Of a stretch of 64,000 bases of DNA, positions 1 through 64,000 are shown one piece after another. The DNA is from Elusimicrobiota bacterium (GTDB taxonomy: Bacteria; Elusimicrobiota; Elusimicrobia; Elusimicrobiales; UBA9959): NCBI GenBank assembly GCA_019135865.1, contig JAGVVD010000058.1, positions 1 to 64,000 of the forward strand. Reading direction: 5' to 3'. Numbering within the stretch: position 1 is the first letter of the stretch; each line of letters opens with the position of its first letter. The position numbers and the translations under genes are program-made. The notes beneath the pieces were generated by a model. The model was not told where the DNA came from. It searched no databases and saw nothing but the letters and a program-made list of their open reading frames with translations.

Positions 1-1131
1 ATCACCATGGAGTTCAAGAAAGGCCGCAGTTACATGCACTGCTCAAAGCGCAAAGGGCCTTGCTCGCAGCGTTTCTCGCGCGAAACGGACATAGAGCTGC
101 AATTGCGGGAAGAGATAAAGAGCGTGGCGCTCTGTTCGGCCTGGGCCACTGAAATACTGGCCCACCTTGAAAAGGAAAAGACGGCCTCGGCCCAGGCCGG
201 CGGCGCTGTGATAAAGGACTTACAGGCCGGCCTTGAGCCTATAGCCAAAAAGCTGGATTCGCTGCTGGACCTGGCCCTAAACGGCCAGCTTACGCATGAG
301 GAATACGCCGCCAAGAAAACGGAGCTTATCAGGGAAAAGAAGGATATTCAGGAGAAACTGGAGGTTTGCCGCAAAAAAGACTATGACCGGTTCACACCAG
401 TCATAGACTTTTTTGCGGAGGCTTCCCACGTCGGGAAGCTGGCTGAAACGGGAAATCCGGAAGAAATCCGGGATTTTGTCAAAAAAACCGGTTCACACTT
501 CCGGCTACGCGATAAAAAAATCGCGGTTGAATACAAAAATCCATGGAGAATTCTGCATAATTTTCTTTGCCTGCCGGCTGGAAAAAAAGAAAAAAAAATG
601 CAGAAACTCCAAATTGGTGGAGGCGCCGGGAATCGCACCCGGGTCCGCCAGCCGCACGCCGTAACCGCTACAGGCTTAGCCCTGTTATCGTCTCGTCAGG
701 ACCTTAGTACAGGACGACATGGTCCGGACCAGCTCCGTGTTTTCTTTCATTCCCGCCGGACGAAGCGCGCCAGTTGGAACGGCACCCTGCTTTTTGACGC
801 CTGGTGGAAGCCGCAGGGGGCGCTTCCTCCGGGCGAGGCTCACTTAGGCGTGGGCCCAGGCCAGCTCGTTGGAGTTGGCTTTTGTTTTTTTGACCCTGTT
901 TTACATGGCCTGGTCAACCATGGCCTGCTGAGACGGCGACACAAGCTAACGTCGAACCTGTTCGCCCCCGTCTTTCGCTGTGTATATTTTAGCAGTTCGG
1001 GGGGCGGTAGGCGAGGGCCGGAAGGCCCTATCTTTTCTTTTCGGGGAAAGCGGCCACGGCCCTGCCGACGTCGGCCAGCGGATCGGAGACGCCGGCTATG
1101 CGCACGCCGTCGCCGAAGCGCGAAGGGATGA
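1..1131 (+). CDS. Large serine recombinase, C-terminal part, reading into ssrA
   Basis: Partial: the frame is already open at base 1, so the catalytic resolvase domain lies outside the window. What is visible is the end of a recombinase zinc ribbon (HCSKRKGPC, first 20 residues), then a charged helical stretch (SLLDLALNGQLTHEEY, EKKDIQEKLE) typical of the coiled coil in large serine integrases, then the usual FVKK...NPW ending. The family would normally stop just after NPW, around base 600. Here there is no stop: the frame continues antisense through the whole tmRNA gene and into the end of mfd, stopping at 1131. Residues beyond about 200 are therefore probably not native protein. The role would be site-specific integration or excision of a mobile element; its position against the tmRNA 3' end fits an element integrated at ssrA. 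An A-rich run at 580-599 could hide a frameshift. Confidence 0.7.
   Translation: MTMEFKKGRSYMHCSKRKGPCSQRFSRETDIELQLREEIKSVALCSAWATEILAHLEKEKTASAQAGGAVIKDLQAGLEPIAKKLDSLLDLALNGQLTHEEYAAKKTELIREKKDIQEKLEVCRKKDYDRFTPVIDFFAEASHVGKLAETGNPEEIRDFVKKTGSHFRLRDKKIAVEYKNPWRILHNFLCLPAGKKEKKMQKLQIGGGAGNRTRVRQPHAVTATGLALLSSRQDLSTGRHGPDQLRVFFHSRRTKRASWNGTLLFDAWWKPQGALPPGEAHLGVGPGQLVGVGFCFFDPVLHGLVNHGLLRRRHKLTSNLFAPVFRCVYFSSSGGGRRGPEGPIFSFRGKRPRPCRRRPADRRRRLCARRRRSAKG
615..969 (-). ncRNA. ssrA: Transfer-messenger RNA (tmRNA)
   Basis: tmRNA frees stalled ribosomes and tags their nascent chains. The 5' end (GGGGGCGAACAGGTTCGACG read on the minus strand from 969) and the 3' end (GGGTGCGATTCCCGGCGCC then TCCACCA, ending at 615) are diagnostic. 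The first seven bases pair with the last seven before ACCA, with one G-U, giving the acceptor stem. The 3' CCA is encoded. The tag frame ends at a TAA at 844-846 and reads about KKTKANSNELAWAHA; the exact resume codon around 889-894 is uncertain. A possible -10 (TATACA, 981-986) lies just upstream, without a good -35. It is a one-piece tmRNA of about 355 nt, a normal size. The recombinase at 1-614 points into its 3' end. Confidence 0.93.
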
Positions 1132-4100
1132 AGCCCAGCCGGTCCCCGAAGGACTTGTGCCAGGAGCCGATTATGGCCGCGTCCACCGGCGACTTGGGGT
1201 GGAAGAATATCTCAATCGTGTCGCCTTTCTGGGCGACGGACCGCACGCCGTGAGCCGAAAGCGTCTTCTTGAACCTGATGATGCCGGCCAGGTTTTTCAG
1301 CGGCTGCGGCGCTGGGCCGGAGATGTCCTCGAACTCGGCGACGACCGCTTCGACGCGGCCGGCCGGCGCGTTGAGCAGTTTCTTGTAGAAATTGAGGCGT
1401 TCCATGTCGTCGCCGACATAATCCTCCGGGATATAGGCCGGCAGCGAGAGGTCGATGGCGGTCTCGGCCAGCTCCTCCTCGGCCTTGCCGCGCAGCCGGG
1501 CTATCTCGGAGTTGAGCAGCTTGATGTACATGTCGAGGCCGATGGTGTTGATGAAGCCGTGCTGCCTCACGCCCAGCAGTTCGCCCGCGCCGCGGATCTC
1601 CAGGTCGCGCATGGCCAGCCGGAAGCCGGAGCCCAGCTCCGTGAACTCCTCGAGCGCCGAGAGGCGCTTCATCGCCTCCTCGGTCATGGCGGCCGGCGGC
1701 CGCTCCTTTATCGCGGCCGCCTCGAAGCTTTCCTCCAGCCCCCAGCCCTCGGCGCGGCGGCGGCGCTTCTCCTCCGCCGGGTCCGGCTTTCCTTTCTTCT
1801 TTTTCCCCTCCGCCTCTTTCACCTGCTCGGCGGGGGTCCTGGGCTTCATCCAGCCCGGGAAGAAAAGCCAGCAGAAGGCCTTCTGCTTCTCGCGGCCTAT
1901 GCGGCCGCGCAGCTGGTAGAGCTGCGCCAGGCCCAGTTCGTGCGCGTTCTCGACGATGAGCGTATTGACCGACGGGATGTCTATGCCTGATTCGATGATG
2001 GTGGAGGCCAGCAGCAGGTCGTATTTGCGGTTGAGGAAGTCCCACATCCGTTCCTCCACCTCTTCCGCTTTCATCTGTCCGTGTATCGAGGCCGCCCGGA
2101 TATTGGGCATGAGCTTGCGCAGCTCGGCCAGCTTGGTGTCCATGGTCTGCACGCGGTTATAGACGTAATAGACCTGGCCGCCGCGCGCGAGCTCCTGGTT
2201 GACGGCCTCGGCGGCCAGCCGCGGCTCCCAGGGGCGCACGAAGGTCGAGATGGGCAGGCGGCCCATCGGCGGGCTCTCGATGACCGACATGGGTTTGAGC
2301 GTGGAGACCGACTGGTAGAGCGTGCGCGGGATGGGCGTGGCCGAGAGCATCAGCAGATGCACGCCCTTGGAGAGCACCTTGAGCCGGTCCTTGTCCTTGA
2401 CGCCGAAGCGGTGCTCCTCGTCGATGACCACGAGCCCCAGGTCGGCGAAGCCGGCGTCCTTCTGCAGGAGCCGGTGCGTGCCGATCAGGATGTCGCAGGC
2501 GCCCGAGGCCGCTTCGGCCAGCGCCTTCTTCTGCTCGGCTTTCGGCAGGAAGCGCGAGACCGCGCGGATGCGCACGGGGAACTCGCGGAAGCGGTTGACG
2601 AAATTACGGTAATGCTGGTCGGCCAGAATGGTGGTGGGGACCAGCACGGCGACCTGGCGGCCGTTGAAGACCGCGCGGGCGGCGGCGCGCATGGCGACCT
2701 CGGTCTTGCCGAAGCCGACGTCGCCCACCACGAGCCGGTTCATGGGTTTGGGCTGTTGCAGGTCGCCCAGCACGTCGGCGATGGCCGATTCCTGGTCGGG
2801 CGTCTCCTCGTAAGGGAAAGAGGCGGCGAACTCCTCCTCCAGGTGCCCGGCGTCGGGCAGGGCGCCGGTCTTCAGCGCGCCGCGCTCGGCCTCCAGCTTG
2901 AGGATGTCGCGGGCTAGCTGCTCCACCTCTTTCTTGACCCGGCTCTTGAGCTCCTTCCAGGTCTTGGTGTCCATGTGCGATAACCGCGGGACCCTGCCTT
3001 CGGAGGAGATGTATTTCTGCACGCGCGAGAAATCGTGCAGCGGCACCATCAGCCGGTCGCCCTTGGCGTACTCTATCTGCAGGCATTCGGCCTCGTCGAC
3101 CTGCTCCCCCCCCGCCTTGTAGGCGAGCTTCTTGAGGCCCAGGTAGCGGCCGACGCCGTAATCCTCGTGGACGACGAAGTCGCCGACCTTGAGGTCGGCC
3201 CATTTGAAGAACTTGGCCTTGGCGCGCGCGCCGGCGGCCTGCCGGTAGCGGCGCTGGAAGATCTCGGAGGTGGCCAGGAAGGCGAGCCGCGAGCGCTGAA
3301 GGACGAAACCCTCGGCCACGGGAGCGGTGACAAGCGCGCAGTACTTGTCGGCGTCGAGGTCCAGCAGGAGTTCCCCCAGGCGCTCGCGCTCGCCGCGGTT
3401 CATGCAGAAGAGATATACCGCGTGCCCGGCTTTCGAGAGGCGCTCCATGCCGGCGGCGGCCAGCTTGACGTCGGCGCCGTACGAATCGACGGTCCGCGCG
3501 CCGAAATCCTCCTCCGCTTCGTCGGTCCTGGCGTCGCCGTAGACCAGGCGTCGCAGGGCGGACGCTTCGGCGGGCAGTTCGGGCTCGGCGGCGCGGGAGA
3601 CCAGCAGTTCGGCGCCGGTCATCGGCGGCGTGCCGGTCAGCGGTTCCTCCCCCCGCGCGAAGGCCGGCGGCAGGAAGAACTCGGTCAGGAAGCCGGCGGT
3701 GTGCTGGGTCTCGATGTCGAAGGGGCGTATGCTCTCCAGCGCGTCGGTGAAGAACAGCCGCAGCGGTTTCTCCGCGCCCGGAGGGAACAGGTCGATGACC
3801 GAGCCGCGCACGGCGTACTCGCCGCGGGTCTCGACGAAAGAGGTACGCTCGTAGCCGGCTTTCTCGATGCGGCGCAGCAGCTCGGCCCGGGGATAGGAGA
3901 GGCCGGGCTTGAGCGCGAAGCCCAGGCCGGAGAATTCGCCCGGCGGCATGACCTTGTCGGCCAGGTGCGCCGCGGGGATAAGGAGTATCCGGCCGTCGGG
4001 ACCCGCGGGGCCGTAGAGGCGGCGCAGCGCCTCCGCGCGCTGGCCGGGCTCGGAACCCCAGGCCAGCAGTTCCGGCGCCTTGCGGCCCAGCGCCTGCCGC

Positions 4101-4258
4101 AGGCCCGCCGCCGCCGCGGAGAATTCCTGGAAGTCCTCCTCCTGCGCGGGGGCCCAGACCACGCATGACGCGCCGGAGTCCAGCCTTTCCAGCGCCAGCA
4201 TGGCCGCGGCCGTCATATTGGGCACGCCGCAGATCTTTTTCACATCATGGCTTTCCAC
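1028..4258 (-). CDS. mfd: Transcription-repair coupling factor Mfd
   Basis: DNA translocase that displaces stalled RNA polymerase and recruits UvrA for nucleotide-excision repair. Domain order fits Mfd: N-terminal UvrB-like region (to about 330), RNA-polymerase-interacting CarD-like domain (about 345-410, VGDFVVHEDYGVGRYLG), then the SF2 helicase with Walker A VGDVGFGKT (about 512), DEEH (about 613), LSATPIPR (about 640) and ESGID (about 756), followed by the RGRIGR and TRG regions and the C-terminal TRCF domain. At 1,076 aa it is slightly short for the family. A Lys/Glu/Arg-rich insertion of about 55 residues (about 799-854) separates the helicase from the conserved EEFTELGSGF segment. The longest frame starts at GTG 4258; a second GTG at 4243, preceded by GGAAAG at SD distance, is an equally plausible start. 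It is divergent from alr across a hairpin repeat. Confidence 0.95.
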   Translation of the reverse strand: MESHDVKKICGVPNMTAAAMLALERLDSGASCVVWAPAQEEDFQEFSAAAAGLRQALGRKAPELLAWGSEPGQRAEALRRLYGPAGPDGRILLIPAAHLADKVMPPGEFSGLGFALKPGLSYPRAELLRRIEKAGYERTSFVETRGEYAVRGSVIDLFPPGAEKPLRLFFTDALESIRPFDIETQHTAGFLTEFFLPPAFARGEEPLTGTPPMTGAELLVSRAAEPELPAEASALRRLVYGDARTDEAEEDFGARTVDSYGADVKLAAAGMERLSKAGHAVYLFCMNRGERERLGELLLDLDADKYCALVTAPVAEGFVLQRSRLAFLATSEIFQRRYRQAAGARAKAKFFKWADLKVGDFVVHEDYGVGRYLGLKKLAYKAGGEQVDEAECLQIEYAKGDRLMVPLHDFSRVQKYISSEGRVPRLSHMDTKTWKELKSRVKKEVEQLARDILKLEAERGALKTGALPDAGHLEEEFAASFPYEETPDQESAIADVLGDLQQPKPMNRLVVGDVGFGKTEVAMRAAARAVFNGRQVAVLVPTTILADQHYRNFVNRFREFPVRIRAVSRFLPKAEQKKALAEAASGACDILIGTHRLLQKDAGFADLGLVVIDEEHRFGVKDKDRLKVLSKGVHLLMLSATPIPRTLYQSVSTLKPMSVIESPPMGRLPISTFVRPWEPRLAAEAVNQELARGGQVYYVYNRVQTMDTKLAELRKLMPNIRAASIHGQMKAEEVEERMWDFLNRKYDLLLASTIIESGIDIPSVNTLIVENAHELGLAQLYQLRGRIGREKQKAFCWLFFPGWMKPRTPAEQVKEAEGKKKKGKPDPAEEKRRRRAEGWGLEESFEAAAIKERPPAAMTEEAMKRLSALEEFTELGSGFRLAMRDLEIRGAGELLGVRQHGFINTIGLDMYIKLLNSEIARLRGKAEEELAETAIDLSLPAYIPEDYVGDDMERLNFYKKLLNAPAGRVEAVVAEFEDISGPAPQPLKNLAGIIRFKKTLSAHGVRSVAQKGDTIEIFFHPKSPVDAAIIGSWHKSFGDRLGFIPSRFGDGVRIAGVSDPLADVGRAVAAFPEKKR

Positions 4259-4283
4259 AGGTTAATGATATAATTTTCAGACA

Positions 4284-4377
4284 GGGGACGCTGATTACTA
4301 AATGATTATTTATTCACAGGCAGCCTCTATATAGGAACGAATTGTTAGTAAATAATCATTTAGTAATCAGCGTCCCC
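4284..4377. repeat. 94-bp element with 29-bp perfect inverted repeats
   Basis: Arms 4284-4312 and 4349-4377 are perfect reverse complements, outer end GGGGACGCTGATTACT, around an AT-rich 36-nt loop. It lies in the mfd-alr divergent intergenic region and makes up most of it. It encodes nothing and looks like a MITE or REP-type palindrome mobilised in trans. No clear target-site duplication is visible. Either strand of a transcript would fold into a very stable hairpin. Confidence 0.85.
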
Positions 4378-4387
4378 TTCCCCTCTT

Positions 4388-5467
4388 ATGCTGAAATGGA
4401 TAGAGATAGACCGGCGGGTCATAAAGGCCAACGCCGCGGCGATAAAGCGGGAACTCAGGCCCGGCGTGAAGTTCATGGCCGTGGTGAAGGCCGACGGCTA
4501 CGGCCACGGGGCGGCGGAAGTTTCGCGCGCGGCCCTGGCCGGCGGCGCCGACCTGCTGGGCGTGCTTACCGCCGGGGAAGGCGCGCAACTGCGGAAGGCC
4601 GGCCTCAAGGCCCCGATAGTCTGCCTGGCGCCTTCCCTTCCGGACGAGGCGGGCGAGATCACGAAGCACCGCCTGATCCCCACCGTCGACGGCCTGCCCC
4701 TGGCCAGGGCCCTGGCCCGCCGGGGTTCCGCCGCGCGGCCGCTGCCCTGCCGGGTGGACATGGACCTGGGCCTGCGGCGCTGGGGAGTGGAACCGGGCGC
4801 GTTCCCGGCTTTCACGGAAAAACTGGCCGCCCTGCGCTCCCTCAGGCCGCTGGCCGTTTCCACGCACCTGGCCTACACGCCGCGGAAGAACCTGGTCGAG
4901 GCCGGGGAGAAGCTGCGCCGCTTCGCGGCGCTGGCCGGGGCCGCGCGCCGCTACTGGCCGGCGCTGCGGACCGACGCCGCCAACAGCGCCGTCTTCTGCG
5001 ACCTGCCCGACTGGCAGCTGGACATGGTCAGGATAGGGAACCTGCTCTACGGCATCTACCCTTCTAAGTATTACCTCGAAAAGAAAGGCGGGCCGCCCGT
5101 GCCCGGCCTGGAACGGCCGTGGAAGTTCTTCGCCAGGATAATCTCGGTCAAGAAGGTGCGCCGCGGCGAGTCGCTGGGCTATTCCAGCGAGTATGTGGCC
5201 ACGCACGACATGCGCGTGGCCGCCATCCCCGCCGGCTATTCCGACGGTCTGTCGATGGAGCCGGCCGGCGCCGGCGTCAGGATAGACCCGGGCGCCTCCT
5301 ACTGGGGCGTCCTGCGCGGGCGCAGGGCGCCGTTCATCGGCAGGCCGGGCATAATACACACGCTGCTGGACGTGACCGGCGTGCCCGGCGCGGCCGCCGG
5401 AGACCCGGTCTCGCTGCATTCCCGGCGCACCGCCGCCGGCGCCAAGCTCCCCAGGGTTTACAGATAA
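4388..5467 (+). CDS. alr: Alanine racemase
   Basis: PLP enzyme converting L- to D-alanine for peptidoglycan; it supplies the Ddl encoded at 13630-14694. The PLP-binding lysine is K34 in VVKADGYGHG. The TIM-barrel features MDLGLRRWG and STHLAYT follow, and the second catalytic region is LGYSSEYVATHDMRVAAIP with its tyrosine. The C-terminal beta domain is recognisable (RPGIIHTLLDVTGVPG, GDPVSL), but the usual stretch of about 25 residues between GDxVxL and the final RVPRVY is reduced to roughly ten residues, ending KLPRVYR. The length of 359 aa is near normal. The start ATG has no strong SD; it lies 11 nt after the palindromic repeat, so the leader is probably within or next to that element. 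It is convergent with the penicillin-binding protein gene across a second palindrome. Confidence 0.93.
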   Translation: MLKWIEIDRRVIKANAAAIKRELRPGVKFMAVVKADGYGHGAAEVSRAALAGGADLLGVLTAGEGAQLRKAGLKAPIVCLAPSLPDEAGEITKHRLIPTVDGLPLARALARRGSAARPLPCRVDMDLGLRRWGVEPGAFPAFTEKLAALRSLRPLAVSTHLAYTPRKNLVEAGEKLRRFAALAGAARRYWPALRTDAANSAVFCDLPDWQLDMVRIGNLLYGIYPSKYYLEKKGGPPVPGLERPWKFFARIISVKKVRRGESLGYSSEYVATHDMRVAAIPAGYSDGLSMEPAGAGVRIDPGASYWGVLRGRRAPFIGRPGIIHTLLDVTGVPGAAAGDPVSLHSRRTAAGAKLPRVYR

Positions 5468-5471
5468 AAAA

Positions 5472-5515
5472 GGGTCAGGTCCTTGCTTTTGACGTCAAAA
5501 GCAAGGACCTGACCC
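5472..5515. repeat. 44-bp perfect palindrome (REP-like), possible bidirectional terminator
   Basis: Perfect palindrome centred on GACGTC (5491-5496), with half-site GGGTCAGGTCCTTGCTTTTG. It fills the gap between the convergent stop codons of alr (5467) and the penicillin-binding protein gene (5520). A related element with the same half-site occurs at 22882-22955. A-rich bases before it and T-rich bases after it would allow it to end transcripts from either side. Termination is inferred from placement. Confidence 0.85.
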
Positions 5516-5519
5516 CTTA

Positions 5520-7634
5520 TCAATGCTGTATGTCGCAGAATTCCTGCGGTTCGGTGCCTTTGAGGAAAGCTTCCAGTATCCGTTTCTTGCAGCCGGGAAG
5601 GGCCAGCCGGCCGTTCTCCTGGTCCACCGTGGCGAAGACTATGCCCTCGGGCACGGGGAAATCGCGCGCGGGCTGGTCCTTGAGCACCTCGGCCATTATC
5701 TCCGTCCACCAGGCCACGGCCTGGGAACTGCTCCAGTCCTTGACCGGCAGCGAGGTGAAATCGTCGTAGCCCATCCAGGCTCCGGCCGCCAGGTCCGGCG
5801 TCATGCCTATGAACCACATGTCCTTGGAGTCCTGGCTGGTGCCGGTCTTGGCGGCCACCGGGCGCCGCAGCGACGAGGCGCGTATGCCGGTGCCGCGCTG
5901 CACCACTCCTTTCATCATGTTGACCAGCAGATAAGAGGCCTGGGGAGAGAAACTCTCGGTCTCCGAGGGCACGTGCTCCTCCAGGACCTTCCCGCGGTTA
6001 TCCACCACGCGCAGCACGCCGAAGGGTTTGACACGGATGCCGCCGTTGCCGAAAGTGGCGAAAGCGCTGGTCATCTCCAGCGGGTTCACCAGCGAGGTGC
6101 CGAGGCCGACCGACGGTACCGGGTCGAGGCGGTTGTCGATGCCGGCCTTGTGCGCGACGTCGACGACCAGCGAAGGCCCGATGCGGTTGACCAGCGAGAC
6201 GGAGGAAAGGTTGCGCGACTGTTCCAGTGCCCTGCGCAGGGTGATATGACCCTGGAACTTGCCGTCGAAATTGTTGGGCACCCAGATCTTGAAGTCCTTG
6301 CTGCCGACGAAAGGCTGTATGGCCAGGTCGATGGAGTACTGGTCGGTGGCCCCCTCGAAGAGGCGCCAGTCCTTGCCGTCGTAATAGTACGCCAGCGGCA
6401 GGTCCTCCACGATCGAAGCCGGCGTGTAGCCGCTCATGAGCGCCGCCATCCAGACGAAAGGCTTGAAAGTGGAGCCGGCCTGGCGGGCCGCCTGCGTGGC
6501 GCGGTTGAACTGGCTCTCGCGGTAGTTCCGGCCGCCTATGAGCGCCTTGATGGCGCCGGTGCGCACGTCCAGTATGACGAAAGCGCCCTGCAGCGGCGCG
6601 CTCGAAGGCGAGACCTCGCCCTCCGCGGCGGGGTCCGGGGGCGGGCGGACCCTGGCCGCGTCCTCGTCGTATTTGGAGAGGACCTTCTCCATCACTTCCT
6701 CGGCCGGGGCCTGCATCGAGAGGTCGAGAGTGGTATAGATCTTCAGGCCGCCCTTCCAGAGCTGGGCGACGCCGTACCTGGGCTCCAGCTGCTGGCGCAC
6801 GTACTCTATGAAGTACGGCGCCCGGCCGGAGAGCAGGGTGGACTTGGAATCGGGCAGCGGCACCGCGAGCGCCTCCTCCATCTCCTTGTCCGTTATGTAG
6901 CCCTCGCGACGCATGCTCTGCAGCACCAGCTGCCGGCGCACGCGGGCCCTGTCGGGGTAGCTGAAAGGCGAAAAATTCCCCGGAGAAGGGATCACGCCGG
7001 CCAGCAGGGCGCATTCGGCCAGGTTCAGTTCCTTCACGTCCTTGCCGAAGAAGAGCTTGGCGGCCGACTGCACGCCGTAGACGCCGGAGCCCAGGTAGAT
7101 CTGGTTGAGGTACATCTGCAGGATCTCCTGCTTGGAGAAGTTCCTCTCTATCTGCAGCGCCAGCACCATCTCGCGCACCTTGCGGGCGACGGTCTTCTCG
7201 GGTTTGAGGAAGATGCCGCGCGAGAGCTGCTGGGTGATGGTCGAGCCGCCCTGCGCCTTGCGCGTGTGCAGCAGGTCGCGCAGCAGCGCGCGCAGGATGC
7301 CGCGCGGCGAGACGCCCCAGTGGCGGAAGAAGGACCTGTCCTCCATGGCTATGACGGCGTTCTGCAGGTCCACCGGGATCTCGGCCAGCGTCAGCAGCGC
7401 GCGCTTCTCGATGGAGAACTCGGCGATGACCTCCTCGTTGATATCGTAGACGTAGGTCGTCAGCGAGGGCGTGTATTCGTCTAGCTTGTCGATCGAGGGG
7501 ATGTCGTAGAGGATCTTGCGGCCGATGAAGGCCGCGGCGAGCATGAGAACGGCGAAAATGACCGCGGCGGAATAGGAAAGCCTCAACGCCAGTTTGTGGG
7601 GAGGCATCTCCTCCATTTCCCTGAAGAATTTCAT
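5520..7634 (-). CDS. Class A penicillin-binding protein (PBP1A-type)
   Basis: Bifunctional murein synthase: glycosyltransferase plus transpeptidase, anchored in the inner membrane. From the chosen ATG the protein has 704 aa, a cytoplasmic tail, one TM helix (about 17-40) and then the GT51 domain with the catalytic glutamate in IAMEDRSFFRHWG, GGSTITQQLSR and EILQMYLNQIYLG. The transpeptidase carries all three motifs: SxxK (GSTFKPF), SxN (SRN) and KTGT. A longer frame opens at ATG 7718, but that would put a TATAAT box (7650-7655) and a low-complexity Arg/Gly stretch in the coding region, so 7634 is preferred. No good SD is visible. It is shorter than many PBP1A proteins because it lacks a long C-terminal extension. 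Convergent with alr. Confidence 0.92.
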   Translation of the reverse strand: MKFFREMEEMPPHKLALRLSYSAAVIFAVLMLAAAFIGRKILYDIPSIDKLDEYTPSLTTYVYDINEEVIAEFSIEKRALLTLAEIPVDLQNAVIAMEDRSFFRHWGVSPRGILRALLRDLLHTRKAQGGSTITQQLSRGIFLKPEKTVARKVREMVLALQIERNFSKQEILQMYLNQIYLGSGVYGVQSAAKLFFGKDVKELNLAECALLAGVIPSPGNFSPFSYPDRARVRRQLVLQSMRREGYITDKEMEEALAVPLPDSKSTLLSGRAPYFIEYVRQQLEPRYGVAQLWKGGLKIYTTLDLSMQAPAEEVMEKVLSKYDEDAARVRPPPDPAAEGEVSPSSAPLQGAFVILDVRTGAIKALIGGRNYRESQFNRATQAARQAGSTFKPFVWMAALMSGYTPASIVEDLPLAYYYDGKDWRLFEGATDQYSIDLAIQPFVGSKDFKIWVPNNFDGKFQGHITLRRALEQSRNLSSVSLVNRIGPSLVVDVAHKAGIDNRLDPVPSVGLGTSLVNPLEMTSAFATFGNGGIRVKPFGVLRVVDNRGKVLEEHVPSETESFSPQASYLLVNMMKGVVQRGTGIRASSLRRPVAAKTGTSQDSKDMWFIGMTPDLAAGAWMGYDDFTSLPVKDWSSSQAVAWWTEIMAEVLKDQPARDFPVPEGIVFATVDQENGRLALPGCKKRILEAFLKGTEPQEFCDIQH

Positions 7635-7649
7635 AAAGTACCGGCCCCA

Positions 7650-7655
7650 ATTATA
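7650..7655 (-). promoter_or_regulatory. Candidate -10 box for the penicillin-binding protein gene
   Basis: Minus-strand TATAAT, 15 nt from the chosen ATG, so the leader would be about 8 nt. No matching -35 is seen at the usual spacing. It supports choosing the downstream start over ATG 7718. Confidence 0.45.
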
Positions 7656-7742
7656 CAAAATAGCGGGAAGCGGCCCCGCGCGGCGGCCGGCCGGCCGGCC
7701 ACTGTTTCTCCGCGCCATTAAAATGCTAAATTTAACCTACCT

Positions 7743-8570
7743 ATGAAAAAATACGCGCTACCCCTTCTTATCCCCCCGCTGGCCATGCTGCTCTCCTGCT
7801 CCGCGAAGAACGACGACAAGGTCCTGGCCCGCGTGGGCGGCGAAAAAATAACCGAAGCCCAGCTCCAGGAGAAACTGGGCGACATCTCCCCCTCCTACAG
7901 GGAGTTCCTGGACACGCCGGCCGGACGCCGGCAGTTCCTGGAGGTCCTGATAAACGAGCGCCTGATCCTGCTCGCCGCCAAAAAGAGCGGCGTCGCCTCT
8001 TCGGACGGCTACCGCGGGCAGGTCAGGGAGATGGAGAAGGACCTGAAGGACAAACTGGCCCAGTTCAAGGACTACCTGCTGACGAAACTCTGGGTGGAGG
8101 CCCTCAAAGAGAAGGAACTGATGACCACGGATGAGGAACTGACCGCCTATTTCGCGGAAAGTCCCAACGAGATAGTCATCGACCACCTGATGTACCCCAC
8201 CTACGAGGAGGCGGAGGCCGTCCTCAAGCGCGTGAAGTCGGGGGCCGACTTCTCCAGGCTGGCCAGGGACCGGGCCGGCGAGAAAGGGCTTATGACGGGG
8301 TCCGGCAGGATGCCCCCGATGATGAAAGGCGAGTTCATCCCCGAACTCGAGGATATGGCCTTCAAGATGAAGGTGGGTGAAGTGCAGGGGATAGTCAAGA
8401 CCAAGTTCGGCCACCATCTCATAAAGAAGATCTCGCAGACCAGGAAAGCCCGCGCTCCCGAGACCGAGGACAGGGTGCGCAGGATACTGGAGAAGAAGAA
8501 GTTCGACGCCCACATGGAGAAGCTCCAGGCGGAACTAGAAGTGGAGGTGCTCGATGAAGATTACAAATAG
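7743..8570 (+). CDS. Lipoprotein peptidyl-prolyl isomerase (PpiC/SurA-like)
   Basis: Predicted periplasmic chaperone/isomerase of 275 aa, anchored as a lipoprotein: the signal peptide ends in the lipobox LLSC (Cys about 19). A SurA-N-like segment follows (VGGEKITEAQLQEKLG, INERLILLAAKKSGV), then a parvulin domain of about 145-240 (IDHLMYPT, SGADFSRLARD, VGEVQGIVKTKFGHHLIKK). The gene is first in a tight chain: its last 17 nt overlap the next chaperone, which overlaps pdxA. The likely job is escorting outer-membrane or secreted proteins. It could equally be called a PrsA/PpiD-type foldase; isomerase activity cannot be judged from sequence alone. Confidence 0.85.
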   Translation: MKKYALPLLIPPLAMLLSCSAKNDDKVLARVGGEKITEAQLQEKLGDISPSYREFLDTPAGRRQFLEVLINERLILLAAKKSGVASSDGYRGQVREMEKDLKDKLAQFKDYLLTKLWVEALKEKELMTTDEELTAYFAESPNEIVIDHLMYPTYEEAEAVLKRVKSGADFSRLARDRAGEKGLMTGSGRMPPMMKGEFIPELEDMAFKMKVGEVQGIVKTKFGHHLIKKISQTRKARAPETEDRVRRILEKKKFDAHMEKLQAELEVEVLDEDYK

Positions 8571-9645
8571 TCTGGCCGCCGCGCTGCTGGCGCTGGCCGC
8601 AGCGCCCGCCGGGGCCGCCGTCGACGGGGTCGCGGCCAAGGTGAACGGGGAACCCGTGCTCATTTCGGAGTACGAAAAGACCAGGCAGGCGATACTGGAG
8701 CAGTACCGCGCCATGATGCCTGACTTCCTCAAGCAGAAGGACGCGGAGAAGCAGCTGGCGACCATGGCGATGGACAAGCTCGTGGACGAGATGCTCCTGA
8801 CCCAGCAGGCCGAAAAGCTCAAGATCAAGGTCTACGAACGCGAACTTGAAGCCGGCGTGGCCGAGATCAAGAAGCGCTTCTCGCGCGACGAAGCGGGCCG
8901 CCCGGTCAGCCCCGAGAAGGCCGAGGCCGCCTTCGCCGCGGAACTGGTCAGGGAAGGGGTTTCCAGCCAGCAGTTCCGCGAACGGATCCGCAAGCAGCTG
9001 ATGGTCCGGAAACTCATCGAGGAGAAGATCAGGCCGCAGGTCTCCGCCCCCGACGAGAAGGAAGTCCGCGCCTATTACGACAAGATACAGCTCGCGGTCA
9101 AGGACGGCACCGAGGCGGTCAAGGGCCTGGAAAAGGAAGAGCTCGACGAGCTGGCCGCCGTCGCCCAGCGCTTCAAGGAGGTCACCGCGGAACGCCTGCG
9201 CCTGCGCCACATACTGGTGAAGGTGGACGAGGGCGCGCCGCTGACCGAGAAGAACAAGGCCCGCGAACGCGTGCTGGCGCTCAAGAAGCGCCTGGACGCC
9301 GGCGGGGACTTCGAGGAGCTGGCGGAGAAGGAATCCGACGACAAGGAGAGCGCGCGCAAGGGCGGGGACCTGGGCTACGTCTTCAAAGGCTGGCTGCCCG
9401 GCCCCGTCGAGGAGGCCGCCTTCTCGCTGCGCGTGGGGGACAACTCCGCCCCGGTCGAATCGCCTTTCGGCTGGCACATCCTGCGCCTGGAGGAGAAACG
9501 CGCCAGGCAGAAGCTCCGCTTCGAAGCGGCCCGGGACGACATCGAGCAGCTGCTGGCCAACAGCAAGTTCTCCACGAAACTGACAGAGTACCTGAACGGC
9601 CTGAAGGAGAAGGCCAGCATACAGTTCTTCGAGACGGGGAAGTGA
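8554..9645 (+). CDS. surA: SurA-like periplasmic chaperone with parvulin domain
   Basis: 363 aa with a cleavable Sec signal peptide (MKITNSLAAALLALAAAPAG, cut near AGAA), an N-terminal SurA chaperone module (about 22-175: VAAKVNGEPVLISEYEK, helices to about 175), and one parvulin domain (about 215-315: LRLRHILVKVDEG, GGDFEELAEKESDD, GGDLGYV, VGDNSAPVESPFGWHILRL), ending in a return helix. E. coli SurA has two parvulin domains; this one has a single domain, as in many non-proteobacterial homologues. The start is supported by GGAGG six bases upstream, inside the end of the preceding gene. Its 3' end overlaps pdxA by 4 nt, so translation is probably coupled. Likely substrates are the outer-membrane barrels of the cell, such as the PorV-like protein at 22961-24523. 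Confidence 0.86.
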   Translation: MKITNSLAAALLALAAAPAGAAVDGVAAKVNGEPVLISEYEKTRQAILEQYRAMMPDFLKQKDAEKQLATMAMDKLVDEMLLTQQAEKLKIKVYERELEAGVAEIKKRFSRDEAGRPVSPEKAEAAFAAELVREGVSSQQFRERIRKQLMVRKLIEEKIRPQVSAPDEKEVRAYYDKIQLAVKDGTEAVKGLEKEELDELAAVAQRFKEVTAERLRLRHILVKVDEGAPLTEKNKARERVLALKKRLDAGGDFEELAEKESDDKESARKGGDLGYVFKGWLPGPVEEAAFSLRVGDNSAPVESPFGWHILRLEEKRARQKLRFEAARDDIEQLLANSKFSTKLTEYLNGLKEKASIQFFETGK

Positions 9646-10625
9646 AGCGAAAACCCCTCATAGTGGTGACGGCCGGCGACCCGGGGGGCATAGGCCCCGA
9701 GATAACGGCGTCGGCCGTCGCCTTTCCCCCCGTCCGCAGGGCCTGCGCCGTCGCGGTCATAGGCTGCCGCCGCGCGCTGCTGCGCGCCGGCCTGGACGAG
9801 CGGCTGGCCCCGGTCATGGACATCCCGGGGCCGGCATCCCCCCCGAGGCGCCCCGACGCGCGTTCAGGGCGGGCCTCGTACCTGGCGGTCAAGGCGGCTT
9901 TCGCCCTGGTCTCCTCCGGCCTGGCCGACGCCCTGGTGACCGCCCCCGTCTGCAAAGAGGCCTGGCGGGCGGCCCGCCTCCCGGAAACCTCCCATACCGA
10001 CTTTTTCCGCGCCCGCACGGCCGTCGAACCGCTGATGGCCTTCTCGGCGGGGAAATTGAACGCGGCGCTGCTTACCGAGCACCTCCCGCTCGCGCGCGCC
10101 GGGGCCGCGATAACTGCGCGGGCCGCGGCGGACAAGCTCCTGCTTTTCTCGCGCGAACTGCGCCGCCTGACCGGCCGCGCGCCCAGGATAGGCTTATGCG
10201 CGCTCAATCCCCACGCCGGCGACGGCGGGCTCATCGGGGAGGAAGAGCTGCGGGTACTGGCGCCGGCGGCAGCGGCCGCGCGCAAGGCCGGGGCCGACGT
10301 TTCGGGACCGCTGCCGGGCGACGCGGCCTGGGCGCTGCACAAGGCCGGCGGGTTCGACGGCCTCATGTGCTGCTACCACGACCAGGCGACGACGCCGATA
10401 AAACTGCTGGCCGGGCCGGAGAGGACGGTGCATCTCACGCTGGGCCTGCCTTTCGTGCGCACTTCGCCCGCCCACGGCACCGCTTTCGACATAGCGGGGA
10501 AGGGGAAGGCCGACTGGAGGGGGATGGCGGGGGCGATACTGGCGGCGGCGCGGCTGGCCGGGCGCGAAGCCCCGGGCGCCGGCCGCGGCGGTCCCGCGCG
10601 GGGCGGGGACGGAAGCCGCCGCTGA
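9642..10625 (+). CDS. pdxA: 4-hydroxythreonine-4-phosphate dehydrogenase PdxA
   Basis: Catalyses the NAD-dependent oxidation step of DXP-dependent vitamin B6 (PLP) synthesis. 327 aa. Visible family features are TAGDPGGIGPEI at the N-terminus, the three metal-binding histidines in SHTDFF (about 117), CYHDQATTPIK (about 245) and TSPAHGTAFDIAGKG (about 277), and the LNPHAGDGG loop. The start is GTG at 9642, overlapping the surA stop as GTGA. The final residues after KADW are Ala/Gly/Arg-rich and differ from the usual ending. Its stop is 9 nt from the convergent stop of the next gene with no obvious terminator between. Confidence 0.93.
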   Translation: MKRKPLIVVTAGDPGGIGPEITASAVAFPPVRRACAVAVIGCRRALLRAGLDERLAPVMDIPGPASPPRRPDARSGRASYLAVKAAFALVSSGLADALVTAPVCKEAWRAARLPETSHTDFFRARTAVEPLMAFSAGKLNAALLTEHLPLARAGAAITARAAADKLLLFSRELRRLTGRAPRIGLCALNPHAGDGGLIGEEELRVLAPAAAAARKAGADVSGPLPGDAAWALHKAGGFDGLMCCYHDQATTPIKLLAGPERTVHLTLGLPFVRTSPAHGTAFDIAGKGKADWRGMAGAILAAARLAGREAPGAGRGGPARGGDGSRR

Positions 10626-10634
10626 GCCGGCGGT

Positions 10635-11417
10635 TCAGGGGACCTGGACCAGTTTCACGTCGAAGCCGGCCGGCACCAGCGTGGAGGAGAAGGATTCGTA
10701 GTTCTTGCCGGAGCCGTCGTCGGCCATGGCCAGAGGGTCGAGCCTGTAACGGACCTCGACGGCGGCCCTGGCCGGGACGACGCCGGCTATCTTAAAGATG
10801 CAGCTGGGCAGGTCCGAAAGCGAGACCAGGATCAGAGGGTAATTGGTCCGGAAATCGGACTCGGGGAAGTTCCCTTTGTGCGAACCGCGGAAAGCGTCCC
10901 AGGCGTCCCGGCTCCGGAAAAGTTTATAATCCACGGGCGCGGAGATCATGCCGGGGCCGCCTTCCTGCATCTCTCCGCCGGGCAAAGGCACGGACGAAGC
11001 CTTGACGGGGCCTTCGTAAGGCCCGCTCCCGGGCTTTATCTTCGTCCTGGCCAGCTGGGAATCGTCCAGCGAAACGGCCGCCGGTTTCTTGGCCAGGGCC
11101 ATTTCCCTGAGCACCTGGTCCATGGTCTTGGGCTTTTCCGCGGCGTATTCGAAGTCCCTGTCGCGGACTATCATTATCCCGCCCTCCGAACGGACCTCGG
11201 CCCCCTCGGCCAGGGGCATATCCGGGCGGCGGGTCTCCCTGTTCCGGGCGGCATACGCGGCCTCGGCCGCGGCCCGCTCCCCGTAAGCGGACTGGCCGGA
11301 ATGGTCGGGCCGGCCGGGGTAACCGGCCCTGTCCGCAACGGCGTACAGGGCGAGGAGAACGACGGCGGCCGCGGAGGCCGCCAGGTAATATTTCCCCGGC
11401 GAAGAAGGAAGTGGCAT
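10635..11417 (-). CDS. Secreted or membrane-anchored protein with PrcB-like C-terminal domain
   Basis: 260 aa from ATG 11417; the frame can extend six codons to a TTG at 11435. An N-terminal hydrophobic segment (YLAASAAAVVLLALYAVA) acts as signal or anchor. A low-complexity Ala/Arg/Glu linker follows (about 40-160). The C-terminal part (about 160-258: DYKLFRSRDAWDAFRG, FPESDFRTNYPLILVSLSD, ARAAVEVRYRL) resembles the PrcB/protease-stability domain, a small beta fold in periplasmic proteins; this match is from memory and moderate. A TACAAT (11429-11434) lies 11 nt before the ATG and could be its -10. Function unknown; convergent with pdxA. Confidence 0.6.
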   Translation of the reverse strand: MPLPSSPGKYYLAASAAAVVLLALYAVADRAGYPGRPDHSGQSAYGERAAAEAAYAARNRETRRPDMPLAEGAEVRSEGGIMIVRDRDFEYAAEKPKTMDQVLREMALAKKPAAVSLDDSQLARTKIKPGSGPYEGPVKASSVPLPGGEMQEGGPGMISAPVDYKLFRSRDAWDAFRGSHKGNFPESDFRTNYPLILVSLSDLPSCIFKIAGVVPARAAVEVRYRLDPLAMADDGSGKNYESFSSTLVPAGFDVKLVQVP

Positions 11418-11512
11418 CCCGGAGCCATTGTACAATAATTTAACCGGCCGTTCTTATTTCTGTAACACCCCCCCGCTAGAATTATTAATGCCGGGGAGGA
11501 AAGACCTTCCCG

Positions 11513-11536
11513 CCGGCGCGGGGCTGTCCGCGCCGG
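11513..11536. repeat. GC-rich hairpin in the 11418-11592 intergenic region
   Basis: Inverted repeat with 9-bp arms 11513-11521 and 11528-11536 and a 6-nt loop; a run of five T lies about 14 nt downstream on the plus strand. It is in the leader of the GYF-domain gene and could be a weak attenuator. The rest of this 175-nt gap holds only possible promoters for the two divergent genes (TAGAATTA near 11477-11484). No riboswitch was recognised. Confidence 0.4.
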
Positions 11537-11592
11537 GACGGAACTACGGATTTTTCGGCGTCTCCGACACCCGTTAAACAAGGACCGAAGAT

Positions 11593-13626
11593 ATGAAATA
11601 CTGGGCTTACGTCAAGAACGAGATACTGGGCCCCTTCGAAAAAGAGAAACTGCTGGCCCTGCCGGAATTCTCCCCATCCCTGCTGATCTGCCCCCAGACC
11701 CCCGTCGGAGAAAAGACCGAGGACTGGAAAGAAGCGACCGCCTACCCCGAGATCGCAGCGCTCCTCGGCGGCGCCGCCCCCGGGCCCGGAACTTCTTCCC
11801 CGGAGCCGGCCGCCGCGGGCCCTTCCGAAACGCGGGAAGGGGACCTGGAACTGGAGCCGCGCGCCGCCGCCGCGCCGGCGGAGAGCGGAGAACTGAAACA
11901 GCTGCATGCCAGCGAACTTTCCCCTTTCGAGGACCGCGCCGCGCACGAGCCCGGCGTGGACATCCCGGTCGTAAAACTCAGCGGCGGGCTCGGACAGGGA
12001 GGCGACGCCGCCTCCCCCGGCGCCGCGCAGGCGGAAGGACCGGGGACGGTGTCCCCGTCCGGGGAGACCCCGGTACCCGGAGCCGAGCCCGCGCCAGCGG
12101 ACGCGCCGCCGCCGGCCGGCGACGAAGCGGTACAGCCGCCGGAACAGGCCGCTTCGCCGGCCACGCCCTCCGCCAGGAATTTCTCCTCCTCTTTCGACCC
12201 GATCTCTCTCTCCCGTATAGACGGGAGCAACAGGCCGCCGGAAGCGGCGCCTGAACCGGCGGCCCCCCCGCAGGAGGCCGCGGAGGAAGCGGCGGCCCCC
12301 GCGCCGGCCGAAGAGGCGCCCCCGGCGCAGGCGGTCCCCGGGACCGACCGGGCGGCGGCGGCCTTCGATCCGGCCCTTATAGAGGAAATGATAAAGAGGA
12401 ACCTGCGCCTGGCGGCCTCGCCGCCGCCGGATATCAGGCCCCACCTCGACCCCCTGGTCATAAAAATAGACCAGATCGGGGAAGTGCTCTCCTCGCTGCG
12501 CAACAGCCAGTTCCAGCAGGAGGTGCTCACGAAGATCCGGCTGATCGAGGACTCGGTCTCCGAGCTGCGCCGCCTGATAGGCGACAAACCTCCGGCCGTA
12601 CCGGACGGGAAACCGGCGGAAAAAGAAGCGGCCAAGCCGGCCGCGTCCGCGGGATTCTTCGGTTTGGGTTCGTCCGCGAAAAAAGAGGAGCCGGCCAAGC
12701 AGCCGGAGCAGGAGCCGGCGGCCGCTTCCGCGCCCGCCGCCGGAGCAGGAACGCCGCCGGCGGACGAGGGCGGCAAAAAGCCCGGCTCCAGGGTCGCCGG
12801 CCTCATAAAAAAGCTTCTACGCGGACTGGTCACACTGCTGCTGCTGGCCGCAGTCCTGGGAGGCGCCGCTTTCATGCTGCGCAACCTCGGGATCTTCGAC
12901 GTCACGCCTTACATACCGTTCCCCATACCCGGCCTTACGTCCGGGGCGGCGCAGACGGAGCCTCCCCCCCGGCAGGAAGCCGCGCCGGCGCCCGGCGAAG
13001 GGGCCGGGAAAGCGGAACAGGCGGAGGCCGTCCAGGACCCGGGACCGGAGGTCATCTTCATAGCCAGGACCTTCTCGCCTAAAGAGGGCGGGGAGATACT
13101 GGAGAGCCGCGTGATAGCGGACGCGCTGCGCAGGAACGGCGACGCCGACAAGATAGAGTGGAAGGTGGGAGCGCGGGAAGGAGAGAAGTTCCGGACGGAG
13201 GCGCTGGTCCCGCTCAAGGACGCTTCCGGGACCCTCAGCTACGCCTTCGTGGTCGACAGGGCGGGGAAAAGCGTGACCCCGGACAACCCCGACGGCCGCG
13301 GCGTCATGCAGGAACTTTTCGGACAGAAGCCCGAAACCGCACGGCCGGCCGTCGCGGAACCGGCCCCCAAAACACCGGCGAAGGCGGCCAAAAGACCGGC
13401 CAGGTCCGCCAGGAAACCGGCCAAAGCCGCGAAAAAGCCGGCCCCGAAAGCCGCGCCCAAGGCGGCGGCGCCGGCCCCAGCCCCCGCGGCCGAGCCGGCC
13501 GAGGAACCGGGCGCCGAGGGAGCCGAGGATTCCGAGTACGAATACGTCTACGTGGAGGAAGAAGAGGGCGGCGGCGGCGACGAAGCGGAGTACCTTATGG
13601 GAATGCCGGGGTTCGGCGGAAGATAA
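11593..13626 (+). CDS. GYF-like domain membrane protein, Pro/Ala-rich
   Basis: 677 aa, no enzyme signature. Residues 1-55 (MKYWAYVKNEILGPFEKEKL, LPEFSPSLLICPQT, DWKEATAYPEI) resemble the GYF_2 domain, a small module thought to bind proline-rich or partner peptides. An acidic Pro/Ala-rich linker follows (about 60-260), then a helical segment predicted to be a coiled coil (about 285-335), another linker, one TM helix (about 405-430), and an extracytoplasmic part with a folded block (about 490-575: VIFIARTFSPKEGGEIL, SYAFVVDRAGKSVTPD). It ends in a Lys/Ala/Pro-rich and then strongly acidic tail. GYF_2-TM proteins of this kind occur in uncultured diderm phyla. A structural or adaptor role is inferred; nothing fixes the process. 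Convergent with ddl, 3 nt between stops. Confidence 0.65.
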   Translation: MKYWAYVKNEILGPFEKEKLLALPEFSPSLLICPQTPVGEKTEDWKEATAYPEIAALLGGAAPGPGTSSPEPAAAGPSETREGDLELEPRAAAAPAESGELKQLHASELSPFEDRAAHEPGVDIPVVKLSGGLGQGGDAASPGAAQAEGPGTVSPSGETPVPGAEPAPADAPPPAGDEAVQPPEQAASPATPSARNFSSSFDPISLSRIDGSNRPPEAAPEPAAPPQEAAEEAAAPAPAEEAPPAQAVPGTDRAAAAFDPALIEEMIKRNLRLAASPPPDIRPHLDPLVIKIDQIGEVLSSLRNSQFQQEVLTKIRLIEDSVSELRRLIGDKPPAVPDGKPAEKEAAKPAASAGFFGLGSSAKKEEPAKQPEQEPAAASAPAAGAGTPPADEGGKKPGSRVAGLIKKLLRGLVTLLLLAAVLGGAAFMLRNLGIFDVTPYIPFPIPGLTSGAAQTEPPPRQEAAPAPGEGAGKAEQAEAVQDPGPEVIFIARTFSPKEGGEILESRVIADALRRNGDADKIEWKVGAREGEKFRTEALVPLKDASGTLSYAFVVDRAGKSVTPDNPDGRGVMQELFGQKPETARPAVAEPAPKTPAKAAKRPARSARKPAKAAKKPAPKAAPKAAAPAPAPAAEPAEEPGAEGAEDSEYEYVYVEEEEGGGGDEAEYLMGMPGFGGR

Positions 13627-13629
13627 GGG

Positions 13630-14694
13630 TCACTTCCTCGCTATGCTGAGGCGCGCGCGGGACGACCGGCGCGCCTCGCCCATTTCGACCAGCCTGGCCA
13701 CTACGCGTTCGGGGCTGACGCCGGTCTCGTTCCAGAGGCGCGGGTAGAGACTGTGGGAGGTGAAGCCCGGGGCGGTGTTGATCTCGCAGAACCAGAAGCG
13801 GCGCGGGTCCCGGGGGTCCAGGAGGAAATCCACGCGGGCCATGCCGGAGCAGCCGAGCGCCCTGAACGCGGACGCCGCCTTGTCGCGCAGAGCCGCGCAC
13901 ACGGCGGCCGGCAGGCGGGCGGGCAGGATGAGCTCCATCCCGTTGTCGTCCAGATACTTGGCCTCGTAATCGTAGAACTCGTGCCGGCCCTTGGGCCTGA
14001 CCTCGCCGCAGACGCTGGCGGCGGCCGAGAGCCCCTCGCCCAGCACCCCTACCACGATCTCGCGCGCCCTGTCCACGCCTCTTTCGATCATGACGGCCGT
14101 GTCGAATTTAAGAGCTTCGCGCACCGCGGCGCGGAGGGCTCCGCGGGTCTTTACCTTGGTCACGCCGACCGAGGAACCCAGCGCCACGGGCTTGACGAAG
14201 AGCGGCAGCGGCAGCGCGGCCGCCTTCCCGAGGCCGCGCTCCAGCGAGCCTTTCTCCGCGGCTTCGATCAGGACATGCGGCAGCACCGGCACGCCGCGCC
14301 CGGCCGCCAGTTTCTTGGAAAGGACCTTGTCCATTCCCACGGCCGAGGCTTCCACGCCGCAGCCCGCGTAGGCGGCGCCGCCCATCTCGAGCAGTCCCTG
14401 CAGCACGCCGTCCTCGCCCGTGGTGCCGTGTATTATGGGGAAGTAGCAGGCGGGCCTGATCCGCGAGTTCCCTTCGAGCAGCGAGCCGTCGGCGGGGTCG
14501 AAGAGGAGGGCCGGACCTTTGCCGCCGCGGCGCGGATCGGCGGCGCTCCAGCGCCCGTCGCGGCCTATCAGCACCGGCAGGGCGCGGAAACCCGCCTTCT
14601 CGGCGAGGTCCAGCACCGTCCTGGCCGACTCGACCGACACCTCGTGCTCCGAGGACCTTCCGCCGTATATCACCGCGACGAGTTTCTTTTTCAT
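13630..14694 (-). CDS. ddl: D-alanine--D-alanine ligase
   Basis: ATP-grasp ligase making D-Ala-D-Ala for peptidoglycan, working downstream of Alr (4388-5467). 354 aa. Family signatures are YGGRSSEHEVSVESA at the N-terminus, IIHGTTGEDGVLQGLLEM, AVGMDKVLSKKLAAGRGVP, PLFVKPVALGSSVGVTKV (ATP binding) and RVDFLLDPRDPRRFWFCEIN then TAPGFTSHSLYPRLW near the C-terminus. The start ATG at 14694 has no clear SD; the 57-nt gap from mnmA holds a short GC hairpin (CCGGC/GCCGG) and a GGTAA/TTACC inverted repeat. It may therefore be the last gene of the mot-mnmA unit or have its own promoter. Confidence 0.94.
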   Translation of the reverse strand: MKKKLVAVIYGGRSSEHEVSVESARTVLDLAEKAGFRALPVLIGRDGRWSAADPRRGGKGPALLFDPADGSLLEGNSRIRPACYFPIIHGTTGEDGVLQGLLEMGGAAYAGCGVEASAVGMDKVLSKKLAAGRGVPVLPHVLIEAAEKGSLERGLGKAAALPLPLFVKPVALGSSVGVTKVKTRGALRAAVREALKFDTAVMIERGVDRAREIVVGVLGEGLSAAASVCGEVRPKGRHEFYDYEAKYLDDNGMELILPARLPAAVCAALRDKAASAFRALGCSGMARVDFLLDPRDPRRFWFCEINTAPGFTSHSLYPRLWNETGVSPERVVARLVEMGEARRSSRARLSIARK

Positions 14695-14751
14695 AAGTGG
14701 TAAAGGAAAGTTACCAAAATTCCGGCCTCCCCGGCAAAAGCGCCGGCGCCG

Positions 14752-15786
14752 TCATATCTCGATTATGCCGCCGCCGAGCACGCGGTCGCCGCGGTAGAAC
14801 ACCGCCGACTGACCCGGCGCGGCGCCGAACAGGGGCGAGTCCGGCGACACCGCCAGCAGTTCCCCCTCGCGCTTCACCGAACACTTCACCGGCTTCTGCC
14901 TGTAGCGTATCTGCACCGCGGCGTCGTCCAGCCCGCCGCCGGCGAGATCGTTATAGCCGGACACGCGGAAGGACCGGACGGAGGCCTCCTCCGCCGTGCC
15001 GACCCGCACCTGGTTGCGCGCCGGGTCTATGCCGGTCACGTAAAGCCTTTCGCCGCCGGCGACATTGAGCCCCCGGCGCTGGCCGACCGTATAGAAGGCC
15101 ACCCCCCGGTGGCGGCCGAGGACCCTGCCCTCGCGGTCCACGATATCGCCGGGGTTCCCGCCCCCGCCGCGGGCGGCCAGCCACTCGCCGTAATCCCCCT
15201 CCCCGGCGAAGCAGATGTCCCGGCTCTCCTTCTCGCGCGCCGCGCGCAGCCCCAGCCGGGCGGCCAGGGCGCGGACCTCGGGTTTCTTCATCCCGCCGAG
15301 CGGGAAGCGCAGCATGCCCAGGCTCTTCCCGGGTATGCAGTAGAGGAAATAACTCTGGTCCTTGTCCGGGTCAACGCCGCGCAGCAGGGCCCGGGCGGAG
15401 CCCTCCCCCTCCAGACGGGCGTAATGGCCGGTGAAAAGGGCCCCGGCCCCCATCTCCCGGGCCAGGTCCAGCAGGTAGGAGAACTTCATGTGGCGGTTGC
15501 AGGCGACGCAGGGATTGGGGGTGCGCCCTTCGGCGTAGGCGCGTTCGAAAGGCCCGATGACGGCCTTTTTGAAGAGCGGCGCGGCGTTCTTGTAGTAATG
15601 GCGGACGCCGAGTCTGCCGCAGACCTCCCGGGCCTTGTCCGCCGCCGAGGCGGCGCCGCAGCAGGAGGCCCCGCCGAACAGGCCCAGCGTGACGCCGACG
15701 GCGTCGTAGCCGGCCTCCAGGGCCAGCGCGCAGGCCACGGAAGAATCCACGCCGCCGCTCATCGCGACGACCGCTTTGGGTCTCAT
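14752..15786 (-). CDS. mnmA: tRNA-specific 2-thiouridylase MnmA
   Basis: Thiolates U34 of Glu, Gln and Lys tRNAs, with sulfur relayed to it and ATP used for activation. 344 aa. It has the PP-loop SGGVDSS (residues 10-16), the first catalytic Cys in TPNPCVACNR (about 93), the persulfide Cys in DICFAG (about 191), GHYAR, the DQSYFLY motif and FYTVGQRRGL before the C-terminal beta-barrel. All key residues are present. Its ATG overlaps the stop of the upstream lipoprotein gene as ATGA, so it is translated from the same mRNA as motA-motB. A tRNA-modification gene coupled to motor genes is unusual but may be just gene packing. Confidence 0.95.
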   Translation of the reverse strand: MRPKAVVAMSGGVDSSVACALALEAGYDAVGVTLGLFGGASCCGAASAADKAREVCGRLGVRHYYKNAAPLFKKAVIGPFERAYAEGRTPNPCVACNRHMKFSYLLDLAREMGAGALFTGHYARLEGEGSARALLRGVDPDKDQSYFLYCIPGKSLGMLRFPLGGMKKPEVRALAARLGLRAAREKESRDICFAGEGDYGEWLAARGGGGNPGDIVDREGRVLGRHRGVAFYTVGQRRGLNVAGGERLYVTGIDPARNQVRVGTAEEASVRSFRVSGYNDLAGGGLDDAAVQIRYRQKPVKCSVKREGELLAVSPDSPLFGAAPGQSAVFYRGDRVLGGGIIEI

Positions 15787-16544
15787 TCGCCGAAGCCGAA
15801 GGCCTTGAAAAGGTCTTCCTCGGGGCCCGCTGCCGGCGAGGCGGCGGCCGGCGAGGCGGCGGGTGAAGGCGCGGCCGGGGCGGCCTGGGCCGGCGCCGGG
15901 GCTCCGGGCAGCGCCTCCATGCGGCCTTTGCCCTCGCCGACCGGCGAGACTATGACGGGGCGCACCCCCTCGGCGAAGGCCAGGAAGCCGGTGTCGACAT
16001 TGTAATAAAGCCGGAAAGGGGACTCCTTCAGCTGCGGCTCGTAAGCCTTCCCGAGGTTCATTTTCTGCTGGTCCCAGCCGGGATTGTAGATAAGCTTGCC
16101 CCGGACGTCCACCTGCTCTTCGACCACCGGCAGAGAGAAGCGTATCTTGAAGAGGCCCATCGTGTCGCTGATGCCGGGCGTGAAGGAAAGGGTGACGAAG
16201 GAGGTGGCGGTCTCCTCTATGCCGAAAATATCGTCGCCGGCGGCCGGATCCGGTTCCGGGCCCGCCCGCCGGCCGGTGTCCGCGACCGCGCGCACGCTGA
16301 CGCCCTCGATAGGGTTGCCCCTGTAATCCGTGATGGTCCCCTGGATGTTCCCCTCCAGGAAAACCCTGGTCTTGACGGTGGAGAAGAAGACGAACTCCCG
16401 CTTGCCCACCACCCTCTTGGTCAGGGTGAGGTCCGTGACCCTGGCGTCGGTAAAATCGACGACCCGCAGGGTCTTCATCCCCCCGAAGCAGCCGGAAAGC
16501 GCCAGCGCGAGCAGCGGCGCGGCCAGGCGGTACTTAAGGCTCAT
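15783..16544 (-). CDS. Lipoprotein with carboxypeptidase-regulatory-like beta domain, in the mot operon
   Basis: 253 aa from ATG 16544; the frame extends further upstream, but that portion is an out-of-frame shadow of motB. The signal peptide ends in a lipobox (LALSGC, Cys about 19). Residues about 55-85 (FLEGNIQGTITDYRGNPIEG, VSVRAVADTG) look like a CarboxypepD_reg-type Ig fold, common in outer-membrane and periplasmic proteins. The C-terminus is a Pro/Ala-rich tail ending DLFKAFGFGE. ATGA overlaps at both ends tie it to motB upstream and mnmA downstream. The position suggests a periplasmic or outer-membrane partner of the motor, analogous in location to the extra motor-associated proteins of other phyla, but no specific homologue was recognised. 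Confidence 0.7.
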   Translation of the reverse strand: MSLKYRLAAPLLALALSGCFGGMKTLRVVDFTDARVTDLTLTKRVVGKREFVFFSTVKTRVFLEGNIQGTITDYRGNPIEGVSVRAVADTGRRAGPEPDPAAGDDIFGIEETATSFVTLSFTPGISDTMGLFKIRFSLPVVEEQVDVRGKLIYNPGWDQQKMNLGKAYEPQLKESPFRLYYNVDTGFLAFAEGVRPVIVSPVGEGKGRMEALPGAPAPAQAAPAAPSPAASPAAASPAAGPEEDLFKAFGFGE

Positions 16545-17206
16545 GGCCCCTCCGCGGCGCCGGCGGGCGGAACGGCGGCCGGCGCTTCCGGGTAAGGGTT
16601 GTTCTTGACGAAGAACACCACCCGGCGGTTCTTCTGGCGGTTCTCCGGGCCGTCGTTGGGGGCCACGGGATGATATTCCCCGTAACCCACGGCCGAGAGC
16701 CGCTTGGGCGCGAAATCTATGGAGAGCAGGTGTTTGACCACGCTGGTGGCGCGGGCCGTCGAGAGCTCCCAGTTGGAGGCGAACTGCCTGGTGGCTATCG
16801 GGACATTGTCGGTGTGCCCCTCGACCACGATATCGTGCTTCCCGGAGAGATTCCGCAGTATCGGCGCCACCTTCTCCAGCTTGGCCGTCATGTCCCCGGT
16901 GATCTCCGAACGGCCGCTCTCGAAGAAGGCGACCGAGCCCTGCTCCTCGAGGGTGATGCGCAGGCCTTCCTTGTCGATCTGCACCTGCCCCTGCAGCTCG
17001 CCCTTCTGCATCATCTCCTCCAGCTGGGACTTGGCGTCCTGCATGTTCTTGTTGAGGGCGGCGGAAAGGGCGTAGAGGATGACGAAAAAGCAGACCATCT
17101 CCGTCATGAGGTCGGCGTAATTGACCATCCACGGGGGCGCGGGCTCGCCGACGGGCGCCACGCGCCTGTCGTCCTCCGGGATCATTCCTTTGACTCTGAC
17201 GGGCAT
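16541..17206 (-). CDS. motB: Flagellar-type motor stator protein MotB
   Basis: Peptidoglycan-binding stator subunit of a proton-driven rotary motor; partner of MotA. 221 aa. One TM helix (about 28-50) begins PPWMVNYADLMTEMVCFF and carries the ion-binding aspartate D32, the same number as in E. coli MotB. A short linker containing a plug-like helix follows, then an OmpA-like domain (about 95-205: VAFFESGRSEI, VVEGHTDNVPI, NWELSTARA, GYGEYHPV, NRRVVFFV). The C-terminal tail is Pro/Ala-rich. It is 9 nt after motA and overlaps the downstream lipoprotein as ATGA. Presence of the Asp argues the stator can conduct ions. Confidence 0.92.
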   Translation of the reverse strand: MPVRVKGMIPEDDRRVAPVGEPAPPWMVNYADLMTEMVCFFVILYALSAALNKNMQDAKSQLEEMMQKGELQGQVQIDKEGLRITLEEQGSVAFFESGRSEITGDMTAKLEKVAPILRNLSGKHDIVVEGHTDNVPIATRQFASNWELSTARATSVVKHLLSIDFAPKRLSAVGYGEYHPVAPNDGPENRQKNRRVVFFVKNNPYPEAPAAVPPAGAAEGP

Positions 17207-17215
17207 AATTCCGGC

Positions 17216-17998
17216 CTAAACGGCCTCTTTCTTTATGGCCGCGCGGGCGGCGGGGTTCAGGTAGGCCTTCAGGTTGGCCTCGACGACGCTGGGCGTGGCG
17301 CCGCTCTGGAGCAGCAGCACGCCGCGGATGATTATCTCCTTGACGAAAAGCTCCTCCTCGGAGCGGTTCTTGAGCTTTCCTCCCATCGGCATGAAAAGCC
17401 AGTAGCCCGAGGCCAGGCCGTAGAAGGCGGCGGCCAGCGCCAGCGCCATGCGGCGCGGCACGGCCGCGACGTCCTCGATGGAGGAGAGCATCAGGATCAT
17501 GCCCAGCACCGTGCCGATGATGCCGAAGGCCGGCGCGTAGGTGCCGAGCGCGTTGAAGATCTCGCGGCCGTTCTTGTGGCGCTCGCGGATGAAGTCTATC
17601 TCGGTCTCGAGCATGTTGCGGATGAACTCGTGGTCGGCCCCGTCTATGACCAGCTGCACGCCGCGCTTGAGGAAGTCGTTGTCTATGGTCTGCACGTCGG
17701 ACTGCAGCGCCAGGAAGCCCTCCTTCTTGGCCTTCTGCGCCAGGGAGACGAAGGTGGAGACCAGCCTGGAGGTATCCTCTCCCCTGGTGGTCAGGACCTT
17801 CCTGAGCACCTTGCCGGAACTTATGACCGACGAGAGAGGGAAGTTGACCAGCAGCGCGCAGAAAGTGCCGCCCATGACTATCAGAAAGGCTTCGATGTTG
17901 AGGAACGGCTTGAAACCCGCCATGCCCTCCTGCAGGTACACGGACCCCAGAACGAAGCCCATGAAGACGATTATGCCGCTCAGAGTCGCTATGTCCAT
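17216..17998 (-). CDS. motA: Flagellar-type motor stator protein MotA
   Basis: Stator ring subunit that turns ion flow into rotation. 260 aa, four TM helices: about 5-22, 33-52, 150-172 (YAPAFGIIGTVLGMI, holding the conserved TM3 proline) and 185-205 (ending FMPMGGKL with the TM4 proline). The cytoplasmic loop (about 60-145) is the part that contacts FliG. In E. coli, R90 and E98 of this loop pair with FliG charges. Here the matching stretch reads KAKKEGFLALQSD, so the arginine appears as lysine and the glutamate as glutamine (alignment from memory). The gene sits 25 nt after flbD and 9 nt before motB. Confidence 0.93.
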   Translation of the reverse strand: MDIATLSGIIVFMGFVLGSVYLQEGMAGFKPFLNIEAFLIVMGGTFCALLVNFPLSSVISSGKVLRKVLTTRGEDTSRLVSTFVSLAQKAKKEGFLALQSDVQTIDNDFLKRGVQLVIDGADHEFIRNMLETEIDFIRERHKNGREIFNALGTYAPAFGIIGTVLGMILMLSSIEDVAAVPRRMALALAAAFYGLASGYWLFMPMGGKLKNRSEEELFVKEIIIRGVLLLQSGATPSVVEANLKAYLNPAARAAIKKEAV

Positions 17999-18023
17999 AT
18001 CGGGACCATCCGGGTATTGTCAG

Positions 18024-18248
18024 TCACTTCCGCTCGTAGAATTCCAGCGGGTTCACCGCCCTTTTCTCCGCGTAGACCTTTTTCCTGTATTCGACCACCT
18101 TCGCGACCACCTCGTCCACCGTGTCCTTCACCAGGTAGCGGTTGCCCGTGGCCAGGTTTATCACGGTATCGGGGGTCGACTCGACGCTCTCGATGAGCTC
18201 GGCGTTGACCACGACCTCGGTGCCGTTGAGTTTGCGCAGGTGTATCAT
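18024..18248 (-). CDS. flbD: FlbD-family flagellar protein
   Basis: Small 74-aa protein of the FlbD (SwrD) family, almost always found next to motA in flagellar operons and needed for full stator power in Bacillus. The sequence is the family from end to end: MIHLRKLNG, NAELIESVESTPDTVI, ATGNRYLVKDTVDEVVAKV. The start is secure because the family begins M-I at this point. An extended -10 promoter ends 8 nt before the ATG, so the mRNA may be leaderless. Together with MotAB it signals a flagellar-type motor, although no filament, hook or export gene is present in this window. Confidence 0.9.
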   Translation of the reverse strand: MIHLRKLNGTEVVVNAELIESVESTPDTVINLATGNRYLVKDTVDEVVAKVVEYRKKVYAEKRAVNPLEFYERK

Positions 18249-18256
18249 TTCAAAGA

Positions 18257-18265
18257 ATTATACCA
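18257..18265 (-). promoter_or_regulatory. Extended -10 promoter of flbD-motAB
   Basis: Minus-strand TGGTATAAT: a perfect TATAAT preceded by the TGn extension, which can make a -35 box dispensable; none is seen. Only 8 nt separate TATAAT from the flbD ATG, so transcription should begin at or within a base or two of the start codon. Just upstream (18285-18305) is a GGGGACAGTATACTTATTCC motif that may be a solitary repeat half. Confidence 0.6.
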
Positions 18266-18349
18266 AACGCGGGGTCGGTAATCCGGGGACAGTATACTTA
18301 TTCCCGGTCCAGGTCCGGGCGAAGCGCGGCCTCCGCGGGCGGGAACAAG

Positions 18350-20713
18350 TTACTTGCCCTTGATGGCCCACTTGATGCGGGCGGCGAGGTCCTTCTCGAG
18401 CGCGCGGTATTTCTCCAGTTCGGCGCCGAGGACCGCGAGTTCCTGCTCCCTGGCGGCCAGCTGGGCGCCCCAGGAGGCGTCGGAGTCGGCGCGGGCGGCG
18501 CGTTCCGCGTCCAGCTGCGAGGCCAGGTCCTGCACCTGGAACTCCAGCTGCTGCGCCTTCTGCTTGAGGAAGACCACCTCGTTCTCGAAGCGGGAGCGGT
18601 TCTCTCTCTCCACGCGGAAAGAATCTTTCAGGGCCGCCAGCTCCTTCTCGCGCTCGGCGGCGTTGCCGGAGAGTTCGGCGGCCTGCCTGGCGAGATCGCC
18701 GGAACGGGTCTTGAGCTGCTCCAGTTCCGCCTCCATCCGGCGGCGGGCGGCCTCGGCGGCCGAGGCCTCGTCGGCGCGGGAGCGCAGGTCGGCGTCGCGC
18801 GAGCGCAGGTCGTCCGACAGGCGCTGAACCTCGGCCTTGAGCGAAAGCGTCTCCTCGCCGGCGGCGGCGAGGCGGGCCCTGAGGTCGGTTTCGGCCTTCT
18901 CCCACGCCTCCCTGGCGGCCGCGGTGCGGGACTGCACGTCGGCCTCGCGCGAACGCAGCTCCGCGGCCAGCCGCTGGGTCTCCGCGCGCAGCACGGCGGT
19001 CTCTTCGTCGGCGCGGGTCCGGGCCTCCTTGAGCTTGCGTATCTCCTCCGAGTATTCGGCCTCCATGCGGGCCTTCAGATTGGCCTTCATGTCGGCCATG
19101 GCGGCCTCGTAGGTGCCGCGCATCTCCATCGCGCGGCTCTCGGCCTGGAGCTGTTTCTCGGCGGCGACGCGCTCCAGCTCCTGCTGGTGGCGCTTCTGCA
19201 GGTTGAGCAGCTCGGCCTCGTATTTCTTCTGCAGGCGGGAGGCCTCGTCCTGGGCGGCCCTGCGGGCCAGGTCCAGGCGCTCCTCGTAATCGCGGGTGAC
19301 CTCCCCGGGCAGGTCGCGCTTGAGGCGCTCCAGTTCCGCGGCGTGCGCCGCGGCGGCGTTCGCGGCCTCGGCCGAGAACTGTTCGCGCAGGGTCTTGAGC
19401 TCGGCGGCCCGGGCCGTCTTCTCCGCCTGCAGCTCGGCGGCGTGACGCGCCTCCAGGGCCTCCAGTTCGGCGGCGCGGCGGGCGGCGGCTCCCTCGAGCT
19501 CCCCCCTGAGGCGCTTGTTCTCCTCGATGCCGGAGGCCATGTTCTGGGCCAGCTGGACCTTCTCGACCCGCGTCTGGGAACGCTCCTTCTCCAGCGCGGC
19601 GTTGACCGCCTGCATGCGGGAGATGAAACCCTTCATCCTGGCCAGCTCGGAGACGGCGCGGCCCTTCTCGCCCGCGGCTTCGGCGAGCCTGGCCTCTATG
19701 GAGTGCAGTTCGGTCTCGTACTTTTCGCGGAGCCTGGAGACCTCCTGCTCTTTCTCGGAATTCTTCCTGTCCGTGACGGCGCCCAGTTCCTTCTGCAGGC
19801 GGTCGATCTCGGAGACCAGTTTGTCCTCGCGGGTCTTGGCCTCGGAGAAGGACTTCTCCTCCTTCATCTTCGCGATGGCCAGGTCGGCCCGGAGCTGGGC
19901 GAGTTCCCTCTCCTTCTCGGGCAGTATCTTTATGTAACCCTCGACGGAGGCGCGCTCGCGCTCCAGGCGGGAAAGCTCTTCGCGCAGCTTGGCGCTCTCG
20001 CGCTCGAGCAGCGTGCGTTCCATGGCCGACTCGCGCAGTTCCTGCTGCACCTCGGCCAGGCGCTCGGCGGAATTCTTCAGGGAACGGACCTCGTCCTCTT
20101 TCTGGCCGATGGCCCGCTGCCACTGGGCCTTCTCCTCCAGCCAGCGGCGCTCCATCTCCTGGAGCCGGAAAATGAAATGCCCCTCGACGTCCTTGGACTG
20201 GGTCTCGCGCTCGAGCATCTGGCCCTTGAGCGTCTGCATCCAGGTCTCGCGCTCCTGCACCAGCCTGCTCTCGAGCTCCTTGATCTTCGCCTTGAGGGTG
20301 AGCCGCTCCTCCTCGACCTCCTGGTCGCGGCGTTCGCGGCGGAGCTTGTCCTGTATGTCCTTGAGCGAGGATTCCACCCTGGAGGAGAGGACCTCGTCCT
20401 GCTGGCTCTTGAGCGTGGCCAGCAGCGCCTTCTCCTTCTCCTGGGCGACGACCTTCTCCATCTCGAGCATCCGCTTCTCGAGCTTCTCCTTCTCCTCGCG
20501 GGCGGCTTTCAGTTCCTCCGCGGAAGGATCGGGCCTGGCCGCGGGGGCCTGGAAAGAGGGCATCGCCGGGCGCGGCAGGACGGGACCGCCGCCGGGCATG
20601 GGAGGAAGACCGGGACCCGCGCCGGGGCGCGCCGGCGGGGCCGGCGGCTTCAGCCCCGGGGGGAACGGGGGAGGCAGCGGTTTCTTGGGTTCTTTTTCGT
20701 TCTTGTCGTCCAT
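18350..20713 (-). CDS. Long coiled-coil protein in the motor cluster
   Basis: 787 aa, no signal peptide and no TM helix, so cytoplasmic. Residues 1-65 are proline-rich (PPPFPPGLKPPAPPARPG, then MPGGGP). From about 66 to the end it is nearly continuous Glu/Lys/Arg/Ala/Leu heptad sequence, predicted to be a rod of up to about 100 nm. Generic matches to SMC or myosin-like proteins would be composition-driven. There is no ATP-binding hinge or Walker motif, so it is not an SMC ATPase. It lies between the FliF-FliG fusion and flbD-motAB on the same strand, suggesting a scaffold or linker to the cytoplasmic face of the motor; its Pro-rich N-terminus could bind a partner domain. Start: ATG 20713; no SD close to it. 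Confidence 0.8.
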   Translation of the reverse strand: MDDKNEKEPKKPLPPPFPPGLKPPAPPARPGAGPGLPPMPGGGPVLPRPAMPSFQAPAARPDPSAEELKAAREEKEKLEKRMLEMEKVVAQEKEKALLATLKSQQDEVLSSRVESSLKDIQDKLRRERRDQEVEEERLTLKAKIKELESRLVQERETWMQTLKGQMLERETQSKDVEGHFIFRLQEMERRWLEEKAQWQRAIGQKEDEVRSLKNSAERLAEVQQELRESAMERTLLERESAKLREELSRLERERASVEGYIKILPEKERELAQLRADLAIAKMKEEKSFSEAKTREDKLVSEIDRLQKELGAVTDRKNSEKEQEVSRLREKYETELHSIEARLAEAAGEKGRAVSELARMKGFISRMQAVNAALEKERSQTRVEKVQLAQNMASGIEENKRLRGELEGAAARRAAELEALEARHAAELQAEKTARAAELKTLREQFSAEAANAAAAHAAELERLKRDLPGEVTRDYEERLDLARRAAQDEASRLQKKYEAELLNLQKRHQQELERVAAEKQLQAESRAMEMRGTYEAAMADMKANLKARMEAEYSEEIRKLKEARTRADEETAVLRAETQRLAAELRSREADVQSRTAAAREAWEKAETDLRARLAAAGEETLSLKAEVQRLSDDLRSRDADLRSRADEASAAEAARRRMEAELEQLKTRSGDLARQAAELSGNAAEREKELAALKDSFRVERENRSRFENEVVFLKQKAQQLEFQVQDLASQLDAERAARADSDASWGAQLAAREQELAVLGAELEKYRALEKDLAARIKWAIKGK

Positions 20714-20792
20714 AGGAATGCGCCGAAAATCCCTTTTCTTCCTCTATATTCTACTTTCGGCCAGTTTCCTTTTAGTTAAATAATTGTTAATT

Positions 20793-20852
20793 CCCTATTA
20801 TTAGGGCGGGGCACCTGCCGCCGCGGATAAGCGGCATAGCCGCTTTCCGCGG
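20793..20852. repeat. Hairpins between the FliF-FliG gene and the coiled-coil gene
   Basis: Two inverted repeats in the 145-nt gap. The larger, 20821-20852, has arms of 15 and 14 nt (CCGCGGATAAGCGGC and GCCGCTTTCCGCGG) that pair with one bulged base and a TAT loop, right after the FliF-FliG stop. The smaller is CCCTATTATTAGGG at 20793-20806. Neither is followed by a clear T tract, so read-through, RNA stabilisation or partial termination are all possible. The AT-rich remainder (20714-20790) may hold the coiled-coil gene's promoter. Confidence 0.6.
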
Positions 20853-20858
20853 CCCGCG

Positions 20859-22805
20859 TCAGCGGCCCACCTGCTGCTTGAAGGAGGCCAGCCATTCCGA
20901 CGCGGCCGGATCCCCGCTCAGCGAGGCGTATTTCTCGTAGGCGGCCACCGACTCGTCCACGCGGCCCAGGGCGTAATAGGCCGCTCCCAGGTACTGCTGC
21001 ACCTCGGCCGAGCCGGGGGCCAGGGAGGCGGCGTATTCCAGGTACTGCAGGGATTCCTCGGCCCGGCCCTGGCTGTAGAGGTCGGCGCCGGCCGCCAGGT
21101 ACTGCTGCGCCTCCGGCGGCACCGGCGCGGCGGGGCCCGGCGCCGCCCCTCCGGGGCCGCCGGACGAGAGGCTGTCGAGCTTGCGCCTGCGGTCGGAGGC
21201 CGAGGTCATGTCGACGCTGTCGATGATATAGACCTCCTGCGACTGCTGGTTGCGGGGCGTTATCCTGCCTTCGGCCTCCAGCGTCTTGACGGCGTCGAGG
21301 ATCTTGCCCTGCGCCTCGTCGATCTGGGAAACGGAGATCTCGCCGGAGTAATCGATTATCTCCCTTATCGCGCTGACGGCGCCCTGCGACATGTTGGCGT
21401 AGAACTTCTCCACTATCTGCGGGTCCGCCTTGGCTATGGCGCGCGCCACGACCTCGTTGCTTACGCTGCGTATGACCAGCTGCATGTCCCTGTCCGGGAA
21501 GGCGACCAGGTCCTCGAACATGAGCACGACCTTCTTTATCTTCTCGTAGATGTCGGGCTTCTGCGTCTTGAGGTATTCCAGGATGTTCTTCTTGATGGCC
21601 GGGTCCGCCTCGTCGAGCATCTTTATGAGGCGCTCGATGCCCCCCATCACGAAATCCACGCTGCTCTTTATGTCCCGGTCTATGGCCTCTATCTGCTCGC
21701 GCGTGGCCTGGCGCACGGTCAGGGCCTCCAGCGCCACCTTGGACTGCACCTCTATCGGCAGCATCGACAGCGCCTGCCGGGAAAGCTCCGGCTTGATGTA
21801 GCTCAGCACCACGGCTATCACCCAGGGCTCCTCCTTGCGCATCAGGAAGAGGTAGATGAGGCGCTTGAGGTTCTCCTCGTTTATGTAGGTGAACGGCTCG
21901 AATTTCTTCATATCCTCGTCCTCCGCCTCCTCCCCCTTCTGCGCGAAGGTCATGTCTATGGCCTGGTGGCCCTCGGTCTCCTTCGCCCCCTCGCCGCCGT
22001 CGCCGCCCCCCTCCTCCATCTTCTGGTCTATGTTCACCTCGGCGCCGGGCTTGGACATCAGCGCGCCTATGTACCTGCGGAAGAAGCTCCGGAGCGGGCC
22101 GAAAAGGAAGAGCAGCAGCAGCAGGAACAGCAGGGCGTAGAGCAGCGGCAGGTACACCGACGGCCTCTTGATATCCTCGAGGTAATTATAACTTTTGAAC
22201 CGGGTCGGCTTGAAAACGACGGTCGCGGCGTCCCGGCCCTTTATCCTGTAGGGGAGCAGGAAATCGTCCACGCGTTCGCGGGCCAGCGCCACCGGCTCGG
22301 GCGCCAGCGTCTCGTCGTGGATCACCGTGACCTGGAAGCGGTTTATCTCGGTCTCGGCGCCGTAGCGGGTCTCCTGTATGCCCTGCGACTGCTGGGCCTG
22401 CTGGCCGGTGGCCGCGGCCGGCGGACCCGATCTCCCGCCCATCACCGACTTCGGCTTGGGGATGCCCGGCAGCAGGAACTCGGATTCCTGCTTCTCCGCG
22501 TTCTGTCCGCCTTTCTCCTTGTACTTCTGCATCACGCCGAGGCCTTCCCGGCTCTGGTCGGACTTGCGGGCGATGATCTCCAGTTCCACGTCGGCGAAGA
22601 CGAAGGATTTCCCTTCCCCCAGTATGGGGTCGAGTATCTCCCTTTTGATCTTGGTCTCGGTCTCGCGGCGCAGCGCGTCCTGCTTCTCGATGACCGAGAG
22701 GCCGGCGCCGGCGTCGGCCGCGCCGGGGTTCTCCTGCCCGCGCGCGGGCGGGAAGAGGCCGGACAGCAGGGCCGCCGTAAGGACGATTGCGCGGTAACTC
22801 TTCAT
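20859..22805 (-). CDS. Minimal FliF fused to FliG with C-terminal TPRs
   Basis: 648 aa from ATG 22805 (an alternative ATG is 12 nt upstream). It has a cleavable-looking signal peptide (MKSYRAIVLTAALLSGLFPP), then a periplasmic part (about 25-210) that matches only the last ring-building domain of FliF: ILDPILGEGKSFVFADVEL, a Gln/Gly-rich loop, then ETEINRFQVTVIHDE. One TM helix follows (about 215-237). The cytoplasmic part (about 298-515) is FliG middle and C domains: EEPWVIAVVLSYIKPELS, GGIERLIKMLDEAD, VLMFEDLVAFPDRDMQLVIR, NMSQGAV, EAQGKIL. The last 85 residues form TPRs. Normal FliF has about 550 aa and two TM helices, and FliG is a separate protein. In the FliG motor helix the R281, D289 and R297 equivalents look like G, I and S. 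It heads the cluster with the coiled coil, flbD and motAB. Confidence 0.8.
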   Translation of the reverse strand: MKSYRAIVLTAALLSGLFPPARGQENPGAADAGAGLSVIEKQDALRRETETKIKREILDPILGEGKSFVFADVELEIIARKSDQSREGLGVMQKYKEKGGQNAEKQESEFLLPGIPKPKSVMGGRSGPPAAATGQQAQQSQGIQETRYGAETEINRFQVTVIHDETLAPEPVALARERVDDFLLPYRIKGRDAATVVFKPTRFKSYNYLEDIKRPSVYLPLLYALLFLLLLLFLFGPLRSFFRRYIGALMSKPGAEVNIDQKMEEGGGDGGEGAKETEGHQAIDMTFAQKGEEAEDEDMKKFEPFTYINEENLKRLIYLFLMRKEEPWVIAVVLSYIKPELSRQALSMLPIEVQSKVALEALTVRQATREQIEAIDRDIKSSVDFVMGGIERLIKMLDEADPAIKKNILEYLKTQKPDIYEKIKKVVLMFEDLVAFPDRDMQLVIRSVSNEVVARAIAKADPQIVEKFYANMSQGAVSAIREIIDYSGEISVSQIDEAQGKILDAVKTLEAEGRITPRNQQSQEVYIIDSVDMTSASDRRRKLDSLSSGGPGGAAPGPAAPVPPEAQQYLAAGADLYSQGRAEESLQYLEYAASLAPGSAEVQQYLGAAYYALGRVDESVAAYEKYASLSGDPAASEWLASFKQQVGR

Positions 22806-22881
22806 ATATATACGCATTTATCTTATCTTTCGCGTATTACGGCATTGTTTCGGAAATGTTCACAGAGTGTTCCATAGAAAG

Positions 22882-22955
22882 GGGGCCAGGTCCTTGCTTT
22901 TGACCCCGGAGCCCCCCCCCGAACACCCCAAGGTCAAAAGCAAGGACCTGACCCC
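22882..22955. repeat. REP-like hairpin related to the 5472 palindrome
   Basis: Arms 22882-22905 and 22932-22955 are inverted repeats of 24 nt with one mismatch, around a C-rich loop. The arm contains CAGGTCCTTGCTTTTGAC, the same half-site as the palindrome at 5472-5515. It lies in the 155-nt gap between the PorV-like gene and the FliF-FliG gene, beginning 6 nt past the PorV-like stop, and may end or stabilise that transcript. The rest of the gap (22806-22881) is AT-richer and probably holds the FliF-FliG promoter; no clear boxes. Confidence 0.85.
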
Positions 22956-22960
22956 ATTCG

Positions 22961-24523
22961 TCACAGCTGGCTCATGAACTGGCGCACGATCCTGTTATTG
23001 GGGTTGATCTCCAGGACCTTCTCCCAGATGACCTTGGCCTTGTCCTTCTGGTCCATCAGGAAGAAGGCGCTGCCCATGATCTCGAGCGCGGTCTCGTTGT
23101 TGGGCTCGAGCTCCAGGATGTCCTGCGCGCGCTTCATCGCCAGGTCGTATTTGCCTTCGTAGATGGCCTGGCGCGCGTCGTAGGTGCGCTGGTCGATGTA
23201 GGTGAAGATCTCCGGGCCCTCGGGCTTGCGGGTCAGCTCGGTGACGCCGGCCTCCTTCTCCACCATGTTCAGCAGCGAGAGGAGGCGGTCGTTGCGGGGC
23301 TCTTTGTTGAAGGCGTGGCGCAGGATGTTGACCGAGTTGCGCAGGTCCTTGCCGTCCACGTAGGCGATGACGCCGCGGCGGGTCAGCGTGGGCACCTCGT
23401 CGCCGCCGGTGGAGGACGGCACGAAGGAGATGGCCGTCTGCAGGCGGTCCACCATGCGGCGCACCTCGGGGTTGCCGGGATCGGCGTCCAGCGCCGCGCG
23501 CAGCTTCTCCTGGGCGCGGGTGAAGTAGCCGGCTTTGAAGTACTGCAGGGCCTGGTTGACGATCTGGCGCACCTCGCGGGTGTGCTTGGCCTTGTTGCTC
23601 TGGCCCATCTTCATCGTGATCGAGAAGCGGGTGGTGGTGCCCAGCGCGTGCACGCCCTGCGCCACGTCGAAGCCCAGGCTCCTGTACCTGATGCCCAGGC
23701 CGAAATCCGCCTCCTGTATCTCTGGCGAGCCCATGACGCCGAAGCGCAGGCCGGCCCAGTACATCGTCCAGTACTCGCCGCCGAAGCGCCAGTTCATGTC
23801 GGCGTTCTGCGGCTTGGTGAGGTCCAGGCCGAAGATCAGGCTGCCCTTGAAAAGCCTGAGGGACTGGCCCGCCTTGATCGTCAGCGGCAGCTCGTCGTCG
23901 GTGTCGCCGGAGGACATCGAGAAAACGTTCTGGACGCCGATCGCGAAGCGGTAGAGCGGGGACACCTTGTTGAGCATGCTCACGTCCACCGCGTTGAAGC
24001 TGTCGGCGGAGTCGTCGAGCGTGCGGGAGATGTTCTTGGCCATGAGGCCGAAGGCCAGGCTCTCGGAGACGTCGCGCCCCCAGGAGAAGGCCAGCGCGCG
24101 CTCGACGCTGTCGAACTCGCCGAGCGTCTGCACGTTGATTATCTCCTGCGTGGCGGGATTGACCGTGATGCCGATCTTCTCGAAGCCTGTGGACTGCAGC
24201 TGGGTCATGCTGAGGGCCCAGGTGCCCCTGGAGGTGGTGGGATGCGCGTAGGTGAGGAAGTTGAGGGTGGTATCCTCGAAGAGGGTCGCCTGCATCGCGG
24301 AGAATTCCTTGCGTTCGAGCAGGGTCAGGGCCGCGGGGTTCCAGTAGGAGGCGCTGGCGTCGTCGGCCACCGCGAAGAAGGCGCCGCCCATGCCCAGGGC
24401 CCGGGCGCCGGCGCCGTAGCCCATGAAGGCGCCGGGCTGCCCGCCGCTCTGGGCGAAGGAGGCGGCCGCGGGAACGGCAATGAAAAACCCCGCAAGGACG
24501 CACGAGCGCGCGAAGCGGCTCAT
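22961..24523 (-). CDS. PorV/PorQ-like outer-membrane barrel with C-terminal TPR repeats
   Basis: 520 aa from ATG 24523. A signal peptide (about 1-25, ending ASFAQ) leads into a FadL/PorV-type barrel (about 28-325) with the typical opening GAGARALGMGGAFFAVADDA then ASYWNPAAL, and repeated beta-strands such as GTWALSMTQLQ, FGGEYWTMYWAGLRFG and FGLGIRYRSLGFDVA. Residues about 335-400 and 440-520 are TPR-like helices (RAQEKLRAALDADPGNPEV; DLAMKRAQDILELEPNN). PorV in type IX secretion binds cargo C-terminal domains and brings them to the surface; fusion to TPRs is not the classic form. The cargo candidate is the giant protein encoded upstream on the same strand. The in-frame ATG at 24571 lies at the aptamer edge and is unlikely to be the start. 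Confidence 0.82.
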   Translation of the reverse strand: MSRFARSCVLAGFFIAVPAAASFAQSGGQPGAFMGYGAGARALGMGGAFFAVADDASASYWNPAALTLLERKEFSAMQATLFEDTTLNFLTYAHPTTSRGTWALSMTQLQSTGFEKIGITVNPATQEIINVQTLGEFDSVERALAFSWGRDVSESLAFGLMAKNISRTLDDSADSFNAVDVSMLNKVSPLYRFAIGVQNVFSMSSGDTDDELPLTIKAGQSLRLFKGSLIFGLDLTKPQNADMNWRFGGEYWTMYWAGLRFGVMGSPEIQEADFGLGIRYRSLGFDVAQGVHALGTTTRFSITMKMGQSNKAKHTREVRQIVNQALQYFKAGYFTRAQEKLRAALDADPGNPEVRRMVDRLQTAISFVPSSTGGDEVPTLTRRGVIAYVDGKDLRNSVNILRHAFNKEPRNDRLLSLLNMVEKEAGVTELTRKPEGPEIFTYIDQRTYDARQAIYEGKYDLAMKRAQDILELEPNNETALEIMGSAFFLMDQKDKAKVIWEKVLEINPNNRIVRQFMSQL

Positions 24524-24538
24524 ATACGCCCGTATATG
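24521..24538 (-). promoter_or_regulatory. Start-codon-sequestering hairpin of the PorV-like gene
   Basis: Inverted repeat CATATACG / CGTATATG with 2 nt between; if the inner pairs open, a 6-bp stem with loop CGGGCG. The last three bases of the 3' arm are the AUG, and the only SD-like bases (GGGCG) lie in the loop. A second hairpin, GCATTA/TAATGC with a 4-nt loop, is at 24549-24564. Together they form a plausible translational expression platform for the riboswitch just upstream. Confidence 0.6.
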
Positions 24539-24571
24539 CGGGGCGAAAGCATTAGTGATAATGCGTTCCAT

Positions 24572-24655
24572 GTCGTTTTCGGCAGCCTGACCCCCGCCGA
24601 CTTAGCGGGTCTTAGCTTTGCGCCCCCGTCTTTCGACGGGTTTGCTATTATCGTA
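24572..24655 (-). promoter_or_regulatory. Cyclic-di-GMP-I (GEMM) riboswitch
   Basis: On the minus strand the RNA reads TAATAGCAAACC, then a stem CCCGTC-GAAA-GACGGG with the conserved GNRA tetraloop, then GGCGCAAAGCTAAG, then a second stem pairing GACCC with GGGTC, ending CAGGCTGCCG. The spaced signatures GCAAACC, CGAAAG, CGCAAAGC and GCUGCCG are those of the GEMM-I aptamer, which binds c-di-GMP. It lies between the promoter at 24699-24726 and the PorV-like start at 24523, within a leader of about 170 nt. Whether ligand switches expression on or off cannot be read from sequence with certainty. Aptamer limits are good to a few bases. Confidence 0.88.
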
Positions 24656-24698
24656 ACAAGGGCCTATTACAAAATCGTTGCCCTTTTTTGCTCTTAAT

Positions 24699-24726
24699 AT
24701 TATAGCAGAGAACGGAGGCTTGTCAA
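24699..24726 (-). promoter_or_regulatory. Sigma-70 promoter for the riboswitch/PorV-like transcript
   Basis: Consensus TTGACA (24721-24726) and TATAAT (24699-24704) on the minus strand with a 16-nt spacer, placing the start near 24692. It is followed by the c-di-GMP aptamer, so initiation should be strong and control post-initiation. Confidence 0.85.
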
Positions 24727-24745
24727 GGGGGCATGCCTTGACAAG
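24719..24745. repeat. Inverted repeat overlapping the -35 box
   Basis: Arms CTTGTCAAGG (24719-24728) and CCTTGACAAG (24736-24745), perfect 10-bp, 7-nt loop. It covers the -35 of the PorV-like promoter and lies about 105 nt after the giant gene's stop. It could be an operator for a repressor or a terminator for the giant transcript; there is no strong T tract. The remaining bases up to 24849 carry a GC-rich stretch (24832-24850) that may also fold. Confidence 0.6.
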
Positions 24746-24849
24746 TCAATACCCCCCGGAAAGAGCGGCGGCAGGCCAAAAGGGTCTTCAACAAAAAAGC
24801 GTTATAAAACAATCACTTTTGTTACAGATGCCGCGCGGGGCCCGCCGCG

Positions 24850-27800
24850 TCAATGTATGACGCCGACCTTGCGCAATATCGTCTTATTGCCCCTGGAACT
24901 GGAAGCCTTCACCCTGACTATATAACCGCCCTTGGAGACGAAGCCTCCCAGCGCGTTCTTGCCGTCCCAGAGCACGGAATTGAAACCCGGCTTCCCCCCC
25001 TCCCCGCCGGCGGAGAAGGAGAATTCCCTGACCACGTAGCCCAGCAGGTCGTAGATAGTGATCGTGACCTCGGCGTTGCTTTCAAGCATGTAGGTTATGG
25101 CCGTTTTCCCCTCGGGGCCGCTCTTGCGCGTGTCCACCGGGTTGGGATAATTGCGCACATTGGAAAGTATCTCGCCGGCCGCGCCGGTGGCGACGGGCGT
25201 GTTCAGCACCGACCACGACGAGAAGACGCCGGCGTTGCTCATCGCGCGGGCGCGGTAGAAGAAGAACTGGTCCCTGGGCCGCGGAGCCTCGCCCGCGAAG
25301 GCGGGGCTGCCCACGAAGTAGGAAGGCGCGATGCCCGGCACGAAGCCGAGAGGACGCCAGACCACGTTGGCCTGCAGGTCGTCGGCCGGGCCGCCCCTCT
25401 CCTGTATCTCGTAACCGGCCACGCCGGAGACACGCTGCTCCGACGGGTCCCATTTCACTTCGTAGGTGGTCTGGGCGGCGGCCCCGGAGGCCACCTGCGG
25501 CCTGGGCTCGCCCGGCACCGTCGGGGCGTTGGGATCGTAGCGGAAGACGAACATCGGGCGCACCGCCGAGGCGGTGAGGGTGGAGCCGGAGATGGAGACG
25601 AAGCGGGCGCTGAAGATGGCGGCCCCGTCGGAGACCGGCTCGCCGGAGAGCGCCGAGCCCATGTGGGCGATGGGCGCCGAGCCGCGCAGGCCGCGCCCGT
25701 TGTCCGACTCCGAAGGCGTGACCAGCAGGGTATTTGGCTCGCCCTGTTTGCGCGAGAGCCTCATGATCTCGCTGCCCACGTAGATCAGGCCCGGCAGTTG
25801 CAGCTGGGAGGAGTCGGCCACCTGTATCTGCGTGTCGGTCGGCGTCACCTCGGCGGCCAGGCGCGTGATATTGGGCACGGGCAGCGCCAGGCCGGTTATG
25901 ACGGCCGCGGTGACGGGGTCCCCGGCGGCCAGCGGCGCGAAGGCGGCGGCGCGCATGCCCTTGAAGGCGGCGGCCTGTACGCCGGCGCTGCGCCAGGAGC
26001 CGCTGAGCGAAGCGGGCTCGTCGTAGAAGCGGCCGGCCGCGACCTCGTAATAGCCCTCGACCGCGTTGATGGTGGGCAGCATGGCCTTCAGCGTCTGGCC
26101 GCTGCCGGTCCAGGCGGAGGGCACGAAACCGCGGTCGGAAGCGGGGACCAGCTGGGCGGGGTCCAGCAGGTCGGTGCCCAGCATCATCTGCCGGTCGCCG
26201 CCGGCGGTGATGAAGACCTGGTCCGGGATGCCGTCCCGGTTGAGGTCTATCTCCATGACCTTGCTGCCCACCAGGTCCACGGTCGGCACCGAGTCCCCGG
26301 TCAGCGAGACCTTGTTGAGCCGCGGGTCGCTGCCGGCCGAGAAATTGTCCGGCACGCCGTCGCCGTTGACGTCGAGCAGAGGAGGATCCCCGGCGCAGGC
26401 GGCCGGCCACGGCGTCCCGTCGGGACAGATCCAACGGGTCTGGTCCGGCAGGTAATTGCCCTGAGAGTCCTTGCACATGTTGTTCCTGACGAAGGCCGGG
26501 TCCTTGCCGTTGTTGCAGGCGGCGTCCACCAGCGCGTAGGCTGGATAGCCCACGGCCGCCTCCGGTATGCCGGGCCCGGCCAGCGTGATGATCACGGGCG
26601 CCATGCCGGTGCTCACCGAGACGGGGGGCACCACCAGCGGGGTGATGAGCACCTCGGCCGAGTAGACCGGCGGCTGCAGCAGGGGGTCGGGCACGGCGCT
26701 CAGGCTCTCCAGGCCGCCGGGGGCCTTGAGATCTTCGTAGGCGGCCAGCGAGACGCCCACATAATCGCCTATGGTCGTGGTGGAAGCGCCCACGTTCCCG
26801 AGCACGAAGATGGTCCGGCCGGAGGTGCCGACGCGCAGGCGGGGCAGGCCGCCGGAGGTTATGGACACCGTCGCCACGCCGTTCTCGAAGCCCGAACCGG
26901 CGCCCGCCAGGAAGACATGGCTGGAGACGCCTATCTTTTCGTCGCCGGCGCTGTAGATCTGGTTGGCGTCGGAATCCAGGAAGAGGCTGATGGAGACCAG
27001 GTCGCAGGCCTCGGCGCTCTCGCAGCGCGCGTCGCCGGTCTGGGTCAGGCGCAGCGCGCCCAGGTCCACGCTGCCCTGGTCGGTGCGGAGGTCCAGGCGC
27101 AGGAAGGTGACGGCCCTCGCGCCGGGCTCCACCGTCTCCGGCGCCATGGTAAGGCCGGAGATCTTGAGTATCGTGCCTCCCACCAGGACCTTGCCGGTCT
27201 CGAACGGCAGCGCCTGAGAAGTGGTGCCGTTCGGCAATTGAGGGAACTGGCTCACCCCGACATTGACCATGCCGCTGACCGAGTCCGGGGGGGCGTCTAT
27301 GACGATGGCGTTGGCGGCCGGGATCTTCGCGCCCACGCCGTTGCCGACCACGGCCGCGTCCCCTATGTCGTAGGTGAGGAAGTAGGTCTGCTGCGACGGG
27401 GAGAGCAGCTGCGGTATGGAAAGCTGGACCAGCCTGACCCGGTTATTGTCGTCGACCTGGTCGAAGAAGTCCACCTTCTCCACGGTGACGCCGCTCGACA
27501 CGGCCAGCAGCGGCGAGGAGGAGACGCCCAGCACCATGCTGCGCTCCACTATGCGCAGCGAGGCCGCGGAGGTGGAGATGGAGGCGTAGCGCATCAGCTC
27601 CAGGCCGGCCACGATGATCTCGCCGCTGGCGGGGAAGTTCTGGGTGGAGGCCACCACCAGGTCGAAGGGCATCGCGGCGTCGGTGGAGATGGCGACGGTC
27701 GTGACGGTCTTCGGCGAGGAGATCGGGGTGTCCGCCAGGTCCAGCGTGTCGTTGGCGTTGACGTCGCGGTAGATACGGACGAACTTCACGTCGCGGTTGC

Positions 27801-30800
27801 GGCCGGAAGGTTTGAGCACGTCCACGGAATAGCCGGTCTTCTCCACCATCAGTTTGCGCCAGACGCTCTGCGAGGTGTCGGTCTTCATGTTGAAGCGCAG
27901 CACCGGCACGTTCGTCTGGCCCTGCACCACGCTGCCGGCCGAACCGGCGATATCGTTGACGCCCATGGTCACCACGCTGGCCGCCTCCGTTATGACGGTG
28001 AGCGCGGAAACGGCCGGGAACACTCCCCCGGCCTGCTTGCCGTCCGGTACGGCCACGGTGAAATAGTCCGTGGAGTCGATGGAGAGGCCGAGGGTCTTGC
28101 CCACCTGGCCGAATTCGGAGATGTCCGCCGTGACGTAGAGCACCGTGGGCACGGAACTTATCACCAGGCCTTCGTTGAGCCTGACCAGCGTGGTCCGCTG
28201 GTTGAAGAAGTCGTTGCCCGCGGTCAGCAGGTTCGGGTAGACGCCTTCCACCGAGCCGGTGTCGTTGGCGACGCCGTCGTTGCCCGGGTCCTTCCAGATC
28301 TTCACGCTGACGATGTCCGAATCCACGCCCGTGCCGCGCAGGTCCAGCCGCAGCGCTTCCAGGACGGCCGTATTGTCCGTCGACTTGGTCCTGAACTCCA
28401 GGCGCAGCATGGGCACGTTCTTGGAGTTCTGCAGCGCCGAGCCGAGGGCGGCGTTGGCGACGGCGATGGAGAGCGTGTCCGTGGTGGGCACGATGACGAA
28501 GCCGGGACTGGCCACCGGGGTGGTGACCTCGACGGTGTGCCCCACGCCGGAGGGACCCGTGACCACCGAGAAGGGGCTCTGGCCGTCGAGCTCGATGCCC
28601 GTGATCTGGTTGAGGTTCTCTACCGCCGGATGCGAGAAGAGGGCCGTGGGGTCCATATCCAGCGTGACGAAGAAGGTGACCGGCGACTCCAGGCTCTTCA
28701 CCAGCGCGTAGTCCCGGCCCTCCTCGCTGAACCGGAGTTCGGAGAGGGAGCCGGCGAAGACGCCGGAGCTCACCTGCAGGTCGGCGGTGGGCTCGCCGGC
28801 GGAGTCCAGGTTCAGCACCCCGTCGCCGTTCATGTCGCGGAAGATGCGTATCCGGGCGACGTCGCCGTCCGAGCCGTTGAGCGGGTCCAGGGCCAGGCGC
28901 CTGAGCCTGATGCTGTCGACCTGGATCTCGAAGTCCGAGGCCGAGAGATGCATCAGGAAGGCGCCGCGATACTTGCGGCCCTGCCTGATCTCGGGGCCTA
29001 TCACGGTCCCGGAGGAATGGACCACCGGCAGGCTGCCCAGCCGGCCGCGGACGATATTGAGCAGGGCGCCGGGCTCGCCGGGCAGCAGGGAATCGTAACT
29101 TACGATCTCGTTGTCCAGTATCGCGTAGCCCGAGGCAGGCAGGCCCAGCGTGGAGGAGACCGGCCACAGCGGGTCGTCATTGAGCGTGTTTATCTCCATC
29201 GTCAGCCGCGGCGCCGGGTACATGACGCCGTCGGCGTCGGTGAAGATCGGGAAAGCGGCCACCGTCAGCGTCTGCGGCTTGGGCACGATATTGTGCAGGT
29301 TGGAGACGAACAGGAAAGGCTCCGGCCGCTTGTTGGACAGCGCCGTCTCGGAGATGGAGTCGGCGACGGGGTCGTCGTTGCCGTCGGCCACCATCGGGAA
29401 GCTCTGGGTCTCCAGTATCAGGCCGAAAGTGCGCGGCTGGTTCGTGACCGGGTCGGTGGGCACGGCATTGTCGTTCATGTCCGCGGCCAGCAGGTAGCGC
29501 GACGGCTGGGCCAGCACGCGCTGCACGGTGGCGGTGGACTGGCCGAACTCTATCTTGGCCAGGTTGAAGGCGCCGCCGGTATTGAAGGCGGCCGAGGCGA
29601 CGAAGAGGTCCGCGGCGTCGAGCTTGTAATTGGCGTTGACGTCGCGGTAGAGGCTGACGCCGTAGCAGTCGTCGGTGACCAGCCCGTCGCCTACGGCCGT
29701 GCCCGTGGCCCGCACTATCAGCCTGCGCCAGCGCGCGTCGGACTTCTCCGCGCGCATGGCGAAGGAGACCAGCGTGTTGCCGGTGGTCCCCTGCATCAGT
29801 TCCAGGCTGGCGTTCACGGACTCGGGCGAGATATAGACCTGGTCCGGGTACTCCAGTATGGTCTGGATATTGCCGTTGGTCAGGTTGGGCTCGATCCCGA
29901 CGTTCAAGGGGTTGAAGAGGTCCGGCCATTCCACCTTGAAATAATCGGTGGAGCGCATCTCGAAACCGAGCCGCACCTGCGAACCGGCCGCGGCCAGGGC
30001 GTCCAGGTCGTAGGCGATTATGTATTTCTTCTCGGCGATGGTCAGCTCGGTGCCGGGCAGGCCCCTGGCCACTTCCGCGGCGCTGCCGCGCAGCCTTACG
30101 CGGGCCTGGCCGGAAACCACCGCTCCCGAGGACCAGTCCAGCTCGGCCGTGCCGTCGGCGCCGCGCGTGAGGCCGGTGAAGCGTCCGAGCCCTTCGTCGT
30201 AGCCCTCGTAGTAGACCACTTCCTTGAGGTTCTCGTTGGTCTGGTCGTCGCCCAGCACCAGCCGGCCGGGCGCGATCGGGGGCAGGTAGGGCTCCTCCGC
30301 CGGCTTCTCGGCCGCTATGCCCTTGAAGGGCTGGAAGTCGGCCACTTCCAGGTATTCCGTGGCTCCTATGGGCAGGCCGGAGGTCAGGCTGGACCAGGGG
30401 AAACGCTGGATCTCGCCGTCGGGCGTCACCAGCTGGTCCGTGCCGGGCTCCAGCAGGGCGTTGCCGTTGATGTCGTGGTAGACCTTGACATTGGCCACGT
30501 CGGAGACCTTGTTGTTCTTCACGCCGCCCTGCGAGGAATGGCTCCACCTGTCCAGTTTCAGGCCGGTGACCACGGCCGCGCCCTGATTGGTCTGGAAGGT
30601 CAGCTGGGTCACGGCCACGTCGGTGGAGCCCTGCACCTTGGCGTCGGTGGCCATATTGAACCTGGAGGTAATGCGGGCGGTGTCGAAGGTGGGCACCACC
30701 GTCACGAAAGAGGACTGCATCAGCGTGAAGGCCGGCGGCTTGCCCGTGCCGGGGACCGGGAAGATATTGCCGGAGTTGATGATCGCGGCGTGGGTCTTGT

Positions 30801-33800
30801 CGAGCACGGCGGAATTGGAGTAGTCGAAGACCACGTAATAGGTCCTGGTGGAGGGGTCCACGGCGCCGCAGCTGACCCGGTCCACGATATTGAGCCTGAC
30901 GCTGCCGCCGGAGAAGACGGCGGGATTGTTCGGGTCGGTGACCTCGGTATCGTTGCCGGACTCGAAGGTCCCGTTGCCGCCGGCGTGGTTCTCGCAGCCC
31001 TTGGGGTTGGTGTCCATGAAGAGGCGCACCGCGGTGATGTCGCCGTCCGAGCCCTCGCTGCCGCCCTCGCTTATGCGGTTGACCGTGATATAGTCGAGCA
31101 CCGCCTCGAACTCGTTGGTCCAGACGGGCACGCGCAGCATGCCGGCGTATTTCTGCCCCTGCATGACCGTCGGGGTCTGCACGCCGTCGACGTAGGCCGC
31201 GATGTTCACCCGCGTGGAGCCCGAGAGCGTGTACATCTGTGCCGGCGCGCGCCTGACCGCCGAGGTGGCCGTGAACATGGCGAAGTTGTTGACCGCCACG
31301 GCTATGGGCGTCGCCACGGGCGAGACTATCACGTGCTGATTGGGCGCCTGCAGGCCCAGGCCCAGGCTGCGCTCCACCTCCAGGTCGGCGGCCGTGGAGA
31401 TCCTGACGGCGAAGTAGTAGTCGCGGCTGCCCTCGACGATCAGGGACTCGTCCGGGTGGTTCACGTCCAGGTCCCCGAGCACCCAGTAGGTGCCGGCCCA
31501 GTCGGCGAAGGTTGCCGAGGCGACGAGCACGTCGGGGCTGGTGCAGTTGCCGAGCACGGCCGCCTCCGGCGGGCAGAAGTTGCCGTTGCCGGTGGAATCG
31601 GCGTAGAGTTCCAGGCTCTTCACGTCCGAGGCCGGCAGGTCGCCGGTCTTGAGCACCTTGAACTCCTTCAGCCGGGCGTTGAACCCGGAGCCGATCGGCA
31701 GCGCGCGGGCCGAGAGCTTCCACATCAGGACCGGGTAAGGGGGGTCTATGACGCCGGAACCCTGGAAGAGCTCTTTCATGCCGGAGAAAATGGTGCCGGC
31801 GAGCAGGTTCTGCTTCTCGGTACTGGGGTCCGGGGCCATGTCCGTGGGCTGTATGACCACGCCGCCCACCACCACGTCGGCGTCCGAATCGGAACCCGGC
31901 GCGGGCGGGTAGGCTCCCCACTGCGCCGTGGGCCAGGGCCGGCCCGCGTCGCCAGTATAGCCGAAGATCTTGGCCGGGTCGTCGTCCGGCAGGCCCGCCG
32001 TGGCGTAGTCCGTGACGTTGATCTTCAGGCCCGCGGTCATCAGGTCCGCGCGCACGCCCAGCAGCGGGTAGACGCCGGGGTCTGGGTCGCTGTCCGGCGA
32101 GAAGACGTAGTAGGTCGTACCGGCCGTGTTATGCGCCGAATTCTCGCGGTTGACCAGCGAAGCCGAGGTGGAGTTCACCGAGAAGACTATCTTCCCGGTG
32201 TAGTACTGCCCGTTGGACGGATCGCCGCGTGCCACGTTGCCGAAGCGGTCCCGCGCGTTGACGCCCCAGGTCACGGCTGCGCCGTTCTCGCTGCGGGAGG
32301 CGGCGAGGCTCCTGGTGTCGTCGGTCACCTTCAGCGGGGTCGCGCTGGTGAAATTGTGGTGTATCGAGAAGTACGCGGCCCGGGCCGGGGTTATGACGAC
32401 GTCCTGCGAATTGTCGGCCAGCGGGAAAAGGCCCGTATCGCCGACCAGGGCCGAGACATTGAGCGTGCCCGTGCCCGCTTTGGTATCCCAGGCGTAGATG
32501 ATCATCTCCGTCTCGTTGGCGTTGATGTCGAACTGCTTGTTGCTGACCAGGTCCAGCTGGGTCCAGTCCGGTCCGATGACCAGGGGCCGCGCCGGGTCCC
32601 GTCCCACGCGGATACTGGAGGCGGAGTCGAAGAAGCAGTGCGTGTTCACGTCCGTGGAGGTGATGTTGCCGTACGCGTCGCGCAGGCTCAGCATGATCGG
32701 CGTGGGGACCTCCACGCGGACGTCGTCGGAGGGATCCAGCGGGGTCCCGCCGTTGCCGGTGACCGTGTACTCGACCGTGGTGCCGGCCACCAGCCGCCGG
32801 ACCGGGGTGATGAAGTCCAGGCGCGCGGGCTGGTTGGGCCTGACCGTGTAGGTGGCGCTGACGGCGTCGAAGCCGGCCGCCGTCACCGTGACGGTGGAGG
32901 TCCTGGCCAGCGTGTCGTTGACGAAGACGTCCGCCTTGTACTGCCCGCCTGGGATCATCGCGTAGGCGACGGCGGGGTTGCCGCCCGGGACGGAGTCGGG
33001 CAGCGGCGAGGCGAATAGCACCGTGCCGGTGGAATCGGACTGCAGGTCGAAGAGGCGGTCCTGACCGGCCGGCTGCGGACTGAAGTTGCCGAACTTATCC
33101 TCCACCGAGAGGAGGAAGGCCTGCGAGGTGACGCCGGCGGTCAGCTGCTCCGCGGGCGCGTACAGTCCCAGCCTGCCGCCCAGCGAATTATCCCTGGCCA
33201 CTATCTCCTCGGACTGCTCCGCGCGCGACCAGGCGGGCACCGCCGGGACCGAGGCGATGAGGACGGGCATGGTGGTCGAGCTCGCGCCGTAGTCGAAGGA
33301 GGCGCGGGTGTCCAGGTAGTAGAAGGTCGCGTAGTACTGGCCCAGCGGTATCGTCAGCGTGTCCGTGGAGGCGGAGAAGGCCGGCGGATCGTCCGAGGCG
33401 CGCGCCGGCGAGAGAGAGAAGTCGTGCGCGTCCAGGAAGTCGCTCGCCGTCCTGGAGGAGGCCAGCGCCACGGTCACGGTCATGGTGGCCGGGGTGGGGT
33501 TCTCGTAGGCGTCGCGCAGTTCCAGTCTCAGGATGTTGTTGAGGCCGTAGACCGGGTCGATCGGCTCCCCGGCCTTGAACGACATCTTGGCGTTGTCGAA
33601 CCTGAGCCGGTCGGTCACGGCCGGGTTCACCTTCAGCGCGTGCACGGCGTTGGCGATGGAAGGCACGCCGGACGGATTGCCGGCCGTCACCGTCCAGGTG
33701 GAGGCCCGGCCGTCGGTGAGCGGGGTGGAGGCCATGAAGTCCCGGTAGAAGAAGGAGACCCTGTCCGAACTGGGGGTCGGACAGAGCACGGGATCGTCCA

Positions 33801-36800
33801 GCACGCAGCCGTCGGGGATGTCCGCCGTGGTGCGGAACTGGATATTACCCGGGTCCAGGAAGAAGCCGTAGGTGTAGGGCGGCATGACCGGGTTCCCGGT
33901 CGTGGCCTTGGCGAAGCCCGAAAGGGAGTGCACGTTCTCCTCGGCCGCCGGGATGGAGAGATTGATGGTATTGAGCCCCACGACCACCGGGTTGCCGAAA
34001 TCGTCCACGCGCCGCACCGTGTAGGCGGCCTGTATGCCGGCCGTGGCGGAGTCCAGCGGCGGCACGGAGTCGAAGAGCACGCGTTTGATGTCGCCGCCTA
34101 TGGTGGTGAACCTGGGCGTGATGTTCTGGGTCATCGTCTCGTACTCGGTCCCGGACGGCGGAGAGGTGCCTATCCAGACGCGCGCCCGCGTGCCCGTGGA
34201 GACCGTGTTGACGAAGTACCAGACCGAGGTGGAGACGCCCACCAGGCCGTCCGCGTCGGTGAGCACCGTCGTGGAAACCCCCACGTCCTGGTAGGAGGCG
34301 CCGAGGCGCAGGGCGCCGGTCAGGCCGGACGGCGAAACGTCCACGATCTCGAGGTAGGTGGTGGCGCCGGCGACGCGCACCGGGTTGTCGAAGGAGTCCA
34401 CGACCAGGCCCTGCAGCTTGACGCGGCCCAGGTTGGCCGGGTTGTTGATCAGATTGCCGGCGCGCACTTCCACGTCGTCGGGGTCGGGCGTGTAGCGTCG
34501 GGCGCCGGTGATATTGGTGCCGCCGGGCAGCAGGCTGACCTTGACGCCCGAGGCGGGGCCGGCGGTGATCTCCACCGCGGGCCGCAGCGAATAGCCGGGC
34601 AGCTCCGTGCGTTCGGTGGAGACGTCGGTGGCCGGGTCTATGACGCCGGTGCGCTTGACCCTCACCCAGCGGCCGGAGCCGGCCTGCTTGAGCCGGAAGG
34701 CGCTGACCAGCAGCTGCGAGCCCTTGTCGGCGACGGTGAAGGACTGGCCGGTGAGCACCTCGGGCTCCTGGTTGGGATTGGCCGGGTCCGGCGGCTGCGC
34801 TTCCAGCGTGATGCTGAACTCGGTCAGGTTCACGCCGGTGGAGACCACGTTGTGATAGCGGTCCTGGGCGGTGACCCGGACGTCGAACCAGTCGCCGGCC
34901 TGCGCCGTGTGCGTCCACTGGGGCAGCGGGCCCGTAGTGCCGGTGGAGGCGCTTATCTCGTCGAAGGCCAGGTGGTGCAGGGCGCCGGGATGCACGTTCC
35001 ACTCGGCGCTGGCGGCCGAGGAGACGATCAGCGGGGAGGAGTCCGTGCAGGTGGCGACCACCACATAATCGGGCATGGAGCGCTTGGGGAAGAGCCCGTC
35101 GCCGGAGACCGGCGAGAAGGAGACCCGGCCCGAGCTCATCTCCTTGGACGGCAGCTCCGGCGCGTTGCCGACCGGGTCCCTGGGCGTCTCCAGCCGCACG
35201 ACCGGGTTCACGCCGGCGTTCCTGACCCGGTTATAATAGGCGTCCACCACGCTGACGGTCACGGCCGTCGACGAGTCTATGGTGAAGGTCAGCGGGCTGC
35301 CGCGTTTGCCGGGCGGCGAACCGGGGCTGGGCTGGCCGTTCTCGTCCATACCGGCCGGCTTGCCCTCCACTTCGGTCTCGCCCGGCAGCAGGACCATGAG
35401 CCGCACCGGGGCCGAGGATTCGGTGAAGAACTGCGTCGTCCTGTTCGCCGCGTTGGGCGCGCCGGCGGCGCCGAAGGTGCCGTCGGGGTTGGAGGCGAAG
35501 ATGACGTGATCGGTGGCCCGGGTCCTGAGCGTCACGGTCATCTCGCGGGTGCCGTCCGGGTTGAACGTGCTGGTGGCCGGCGGGACGTCGAACTTGTCGC
35601 TGGTGGCCAGGTAGACGTTGCCGGCCGCTTCCGGGATGGTGTTGAAATGCTCGTCCACCACCCTGGTCCTGGCCGTGAAGGGCACGCCGGCGAAGATGGA
35701 CGGGGCCGTCAGCGTGGAAGTGGAGCCCACCAGCTTGCCGCCGTCGGGATAGGCCCCGGTGCCGGGCCTGGCCGTCTCCCAGGGCATGAGCAGCTGTATG
35801 CCGACGGGGGCGTTCGGCACCACGGTGAAGGTGGAGGGCGGCACGCCGGCCGGGTTCACCGGCGGATCGGTCTTGCGCTCCGGGTCGAAGGACGGCCAGG
35901 TGCCCTCGTAGGAGGCGGCCAGGTACTGGCCGGTGGCGGCCAGTTTCAGGACGATATTGCTCACGTCCGCCCAGCCGGCGGCGTCTATCTGCGCCGTGAA
36001 GCCGGGGGTGGCGGCGAAGGTGTCGTTGGGGGCGGTGACGCGTATGGTGTCGTTCACGGCGGCGCCGGGGCTGATATTGAAGTAGGCGTCGGTCACGTAG
36101 ACGCGCACGCCGAAGCCGGAACCGGCGGTGGCCGTGCTTATCCCGGCGCCGGTCCGCTCCCTGGCCAGGGCGTAGCTGGTGGCGCCCTGGTTGAGGATCT
36201 CGCCCCTGTTATGGTGGATGAGTATTATCCTGTCCGCCGAGCCGGGCGAGATCGAAATATCGCGCGTTTCCGTGTCCGGCAGGTAGAGCGGGTCCCCGCC
36301 GCCGGCGTCGTAGGAGTCCTTGAGGGCCCCGTGCGAGGTCCCGGACTCGCTGTTGTAGGCGAAGATCCTGGCGGGCTGGGCGCGGGTCAGCTTCACCACG
36401 AAATTGACCGAGGGCTCGCTCACGGTCTGGGAGGAGGGCAGCACGGCGTTGGGGTCGGTGGCCTTCACGCTCATGGCCACGGGCGCCGGTATGGTGGAGA
36501 CCAGGTTCCAGAAAACGTCGGTCACGCGCACCTGCACGGCGAAATAGGCGGCGGCGTTCTGCGGGTCCGGGGAGCAGGCGCCCCTGCCGCCGGCGGTGCC
36601 GGGGGCCGTGCATTCGCCGGGCGCCAGGGCCTGCAGCCTGTCGGCCTGGTTGGGCACGACGGTGAAATCCGAGGAGATGCCGGCGGCCAGCGCGGCGCCG
36701 GAAACGCGGGTGACGGTCAGCCTGGCGTCCGTCACCAGCCCGTCGGGGTCCGGGTCGTTGGAAGGCTTGCGGGCGGTCACCGGGCAGATATTATTGATGG

Positions 36801-39800
36801 TGGCCGAGCCGCCGGTGAGAGTGAAAGGGCCGGCCGGATCGATGTCGTTGAGGTCGCTGGTCTGAGCCGCCAGCACGGTCTCCGGGGTCCAGGTCACCAG
36901 GTTGTAGAGATCGTCCACCGCGTACACTTTGGCGGTGTAGCAGCCGGAAAGAGTGGCCGTGGCGATGAACACCCCGCCGCTGCGCCCAGGGGCCCCGACG
37001 TTCTTGCCGTTCACCTGGACCTCGGTGGGCAGCGTGACCACCATACGGGTGGGATTGTTGGCGACCACCGTGAACGTGGAGGAATCGGAAGGGGCGTAGC
37101 CGTTCGCGGAGCCGCTCTCCGAGGCCCGGACCACGTTCCCCTCCACGGCGGCGCGCAGCGAGAAGTTCATATTGGCCAGGCCGGCGGAGACCGACACCGG
37201 CCCGGGGTCGAAATAGAAGCCGTAGGAGCCCGCGGGCGCGGCGGTGGTCAGCCGGACCTGCGTACCGGGATGCGTCCTGACGCGGTTGTAGTACTCGTCC
37301 ACCAGGTAGACCCTGGCCTGCGCGCTGACGCCGGCGGTCGAGGGCCATACGCCGGGGTCCGAGAAGTCCGGCGTCCCGGCGGTGCCGGGTCTGCCGGTAT
37401 AGGGCAGGCAGAGGCCCGCGGAGGCGCATTTGCCCTGCTCCAGGCTTTCGCCGGGCAGCACGATATGCAGCCGCGCCGGGGAGGCCGCCCCGTTGTAGAC
37501 CGAGGATGAGTCGCCGACCAGATAACTGGTGGTGCTGTAGGCCGTCACGGTGACGGTGGATTCCGTGACGAGGGCGGGCCAGAAGACGGTGGCGCCGGCC
37601 GAGAGCGGGACCGTGGCGGGATGCAGGTCGTAGGGGTCCGAGGTCTCAAGGTAGACCTCCGTCTGTTCGCTCGCGACCAGGTTGAAATAGGGGTCCACCG
37701 CGCGCACGGTCACGGGGAAGGGCTGGCCCGCGGTCCGGGGACCCACGGGGCCCTGCTTGCCCAGCTGGCTGCCGGGCAGCGGCGTCTCGCCGGGCAGCAG
37801 GACCTGAAGTTTCACGGCGTCCGAGGAATTGACGGTGAAGTACTCGGAATAGGCCACCGGCACGGCGGGCGCCGTATTGTTGGTGGCACGGAGCCTGCCG
37901 CCGAAGCCGGCGCCGGCGGCGGTGGCCACCTTGAGCGTGAAGGTGAAGGTGGTCGTGCCGTTCTGCAGCGGTTGCACTATGGTCTGGGGCGCGCCGTAAA
38001 CGTCATGGGTTATGTCCATCTGCACGATGTCGCTCACGCCCGTCACGACGTTGTAATAGTCGTCCACGGCGTTGACCGTGACCGTGTAGGGGATGCCGGC
38101 GGTCCAGGGCGACGGCGGCGCCGCGGTCTTGCCGGTCGCGCCGCCGGGGTCCGCGACCTCGCCGGGCAGCAGCACCTGCAGCCTGGTATGGCCCGCGGGA
38201 TTGACCACGAGGGCCGGCGTGGTGGATTTGAGCACCGCCCCGGATTCGGCGCGGAGTTTCCAGCCGGGCGAGGTATTGGCCTGGATGAACGTCCAGTACG
38301 TCTCCGAGGAGCCGTCGACCATGAAACTCTTCGGGTCCGGGTTGACCGCGTCGTCCTTGGGGTCCTGCGAACGCAGGTCCACCACCGCGCTGTGCGAAGG
38401 CACGAGGTTCCAGAAAGCGTCGGTGAACCGCACGGTCACGGTGGACCGCTGGCCCGCGGTCCATTCCTCGGGAGCGCCGGTCCTGCCGCCGGCGGTCTCC
38501 CCGTAGTCGTAGGGCGGCTTGCCCGGCACGGCCGTCTCGCCGGGCGCCAGCAGCTGGAGCTTGACCATCGCGGCCGGCGAGACCGGGATGCTCTGCGTCT
38601 CGGCGGACAGGAGAACGTTGGTGGTGCTCAGCGCCACCACGCGGCTGGTCTTGGCGCCGCCGCCGAGCTCGGCGGTGCGCAGGATGATCTGGAAGGAGGT
38701 CGTGCCGCCGACCAGGTTCAGCACGCCCGTGGACGCGGCGGACGCGTAATTATCGTCGTAAACGGCGCCGGCGGGGTTGAACGAGAGCTGCACCAGGGCG
38801 GCGGTGGAAGTGTCCCAGTTGTAGGAACTGTCGGTGGCGTAGACGGTGACGGTGGAAACGGCGCCGGCCGTGACCGCGGCCGGGGTGAAGCCGGGCCTCT
38901 TGCCCTGGTTGGGGACATTGCCTTCCTCGAGCTGCTCGCCGTAGGCCAGGATGACCAGCCTGTCGGCCGCGCCGCCTTTGACGGGGATCGCGGTGGAGAC
39001 CCCCGCCTCGTAGCCGCCGGTGCCGGTCGCGGTGATGTTCCAGCCGTTCTCGAAGCCGGCCGGCACGCCGTCGTCCTTGTAGTTGCGGGTGTGCAGCACC
39101 GTGGTGGTGAAACTGTATTTCCCGTTGGAGGTGTACGGCGTGGTCGTACCCAGGTCGTCGAAGGGATCGTTGGAGACGAGCTGCAGCGTGGAGGCCGCGT
39201 TCTGTTTCCTGTTGAAATAGACGTCGGTGATCTTCACGTCCACGGTGAAGTTGACGCCGGCCGTCTGCGTGGAGGCCGAGCCGGAATAGCCGGCGGCGCT
39301 GCCGGGATCGTAGCTCAGGCCCGGCGGCAGGACGAGCAGCTTGACCGCCGGGCCCGCGTCCACGTCGATCAGCGGCGAGACCGAGGGGAGCAGGAAGGCG
39401 GCCCCGGCGGTCGAGGCGGTCACCGTCCAGGGTCCGACGGCGATGTCCGGGTCCGTGGTGGCGGTCCTGAAGACCAGGTAGAACGTGGTCGCGCCGGCCT
39501 GCAGGTTATGCGGCGACGGCGGTACCGCGTAGGGGTCGGTGGTCACGATCCTCACCGCGGTGTCGGTGGACTTGAGATTGTAGAAACGGTCCACCGCCCG
39601 CACGGTCACCGTGGAGATCTGCCCGGCCACGGCGTTCCAGGGCGAGCCGTACTTGCCGCCGCCGGCCTCGTTGCCGGGGTCGTAGGTCTCGCCGGGCACC
39701 GTGAGCAGCAGCCGGTCCGTGGTCGTGGCCGAGACCACGATATAGGGCGAGGTGGAGGGGCTCACGGACAGATTACTGCCCGCGGTGGTGGAGGCGTAGA

Positions 39801-42800
39801 TCCTCCAGCCGGGGGAGGCGTTCGCTATCCGGAAGTAGAAGTTCTGGAAAGTCGTCTCCCCGGTGTTCAGCGAGAGGTCGGACGGCAGGCTCGAATAACC
39901 GGCGTCGGAGAGGATCTTCACCTCCGGCGCGGGGGACGGATTGGGCACCCGGTTGAAGAAGGGGTCCACCAGCCTGACCGTCAGGGTCAGGGAGGAGCCC
40001 ACCACCTGCGCCGAGGGCGGAGCGGCGGTCTTGCCCCCGCCGGGGACATTGCCGGGCTGGAAGACCTCGCCGGGGACTATCATCAGCAGGCTCACCGGCG
40101 TGCTGGACTTGACCGGGATATGCGAGGAAGTGCCGAAAGCGATCTGGTAGTCGTTCGACTGGCTGGCGATGACGCGGTTGGGGCTGGGCGCCGTCTCCGT
40201 GGAGGTCCTGAGCGTGACGCCGAAGGAGAAATAGCCGCCCGAGAGGATCTCAGGGTCGACCGGTTCGGCGAACTGGTCGTCGAAGGCCAGCTCCACCGTC
40301 GGGTTGGTGGAGATGCGGTTATAATACTGGTCCACCGCCCTGACCTGCACGGCGAACGTCTCGCCGGCGGTCTGCGTCAGCGGGGCGCCCTGCTTCCCCC
40401 CCGCGCCGCCGGGGTAATAGGTCTCGCCGGGCAGCAGGGCCTGCAGCCGGTAGTAGTTGGAGGTGCCGACGGTCAGCGCGGCGCTGGTGAACGGCACGAT
40501 GTCGGAGCCCGGCGTCATGGTGCTGACATAGAGGCGCGTGGTATTGGTGGCCACTTTCAGCGTGAAATTGGCGCTGCCCCAGCCCCTGTTGAGGGAGATG
40601 GAGCCCGGGTCGGTCTCGGGCGCCAGGCCGGCGCCCTCCAGGACGCTGAAATAGACCGACGGGTTATTGTCGGGGCCGCCCCTCGTTTCTATCAGGTTAT
40701 AGTTGGCGTCCACCGCCCTTATGTCCACCGGGAACGAGACGCCGGCGGTGCGCGGGCCGGGAACCGTGGAATTGCCGAGGCCGGGCGTATAGACCTGCGG
40801 GCTCATCGTCATGAGCAGGCGGCAGTTCCCGGTCAGGCAGTCCTCGTCGTCGTCCACCGTCAGCGACGAATAGGACAGCGCCAGGCTGTCGCCGGTCATC
40901 CTGGCGAACAGGCGGCTGGTCGTCGTGGTCGCCAGCACGTCCTCCGTGGACCTCTCGGTCCTCATCACGACCTGGAAGACGGTGGTGCCGCCGGACCCGG
41001 AATCGGTCAGCGGCGTCAGCCGGCCGGAGGCCGGGGCGTCCCCTATGGCGTCATAGAGATCGTCCGGCGTATAGACCCTGGCGACCGGCTCCGAGGAGAC
41101 CATATTGCCCCAGTTGTCGGTGACGTCCACGGTCACGTCGAAGGGGATGCCGGCCGTCTGCGGGTCGGGCGGGCCCGACCTGCCGGCGGCGGTGCCGGGG
41201 GCCCGCTGCTGGCCCGGCGCGAGCAGCCGCAGGCTGGTCGGCACATTGGGCAGCAGCAGGAAGTCCGGCGTCCGGTAGGTGTTATTGGCCAGGCCGGTGG
41301 CGGAGACCGTGAAGCTGCGGCGCGTGCCGGTGGAGACCACGGCCGTGTAGAGCGGCAGGGTGAAGGCGGTGGTCCCGTTCTCCAGCGGCTGCAGCACCGG
41401 CGCGGCGTTCGGGTCGTCCGCCGACAGCGTGACGTCCCTGACGTCTGCGACCGGGTTGAACCAGGCGTCAGTGGCGTAGACCCTGACGGTCTCCGGGACG
41501 CCGGCCGTCCAGTCGGCGAGGTCGGAATACTGGCGGGAGGTCTTGCCGCCCCACAGGTTCGCGGGCGCGCCGCCGGGGACGTAGCCGGCGGTATAGTCCG
41601 AAGTGCCGGGGCTCAGGGTTTCGCCCGGCAGCAGGAGCACCAGGCGGTTGACCGCGCCGGCCGTCACCGCCGCCGCGCGGCTTACGCCGTCGGAGAGCGC
41701 CGCGCCGGAATTAGTGGAGACCGTCACCTGCCAGGAGCCGGTGGTCACCAGGACGGCGTTGAAATTGGTGGTACCGGTGAACAGCGGGCGGATGGAGAAG
41801 CCGGCCTCGTTGTCGTTGGGATCGGCGCTCCGGCCGCGCACGTCGGCCGCGACCGCCGTGAGCCTGTTCCAGTACTCGTCCACCGCGTAGACGCGCACCG
41901 CGAAAGGAGTGCCGGCCGTCGGCGAATAGGCGGCGGCGGTGCGGCCGCCCGAGGAGCCGCGGTCGTAGGGCGGTCTGCCGGGGTCCGCCGACTCGGGCGG
42001 CAGCAGCACCAGCAGCTTGGCCGGCGAGGAGGAGTTGACGACCGCCGCGTCCGAGAGGCTGGACAGCAGCGCGTTGGCCCCCGTCGTGGACGCCCGGACG
42101 GCGCTGGAGGTCCCCTCGCCGCGGTAGAACGTCACCTGGAAGACCGTGGCGCCGGCCGTCAGCGGCTGGGCGAGGCCCGTGCCGGAGGCGTAGGGGTCGG
42201 AACCGGGGGCGGTGGAAAGGTTCACGGTGGCGCTGGTGTCGGCGCAGATGTTCCAGTAGTCGTCCGTGGCCCGGACGGTCACCGGGAAAGAGATGCCGGC
42301 GGTGGAAACGGACACCGCGCCGGTCTTGCCCGGGGCGGAGCCGGGGTCGGCCGCTTGGCCGGGCATGAGCACCTGCAGCCGGGTGGGCGTGCTGTGCAGC
42401 ACGCCTATGTCCCTGCTGGCCGGGCTGTAGAGCGCGGAGGTATAGCCCGTGGCGGTGGCCTCTATCACGGCGTAATTCCCGCCGGTCTGCGCCCGCCTGA
42501 GCTCCACTTCCTTGTCCGCCGTGCCGCCCATTATGGTCAGGTTGGGCCCGCCCGTGAAGACCGCGTGGGGGTCGCCGCGCACGCCCAGCGTGACCGGCAC
42601 GTTATTGAGCGGCACCAGGTTCCAGTTCGCGTCCACCAGGCGCACGGTGAAGTTGAACCGGGCGCCGGCCGTGGAGACCGACGGGGAATAGGACATGTTC
42701 TTGCCGTCGGCGGAGCCGGGCGCGGCCAGTTCGCCGGGCGCCAGCACCTGAAGCTTGACGGGCGCGCCCGGGTCCACCGGCAGTTTGGAGGTCACGGAGG

Positions 42801-45800
42801 AGGCGCAGCCGGGGCAGGCCGAGCCGGACTCCTTGGTCGCGGTCAGGCGCCAGCCGCCGGAAGGCGCGGGCCCGGTGGCCGTGACCAGCGTCCAGTCGTT
42901 GCCGGGCGTCGAATCGAAGGTGGCGCCGCCGTTGGGGATGACCACCAGCGGACCCACGCGCGGGTCGGAGGCCGAGTCGTAGGGGTCGTCCGAGACTATG
43001 CGCAGGGCCAGGTCGTCGCCGCCGTTATTGGAGCGACGGTTATAGAAAGCGTCCGTCAGCTTGACCTTGTAGCGCACCGGCGTGCCCGCCGTGAAGGGCT
43101 GGACGCCGTCGCCCTTGCCGGTGGTGCAGCCGTCCACGTCCTCGTCGGCCAGGCCGTTGCCGTCGGGCGAGCCGTACTTGCCGGTCGCGGAGCCGGGGGC
43201 CAGGCATTCGCCGGGCATCAGCAGGACCAGTTTCTTGGGCGTGGCCTCGGGACCGACGGTCACGTTGCCGGAACGGTAGCCGGTGATCTGGTCGAGCTGA
43301 TGCCTGGGCGTGATATAGCGGGGGCCGTCGGCCACGGTGAAGGAGAAATTGTAGACGGTGGCGCCGGCCTGCAGCGTCTGCACCGGCCAGGTCTCCACGG
43401 TCTCGTTGGTGATGTTCGGGGCGCCGCTGGGCAGCATCGTCACGGCGGCGTCGGTGGAGACCTTGTTGTAATAGAAGTCCGTGGCTATGACCTCGGCCTG
43501 GTACGGCAGGCCGGCGGTCTTGGCGTTGATGCCGAGGCCCGGGTCCTTGCCGCAGCGGTTGAGGTTGAAGGCGCAGCTGAAGCCGTTGGGGCCCAGCGGA
43601 TCGGCCGGGTCGTCCGGCTGGCCGGGGCGGTGGAGCTGCTCCGAGAACCTGAGTATCAGCTTGGCGAAGGAGCCGGCGTTGACGGTGAAGGTGGAGCTCT
43701 CCTGGTCCGCGGAATAAGCCGGCGGAGAGGCCAGCGGCGCGCCGCTGAACGGATCGACGAGATAGGCTTTGATCTTCGCCTGGGCCCTGGCGTTGAAGAT
43801 GATGGGGCCGTTTGCGTCCGTCCAGGAGGCGGCGCCCGCGATGATCTCGCGGGTGGAGGAGACCACACCGTAATCGGCGGCGTCCGCGGATTCCAGCCTG
43901 ACCGCGGCGGTGGAGGCGGGGACCAGGTTGTAATAGACGTCGGTCAGGTAGACCTTCAGCGGTATCCGCGAACCGGCGGTGACCGCCCGCGGCGAGCCGG
44001 TGACGCCGGAGGCGCCGCCCTGCTCCAGCAGCTCGCCCAGGCCGGAGCCGTCGTCCATCACGATGTGCAGCTGCGAGCCGCCGGCCGGCTCCACCAGGAT
44101 CCCCGCGGCCGCGCCGGTCGAGAGGCCGGGCTCGGCCCCGCTCGCGTCGAAGGCCTCGATCTTGAGCGTGGTGGTGGCCTGTATGGGCGTCACGGTTATG
44201 TCCAGCGTGGCGGCGTTGAGCGGCACGCTGTCCCAGGAGGAACCGTCGTTCTCGGTGTCGTAGGGGTCGCTGGTCACGATGCGGACGTTGCGGTTGTCCG
44301 TCTCGTCCGGATAGTCCAGCCTGTTGAAGAAGGCGTCCACGGCGTTGATGCGCGTCTGGAAGCCGGAACCGGCCTGCTTGGCGCCGCCGTTGTTGACGCC
44401 GCCCGTGAAGCCCTGCGCCGTGCCGGGCGCCTCGGTCTGGTCCGTGCCTGGCCTGACGATGACCTGCAGGGCGCTGGCGGCGGCGGGCTTGACCGCGGCG
44501 CGCCGCACGTCCTGCGCGCACTTGGCGCCGCCGCAGGCGGTGTTGCCGATGTCGGCCGCGGTGACGGTCCTGGAACTGCCCATGGAGCCGCCGCCCTGCC
44601 AGCCGGTGGCCAGGAAGCGCACCGCGAAGGAATTGGAGCCGCCCGTCAGCGTCTTGTTGGCGAAAAGGCCGGAGTCGTCGTTCTCCGCGGTGCCGGCGCC
44701 GGAGAACTCCAGGTCAACGGTGGGGTTGCAGCCGGCGACGCGGTTGAAGTACTGGTCCACGCAGTTGACGGCGGCGTACACCGTGACGCCGGCCGTCAGC
44801 ACGTCGGGCAGGTATTCCTTGCCGCCGGTCGTGGGATTGGAGTCGTAGGGGCCCTTGCCGGGCCGCGCGGCCTCGCCGGGCATGAGCACCTGCAGCTTCC
44901 TGGCGGTGTCGGGCACGACCGTCACCGTGGTGGCGCCGGGCGTCAGCGGCGTGTAGTTGACGTAGCCGGACGAGAGCGTCCTGGCCGAGACGGTCTGCGT
45001 GGACGCCTGGTACATGTTCACGAAGAAGTCCGTGGTGCCGCCGGAAAGCTGCACGGTGGACGGATGCACGTCGTACGGATCGGAGGTCTCCAGCCAGACG
45101 GAGGGCTGCACCCCGATATTGTCCGTCGGGCTGAAGTAGTTCATGTACTCGTCCGCGGCGTAGACGACGACCGTGAAAGTGGAGCCGGCCGTCTGCTGCG
45201 AAGGGCAGTCCCCGGGGCACGGCCGTTTGCCGGAGGCGTAGTCGGGGTCCAGGACCTCGCCCGGGAGCAGGACCAGTAGCTTGCGGTCCGGCGGCGCCAC
45301 CGTCTTGGCCCTGACCTCCATGCTGTGCGTGGTGTTCCAGGAGCCCGCCACGCCGGCCCCGGCGACCGAGACGGTCCTGGCGGCGCCCTTCGACCGGGGG
45401 TTTATGCCGTAAGCCTGGTTGCCGCCGCTCAGCGTCACGCCGGTGTAATTGGCCTCGGCGTCGTCCCGCGGATCGGTGCTGGTAAGGCTGATGAGCGGCT
45501 CGCTGGAGACGTCCACGTTGTAGAACTGGTCCACCGCCAGCACGCGCACGTTGTAGGCGGTGCCGGCGGTCTTGGGCGAGGGCGAACCCTGGCGGCCCAT
45601 GCCGTCGGTGGCGGCGCAGTTGTCGTTCTGGTTGACGCAGCCGGGACGGTGGGTCTGTTCGGCGTTGAGGATCAGCAGGCGGTCGACGGCGGCGGTGGTG
45701 ACGGTGACGTTGACCGCGCCGAAGACGGCGCAGTTGGGGACGCCGGCGTCGAGCTTGCAGACCTTCAGGTCGCGGCCGCCGGCCATGCGGAAATTGAGCC

Positions 45801-48800
45801 CGTTGACGACCGGGGCTATGCCGTTGACGAAGACCGCGGCGTCGTCGGCCGGCAGGCCGTCGCCCGGCATTTCCGGCGCGCCCGCCGTCTCGGTCATGAA
45901 ACGAACCTGGCCGGTGAAGCCGGCGGCTATGCCGTCCAGGTCGTCGCGCGCCTCCACCCGGACGGGATGGGCCTCGCCGGCCACGTAATTATAAGGAGGC
46001 GTCCCCTCGGGGAGTATCACGAACTTGGAGACCGCGGCCTGGATGCGCACGTCCTGCGCGGCCGCGGGCGACTGCAGGTTGCCGGCGCGGTCGCCGGCGC
46101 GCACCTGCACCCAGTGCTTCTTGCCGCGCACCCAGCAGGTGAAAGCGCGCCTGGCGTCGTCGTCGGCGCACTTGAGGCCGCTGTAGGTCCATTCGCCGGA
46201 GACGAAGGTGGAGGAACCCAGCTCCACCAGGTCGAACCACTGCGGCGTCGGCCCTTTCGCCGTCCAGGTGGAGCCGTTCCACCAGTAGTCGTCGTCGTCC
46301 GGCACGGGGCCCTCGGTGCCCTCGTCCCGCCTGACGGAGATCTCGATGTAGCCCTTGTCCGGGACGCCGGAGGAGTTGAGGCCGGCGCCGGGGTCGGGCG
46401 AGGGTTCCGGGTCGGACGCGCCGCCGCCGAGCTCGTAGAGGTCCTCCTCCTGGCCGTTGACCGGCCTGTTGTTCCAGGCGGAGACGGGCGGAGTATTGTC
46501 CACCAGGAACTCCGTCAGAGCCTTGGAGGCCTGGTCCTCGGCGTTGCCTATCCTGTCCTTCGCTATGACCTTGGTACGGTAGTAATAGCCGTCCTTGAAC
46601 TTCTGGGCGCGGTTGGTGACCAGGAAGTTCCAGGCGGTGTCGGCCGCGCAGAGCGGCGGGACCGGTTCCGTGACCGCCGTGAAGGAGGAGTCGGCCTGGT
46701 TGTACCATTTCGCGGAGCCGCCGTCGCAGGCGTCGGCGGAGGACGGCACCTCGCAGACATTGACCCGGACGCCCCAGGGGTCGCAGTCCCCGGCGTCATG
46801 GTCGTTGATGCCCGCGGTGGCGTCCGCCGCGGTGCCGGTGATGGTGAAGTTGCCCGAGCCGGTCATGGACCGGTAATCCCTGTCGCCGTCCCAGGCCGTT
46901 CCGGCCGGGCCGGGGATGGTCACGGCGCTCTCCGGCGTGCGGCTGTCGTAGATGAAGGTCCGGGTGCCGAAAGCCGTCTCGTAATTGGCGGGGCTGGCCG
47001 AGTCCCTGGCGCGGAGATTGACCTGGTAGACATGGCCGCTGGTCCAGGCCGGCGAAGCGCCGGAGAAGGACGGATGCGAGTAGTACCAGGTATAGCTGGA
47101 GGGGAAGACGGCCAGGTTGGCGGCCGGCACGTCCAGGAAGCCGCCGCCGGCGCAGCCGGCGGTCCAGCCGCCTTCGCCGTTGAAGCAGGAACCGTCGGAA
47201 GCGTCGCGCACGCGGATCTTGAAGACGTCGCCGGCGGAGAGCGCCAGCCCGTTCTTCTCGGTGCCGGTGCCCGCTATCACCGCGTAAACGGGGACGGTGG
47301 AGCCCTCGGCGACGTTGGTGGTCACCGAGACCGGCGCGGTGACGTCGAAGTAGAAGCCGGCGGTGCTGTAGACCGCCGAGTAATTGCCGGCGGCGTCCAG
47401 CGCCCTGGCGTTGACGGTCCAGAGGTTATTGCTCTCGGTCCAGGCCGGCACGTTGGTGGTGGCCCAGTCCAGGAGTCCGCCCGTGAGTATCGAGCCGCTG
47501 GAGATATGCCAGGTCTCGGCGCCGCCGGCGAAGTCGCTGCCACCGGTCCAGTACTGCTGCACGGGATGCTTGACGCGGAACTCCACGCGGACGACGTTAT
47601 TGGCGTCCTGCGCCGTGCCGCCGATGAGCGGCATGGCGCTGTAGACTCCCGTGCCCGCGGCCGTGGGAGTACTGAGTGAAAGCGCGGGTCCGGTCACGTC
47701 CCAGGTGAAGAGCGAAGGGTCCGCCAGGACGGTCTGGGTGTTCTTCGCCACGTCGTAGGCGCGGGAGTAGAGGGCGTAGGCGCCCGCGCCGAGCTGGGCG
47801 GGGGACGGCAGGCCCGCGGTCTTGGTCCAGGGCAGGACGCAGGAGCCCGGCACGCAGGCGGTGGCCAGCCAGTCCGTCTCTTCCGGCTCCCCGGCGTGCT
47901 GGGCCGTCCAGTCCGAGCCGTCCCACCACTTGTCGTCGTAGCGGCGCAGCGCCGCCTGCACCCCGGAGACGCCGGAGGCGTTGGGCGGGTCGTCCACGGC
48001 GGTGCCGCCCAGCGAGACGAGCGTCCTGACGAAAGAGCCCTGCGCCGGCGAGGTCACCGAGGAGGTGGGCCGGCTGACGTCGTAGTAGAAGGTCACGAAG
48101 GCGGTCTGGTTCGTCTTGCCGGACTGGTCCATCGTCCTGGCCTTGGCCTGGTAGGAATAATGGTCCTGCAGCGTCAGCGAGCCGCCCCAGTTCCAGTCGT
48201 AAACCGGCGGACCGCCGGTCAGCGAGGCGGCCGTGTACCAGGCGTTCGCGGGACATTCGTCGGCCACGCTGGGGATGCTGAAGGTGGAGCCGGCCACGCT
48301 CCAGCAGAGTTTCGAGGCGGTTTCGCGCACCGCTATGGAGGCGGAGAGCACCTGGAACAGGTCGGAGGCCGTGCCGGTGATCCCGGGCAGCGGATTGTTG
48401 GAATTATTGTAACTCCGGTTGTTGACCGGCGAGACCAGCGCCACCGAAGGAACACCCGAGTTGTCGTAGACGAAGTCGCGGGTATAGACGTAATAGTTGC
48501 CGGCATTGTCCCGCACCCGCGCCCGGACGCGGTAGCTCTGGTTGCTGGTCCAGGTGGGCGTGGAGACGAAGTTCCAGGGCACCTTGTAGTTGACCTCGGT
48601 GCCGGTGGAGGCGGCCAGCCAGCAGCCCCCGGCCGCGCCCGCGGCGCAGTCGTTGTCTATGACGCTGAAGGCGGCGCCGTCCCACCAGTTGCCGATGCCG
48701 CCCGTGGCCGGATTGCGCACGGCCACGTCCACGTAGGCGACGCCGGAGCGGTTGCCGTCCTCGCTGTCCTTGGCCTCGCCGTAGATATTGCCGGCGAAGG

Positions 48801-51800
48801 AGGAGGCGTCCTCGTAGGCCAGGTCCGGCTCGAAGAGCTGCTCCACGGAAGGAAGGGTGGAATCGTAATAGAAGTACCTGGTCGTCGCCTGCGACAGGTT
48901 GCGCGACGGCGCGGCCTTGTCGTAGGCGCGCACGTTGATGTCGTAACGCTTGTGCGTGCACCAGTCGTTCACGCCCTCGGCCGGGCAGGTGGGCCTGGAC
49001 ACGGACCAGTCCGCGGAAGCGGAGTTCCAGCCGGCGCTGGAGAGCCAGGTGTCCGCCGAGGCCGTCCAGTCGCTGCCGTCCCAGTAGAGCGAGTCGTTGA
49101 CGTTCTTTATGCGCACCTGCACCTCGTCCACCCGCGCGAAAGCGTGCGGGGGCGAATCCTGGGCCGTGCCGGAGACCAGGTCCAGCGGGTTCACCGGGGA
49201 CCGGAAACCGCCGTTGGAGGCGGGCTCGCCGACGCCGGCCGAGGGCGCGGCCTGGTCGAAGAGCCAGTCGACGGCGGGGCAGCCGGTCTCCTGGGTATTG
49301 CCGGCCTGGTCCATGGCGCAGGCCTCGAAGCGGTAGACATTGCCGGACTCCCAGGCGGCGGAAAGACCGGTATAGCTCCAGCTGGAGCTAAGCGCTCCCG
49401 GCGTACCGGCCGGCCCCAGTACGGAGCGGACGGTCGGGCTGGACCAGGCCCCGTCCCAGTACCAGGTGTCGCCGCCGGTCTCGTAGGAGATGGTCAGGAG
49501 GACGCCGGCGACTCCGGAGAATTCGTCGTTCACGGTGCCCGAGGCCAGCGAGACCGCGCTGCGCTGCATGCCTTCCGCCGGGAAGGAGACGAGCGCGGTC
49601 CCGGAAGTGTTGTCCACGAAGAAGACGCTGGAGGAGATCCCGGCCGTGAAGACCGACTGGGTGTTGCCCGGCGGCGGCAGCGTGTTGTCCATCGCCCTGG
49701 AGAGCACCAGGTAGTTCACCCCGCTGGTGAGGTCGGCGGGCGAAGGGACCGAGGCGTAGGTCCAGGTGCCCGAGGAATGGCCGACGAAGTCCGCGTTGCG
49801 CCAGAGCGGGTGGCAGCCGGCGGCCTGCCAGGTCACGCCGGTCCAGCAGCGCAGGTCGTCCAGCCGCTGTATCGCCACCTGTACGTGAGTGGAGCGCACT
49901 ATGCCGGCGTCGGCCGGGCCCAGACCTTCGCCGGCCGTGCCGGTGATGACGGGGAAGGACTGGCCGCCGGAAAGGTTGGCGGGCTGCAGCAGCCGGGCCG
50001 CCGGGGAGGAGCGGTCCACGGCGAAAAGCGGGCCCGGCGCCCCGGTCTCGTGATTGTCGCCGACGTCCACGGCCCGCGCCGTCAGCCGGTACCTGCGGCC
50101 GGACTGCCAGGTCACGGCGGAGGAGTCGTAGGTCCAGGTGCCGGAGGAATAGCCCGTGAAGGCGGCCGGCACCCATCGCGGGTCGGCGTCGAAGGCGAAG
50201 CCGTCCCAGTAGGTGTCCGCCGCGCCGCCCTCCTGCAGGTCGGTGCCGAGGTCCTTTATCTGCAGTTCCACGGAGGAGATGGCGCTGAACATGGAGGCGT
50301 CCGAGGCGGTGCCGCCGATGGAGGCCATGCCGCGGTAGAAGGCCCCGCTGGAGACCGAGGTCACGCGCGAGGACGGGGCCTCGGTGTCTATCTTGAAGCG
50401 CCTGACGGCGGCCGAGCCCTCTTCCGAATTGGCGCCGCCGTGGGAGGCCTGGACGGAATCCCTGCCGTAGATGCGGAAGACATAGCTCTTGCCGGAGGTC
50501 CAGGCCAGCGTGGAAGTGGACCAGTTCACCTCTCCGCCGGAAGGGGCGGACATATAGACCGAGGTGGTGGAGAGCTCCACGCAGTCCGTGGCGGGGCCCC
50601 AGGTCTTCGCCTGCCAGTCCCAGTAGCGGTCGGCTCCCGCGTCGCAGGAACCCGAGGCGTCCTCGTCCATGAACAGGCTGGCCCGCAGCTCGGCCACGCC
50701 CGAGGAGGCGTCGTAGGAGGTGCCCGAGATCGCCGTCAGCGGCTTGGTGGTGTCGTTGAAGCCCTCCCCGTCGAAGGAAGGCACGGTGACCCGGGTCTGC
50801 GGAGCGGCCGAGTCGTAGGTGAACGAATAGTCCTGCGTCCGCTCGTTGCCGGAACCGGAACCGCCGGGCACGGCCCGGTCGCGGGCGCGCAGGCGCAGCA
50901 GGTAGGTCTTGCCGGACTCCATGGCGGCGCCGGGACGGGTCCAGGACCAGGCGTCCGGCGTGCCGGCCGGATTGTCGGTGTAGGAGGAAGTGGTGCGGTA
51001 GACCGCCTCGCCGAAAGGCGCGGCGAAGCCCGCGCCGTCCCACCAGGAAGCGCCGGCGCCGGCGGCGCTGGAGGAGAGCGCCACCTGCAGGGTCCTGATA
51101 TCGGCCGGCGTATCGTCGGCCGTGCCGGAGAGCAGCGCCAGGCCGGCGCTCATGTAGCCGCCGTCGGGCGGGCCTACCAGCGCCGCCGTCGGGGCGTGGA
51201 TATCGTAGTGGAACGACGCCGAACTCACCGCCGCCTGCGCGTTGGAGGCCATGTCGGTGGCGCTGGAATACACGATATACTCGCTCCCGGAGGCCCACGG
51301 CTGCGCGCCGAGGTCGTAGGTCCAGGCCGAAGGCGTGCCCTGCGCCTTGAACCAGTTCTGCGTTCCCGACACGAAGCCGCTCCCGGGCACGTACCAGTTC
51401 CCGCCGGCCAGCCTGACGCTCAGGCTGACCGTGCTGAGCAGTATGTCGTCGGCCGCGGAGCCGGAAAGGGAGGGCAGCGAGGAATAGTGAGCCCCGGAAA
51501 CGGGCACCCCGACGGACCCGGTCGGCGGGACATTGTCGTAGGTGAAGGTGGCGCCGCCGGCAAGGAAATCGGTCTCCAGCAGGCCCGAAGTGTCGGAAGC
51601 GCGGGCGATGGCGTAATAGGAGGCGCCCTGCGCGAGCACGGAGGCCAAAATGCCGCTATAGGACCAGCCGGCCGAGGCGGTGCAGCTGTCCGTCACCACG
51701 ATATTGATGGAGGGATCGAAATAGGGTTCGGCCTGCGGGCCGATATTGAAGTCGTAGAGCGACTGCGACCACCAGCGGCCGTCCGAGAGCCGCCTTATGC

Positions 51801-54800
51801 CGATGTCCATCCGGTCGACGCAGGCCGGGACCCCGTGCTGGAGATAGTCCGCGTAGGCGGGATCGTAGGCGGTGCCGGAAAGCCCCTCGGCGTTGAAAGA
51901 GGCGGCGTTGACATAGGAGCCGGACGCCGGCAGCGTGGTCACGGAGACCGGCCTGTCGGCGTCCCAGACGAAGGAGGAATAGGAGACCGAGAAATTGCCG
52001 GCGGTGTCCGAGGACTTGGCGTGCACGCTGTACTGGCGGCCGTTGATGAAGCTGCGGGTAGCCTGGGTCGTGGACCAGAGCGTATAGCCCGCCTGGGTGT
52101 CGGGCGCGAACCAGGCCTGAGCGGCCGGGACCTCGTTCTCGGGCCGGAAGAGCTGCTGGACCGGGTCCCACCACAGCACCGACGGGTCGTTCTGCCGCAC
52201 GCGCACCCAGAGGCCGTCCAGGACGCCGCCGGCGCCGGTGGCGCTGCCGGTGGCGTCGGCCGCGGTGCCGCGAATGAGCGGGAGCGTGGAGTGGGTCACC
52301 CGGTACGGGTCCGCGATGGAGACCACCGGGTCGGAAGTGTCCGCGTACCAGCGGAAGGTGAAGGACGGCGCCCCGCCGGAGGTCTTCTGGCTGTTGCCGG
52401 CCAGGTCGGTGGCGTAGGCGTAGAGGGTGTAGCTGGAACCGTCCACCAGCGCGGAGCGCAGCGCGGCCGAGGTAGCGCTGGACCAGGCGACGGAGGAGCC
52501 CGCTCCCTCGCCGCCGGCGACGCTGAAATAGACCGTCGAGGCGGAGAGGAAACCGGCCCCGTCGAAGTAACTGGTGGCGGGCGGCGGCATGCTGAGCTTT
52601 ATGGCGAACTCCACCTTCTCCAGGCCGGCCAGGTCGCCGGAGGCGGTGCCGCCTATCAGGGAGAGGTCGCGTATCAGGGTAACGCCCGCGGCCGGCGTGC
52701 TGATGACGCAGACCGGCGGCGTCGTGTCTATCACCACGTCGGCTACGGAGAGCTCGGCGCCGTAATTGGGCGACGGCGAGGCGTCGTCGCGCGCCCTTAC
52801 GGTGATGGTGTAGCTCCGGTCGGAGAGCCAGCCCTCGGGCAGACCCTTGGCGTAGGTCCAGGCGCCCGAGGAGGGCCCCAGCGGCGCGTAGCCGTTGACG
52901 ACGCTGGGATTGCGCCAGACCGAGCCGGCCGGCGTGGAACTGAAGGAGATGTCGTCGTAGTAATAGGTGTCGCCCTGGTGGTCGAACGAGATCCTGACCT
53001 CCACGCTGGTATTGGTGGAGACCCCGGCGTTATCCGGGTAGTTGGGGTCCACGACCTCGCCGTGCAGCGAGGCCAGCGTGGTCAGCCTGTCGCCGGGGGA
53101 GACATTGATCTCCGTTATGGCCGGGCCCGAATGGTCGAAGACCACCGTCGCGGAGGAAAGCGCGGTGGTGCTGAAGAGGGTCTGGTAATTGCCGGCGCGG
53201 TCCTGAGCCTGGGCCCAGAAAACGTATTTCTTCGCGTCAGAGGCGGCGGTGCCGAACTGCGGCGGCAGCGCGGCGAAGGTCCAGGAGGAATAGTACACTG
53301 CGGTAGTCGTGGATTCCACCACGCCCTGCTCCCCCCATTCCGCGCCTTTCCAGTACTTGTTGGCCGCCTGGTCGTAGATATAGAGCCGCACATTGTCCAC
53401 GGGCAGGTTATTGTCCGCCACGGCGCCAGAGGAGAAGGACAGCGAGGAGTAGACCCGGCCGTGCACCGGCACCGACAGCGTGGCCGTGGCCGCGCCGGTG
53501 TCGAAGGTGAAGATCTTCTCGACCGGACTGAGGTCCTCGTTGCCGATGAACGACGGATTGTCCGAGTCCAGGGCATTGTCCAGCGCCTTGACCTCCAGCT
53601 TGTAGGTGACGCCGTTCTGCCAGGCCGCCGTGGGATAATTCACCACGAAGGTCCAGGAGGAACCCCACCAGACGCCCTCGTTCGTGGCCCAGTTGCTGGA
53701 GTCGGTCCAGGCCGAGGCGGCATTGTCGTAGTACTTCCAGTCCGGCGTACCCTGGCGCTGCAGGCGCAGGCGCACCTTGCTTATGCCGCTGGGGTTCTGG
53801 CCCAGGTCGCCGGCGGTGCCGTGTATGGTCCCGATGTCGCTGTAGAAATCGCTGGCGCCGGGATAGACCAGGAAGGTGTCCGGGGCGGTCTTGTCTATGC
53901 GGAACTCCACGGCGGGCGGACCCTGTTCGGGGCGGTTGGCGCCGTTATACCCAACCGCGGAGACGGTGTAAGAGGAACCGTCCACCCAGGATACCGCCGG
54001 GGAGAAGATATAGTTCCAGTTCTCCGGCACCGGCAGGCCGGCTTCCACCAGCACGGAAGTGGAACCGGAGGCGAAATAGCCGTTCCGGTCCCCCTCAGGG
54101 TCGTGCCAATACTCGCCCGAGCGCTTGCGCAGCTCCATTAGGATCTTCTCGGTATAGGGATTGGCCGTGCCGCTTATGCGGCTCAGCGCCGAGTAATACT
54201 TTATGTCCGGGCCGGCCGGGGTGACTATCTTGGTCCCTGCCGCGGAGGCGACGTATTTGAAGTCCCGGCTGGAGACGTCCACCTGGAAATTCCAGGAGAG
54301 GTCGGCCGCAGAGGAGCGGACGACATAGTAGCAGTCCGGGTCCCAGGTCACCGGCAGATCGTACTCCCAGGTCTTGCCCGCGTCGCTGTAGGCGGTGACG
54401 GGGTGCCACCTGGGCGTCGGGCTGTCCCAGCCCGAACCGCTCCAGTACTTGCCGCGCGTGACCACCGAGTTGCAGTCGCCCTGATTGTTATTGTCCCGGT
54501 TCTGCAGGGAGATGTAGACCTGCCGGATGGCGGAGGTGGAATAGTCCACGGCCGTGCCGGAGAGCACGCCCACCATGTCCAGTTCGGCGCCGTCCGGCCC
54601 CGGCGGCTGGAGTATGGCCGAGGAGGGCGCGCTGGAGTCGAAGATCAGGTCGGCGTAGCGGTCGCCGGGCATGGTGCTGTTGCCGGCCCGGTCCCGGCCC
54701 CAGAAAGTGAAGCGGTAGCGGCGGCCGTCGGGCTGGTCCTCCCAGCGCGACCAGTAGGAGGTGGAGGGAAGCTGCAGCTGAGCCACGGTCCAGGAGGTCC

Positions 54801-57800
54801 GATGGACCGAGGCCTCCAGCGTGGAGACGTCCACCGTCCAGGTGCTGCCGCTCCAGTAATAGCCCGCCGGCGGGTCGTGGTCCGCGCCGGAGATGTCCTC
54901 TATCTTGAAGTAGATCTTCTCCACGCCGGCCGTCACGCCGCCGCCGGCGGTGTCCGGGTCGTGCAGCGTGCCGGAGGTCAGCGCGGTGGCGTAGACGTAG
55001 TTCGCCGAGAAGGTGGAGAAGGTCACGGACTCTATCACCGGGGTGGTGCGGTCCACGACGAAGCTGGCCGTGGTGTAGGCGGTCTCGTAATTCGTGTACT
55101 GGCCGGCGGTGTTGACGGCCAGGTCCACGGCCTGGGCCTGTACCTCGTAGCGGTAGCCCTCGGCGAAATGGGCGCGCTGCGTTTCGCTGAGCGTCTTGTA
55201 CCACTGGTCCAGCGGCGCGCCCAGGTCCGGCGGGGTCTCGAAAGCGGAAGGATAGCCCGCGTCGAAGGGCGGGTCCAGCCAGTAATACCACTCGCGGTTC
55301 CCGTCCTTGTCCAGCCGGCTCACGCGCAGTTTCACCTCGGCCAGGCCGGCGCCGGTGCCGTCGCCGGCGGTGCCGGCGAAGGTCCATACCTGGCCGTTGA
55401 GATAGGCCGTCGTCCCCGAGAGGGCCGGCGCGGTGGTGACCGAGACGGGCAGCGTCTTGTCTATCCTTATCCGCACGCCGCCCGAATGTATGTCGGCGTG
55501 GGTTATGACCGGGGCATTGCCCAGTTTGTCGGTCACCCGCTGCTTCATCCGGTACCAGAGATTCGAGATGAAGCCGGGATTGGCCGTGTCGAGCTGGGTG
55601 AAGGTCCAGGAGCCGCCCGCCACGTGGAAGGCGGCGGTGGACCAGACCACGGCGCCGGGCGCGCCGCCGAAGCTGGCGGTCTGCGGGTTCCAGTACTTCT
55701 GGTCGTCCTCGCGCTCTATGGCGAACTCCACCTTCTGCGGGTCCACGCCGGAACCGGAGTCGGCGGCCGTGCCGCTGGAGAAGAGCAGGCTGGAGAAGGA
55801 GCGGCCCGCGGACGGGAAGGTGGTGGTCGAGACCGGGCTGGCGGTGTCGGCCGTGAAGACCAGCGAGGCCGGCGGGCTCTGCTCGCGGCCGTCCGAATCG
55901 ACGGCCCAGACCCGTATCTTGTAGACCGCCGTGTCCCGCAGCGAGGGCGGCAGCGGCGAGGCGAACTCCCAGTTCCAGTCGCCGCCGGCGCCGCCCGTCC
56001 TGACGACCCCGAGCCGGTACGGACAGGCCTGCCAGCCGGAGCCGTTCCAGCAGTCCGTTTCATAGGGCGCGGCGACGCCGGTGGAGATGCTTATCTGCAC
56101 GGTGGCGCCGTAAAGCAGGTTGGGGTCCGAGGCGGTGCCGGTGATGGGGGCCAGCTCGCGCAGATAAGCCGTGCCGGCGGCCGGCGAGATGATGCCCGAA
56201 AGCGGGGCTACGGTGTCGTAGATGAAGGTGAAATCCTGCACGCGCTCGTTGTACGGCAGGGCCTGGTCGCGGGTCCTTACCCTGAGCAGGTAGGTCTTGC
56301 CGTTCTCCAACGCGGCCGGCCTGGGCCAGGACCAGGAGGTCGGCGGGCCCGTAGTATAGGTGTAACTGGCCACGGACCCCGTGAAGAGGCCGCCGTCCAG
56401 CCAGCTGCCGGGCGCGCCCGCCGCGGAGGAGAGGGCTATCTCCACCGAGGCCACGCCGGCCGGCCAGTCCTGCGCGACGCCGGTAAGCTGCGCGTTGGAG
56501 CCCTGTTCGTTGAGCGTGCCGCCGTCCAAGGGCAGCGTGAGCGCGGCCGTGGGGAAACCGACGTCGTAGTGGAAAGCGCTGGAGCTCTGACCGGCCGTGA
56601 AAGCGGTTTCCTGGTTGCCGGCGCGGTCCCGCGAGCGGGCCAGTACCATATAGCGGACGCCGTGCGCCCAGGCCGGCACCGAGGTCCCGGCTATCTCCCA
56701 GGAGGAGGCGGTCGGCGTGGAGGCCGCGAGCCAGGCGCCGCTGTCGTCGGACCAGGCCGTGCCGGTCCAGTAGGAGGCCGGCGGGGTCAGCCGCTGCACC
56801 TGTATCTCCACCAGGCCGACGCCGGCGTTGACGGCCGAGGGGCCCGCGGCCGGCATATCCTCCATCGTGCCGGTCAGCGGCGAAAGCGACTTATAGGAGA
56901 AGCCGTTGAAGGGCGCGGTGATATAGCTGACCGGCGTGTGGGTGTCGTAGATCACGCTGGCGAAATAGACGTCCATCGCGCCGCGGTTGCCGCCGTCCTC
57001 GGCGTCGTCCTTCGCCGAAGCGGTGACGTAATAGGACGAGCCGCTCTGAAGGACGGGCAGGAAGGTGTTGACCGTCCAGCTCGAGATGAAGGTCTGCGCG
57101 GTCAGCGTGGAGATATAGGATTTCCAGGGGGCTTCGCCGTCCCAGTAATAACCGTCGCGGTGCCGCATGAGGCGCACCAGCACCGCCGTGGCGGAGCTGA
57201 GCGAGCCGGCCGGCAGGTCCTCCATCGTGCCGCTGATATGCGGGAAGGTGTTGGCGAAGGAACCGTGGGCCGGGGAACTGATATAGACCGCCGGCGGGTC
57301 GGTGTCGTAGTAGAAAGTGGCCGTGGAATAGTCCACCGTCCGGTTGCCGGCCAGGTCCCAGGTCCGGGATTCCAGCCGGTACTGCGTCCCGCTGACGAAA
57401 GGTATGCCGCTGGAGAGGTGCCAGTCGGCCCAGCCGCCGGTATAGGCCGCGGTGGCCCAGACCAGTTCGCTCTCGGAGGGGTCGCGGGTGAACTGACCGG
57501 TGCCGTCCACCGGGTCCCAGTACTTGAGACTGCCGGTCAGCTTGGCCACCCTTATCTGCGTGAGACCGGGAGCGCCCGGCGCCGCGTCCGAGGCGGTGCC
57601 GGAGACCAGCGCCAGGTCCCGCTCCCGCTTGCCGTCCCTGGGCTTTATGAGCCCGGCCTGCGGCGGGGCGGCGTCGAAGATGAAGGAGACCGAGCTGATC
57701 CCCTGGTCGAAGACGGTCTGCGTGCCGCCCGAAACGTCCACGGCGCGCGCCAGTATCAGGTAGCTCTTGCCGTCCTCGAAGGGCACGGAAACGGTCCAGG

Positions 57801-60800
57801 CCCCGACCGTGCCGCCGGCCGGGAAGAACCTGGGGCAGGCGGCGGTGAAACCGGAACCCGGCTCGTAACAGCCGCCGTTATTGGCGCTGGAGGAGACCGA
57901 CACCGCCACGGTGGACACGCCCAGGTTGTCGCTGGAGACGCCGGAGATCGCGAACTGCGCGTTCCTGTAGGAGCCGTCGGCCGGGACCTGGATCGCGGCC
58001 AGCGGCGCCTCCTCGTCGTAGGTGAAGACGGAGGTCTGGAACCTGACATTGGCGGGCTGGGCCCGGTCGGCGGTCCTGACGCTCAGGGTGTAGAGATGGC
58101 CGTTCTTCATGGCGGCGTCCGGCGGCCGCTCCCAGGTCCAGGTATCGGGCGAGCCGCGGACATAGGACGCGGTGGACTGGTAAAGCGGGGCGGCGCCGCT
58201 GAAAGAAGCGCCGTCCCACCAGGAACCGGCGGCACCGGCGGAACTCGAGAGGGCCACCTCCAGCGTTCCTACGCCGGCGGGCGAATCCTGGGCCGTGCCG
58301 GAGACCTGGTCCTGTTCGCGGTTCAGCTGGCCGCCGTTGGGCGGGCTGACCAGCGCCGCCGTGGGTTTGAACAGGTCGAAGGTGACGCTCCGCGAATCCA
58401 CCCCCACCGAGAAAACGCTCTGCAGATTCCCCGCCAGGTCGGACGAGCGCGCCACCACCCAGTAACTCTCGCCGTGCTGCCACGGCGGCAGCAGTCCCGC
58501 GCCCAGCGTCCAGGTGCCGTCGCAGACCCCGGCCGCGGCCGTGGACGCCGTCACCCACGCCGACTCGCTGTAGCCGTTCCACCCTCCCGCGTAGTAATAC
58601 TGCCCGTCGCCCGCCCGCTGTATGGAGACCTGCACCTTCTCCACGCCGGCGCAGATCCTGGACGCGTCCCCGTAGCCCGGATTATCCAGCATCGAACCCG
58701 TGATCGAGCCCAGCCCCGACACCGTCGAGCCGTGCACCAGGCCGTCCAGCGTGGTCGACGGCCGCGACACGTCGTAGACGAACGTCGAGCTCCTCACGTG
58801 GAAATCCGTCTCCAGGTTGCCGCCGCCGTCGGCGTCGTCGAGACCCGCCGAAGTGATGTAGTAGGAGGTGCCGTCGCGCAGCTGCGAGGCCGGCGGCAGG
58901 CCCTCGCCCGTAAGGGTGAAGCTGTCCGCGTACACCCCGCTGGCCGGCGCGCTCGCCACGGGAGTGTTCCAGAGTTTGTTCACCCCGTCCCACCAGTAAC
59001 CGTCGTTGAGACGCCTGAGCCGCAGGTACACCTGGCTCACCGAACCGCGCACCGCCGGCGGCGCCGGGTCCGGCTTGTCCTGCAGCGTGCCGGTCACGTG
59101 CGGCAGCGTGCTTATCCGCACGAAGCCCGCCGCTGGATAGGTAAGGCCGGTTTCCGGGGCCGTATTATCGAACACGCTGGTGGTCGTGGAATAAAGCACC
59201 TGCATGCTCCCCTGCTCCGTCCGCGCGCGCGCCTCGAAACGGTACTGCCGCCCGCTCACGAACGGGATGCCGCTGGACACGTACCACGAAGTCCAGTCGC
59301 CGGGCGCCGTCTGCGCGGCGTTGAACCACGCCGTCTCCGCGTTGACCAGCAGGATATTGAAGCCCGAAGGCTGCCAGTAGAACTGCGCGCCGTCGGTCAG
59401 GTCCAGCACCCGCACCTGCACCTTCTCTATCGTCGCCGGCGCCGTCACCTCCGCCGTGCCCGTCAGCGTCGTCAGGTCGCGCGAGCGCGCCGCCACAGGC
59501 CCGGTTATCGCCGCCGTCGCCAGGCTCACGTCGTAGGTGAAAGTGTTGGAGCTCGTGCCCGAGGTGAACGAATCCTGCACGTTCCCCGCCAGGTCCGCTG
59601 CGCGCGCCGTCACCGCGTAGCGGAAACCCGGCTCCCAGTTCACCGCGTAGCTCCACGCCGACGGCGTCCCCCCCGCCGCCAGCCAGTTCGGGCAGTTCCC
59701 GCCCGTGCCGAAATCCGTACCGTCGTAGCAGTTCGCCGTCCCCAGTTTCTGTATCGACACCGCTATCGTCGACACCCCCACCCCGCCCGCGTCCGTGGAA
59801 CCGCCGCTCAGCGTTATCGCGGCGTTCGTCGACAGGTTCACCGAAGGCACCGTCAGCGTCGCCGTGGGCTTCACCGCGTCGTAGGTGAACGTGTAATCGC
59901 TCTCCTGCCAGTTCGCCGACGGCAGCGAATTATCGCGCGTCAGCACGCGCAGCAGGTAGGTCCTGCCCGTCTCCATGTAAGCGTTGCCAGGCCGCGTCCA
60001 CGCCCAGGTGCTGCGCTCCGCCCCGTACACGTACGAGGTCGTAGTACCCGCCGTCTCATAGACCGCCGACGCGCTCGCACCCGTGAAGCCCGCGCCGGTC
60101 CACCAGGTATTCGCCGCGCCCGCCGCCGACGAGGACAGCGCCACCCGCACCGACGCCACGCCCGAACCGTAATCCCGCGCGCTGCCCGTGCTCGCCGCCT
60201 GGAGACCGTTCATGTACCCGCCGTCGGCCGGCGAGATCAGCGCCGCAGTCGGCGCGTGCACGTCGTAGCGGAACGAAGCGGAGCTCACCACCGTCTGCGG
60301 GTTCGACGCCATGTCCGTGGCGCTGGAATAGACGACGTACTCCCCGCCGGGCTCCCAGGGCTGCCCCCCGAGATCGTAACTCCAGGCCGACGGCGTACCC
60401 CCGGCCTTGAACCACTCCTGCGTGCCCGACACGAACCCGCTGCCCGGCACGTACCAGAGGCCCAGGTACTGCTGCACGCTGAGGCTGATGGTGCTGATGC
60501 CCACGTTGTCCGAGGACCAGCCGGACAGCGAGTAGAGGGAACTGTAATAGCGCCCGCTCTGCGGTTCGGTTATGTAGGCCCTGCCGGCGGTGCCGTCGAA
60601 AGTGAAGGTGGCGCCGTAGAGATTATAGGCCTGCTCGTTGGCCGGCTGCGCCGAGTCCAGCACCCGTATCGTGGCGTAGTACGAGGTGCCGGAGGTCAGT
60701 TTGGAATTGGTTATCTCCGCGTAGGAGGCGTCCGCCGGCGTCCCGCCCGAGGAACCGGGGAAGGTCATCTCCTCCAGCGGGTCGGGCGAGACCAGCGTGA

Positions 60801-63800
60801 AGCCGCCGCCGGCGCCCAGGCCGTTCCACCACCTGCCGTAGGAGGGCGGGCCCAGCTCGCGCACGGCGATGCGGACGCCGGTGGAGAGGATCACGCCGGG
60901 ATTCAGGGCGCCGGTATCGGCCGCGGTGCCGGTGATGCCGAGCCCGCCGTTGGAGAGGTCGCTTATCACCGAACCGCCGGCCGGGAAGGTTATGCGTCCC
61001 TCCGGGACCTCGCGGTCCGAAGTGAAGGTCGCCGTGGACCAGGAGGAGGAATAGTTCCCGGCGTTATCCTCCGAGCGCGCCTCCAGGCGGTACTTGTGGT
61101 CCGACGTGACGAAGGTGAAGGTGGCCGTCCAGTTCTGGTAGCCGTCGGAGGTAGCCGGCCTGAACCAGGCCTCGGAGCCGGAGGCGGAATAGTCGGAATA
61201 ATCCGTCCCGGGCCTCCAGTAGAAGCCCAGGGTTTCGTCCCAGACCCGCAGCAGCACCTCTTTGAGGCCCGCCGGGCCGTTGTCGGAGGCGGTGCCGGAG
61301 AAAGTGGCCACGGTGGCGCCGGTGGAGAGCCGCGGCGAGGAATAATCGGCGGGCGACGCGTCGTAAGGATAGGAGATCTCCTGCGAGGGACCCTGGCCGT
61401 CGAAGACGAACGTGAACGAGGAATTGGCCAGTATCGCGCTGACATTGTGCGCCTGGTCCACGGCGCGCGCGCGTATCCGGTAATACCGCCCCGTCTGCCA
61501 GGTGGGCGTGGAGCCGGTGAAGTTCCAGGAGGCGGTCTCCGGGTCCACCGGGTTGCCGTCGTTATGGGTCAGCGTGAACGAGGTGGTGGAGAGCCAGATC
61601 TCCGGCTCCACCGACCAGGTCTGTCCCGGCAGTTTCCAGTAACTGTTGGTGTCCGTATCGGCGAAACCCCTGTCCTCGATGGAGAGCTGCACGCTCTTCA
61701 GTTCCTGCGAGGCCTTGAGATCGTCGCCGCGCGCCGTGCCGGAAATGGCGGCCAGTGATTTGATGAACGGGCTGCCGCCGGGGTCGGGGACCAGCAGCGC
61801 CGCGGAGGAAACGGCCGCGTCGTATGTGAAGACCTGGTCCGCGGTATAGGCCGCGTTGCCGGCATTGTCGTACATCCTGGCCGCGACGGTATAATCCTTG
61901 CCGTGCTCCCAGGGCGGCAGCACCTTGCCGGTGGAACCGGGCCAGGTCCAGGCGCCGGTACCCGAGGCGATAAGCCAGGCGTCGGCCTGGGCCTCGACCG
62001 TGAAGCCGTCGAGGCCGTTCCAGTAATTGGCGCCCTCTTTTATCGTTATCTCCACCCTGTTGACGCTGGAGGAGGAGGAGCCGACCAGCGCGTCGGCGGC
62101 CGTGCCGGAAACGGCGTTCATCAGGCGCGCCGCCACGCCCGCCCCGCCGGCGCCCCCGTAGAAATCGCCGTTCAGGGGCAGCGTGGAGACCACGACGCCG
62201 GGCGACTTGTCCACGGTCACGGAGATGGTGGAAACGGTGACCAGGCCGGTGACGTCCTGCGCCTCCACGGCGATGTAGTAGGGATTGTTCGCCGGGTCCA
62301 GGTCGGCGGGGACGGGCAGGTCCGAGGAGACGCTCCAGCTCACGGTGCCGGCCGTGGCGCCGTAATCTGCCGTCCTGTTCCTGTCCGGCGAGTCCAGGAC
62401 GAAAGCCGAGTCCCAGTCCCAGAAATACCTGTCGGCGCCGTCCTCGTAATAGATACGCACCTTGAGGCCGGCGGAGGCCGCGCCCTTCAGCCCGGCGAGA
62501 TCGGCGTTGGCCGTGCCGGCCACCTGCGAGAGGGAGCTCATGAAGCCGCCCGCCGCCGGCGTGCCCACGAACACCGAAGGCGGGGTGTCGTCCACGATGA
62601 AGCGGCGGTAACTGACGCCGCCGTAGGGGAAGCTGTCCTGCGTATTGCCGGCCAGTGTCCCGTCGCCGAGGCGGGCGCGGTCGCGCGCGCGGGCCTGGAT
62701 GAAGTATTCCCTGTCGCTGACCCAGACCCCGGCGCCCAGGGTCTTCTTCCAGGGGGAGGTGCCATCGGTCACGTCCAGCCAGGCCTCTGGATTGGCCTCG
62801 TGGAATTCCGCGCCGTTGAAATACACGCTGGCGCCGGCCTGCAGGTACCAGAGCTTGTACTGCCCGGTCTGCAGCGACTCTCCCCCGTAATAGTTCTCCT
62901 GCGGGTCCAGGGCCGTGCCATTGAGCGCGTCCAGGCCGGCCAGCTGCGTGGAAAGATAACGCTGGTCGTGCGCCGGCTTGACGATGTAGGCCGTGGGCGA
63001 ACTCTTGTCCACGTAGAAGACGAAACTGGACCTGCCGACCTCGAAGACGCTCTGCTGGTTGCCGGCCTGGTCCAGCGCGCGCGACTTCATCAGGTAGCGG
63101 CCGGTGGAAAGTCTGGAATTAAGGACGGAACCGGGATAATTCCAGGAAGCCGAAACGGGCAGCGCCACCCAGGAGGAGGCGAAATAGTCGAAGGTCGAAC
63201 CGCCCCATTGCTTATTGTCCTGGTCGTAGGCGACCAGCTGGAACTCGTTGAGGCTCAGCCCCGCGACATTGTTGCGGGGGGCGGCCCCCGGCGCGGGATC
63301 GGCGGCCGTGCCGGAAAGCACCGCGAGGTCCTTGTAGACGTAGCCGGCGACCGGCCGGGTGGTCACCGCCAGCGGCGGAGTGGTGTCGAACACTATGGCG
63401 AGCGCCGGGATATCCGGGTAGACCGAGAGATTGCCGGCCAGGTCAGCCGGACGCAGCAGGAACTCGTACTGGTAGCCGGTCTGCAGGCCCCAGCCCGCGG
63501 CGGCCGCGGTGGACCAGTCCACAGTGCCGCAGGAAGAGCCGTCGCAGCTGCCGTCCGCGTTGCCGCCCGACGGCACGGCGAGGGAGATATCCGAAGCTGC
63601 GCCGCAGCTCCCCCAGGTCCCGGAGTTGTAACATTCGGCGGTGCCGGCATTGCGTATCCTCAGCCGCAGCGCGTTCACCGAAAGACCGCCCAGCGTATTC
63701 ATGTCCCGCGCGGTGCCCCGGACCTCGGCCAGGGAGTTGTAATTCCCGGCCGCCGGCAGGCTTACGAGACCGTAAGGGGGCTGGGTATCGCTGTAGACGT

Positions 63801-64000
63801 TGAAAGCCGCGTTGCCTCGCGTCAGCGGCGAAATGCAGTACTCGTCGCCCTCGCACTGGCCGCCTGGCGACTCGCCGTACGAGCGGATGGAATAGGAGGA
63901 ATTGGCCACGGCCCAGGCCGTGGTGGAGACGGAGAACATCCAGTTGCCCGCGCCGCCGGAGGTGGAGACCGGCACGTTCCAGTACGGGGCGGCCACGTAC
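24850..64000 (-). CDS. Giant secreted multi-repeat adhesin-like protein, over 13,000 aa, 5' end outside window
   Basis: One frame with no stop across 39 kb; it is still open at 64000, so the start and signal peptide are beyond the window. Visible order, N to C: about fifty Ig-like repeats (46050-64000), 27 canonical plus several degenerate LPGE-type repeats (31900-46050), eight repeats with calcium-loop motifs (26600-31900), a short block with two EF-hand/FG-GAP-like loops (DVNGDGVPDN, DLNRDGIPDQ; 26170-26400), a FnIII-like domain (25190-25490) and a C-terminal domain (24853-25170). That last domain has the NYPNPVD...VTITIYDLLGYVVREF...GGYIVRV...KVGVI pattern of FlgD-Ig and type IX sorting domains. 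No enzyme domain was seen. The likely role is a very long surface fibre or adhesin exported with help of the PorV-like barrel. Continuous coding with conserved repeat signatures argues it is a real gene and not decaying. Confidence 0.9.
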   Translation of the reverse strand, partial: YVAAPYWNVPVSTSGGAGNWMFSVSTTAWAVANSSYSIRSYGESPGGQCEGDEYCISPLTRGNAAFNVYSDTQPPYGLVSLPAAGNYNSLAEVRGTARDMNTLGGLSVNALRLRIRNAGTAECYNSGTWGSCGAASDISLAVPSGGNADGSCDGSSCGTVDWSTAAAAGWGLQTGYQYEFLLRPADLAGNLSVYPDIPALAIVFDTTPPLAVTTRPVAGYVYKDLAVLSGTAADPAPGAAPRNNVAGLSLNEFQLVAYDQDNKQWGGSTFDYFASSWVALPVSASWNYPGSVLNSRLSTGRYLMKSRALDQAGNQQSVFEVGRSSFVFYVDKSSPTAYIVKPAHDQRYLSTQLAGLDALNGTALDPQENYYGGESLQTGQYKLWYLQAGASVYFNGAEFHEANPEAWLDVTDGTSPWKKTLGAGVWVSDREYFIQARARDRARLGDGTLAGNTQDSFPYGGVSYRRFIVDDTPPSVFVGTPAAGGFMSSLSQVAGTANADLAGLKGAASAGLKVRIYYEDGADRYFWDWDSAFVLDSPDRNRTADYGATAGTVSWSVSSDLPVPADLDPANNPYYIAVEAQDVTGLVTVSTISVTVDKSPGVVVSTLPLNGDFYGGAGGAGVAARLMNAVSGTAADALVGSSSSSVNRVEITIKEGANYWNGLDGFTVEAQADAWLIASGTGAWTWPGSTGKVLPPWEHGKDYTVAARMYDNAGNAAYTADQVFTYDAAVSSAALLVPDPGGSPFIKSLAAISGTARGDDLKASQELKSVQLSIEDRGFADTDTNSYWKLPGQTWSVEPEIWLSTTSFTLTHNDGNPVDPETASWNFTGSTPTWQTGRYYRIRARAVDQAHNVSAILANSSFTFVFDGQGPSQEISYPYDASPADYSSPRLSTGATVATFSGTASDNGPAGLKEVLLRVWDETLGFYWRPGTDYSDYSASGSEAWFRPATSDGYQNWTATFTFVTSDHKYRLEARSEDNAGNYSSSWSTATFTSDREVPEGRITFPAGGSVISDLSNGGLGITGTAADTGALNPGVILSTGVRIAVRELGPPSYGRWWNGLGAGGGFTLVSPDPLEEMTFPGSSGGTPADASYAEITNSKLTSGTSYYATIRVLDSAQPANEQAYNLYGATFTFDGTAGRAYITEPQSGRYYSSLYSLSGWSSDNVGISTISLSVQQYLGLWYVPGSGFVSGTQEWFKAGGTPSAWSYDLGGQPWEPGGEYVVYSSATDMASNPQTVVSSASFRYDVHAPTAALISPADGGYMNGLQAASTGSARDYGSGVASVRVALSSSAAGAANTWWTGAGFTGASASAVYETAGTTTSYVYGAERSTWAWTRPGNAYMETGRTYLLRVLTRDNSLPSANWQESDYTFTYDAVKPTATLTVPSVNLSTNAAITLSGGSTDAGGVGVSTIAVSIQKLGTANCYDGTDFGTGGNCPNWLAAGGTPSAWSYAVNWEPGFRYAVTARAADLAGNVQDSFTSGTSSNTFTYDVSLATAAITGPVAARSRDLTTLTGTAEVTAPATIEKVQVRVLDLTDGAQFYWQPSGFNILLVNAETAWFNAAQTAPGDWTSWYVSSGIPFVSGRQYRFEARARTEQGSMQVLYSTTTSVFDNTAPETGLTYPAAGFVRISTLPHVTGTLQDKPDPAPPAVRGSVSQVYLRLRRLNDGYWWDGVNKLWNTPVASAPASGVYADSFTLTGEGLPPASQLRDGTSYYITSAGLDDADGGGNLETDFHVRSSTFVYDVSRPSTTLDGLVHGSTVSGLGSITGSMLDNPGYGDASRICAGVEKVQVSIQRAGDGQYYYAGGWNGYSESAWVTASTAAAGVCDGTWTLGAGLLPPWQHGESYWVVARSSDLAGNLQSVFSVGVDSRSVTFDLFKPTAALVSPPNGGQLNREQDQVSGTAQDSPAGVGTLEVALSSSAGAAGSWWDGASFSGAAPLYQSTASYVRGSPDTWTWERPPDAAMKNGHLYTLSVRTADRAQPANVRFQTSVFTYDEEAPLAAIQVPADGSYRNAQFAISGVSSDNLGVSTVAVSVSSSANNGGCYEPGSGFTAACPRFFPAGGTVGAWTVSVPFEDGKSYLILARAVDVSGGTQTVFDQGISSVSFIFDAAPPQAGLIKPRDGKRERDLALVSGTASDAAPGAPGLTQIRVAKLTGSLKYWDPVDGTGQFTRDPSESELVWATAAYTGGWADWHLSSGIPFVSGTQYRLESRTWDLAGNRTVDYSTATFYYDTDPPAVYISSPAHGSFANTFPHISGTMEDLPAGSLSSATAVLVRLMRHRDGYYWDGEAPWKSYISTLTAQTFISSWTVNTFLPVLQSGSSYYVTASAKDDAEDGGNRGAMDVYFASVIYDTHTPVSYITAPFNGFSYKSLSPLTGTMEDMPAAGPSAVNAGVGLVEIQVQRLTPPASYWTGTAWSDDSGAWLAASTPTASSWEIAGTSVPAWAHGVRYMVLARSRDRAGNQETAFTAGQSSSAFHYDVGFPTAALTLPLDGGTLNEQGSNAQLTGVAQDWPAGVASVEIALSSAAGAPGSWLDGGLFTGSVASYTYTTGPPTSWSWPRPAALENGKTYLLRVRTRDQALPYNERVQDFTFIYDTVAPLSGIISPAAGTAYLRELAPITGTASDPNLLYGATVQISISTGVAAPYETDCWNGSGWQACPYRLGVVRTGGAGGDWNWEFASPLPPSLRDTAVYKIRVWAVDSDGREQSPPASLVFTADTASPVSTTTFPSAGRSFSSLLFSSGTAADSGSGVDPQKVEFAIEREDDQKYWNPQTASFGGAPGAVVWSTAAFHVAGGSWTFTQLDTANPGFISNLWYRMKQRVTDKLGNAPVITHADIHSGGVRIRIDKTLPVSVTTAPALSGTTAYLNGQVWTFAGTAGDGTGAGLAEVKLRVSRLDKDGNREWYYWLDPPFDAGYPSAFETPPDLGAPLDQWYKTLSETQRAHFAEGYRYEVQAQAVDLAVNTAGQYTNYETAYTTASFVVDRTTPVIESVTFSTFSANYVYATALTSGTLHDPDTAGGGVTAGVEKIYFKIEDISGADHDPPAGYYWSGSTWTVDVSTLEASVHRTSWTVAQLQLPSTSYWSRWEDQPDGRRYRFTFWGRDRAGNSTMPGDRYADLIFDSSAPSSAILQPPGPDGAELDMVGVLSGTAVDYSTSAIRQVYISLQNRDNNNQGDCNSVVTRGKYWSGSGWDSPTPRWHPVTAYSDAGKTWEYDLPVTWDPDCYYVVRSSAADLSWNFQVDVSSRDFKYVASAAGTKIVTPAGPDIKYYSALSRISGTANPYTEKILMELRKRSGEYWHDPEGDRNGYFASGSTSVLVEAGLPVPENWNYIFSPAVSWVDGSSYTVSAVGYNGANRPEQGPPAVEFRIDKTAPDTFLVYPGASDFYSDIGTIHGTAGDLGQNPSGISKVRLRLQRQGTPDWKYYDNAASAWTDSSNWATNEGVWWGSSWTFVVNYPTAAWQNGVTYKLEVKALDNALDSDNPSFIGNEDLSPVEKIFTFDTGAATATLSVPVHGRVYSSLSFSSGAVADNNLPVDNVRLYIYDQAANKYWKGAEWGEQGVVESTTTAVYYSSWTFAALPPQFGTAASDAKKYVFWAQAQDRAGNYQTLFSTTALSSATVVFDHSGPAITEINVSPGDRLTTLASLHGEVVDPNYPDNAGVSTNTSVEVRISFDHQGDTYYYDDISFSSTPAGSVWRNPSVVNGYAPLGPSSGAWTYAKGLPEGWLSDRSYTITVRARDDASPSPNYGAELSVADVVIDTTPPVCVISTPAAGVTLIRDLSLIGGTASGDLAGLEKVEFAIKLSMPPPATSYFDGAGFLSASTVYFSVAGGEGAGSSVAWSSATSAALRSALVDGSSYTLYAYATDLAGNSQKTSGGAPSFTFRWYADTSDPVVSIADPYRVTHSTLPLIRGTAADATGSATGAGGVLDGLWVRVRQNDPSVLWWDPVQQLFRPENEVPAAQAWFAPDTQAGYTLWSTTQATRSFINGRQYSVHAKSSDTAGNFSVSYSSFVWDADRPVSVTTLPASGSYVNAASFNAEGLSGTAYDPAYADYLQHGVPACVDRMDIGIRRLSDGRWWSQSLYDFNIGPQAEPYFDPSINIVVTDSCTASAGWSYSGILASVLAQGASYYAIARASDTSGLLETDFLAGGATFTYDNVPPTGSVGVPVSGAHYSSLPSLSGSAADDILLSTVSLSVRLAGGNWYVPGSGFVSGTQNWFKAQGTPSAWTYDLGAQPWASGSEYIVYSSATDMASNAQAAVSSASFHYDIHAPTAALVGPPDGGYMSAGLALLSGTADDTPADIRTLQVALSSSAAGAGASWWDGAGFAAPFGEAVYRTTSSYTDNPAGTPDAWSWTRPGAAMESGKTYLLRLRARDRAVPGGSGSGNERTQDYSFTYDSAAPQTRVTVPSFDGEGFNDTTKPLTAISGTSYDASSGVAELRASLFMDEDASGSCDAGADRYWDWQAKTWGPATDCVELSTTSVYMSAPSGGEVNWSTSTLAWTSGKSYVFRIYGRDSVQASHGGANSEEGSAAVRRFKIDTEAPSSRVTSVSSGAFYRGMASIGGTASDASMFSAISSVELQIKDLGTDLQEGGAADTYWDGFAFDADPRWVPAAFTGYSSGTWTYDSSAVTWQSGRRYRLTARAVDVGDNHETGAPGPLFAVDRSSPAARLLQPANLSGGQSFPVITGTAGEGLGPADAGIVRSTHVQVAIQRLDDLRCWTGVTWQAAGCHPLWRNADFVGHSSGTWTYASVPSPADLTSGVNYLVLSRAMDNTLPPPGNTQSVFTAGISSSVFFVDNTSGTALVSFPAEGMQRSAVSLASGTVNDEFSGVAGVLLTISYETGGDTWYWDGAWSSPTVRSVLGPAGTPGALSSSWSYTGLSAAWESGNVYRFEACAMDQAGNTQETGCPAVDWLFDQAAPSAGVGEPASNGGFRSPVNPLDLVSGTAQDSPPHAFARVDEVQVRIKNVNDSLYWDGSDWTASADTWLSSAGWNSASADWSVSRPTCPAEGVNDWCTHKRYDINVRAYDKAAPSRNLSQATTRYFYYDSTLPSVEQLFEPDLAYEDASSFAGNIYGEAKDSEDGNRSGVAYVDVAVRNPATGGIGNWWDGAAFSVIDNDCAAGAAGGCWLAASTGTEVNYKVPWNFVSTPTWTSNQSYRVRARVRDNAGNYYVYTRDFVYDNSGVPSVALVSPVNNRSYNNSNNPLPGITGTASDLFQVLSASIAVRETASKLCWSVAGSTFSIPSVADECPANAWYTAASLTGGPPVYDWNWGGSLTLQDHYSYQAKARTMDQSGKTNQTAFVTFYYDVSRPTSSVTSPAQGSFVRTLVSLGGTAVDDPPNASGVSGVQAALRRYDDKWWDGSDWTAQHAGEPEETDWLATACVPGSCVLPWTKTAGLPSPAQLGAGAYALYSRAYDVAKNTQTVLADPSLFTWDVTGPALSLSTPTAAGTGVYSAMPLIGGTAQDANNVVRVEFRVKHPVQQYWTGGSDFAGGAETWHISSGSILTGGLLDWATTNVPAWTESNNLWTVNARALDAAGNYSAVYSTAGFYFDVTAPVSVTTNVAEGSTVPVYAVIAGTGTEKNGLALSAGDVFKIRVRDASDGSCFNGEGGWTAGCAGGGFLDVPAANLAVFPSSYTWYYSHPSFSGASPAWTSGHVYQVNLRARDSASPANYETAFGTRTFIYDSRTPESAVTIPGPAGTAWDGDRDYRSMTGSGNFTITGTAADATAGINDHDAGDCDPWGVRVNVCEVPSSADACDGGSAKWYNQADSSFTAVTEPVPPLCAADTAWNFLVTNRAQKFKDGYYYRTKVIAKDRIGNAEDQASKALTEFLVDNTPPVSAWNNRPVNGQEEDLYELGGGASDPEPSPDPGAGLNSSGVPDKGYIEISVRRDEGTEGPVPDDDDYWWNGSTWTAKGPTPQWFDLVELGSSTFVSGEWTYSGLKCADDDARRAFTCWVRGKKHWVQVRAGDRAGNLQSPAAAQDVRIQAAVSKFVILPEGTPPYNYVAGEAHPVRVEARDDLDGIAAGFTGQVRFMTETAGAPEMPGDGLPADDAAVFVNGIAPVVNGLNFRMAGGRDLKVCKLDAGVPNCAVFGAVNVTVTTAAVDRLLILNAEQTHRPGCVNQNDNCAATDGMGRQGSPSPKTAGTAYNVRVLAVDQFYNVDVSSEPLISLTSTDPRDDAEANYTGVTLSGGNQAYGINPRSKGAARTVSVAGAGVAGSWNTTHSMEVRAKTVAPPDRKLLVLLPGEVLDPDYASGKRPCPGDCPSQQTAGSTFTVVVYAADEYMNYFSPTDNIGVQPSVWLETSDPYDVHPSTVQLSGGTTDFFVNMYQASTQTVSARTLSSGYVNYTPLTPGATTVTVVPDTARKLQVLMPGEAARPGKGPYDSNPTTGGKEYLPDVLTAGVTVYAAVNCVDQYFNRVAGCNPTVDLEFSGAGTAENDDSGLFANKTLTGGSNSFAVRFLATGWQGGGSMGSSRTVTAADIGNTACGGAKCAQDVRRAAVKPAAASALQVIVRPGTDQTEAPGTAQGFTGGVNNGGAKQAGSGFQTRINAVDAFFNRLDYPDETDNRNVRIVTSDPYDTENDGSSWDSVPLNAATLDITVTPIQATTTLKIEAFDASGAEPGLSTGAAAGILVEPAGGSQLHIVMDDGSGLGELLEQGGASGVTGSPRAVTAGSRIPLKVYLTDVYYNLVPASTAAVRLESADAADYGVVSSTREIIAGAASWTDANGPIIFNARAQAKIKAYLVDPFSGAPLASPPAYSADQESSTFTVNAGSFAKLILRFSEQLHRPGQPDDPADPLGPNGFSCAFNLNRCGKDPGLGINAKTAGLPYQAEVIATDFYYNKVSTDAAVTMLPSGAPNITNETVETWPVQTLQAGATVYNFSFTVADGPRYITPRHQLDQITGYRSGNVTVGPEATPKKLVLLMPGECLAPGSATGKYGSPDGNGLADEDVDGCTTGKGDGVQPFTAGTPVRYKVKLTDAFYNRRSNNGGDDLALRIVSDDPYDSASDPRVGPLVVIPNGGATFDSTPGNDWTLVTATGPAPSGGWRLTATKESGSACPGCASSVTSKLPVDPGAPVKLQVLAPGELAAPGSADGKNMSYSPSVSTAGARFNFTVRLVDANWNLVPLNNVPVTLGVRGDPHAVFTGGPNLTIMGGTADKEVELRRAQTGGNYAVIEATATGYTSALYSPASRDIGVLHSTPTRLQVLMPGQAADPGSAPGKTGAVSVSTAGISFPVTVRATDDYWNICADTSATVNLSTAPGSDPYASGTGLAQPLTAGATVFQVTFYRGEGTSSAVRASTTGANALLSSLSDAAVVNSSSPAKLLVLLPPESADPGRPPYDRGSSGGRTAAAYSPTAGTPFAVRVYAVDEYWNRLTAVAADVRGRSADPNDNEAGFSIRPLFTGTTNFNAVLVTTGSWQVTVSTNSGAALSDGVSRAAAVTAGAVNRLVLLLPGETLSPGTSDYTAGYVPGGAPANLWGGKTSRQYSDLADWTAGVPETVRVYATDAWFNPVADVRDVTLSADDPNAAPVLQPLENGTTAFTLPLYTAVVSTGTRRSFTVSATGLANNTYRTPDFLLLPNVPTSLRLLAPGQQRAPGTAAGRSGPPDPQTAGIPFDVTVDVTDNWGNMVSSEPVARVYTPDDLYDAIGDAPASGRLTPLTDSGSGGTTVFQVVMRTERSTEDVLATTTTSRLFARMTGDSLALSYSSLTVDDDEDCLTGNCRLLMTMSPQVYTPGLGNSTVPGPRTAGVSFPVDIRAVDANYNLIETRGGPDNNPSVYFSVLEGAGLAPETDPGSISLNRGWGSANFTLKVATNTTRLYVSTMTPGSDIVPFTSAALTVGTSNYYRLQALLPGETYYPGGAGGKQGAPLTQTAGETFAVQVRAVDQYYNRISTNPTVELAFDDQFAEPVDPEILSGGYFSFGVTLRTSTETAPSPNRVIASQSNDYQIAFGTSSHIPVKSSTPVSLLMIVPGEVFQPGNVPGGGKTAAPPSAQVVGSSLTLTVRLVDPFFNRVPNPSPAPEVKILSDAGYSSLPSDLSLNTGETTFQNFYFRIANASPGWRIYASTTAGSNLSVSPSTSPYIVVSATTTDRLLLTVPGETYDPGNEAGGGKYGSPWNAVAGQISTVTVRAVDRFYNLKSTDTAVRIVTTDPYAVPPSPHNLQAGATTFYLVFRTATTDPDIAVGPWTVTASTAGAAFLLPSVSPLIDVDAGPAVKLLVLPPGLSYDPGSAAGYSGSASTQTAGVNFTVDVKITDVYFNRKQNAASTLQLVSNDPFDDLGTTTPYTSNGKYSFTTTVLHTRNYKDDGVPAGFENGWNITATGTGGYEAGVSTAIPVKGGAADRLVILAYGEQLEEGNVPNQGKRPGFTPAAVTAGAVSTVTVYATDSSYNWDTSTAALVQLSFNPAGAVYDDNYASAASTGVLNLVGGTTSFQIILRTAELGGGAKTSRVVALSTTNVLLSAETQSIPVSPAAMVKLQLLAPGETAVPGKPPYDYGETAGGRTGAPEEWTAGQRSTVTVRFTDAFWNLVPSHSAVVDLRSQDPKDDAVNPDPKSFMVDGSSETYWTFIQANTSPGWKLRAESGAVLKSTTPALVVNPAGHTRLQVLLPGEVADPGGATGKTAAPPSPWTAGIPYTVTVNAVDDYYNVVTGVSDIVQMDITHDVYGAPQTIVQPLQNGTTTFTFTLKVATAAGAGFGGRLRATNNTAPAVPVAYSEYFTVNSSDAVKLQVLLPGETPLPGSQLGKQGPVGPRTAGQPFPVTVRAVDPYFNLVASEQTEVYLETSDPYDLHPATVPLSAGATVFWPALVTESTVTVTAYSTTSYLVGDSSSVYNGAASPARLHIVLPGESLEQGKCASAGLCLPYTGRPGTAGTPDFSDPGVWPSTAGVSAQARVYLVDEYYNRVRTHPGTQVRLTTAAPAGSYGFYFDPGPVSVSAGLANMNFSLRAAVEGNVVRASESGSANGYAPSDSSTFTVVANNPTRMVVTLPTEVQVNGKNVGAPGRSGGVFIATATLSGCYTAKVYAVDDLYNLVTWTPETVLAAQTSDLNDIDPAGPFTLTGGSATINNICPVTARKPSNDPDPDGLVTDARLTVTRVSGAALAAGISSDFTVVPNQADRLQALAPGECTAPGTAGGRGACSPDPQNAAAYFAVQVRVTDVFWNLVSTIPAPVAMSVKATDPNAVLPSSQTVSEPSVNFVVKLTRAQPARIFAYNSESGTSHGALKDSYDAGGGDPLYLPDTETRDISISPGSADRIILIHHNRGEILNQGATSYALARERTGAGISTATAGSGFGVRVYVTDAYFNISPGAAVNDTIRVTAPNDTFAATPGFTAQIDAAGWADVSNIVLKLAATGQYLAASYEGTWPSFDPERKTDPPVNPAGVPPSTFTVVPNAPVGIQLLMPWETARPGTGAYPDGGKLVGSTSTLTAPSIFAGVPFTARTRVVDEHFNTIPEAAGNVYLATSDKFDVPPATSTFNPDGTREMTVTLRTRATDHVIFASNPDGTFGAAGAPNAANRTTQFFTESSAPVRLMVLLPGETEVEGKPAGMDENGQPSPGSPPGKRGSPLTFTIDSSTAVTVSVVDAYYNRVRNAGVNPVVRLETPRDPVGNAPELPSKEMSSGRVSFSPVSGDGLFPKRSMPDYVVVATCTDSSPLIVSSAASAEWNVHPGALHHLAFDEISASTGTTGPLPQWTHTAQAGDWFDVRVTAQDRYHNVVSTGVNLTEFSITLEAQPPDPANPNQEPEVLTGQSFTVADKGSQLLVSAFRLKQAGSGRWVRVKRTGVIDPATDVSTERTELPGYSLRPAVEITAGPASGVKVSLLPGGTNITGARRYTPDPDDVEVRAGNLINNPANLGRVKLQGLVVDSFDNPVRVAGATTYLEIVDVSPSGLTGALRLGASYQDVGVSTTVLTDADGLVGVSTSVWYFVNTVSTGTRARVWIGTSPPSGTEYETMTQNITPRFTTIGGDIKRVLFDSVPPLDSATAGIQAAYTVRRVDDFGNPVVVGLNTINLSIPAAEENVHSLSGFAKATTGNPVMPPYTYGFFLDPGNIQFRTTADIPDGCVLDDPVLCPTPSSDRVSFFYRDFMASTPLTDGRASTWTVTAGNPSGVPSIANAVHALKVNPAVTDRLRFDNAKMSFKAGEPIDPVYGLNNILRLELRDAYENPTPATMTVTVALASSRTASDFLDAHDFSLSPARASDDPPAFSASTDTLTIPLGQYYATFYYLDTRASFDYGASSTTMPVLIASVPAVPAWSRAEQSEEIVARDNSLGGRLGLYAPAEQLTAGVTSQAFLLSVEDKFGNFSPQPAGQDRLFDLQSDSTGTVLFASPLPDSVPGGNPAVAYAMIPGGQYKADVFVNDTLARTSTVTVTAAGFDAVSATYTVRPNQPARLDFITPVRRLVAGTTVEYTVTGNGGTPLDPSDDVRVEVPTPIMLSLRDAYGNITSTDVNTHCFFDSASSIRVGRDPARPLVIGPDWTQLDLVSNKQFDINANETEMIIYAWDTKAGTGTLNVSALVGDTGLFPLADNSQDVVITPARAAYFSIHHNFTSATPLKVTDDTRSLAASRSENGAAVTWGVNARDRFGNVARGDPSNGQYYTGKIVFSVNSTSASLVNRENSAHNTAGTTYYVFSPDSDPDPGVYPLLGVRADLMTAGLKINVTDYATAGLPDDDPAKIFGYTGDAGRPWPTAQWGAYPPAPGSDSDADVVVGGVVIQPTDMAPDPSTEKQNLLAGTIFSGMKELFQGSGVIDPPYPVLMWKLSARALPIGSGFNARLKEFKVLKTGDLPASDVKSLELYADSTGNGNFCPPEAAVLGNCTSPDVLVASATFADWAGTYWVLGDLDVNHPDESLIVEGSRDYYFAVRISTAADLEVERSLGLGLQAPNQHVIVSPVATPIAVAVNNFAMFTATSAVRRAPAQMYTLSGSTRVNIAAYVDGVQTPTVMQGQKYAGMLRVPVWTNEFEAVLDYITVNRISEGGSEGSDGDITAVRLFMDTNPKGCENHAGGNGTFESGNDTEVTDPNNPAVFSGGSVRLNIVDRVSCGAVDPSTRTYYVVFDYSNSAVLDKTHAAIINSGNIFPVPGTGKPPAFTLMQSSFVTVVPTFDTARITSRFNMATDAKVQGSTDVAVTQLTFQTNQGAAVVTGLKLDRWSHSSQGGVKNNKVSDVANVKVYHDINGNALLEPGTDQLVTPDGEIQRFPWSSLTSGLPIGATEYLEVADFQPFKGIAAEKPAEEPYLPPIAPGRLVLGDDQTNENLKEVVYYEGYDEGLGRFTGLTRGADGTAELDWSSGAVVSGQARVRLRGSAAEVARGLPGTELTIAEKKYIIAYDLDALAAAGSQVRLGFEMRSTDYFKVEWPDLFNPLNVGIEPNLTNGNIQTILEYPDQVYISPESVNASLELMQGTTGNTLVSFAMRAEKSDARWRRLIVRATGTAVGDGLVTDDCYGVSLYRDVNANYKLDAADLFVASAAFNTGGAFNLAKIEFGQSTATVQRVLAQPSRYLLAADMNDNAVPTDPVTNQPRTFGLILETQSFPMVADGNDDPVADSISETALSNKRPEPFLFVSNLHNIVPKPQTLTVAAFPIFTDADGVMYPAPRLTMEINTLNDDPLWPVSSTLGLPASGYAILDNEIVSYDSLLPGEPGALLNIVRGRLGSLPVVHSSGTVIGPEIRQGRKYRGAFLMHLSASDFEIQVDSIRLRRLALDPLNGSDGDVARIRIFRDMNGDGVLNLDSAGEPTADLQVSSGVFAGSLSELRFSEEGRDYALVKSLESPVTFFVTLDMDPTALFSHPAVENLNQITGIELDGQSPFSVVTGPSGVGHTVEVTTPVASPGFVIVPTTDTLSIAVANAALGSALQNSKNVPMLRLEFRTKSTDNTAVLEALRLDLRGTGVDSDIVSVKIWKDPGNDGVANDTGSVEGVYPNLLTAGNDFFNQRTTLVRLNEGLVISSVPTVLYVTADISEFGQVGKTLGLSIDSTDYFTVAVPDGKQAGGVFPAVSALTVITEAASVVTMGVNDIAGSAGSVVQGQTNVPVLRFNMKTDTSQSVWRKLMVEKTGYSVDVLKPSGRNRDVKFVRIYRDVNANDTLDLADTPISSPKTVTTVAISTDAAMPFDLVVASTQNFPASGEIIVAGLELMRYASISTSAASLRIVERSMVLGVSSSPLLAVSSGVTVEKVDFFDQVDDNNRVRLVQLSIPQLLSPSQQTYFLTYDIGDAAVVGNGVGAKIPAANAIVIDAPPDSVSGMVNVGVSQFPQLPNGTTSQALPFETGKVLVGGTILKISGLTMAPETVEPGARAVTFLRLDLRTDQGSVDLGALRLTQTGDARCESAEACDLVSISLFLDSDANQIYSAGDEKIGVSSHVFLAGAGSGFENGVATVSITSGGLPRLRVGTSGRTIFVLGNVGASTTTIGDYVGVSLAAYEDLKAPGGLESLSAVPDPLLQPPVYSAEVLITPLVVPPVSVSTGMAPVIITLAGPGIPEAAVGYPAYALVDAACNNGKDPAFVRNNMCKDSQGNYLPDQTRWICPDGTPWPAACAGDPPLLDVNGDGVPDNFSAGSDPRLNKVSLTGDSVPTVDLVGSKVMEIDLNRDGIPDQVFITAGGDRQMMLGTDLLDPAQLVPASDRGFVPSAWTGSGQTLKAMLPTINAVEGYYEVAAGRFYDEPASLSGSWRSAGVQAAAFKGMRAAAFAPLAAGDPVTAAVITGLALPVPNITRLAAEVTPTDTQIQVADSSQLQLPGLIYVGSEIMRLSRKQGEPNTLLVTPSESDNGRGLRGSAPIAHMGSALSGEPVSDGAAIFSARFVSISGSTLTASAVRPMFVFRYDPNAPTVPGEPRPQVASGAAAQTTYEVKWDPSEQRVSGVAGYEIQERGGPADDLQANVVWRPLGFVPGIAPSYFVGSPAFAGEAPRPRDQFFFYRARAMSNAGVFSSWSVLNTPVATGAAGEILSNVRNYPNPVDTRKSGPEGKTAITYMLESNAEVTITIYDLLGYVVREFSFSAGGEGGKPGFNSVLWDGKNALGGFVSKGGYIVRVKASSSRGNKTILRKVGVIH
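26600..31900 (-). repeat. Repeat family C: eight calcium-loop repeats
   Basis: Each unit of roughly 150-220 aa contains WRKLxxxxxG, DI/Vxx, then an acidic loop such as YRDVNANYKLDAAD, FRDMNGDGVLNLD, YHDINGNALLEPGTD, YRDVNANDTLDLAD or FLDSDANQIYSAGDE, followed by a YFLTYDI-like strand. The DxNxNxxxxxxD loops are typical calcium ligands, as in dockerin or thrombospondin-3 repeats. Inserted between them are a few copies of a different module, e.g. LDNEIVSYDS then IVRGRLGSLPVVHSSGT. Confidence 0.8.
31900..46050 (-). repeat. Repeat family B: LPGE-type repeats of about 115 aa
   Basis: Twenty-seven copies carry a motif close to LQVLLPGExxxPG, then TAGxxFxVxVxAxDxYxN, then a strand ending AGxTxFxVxL and a Ser/Thr-rich strand. 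Toward the C-terminal side (31900-35000) copies decay to forms keeping only the TAGxxxxxxVxxxDxxGNxV part. The TAG...V.A.D..fN pattern resembles invasin/filamin-like Ig folds that stack into stiff rods. Confidence 0.82.
46050..64000 (-). repeat. Repeat family A: about fifty Ig-like repeats of about 115 aa
   Basis: Each unit runs roughly: YD...P, LxxPxxGxxxxxL, SGTAxD, GVxxVxVxL, YWDGxxF, a WxW/WxY strand, GxxYxxxxRAxDxAGN, FxYD. Examples are the SGTA-D starts and DRAGNxQ/DLAGNxQ ends repeated throughout. These are bacterial Ig-like beta-sandwiches with an added Trp-rich strand. Sequence identity between units is low except for recent duplications (see findings). The family continues beyond the window. 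Confidence 0.85.

Follow-up and report, generated by a model that had tools for sequence, protein, structure and literature searches.

A FliF-FliG fusion encoded beside MotA and MotB in Elusimicrobiota without a flagellar gene set: candidate rotor subunit of a non-flagellar motor

A gene that joins parts of the flagellar proteins FliF and FliG in a single chain raises the question of what such a protein does in bacteria that apparently have no flagellum. The gene is located in a window of 64,000 nucleotides (positions 1 to 64,000 of contig JAGVVD010000058.1, assembly GCA_019135865.1) from an Elusimicrobiota bacterium. For the Elusimicrobia, a clear absence of flagellar genes relative to the sibling clade has been described (PMC7031533). 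A sequence-only reading of the window had proposed one polypeptide with a signal peptide, only the last ring-building motif of FliF (RBM3), one transmembrane helix, the FliG middle and C-terminal domains and TPRs. It took this protein for an MS-ring/C-ring hybrid stripped of the domains which house the export gate and the rod, and hence for part of a rotor that carries no flagellum. The nearest described precedent is the FliF-FliG fusion of the Chlamydiaceae, which has about 330 aa, two transmembrane helices, an RBM2-like part and homology to FliG-M, lacks RBM3, the SpoIIIAG-like domain of FliF, and occurs together with FlhA and an injectisome (PMC4768692, Bergeron 2016). In the literature searched, mostly non-subscription papers, no earlier description of the Elusimicrobiota fusion system was found.

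The gene is a real open reading frame (20859-22817, minus strand) that encodes 652 aa when started at ATG 22817. Relatives start at what is here the fifth codon, and this sequence comparison backs ATG 22805 (Table 1). Pfam profiles detect FliG_M (residues 325-386, E 4.6e-9) and FliG_C (residues 415-520, E 4.6e-26), both well over the cut-off, and TPRs at residues 580-633. In a phmmer comparison, residues 307-522 match the middle and C-terminal domains of Thermotoga maritima FliG (PDB 1lkv) with an E value of 1.2e-29. FliG_N is absent, as would be expected of a chain that already joins FliF and FliG. Concerning RBM3, Pfam finds no such domain in the window protein itself, the periplasmic part being too divergent. 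The corresponding profile YscJ_FliF_C (PF08345) matches 8 of 25 relatives (best E 7.2e-6) and, near the cut-off, one paralogue of the class B described below. For residues 26-266, an AlphaFold2 model computed from 48 sequences reaches pLDDT values of 81-97 for most strands and helices of the RBM core. When this model was compared with the PDB by Foldseek, ranks 1 to 18 were all FliF MS-ring/RBM3 structures (best match 9a67, E 1.9e-6; 7bk0, E 7.6e-4, prob 1.00), which bears out the RBM3 assignment made from the sequence alone. The collar insert is shortened and of low confidence in the model, and contains a conserved LPGIPxPKS motif. G240-P241, located after the core of the transmembrane helix, is invariant. 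In the full-length model FliG stands at the top of the structural matches; its FliG_C part superposes on T. maritima FliG 1qc7 with 0.9 A (TMt 0.96) and on MotAB-bound FliG (8ucs_H) with 1.2 A. Independent profile, sequence and fold evidence thus agrees on the domain order first read from the sequence and rules out chance domain matches. Here one polypeptide accounts for both the MS-ring and the FliG ring, and FliG_N is not needed. A shorter copy of 346 aa in L140 (RIFOXYA2_FULL_47_53) consists of FliG M/C and TPR, with no RBM3 and transmembrane part in the same frame.

Table 1. Position of the rotor fusion, its domains and the neighbouring cluster genes in the window
Feature	Position	Strand	Basis
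FliF(RBM3)-FliG(M+C)-TPR fusion, rotor subunit	20859..22805, extendable to 22817	-	domains, homologues, fold
Signal peptide / first hydrophobic segment MKSYRAIVLTAALLSGLFPPARGQ	22734..22805	-	sequence direct; N-terminal helix in model
Periplasmic RBM3 (FliF ring-building motif 3)	22203..22706	-	PF08345 in relatives; AlphaFold2 and Foldseek
Single transmembrane helix VYLPLLYALLFLLLLLFLFGPLRSFF, residues ~219-250	22077..22163	-	sequence and model
FliG middle domain; GG motif kept, EHPQ (FliM-binding) is EEPW	21660..21845	-	Pfam and alignment
FliG C-terminal (torque) domain; E486 equivalent to E. coli D288, R281 equivalent is G	21258..21575	-	Pfam, alignment, superposition
Cytoplasmic C-terminal TPR tail	20871..21116	-	Pfam and model
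PorV/FadL-like barrel of the outer membrane, TPR domain at its C-terminus	22961..24571	-	PorV_fam profile
Giant secreted protein, Big_3-type Ig-like domains	24850..64000, on to contig position ~73,506	-	
FlgD_ig / T9SS sorting-like C-terminal domain of giant	24898..25116	-	profile search
Cytoplasmic proline-rich coiled-coil protein, 787 aa, cluster member	18350..20713	-	
MotA stator subunit; K at the R90 position, Q at the E98 position, both channel prolines present	17216..17998	-	
MotB stator subunit; TM helix bearing the proton-binding Asp (NYADLMT), followed by plug and OmpA-like domain for peptidoglycan binding	16541..17206	-	
Conserved lipoprotein of outer-membrane type (lipobox LSGC) with a carboxypeptidase-regulatory-like segment; cluster member	15783..16544	-	

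The host genome (2.95 Mb in 59 contigs, completeness score 100%) was searched for the remaining parts of a flagellum. Searches for FlhA, FliM/N, PF01514, flagellin and rod proteins each matched in four flagellated control genomes. In the host genome, profile searches gave no match for FlhA, for the FliM/FliN C-ring, for RBM1-RBM2 of FliF (YscJ_FliF, PF01514), for flagellin (PF00669) or for rod/hook proteins (PF00460), and the injectisome homologues SctV/FlhA and SctJ were likewise unmatched. The claim of a hybrid without the domains that house export gate and rod is therefore in accord with the genome (no PF01514, PF00460 or FlhA), and the absence of the flagellar set supports a rotor that carries no flagellum, whose rotation we infer. 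Among 199 genomes of the phylum, only one (G032) is positive for FlhA, and FliM/FliN and PF01514 exceed the cut-off solely in the same genome; matches below the cut-off occur in G178 and G184 for FliMN and in G090 for YscJ_FliF. A survey of co-occurrence with flhA revealed FliG_C in 59 of the 199 genomes, 58 of them without FlhA. These 58 hold one to five FliG_C genes each, nearly all in frames of fusion size (about 480-700 aa). G032 (L163, L164) is alone in having FlhA and full FliF together with FliM/N over the cut-off. Its only FliG_C match is a canonical FliG of 356 aa, and no fusion is present.

One could suppose that the fusion is a functionless, degenerate remnant or paralogue of flagellar genes, most of the canonical ones being missing. 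The open reading frames are intact, though, strong conservation, synteny and repeated paralogy extend across many genera and families, and the one FlhA-bearing genome among 199 encodes a canonical FliG but lacks the fusion; this makes a remnant exceedingly improbable. As to a degenerate paralogue beside full-length flagellar genes, which the sequence-only reading had named as the finding that would speak against it, conservation and the lack of a canonical set in the host (no full-length FliF, FlhA, FliM/N, rod protein or flagellin matched) exclude it.

The fusion gene belongs to a cluster with the order giant protein, PorV/TPR barrel, fusion, proline-rich coiled coil, MotA, MotB and lipoprotein, which is conserved in 71 named genomes. 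The PorV/TPR gene, whose product in the window scores 108.9 bits with the PorV_fam profile (cut-off 90), is the direct neighbour of the fusion gene in 60 of the 63 loci that could be tested. Downstream of the fusion, the coiled-coil gene was found in 41 of 45 loci, MotA plus MotB in 34 of 45 (not found, within the flank examined, in 11) and the lipoprotein gene in 29 of 45. Upstream, a giant-type C-terminal domain is encoded within 4.5 kb in 40 of 59 loci. The coiled-coil protein has a proline-rich N-terminus and, in close relatives, a conserved C-terminal end of the RLKWAxKG type; it could not be assigned to a known family, as its HAUS1/SMC-type matches, the only ones obtained, are spurious. 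Several classes carry extra coiled-coil/TPR cytoplasmic proteins between fusion and coiled-coil gene (414-2,103 aa, often very large; e.g. L056:10659-15428, L057:10204-15012, L060:2565-8876). Giant, PorV/TPR and fusion genes occur in the same order in L143 ('bacterium CS1-C068') and L146 ('Clostridia bacterium CSMAG_1339'), records that probably are mislabelled or represent genomes of sister lineages.

Further, paralogous fusions form a second class. Class B fusions have about 500 aa, no TPR tail and no coiled-coil match. They pair with MotA/MotB, often with two tandem MotBs, and mostly with PorV/TPR; several of their loci include a giant-type tail gene. In the host, a B-type RBM3-FliG fusion is cut by the end of contig C52 and a MotA-MotB-MotB-TPR set ends contig C8 (L161:7211-10192 and L038:1-1422, both minus strand). 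Comparison with L183 and L186 suggests that the two pieces are probably one operon split by the assembly. In L041 a histidine kinase gene (HisKA, HATPase_c; 11053-11997, minus strand) lies between a PorV/TPR gene and a B-type fusion and is a possible regulator of the neighbouring motor. A FliG tree with six canonical FliGs placed these in one clade (99/98) separate from the fusions, class A fusions in one weakly supported group (81/53) and class B fusions in several; being unrooted and with long branches, it cannot tell ancestry from secondary reduction. L148 and L149 (Latescibacterota, Gemmatimonadetes) were considered as fusions and rejected, since both retain R281 as well as the EHPQ histidine and cluster with canonical FliG. 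Adjacent MotA/MotB genes, PorV/TPR barrel and giant protein, together with conservation throughout the phylum and paralogous motors, probably turn what might seem a domain oddity into a machine.

The composition of these clusters bears on the question of what load such a machine would drive. The load might be intracellular, with the cytoplasmic coiled coil being turned on the TPR tail, for polarity or to rotate the cytoskeleton, and the outer-membrane genes being only co-regulated. The cytoplasmic location of the TPR tail would suit such a drive, as would the frequency of the coiled-coil gene (41/45 clusters) with its proline-rich N-terminus and recurring C-terminal motif. Still, the most constant neighbour of the fusion is PorV-TPR (60/63), and B-type motors lack both TPR tail and coiled-coil match and yet often have PorV. 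We therefore regard an intracellular load as very unlikely.

Concerning the motor itself, the residues of stator and rotor are informative. By sequence, flagellar MotA/PomA are the closest matches of the cluster's MotA. Of 69 MotA sequences, 68 carry K or R at position 90, and all 69 have the two channel prolines. The proton-binding Asp of MotB is kept in 63 of 66 sequences. Among the three others, one probably reflects a wrong ORF start, and two are copies from one species having a second MotB. On the rotor side, 106 of 106 class A sequences have Glu where E. coli FliG has D288. The position of R281 is occupied by Gly in 97 of 107, and the D289 equivalent is often lost. The EHPQ histidine is lost in 107 of 107 class A rotors and the glutamine in most, as expected in the absence of FliM. 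In the flagellum, MotA contacts FliG through R90-D288/D289 and E98-R281 (PMC12505986). Judged by the residues present, the R90-D288/D289 contact is plausible in the Elusimicrobiota motors, and the E98-R281 contact is not. The torque contact is thus altered, due to the loss of R281 and often of D289 in class A. Co-variation of FliG R281 and MotA E98 proved not to be diagnostic: Q and E are about equally frequent at the E98 position, and the MotA of the canonical genome has Q as well.

Loss of the R281 equivalent and often of D289 would also fit a static scaffold, in which a non-rotating ring of the fusion anchors a coiled-coil or TPR assembly or forms an envelope-spanning channel like SpoIIIAG, whose ring RBM3 alone resembles. 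The SpoIIIAG ring of sporulation lacks FliG domains, has no known stator and is not known to rotate. Here, in contrast, a dedicated MotA/MotB pair with proton-binding Asp, prolines and the base at position 90 intact accompanies the gene throughout the phylum, and the acid at the D288 position is invariant. A static role is therefore improbable.

The largest gene of the locus extends beyond the window. On the contig (C54, L037), one uninterrupted ORF encodes the giant protein with about 16,200 aa; giants at the same place in relatives have 11,836, 12,524 and 14,446 aa. Its C-terminus matches FlgD_ig above the cut-off (30.8 vs 27) and Por_Secre_tail below it (18.7, cut-off 23). In some families, e.g. 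L109-L118, no giant is found beside the motor, so that its presence there is not essential. Some hot-spring Endomicrobia have a stand-alone tail domain of 130-150 aa in its stead. The giant is accordingly a frequent, not a universal, member of the motor locus.

The reading we prefer, to which we give about an even chance, is that the rotor of an ion-driven, non-flagellar motor consists of one component, with the fusion as its subunit, and that this motor is driven by MotAB and brings about a gliding-like movement of the giant. RBM3 domains would oligomerise into a ring, and MotAB, anchored to peptidoglycan, would turn this ring via the acidic site of FliG. In the cytoplasm the coiled-coil protein may bind to the motor, possibly via the TPR tail, and so position or brace it. 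From the RBM3 ring, torque would be passed to the periplasmic TPR domain of the PorV-TPR protein, possibly with participation of the lipoprotein. By way of PorV-TPR it would move the giant on the cell surface in a gliding-like manner, comparable to GldLM acting for SprB in Bacteroidota. Counting against gliding is the presence of up to five motors per genome, which is more than a gliding machine needs.

The link to type 9 secretion (T9SS) invites another reading. The host encodes a SprA/Sov-like protein of 1,794 aa (L160:5143-10527, minus strand, contig C43) beside two lptF/lptG-like permease genes. It matches SprA/Sov in three stretches (E 1.2e-34, 118.9 bits vs a curated cut-off of 200). A PDB sequence search with this protein gave no match, nor did the SprA_N model, which was silent in the control too. 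SprA-like proteins of about 1,800 aa, below the curated cut-off, are found in 162 of the 199 genomes, among them every one of the 59 that have FliG_C, and homologues occur also in gut lineages without FliG fusion; PorV-family proteins are present in 177 of 199. As the main rival to the preferred reading we consider a secretion motor, in which rotor and MotAB energise export or surface assembly of the giant via SprA/PorV in a T9SS-like manner and so do the job of GldLM/PorLM. PorV-TPR and a giant with T9SS-like tail adjoin the rotor gene, a SprA-like translocon is present in 59 of 59 FliG_C genomes, and the paralogous motors, of which some are accompanied by a PorV and a giant tail of their own, point to dedication to particular cargo. 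The first domain of GldM was not found above the cut-off in any of the 199 genomes, a weak argument as no control genome matched either. Against this, SprA-like proteins occur in 103 further genomes that lack any FliG_C match, so that the translocon in general is independent of a FliG-type motor. We judge secretion unlikely as the function, even though it deserves more weight than a static scaffold or an intracellular load.

By its membership, the Elusimicrobiota system is neither a flagellum nor an injectisome nor of the Chlamydia type; it would work like the rotor-stator of the flagellum. With the flagellar motor it has homologous RBM3, FliG M/C and MotAB in common, including stator residues and FliG acidic site. 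It differs in that FliF and FliG form one chain which lacks RBM1, RBM2, the first transmembrane helix and FliG_N, and in the absence of FliM/N, export gate, rod and filament. Like the Chlamydiaceae protein (PMC4768692), it is a naturally occurring fusion of FliF and FliG whose periplasmic part is shortened, and its hosts are not considered to be flagellated. Unlike that protein, it keeps RBM3 and both FliG M and C, has one transmembrane helix after a signal peptide and an added TPR tail, and is encoded in a cluster with MotAB. The injectisome retains the export apparatus and is not known to contain MotAB or FliG. Both it and the Elusimicrobiota system are relatives of the flagellum without filament and without part of the machine, but here the opposite half is kept, rotor and stator, and the export apparatus is missing. 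T9SS and gliding of Bacteroidota share with it a PorV-family barrel and, putatively, a SprA-like translocon elsewhere in the genome, a giant surface protein with T9SS-like tail and, alongside these, an ion-driven motor of the inner membrane. A FliF/FliG rotor with MotAB would take the place of GldLM here, and the SprA match stays below the curated cut-off. To our knowledge, no FliG-based rotor with a dedicated stator is known outside flagella.

If the ring rotates, the system would be the counterpart of the injectisome, a rotor and stator without export gate. Possibly, at a little less than even chances, it represents a third flagellum-related machine, the motor half without the export half, which exists in several paralogous copies and moves or loads giant T9SS-like proteins through PorV-TPR. 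RBM3 and FliG in one chain, without RBM1/2 and FliM/N, constitute a natural minimal MS-ring/C-ring on which it can be tested which parts torque needs. In the Elusimicrobiota, where comparison with a sibling clade showed flagellar genes to be clearly absent (PMC7031533), the motor could account for surface movement and could also power surface proteins of extreme size. It also bears on the order of events in flagellar evolution, i.e. whether rotor-stator or export apparatus came first: RBM3-FliG together with MotAB might preserve a rotor-stator that predates the flagellar export apparatus.
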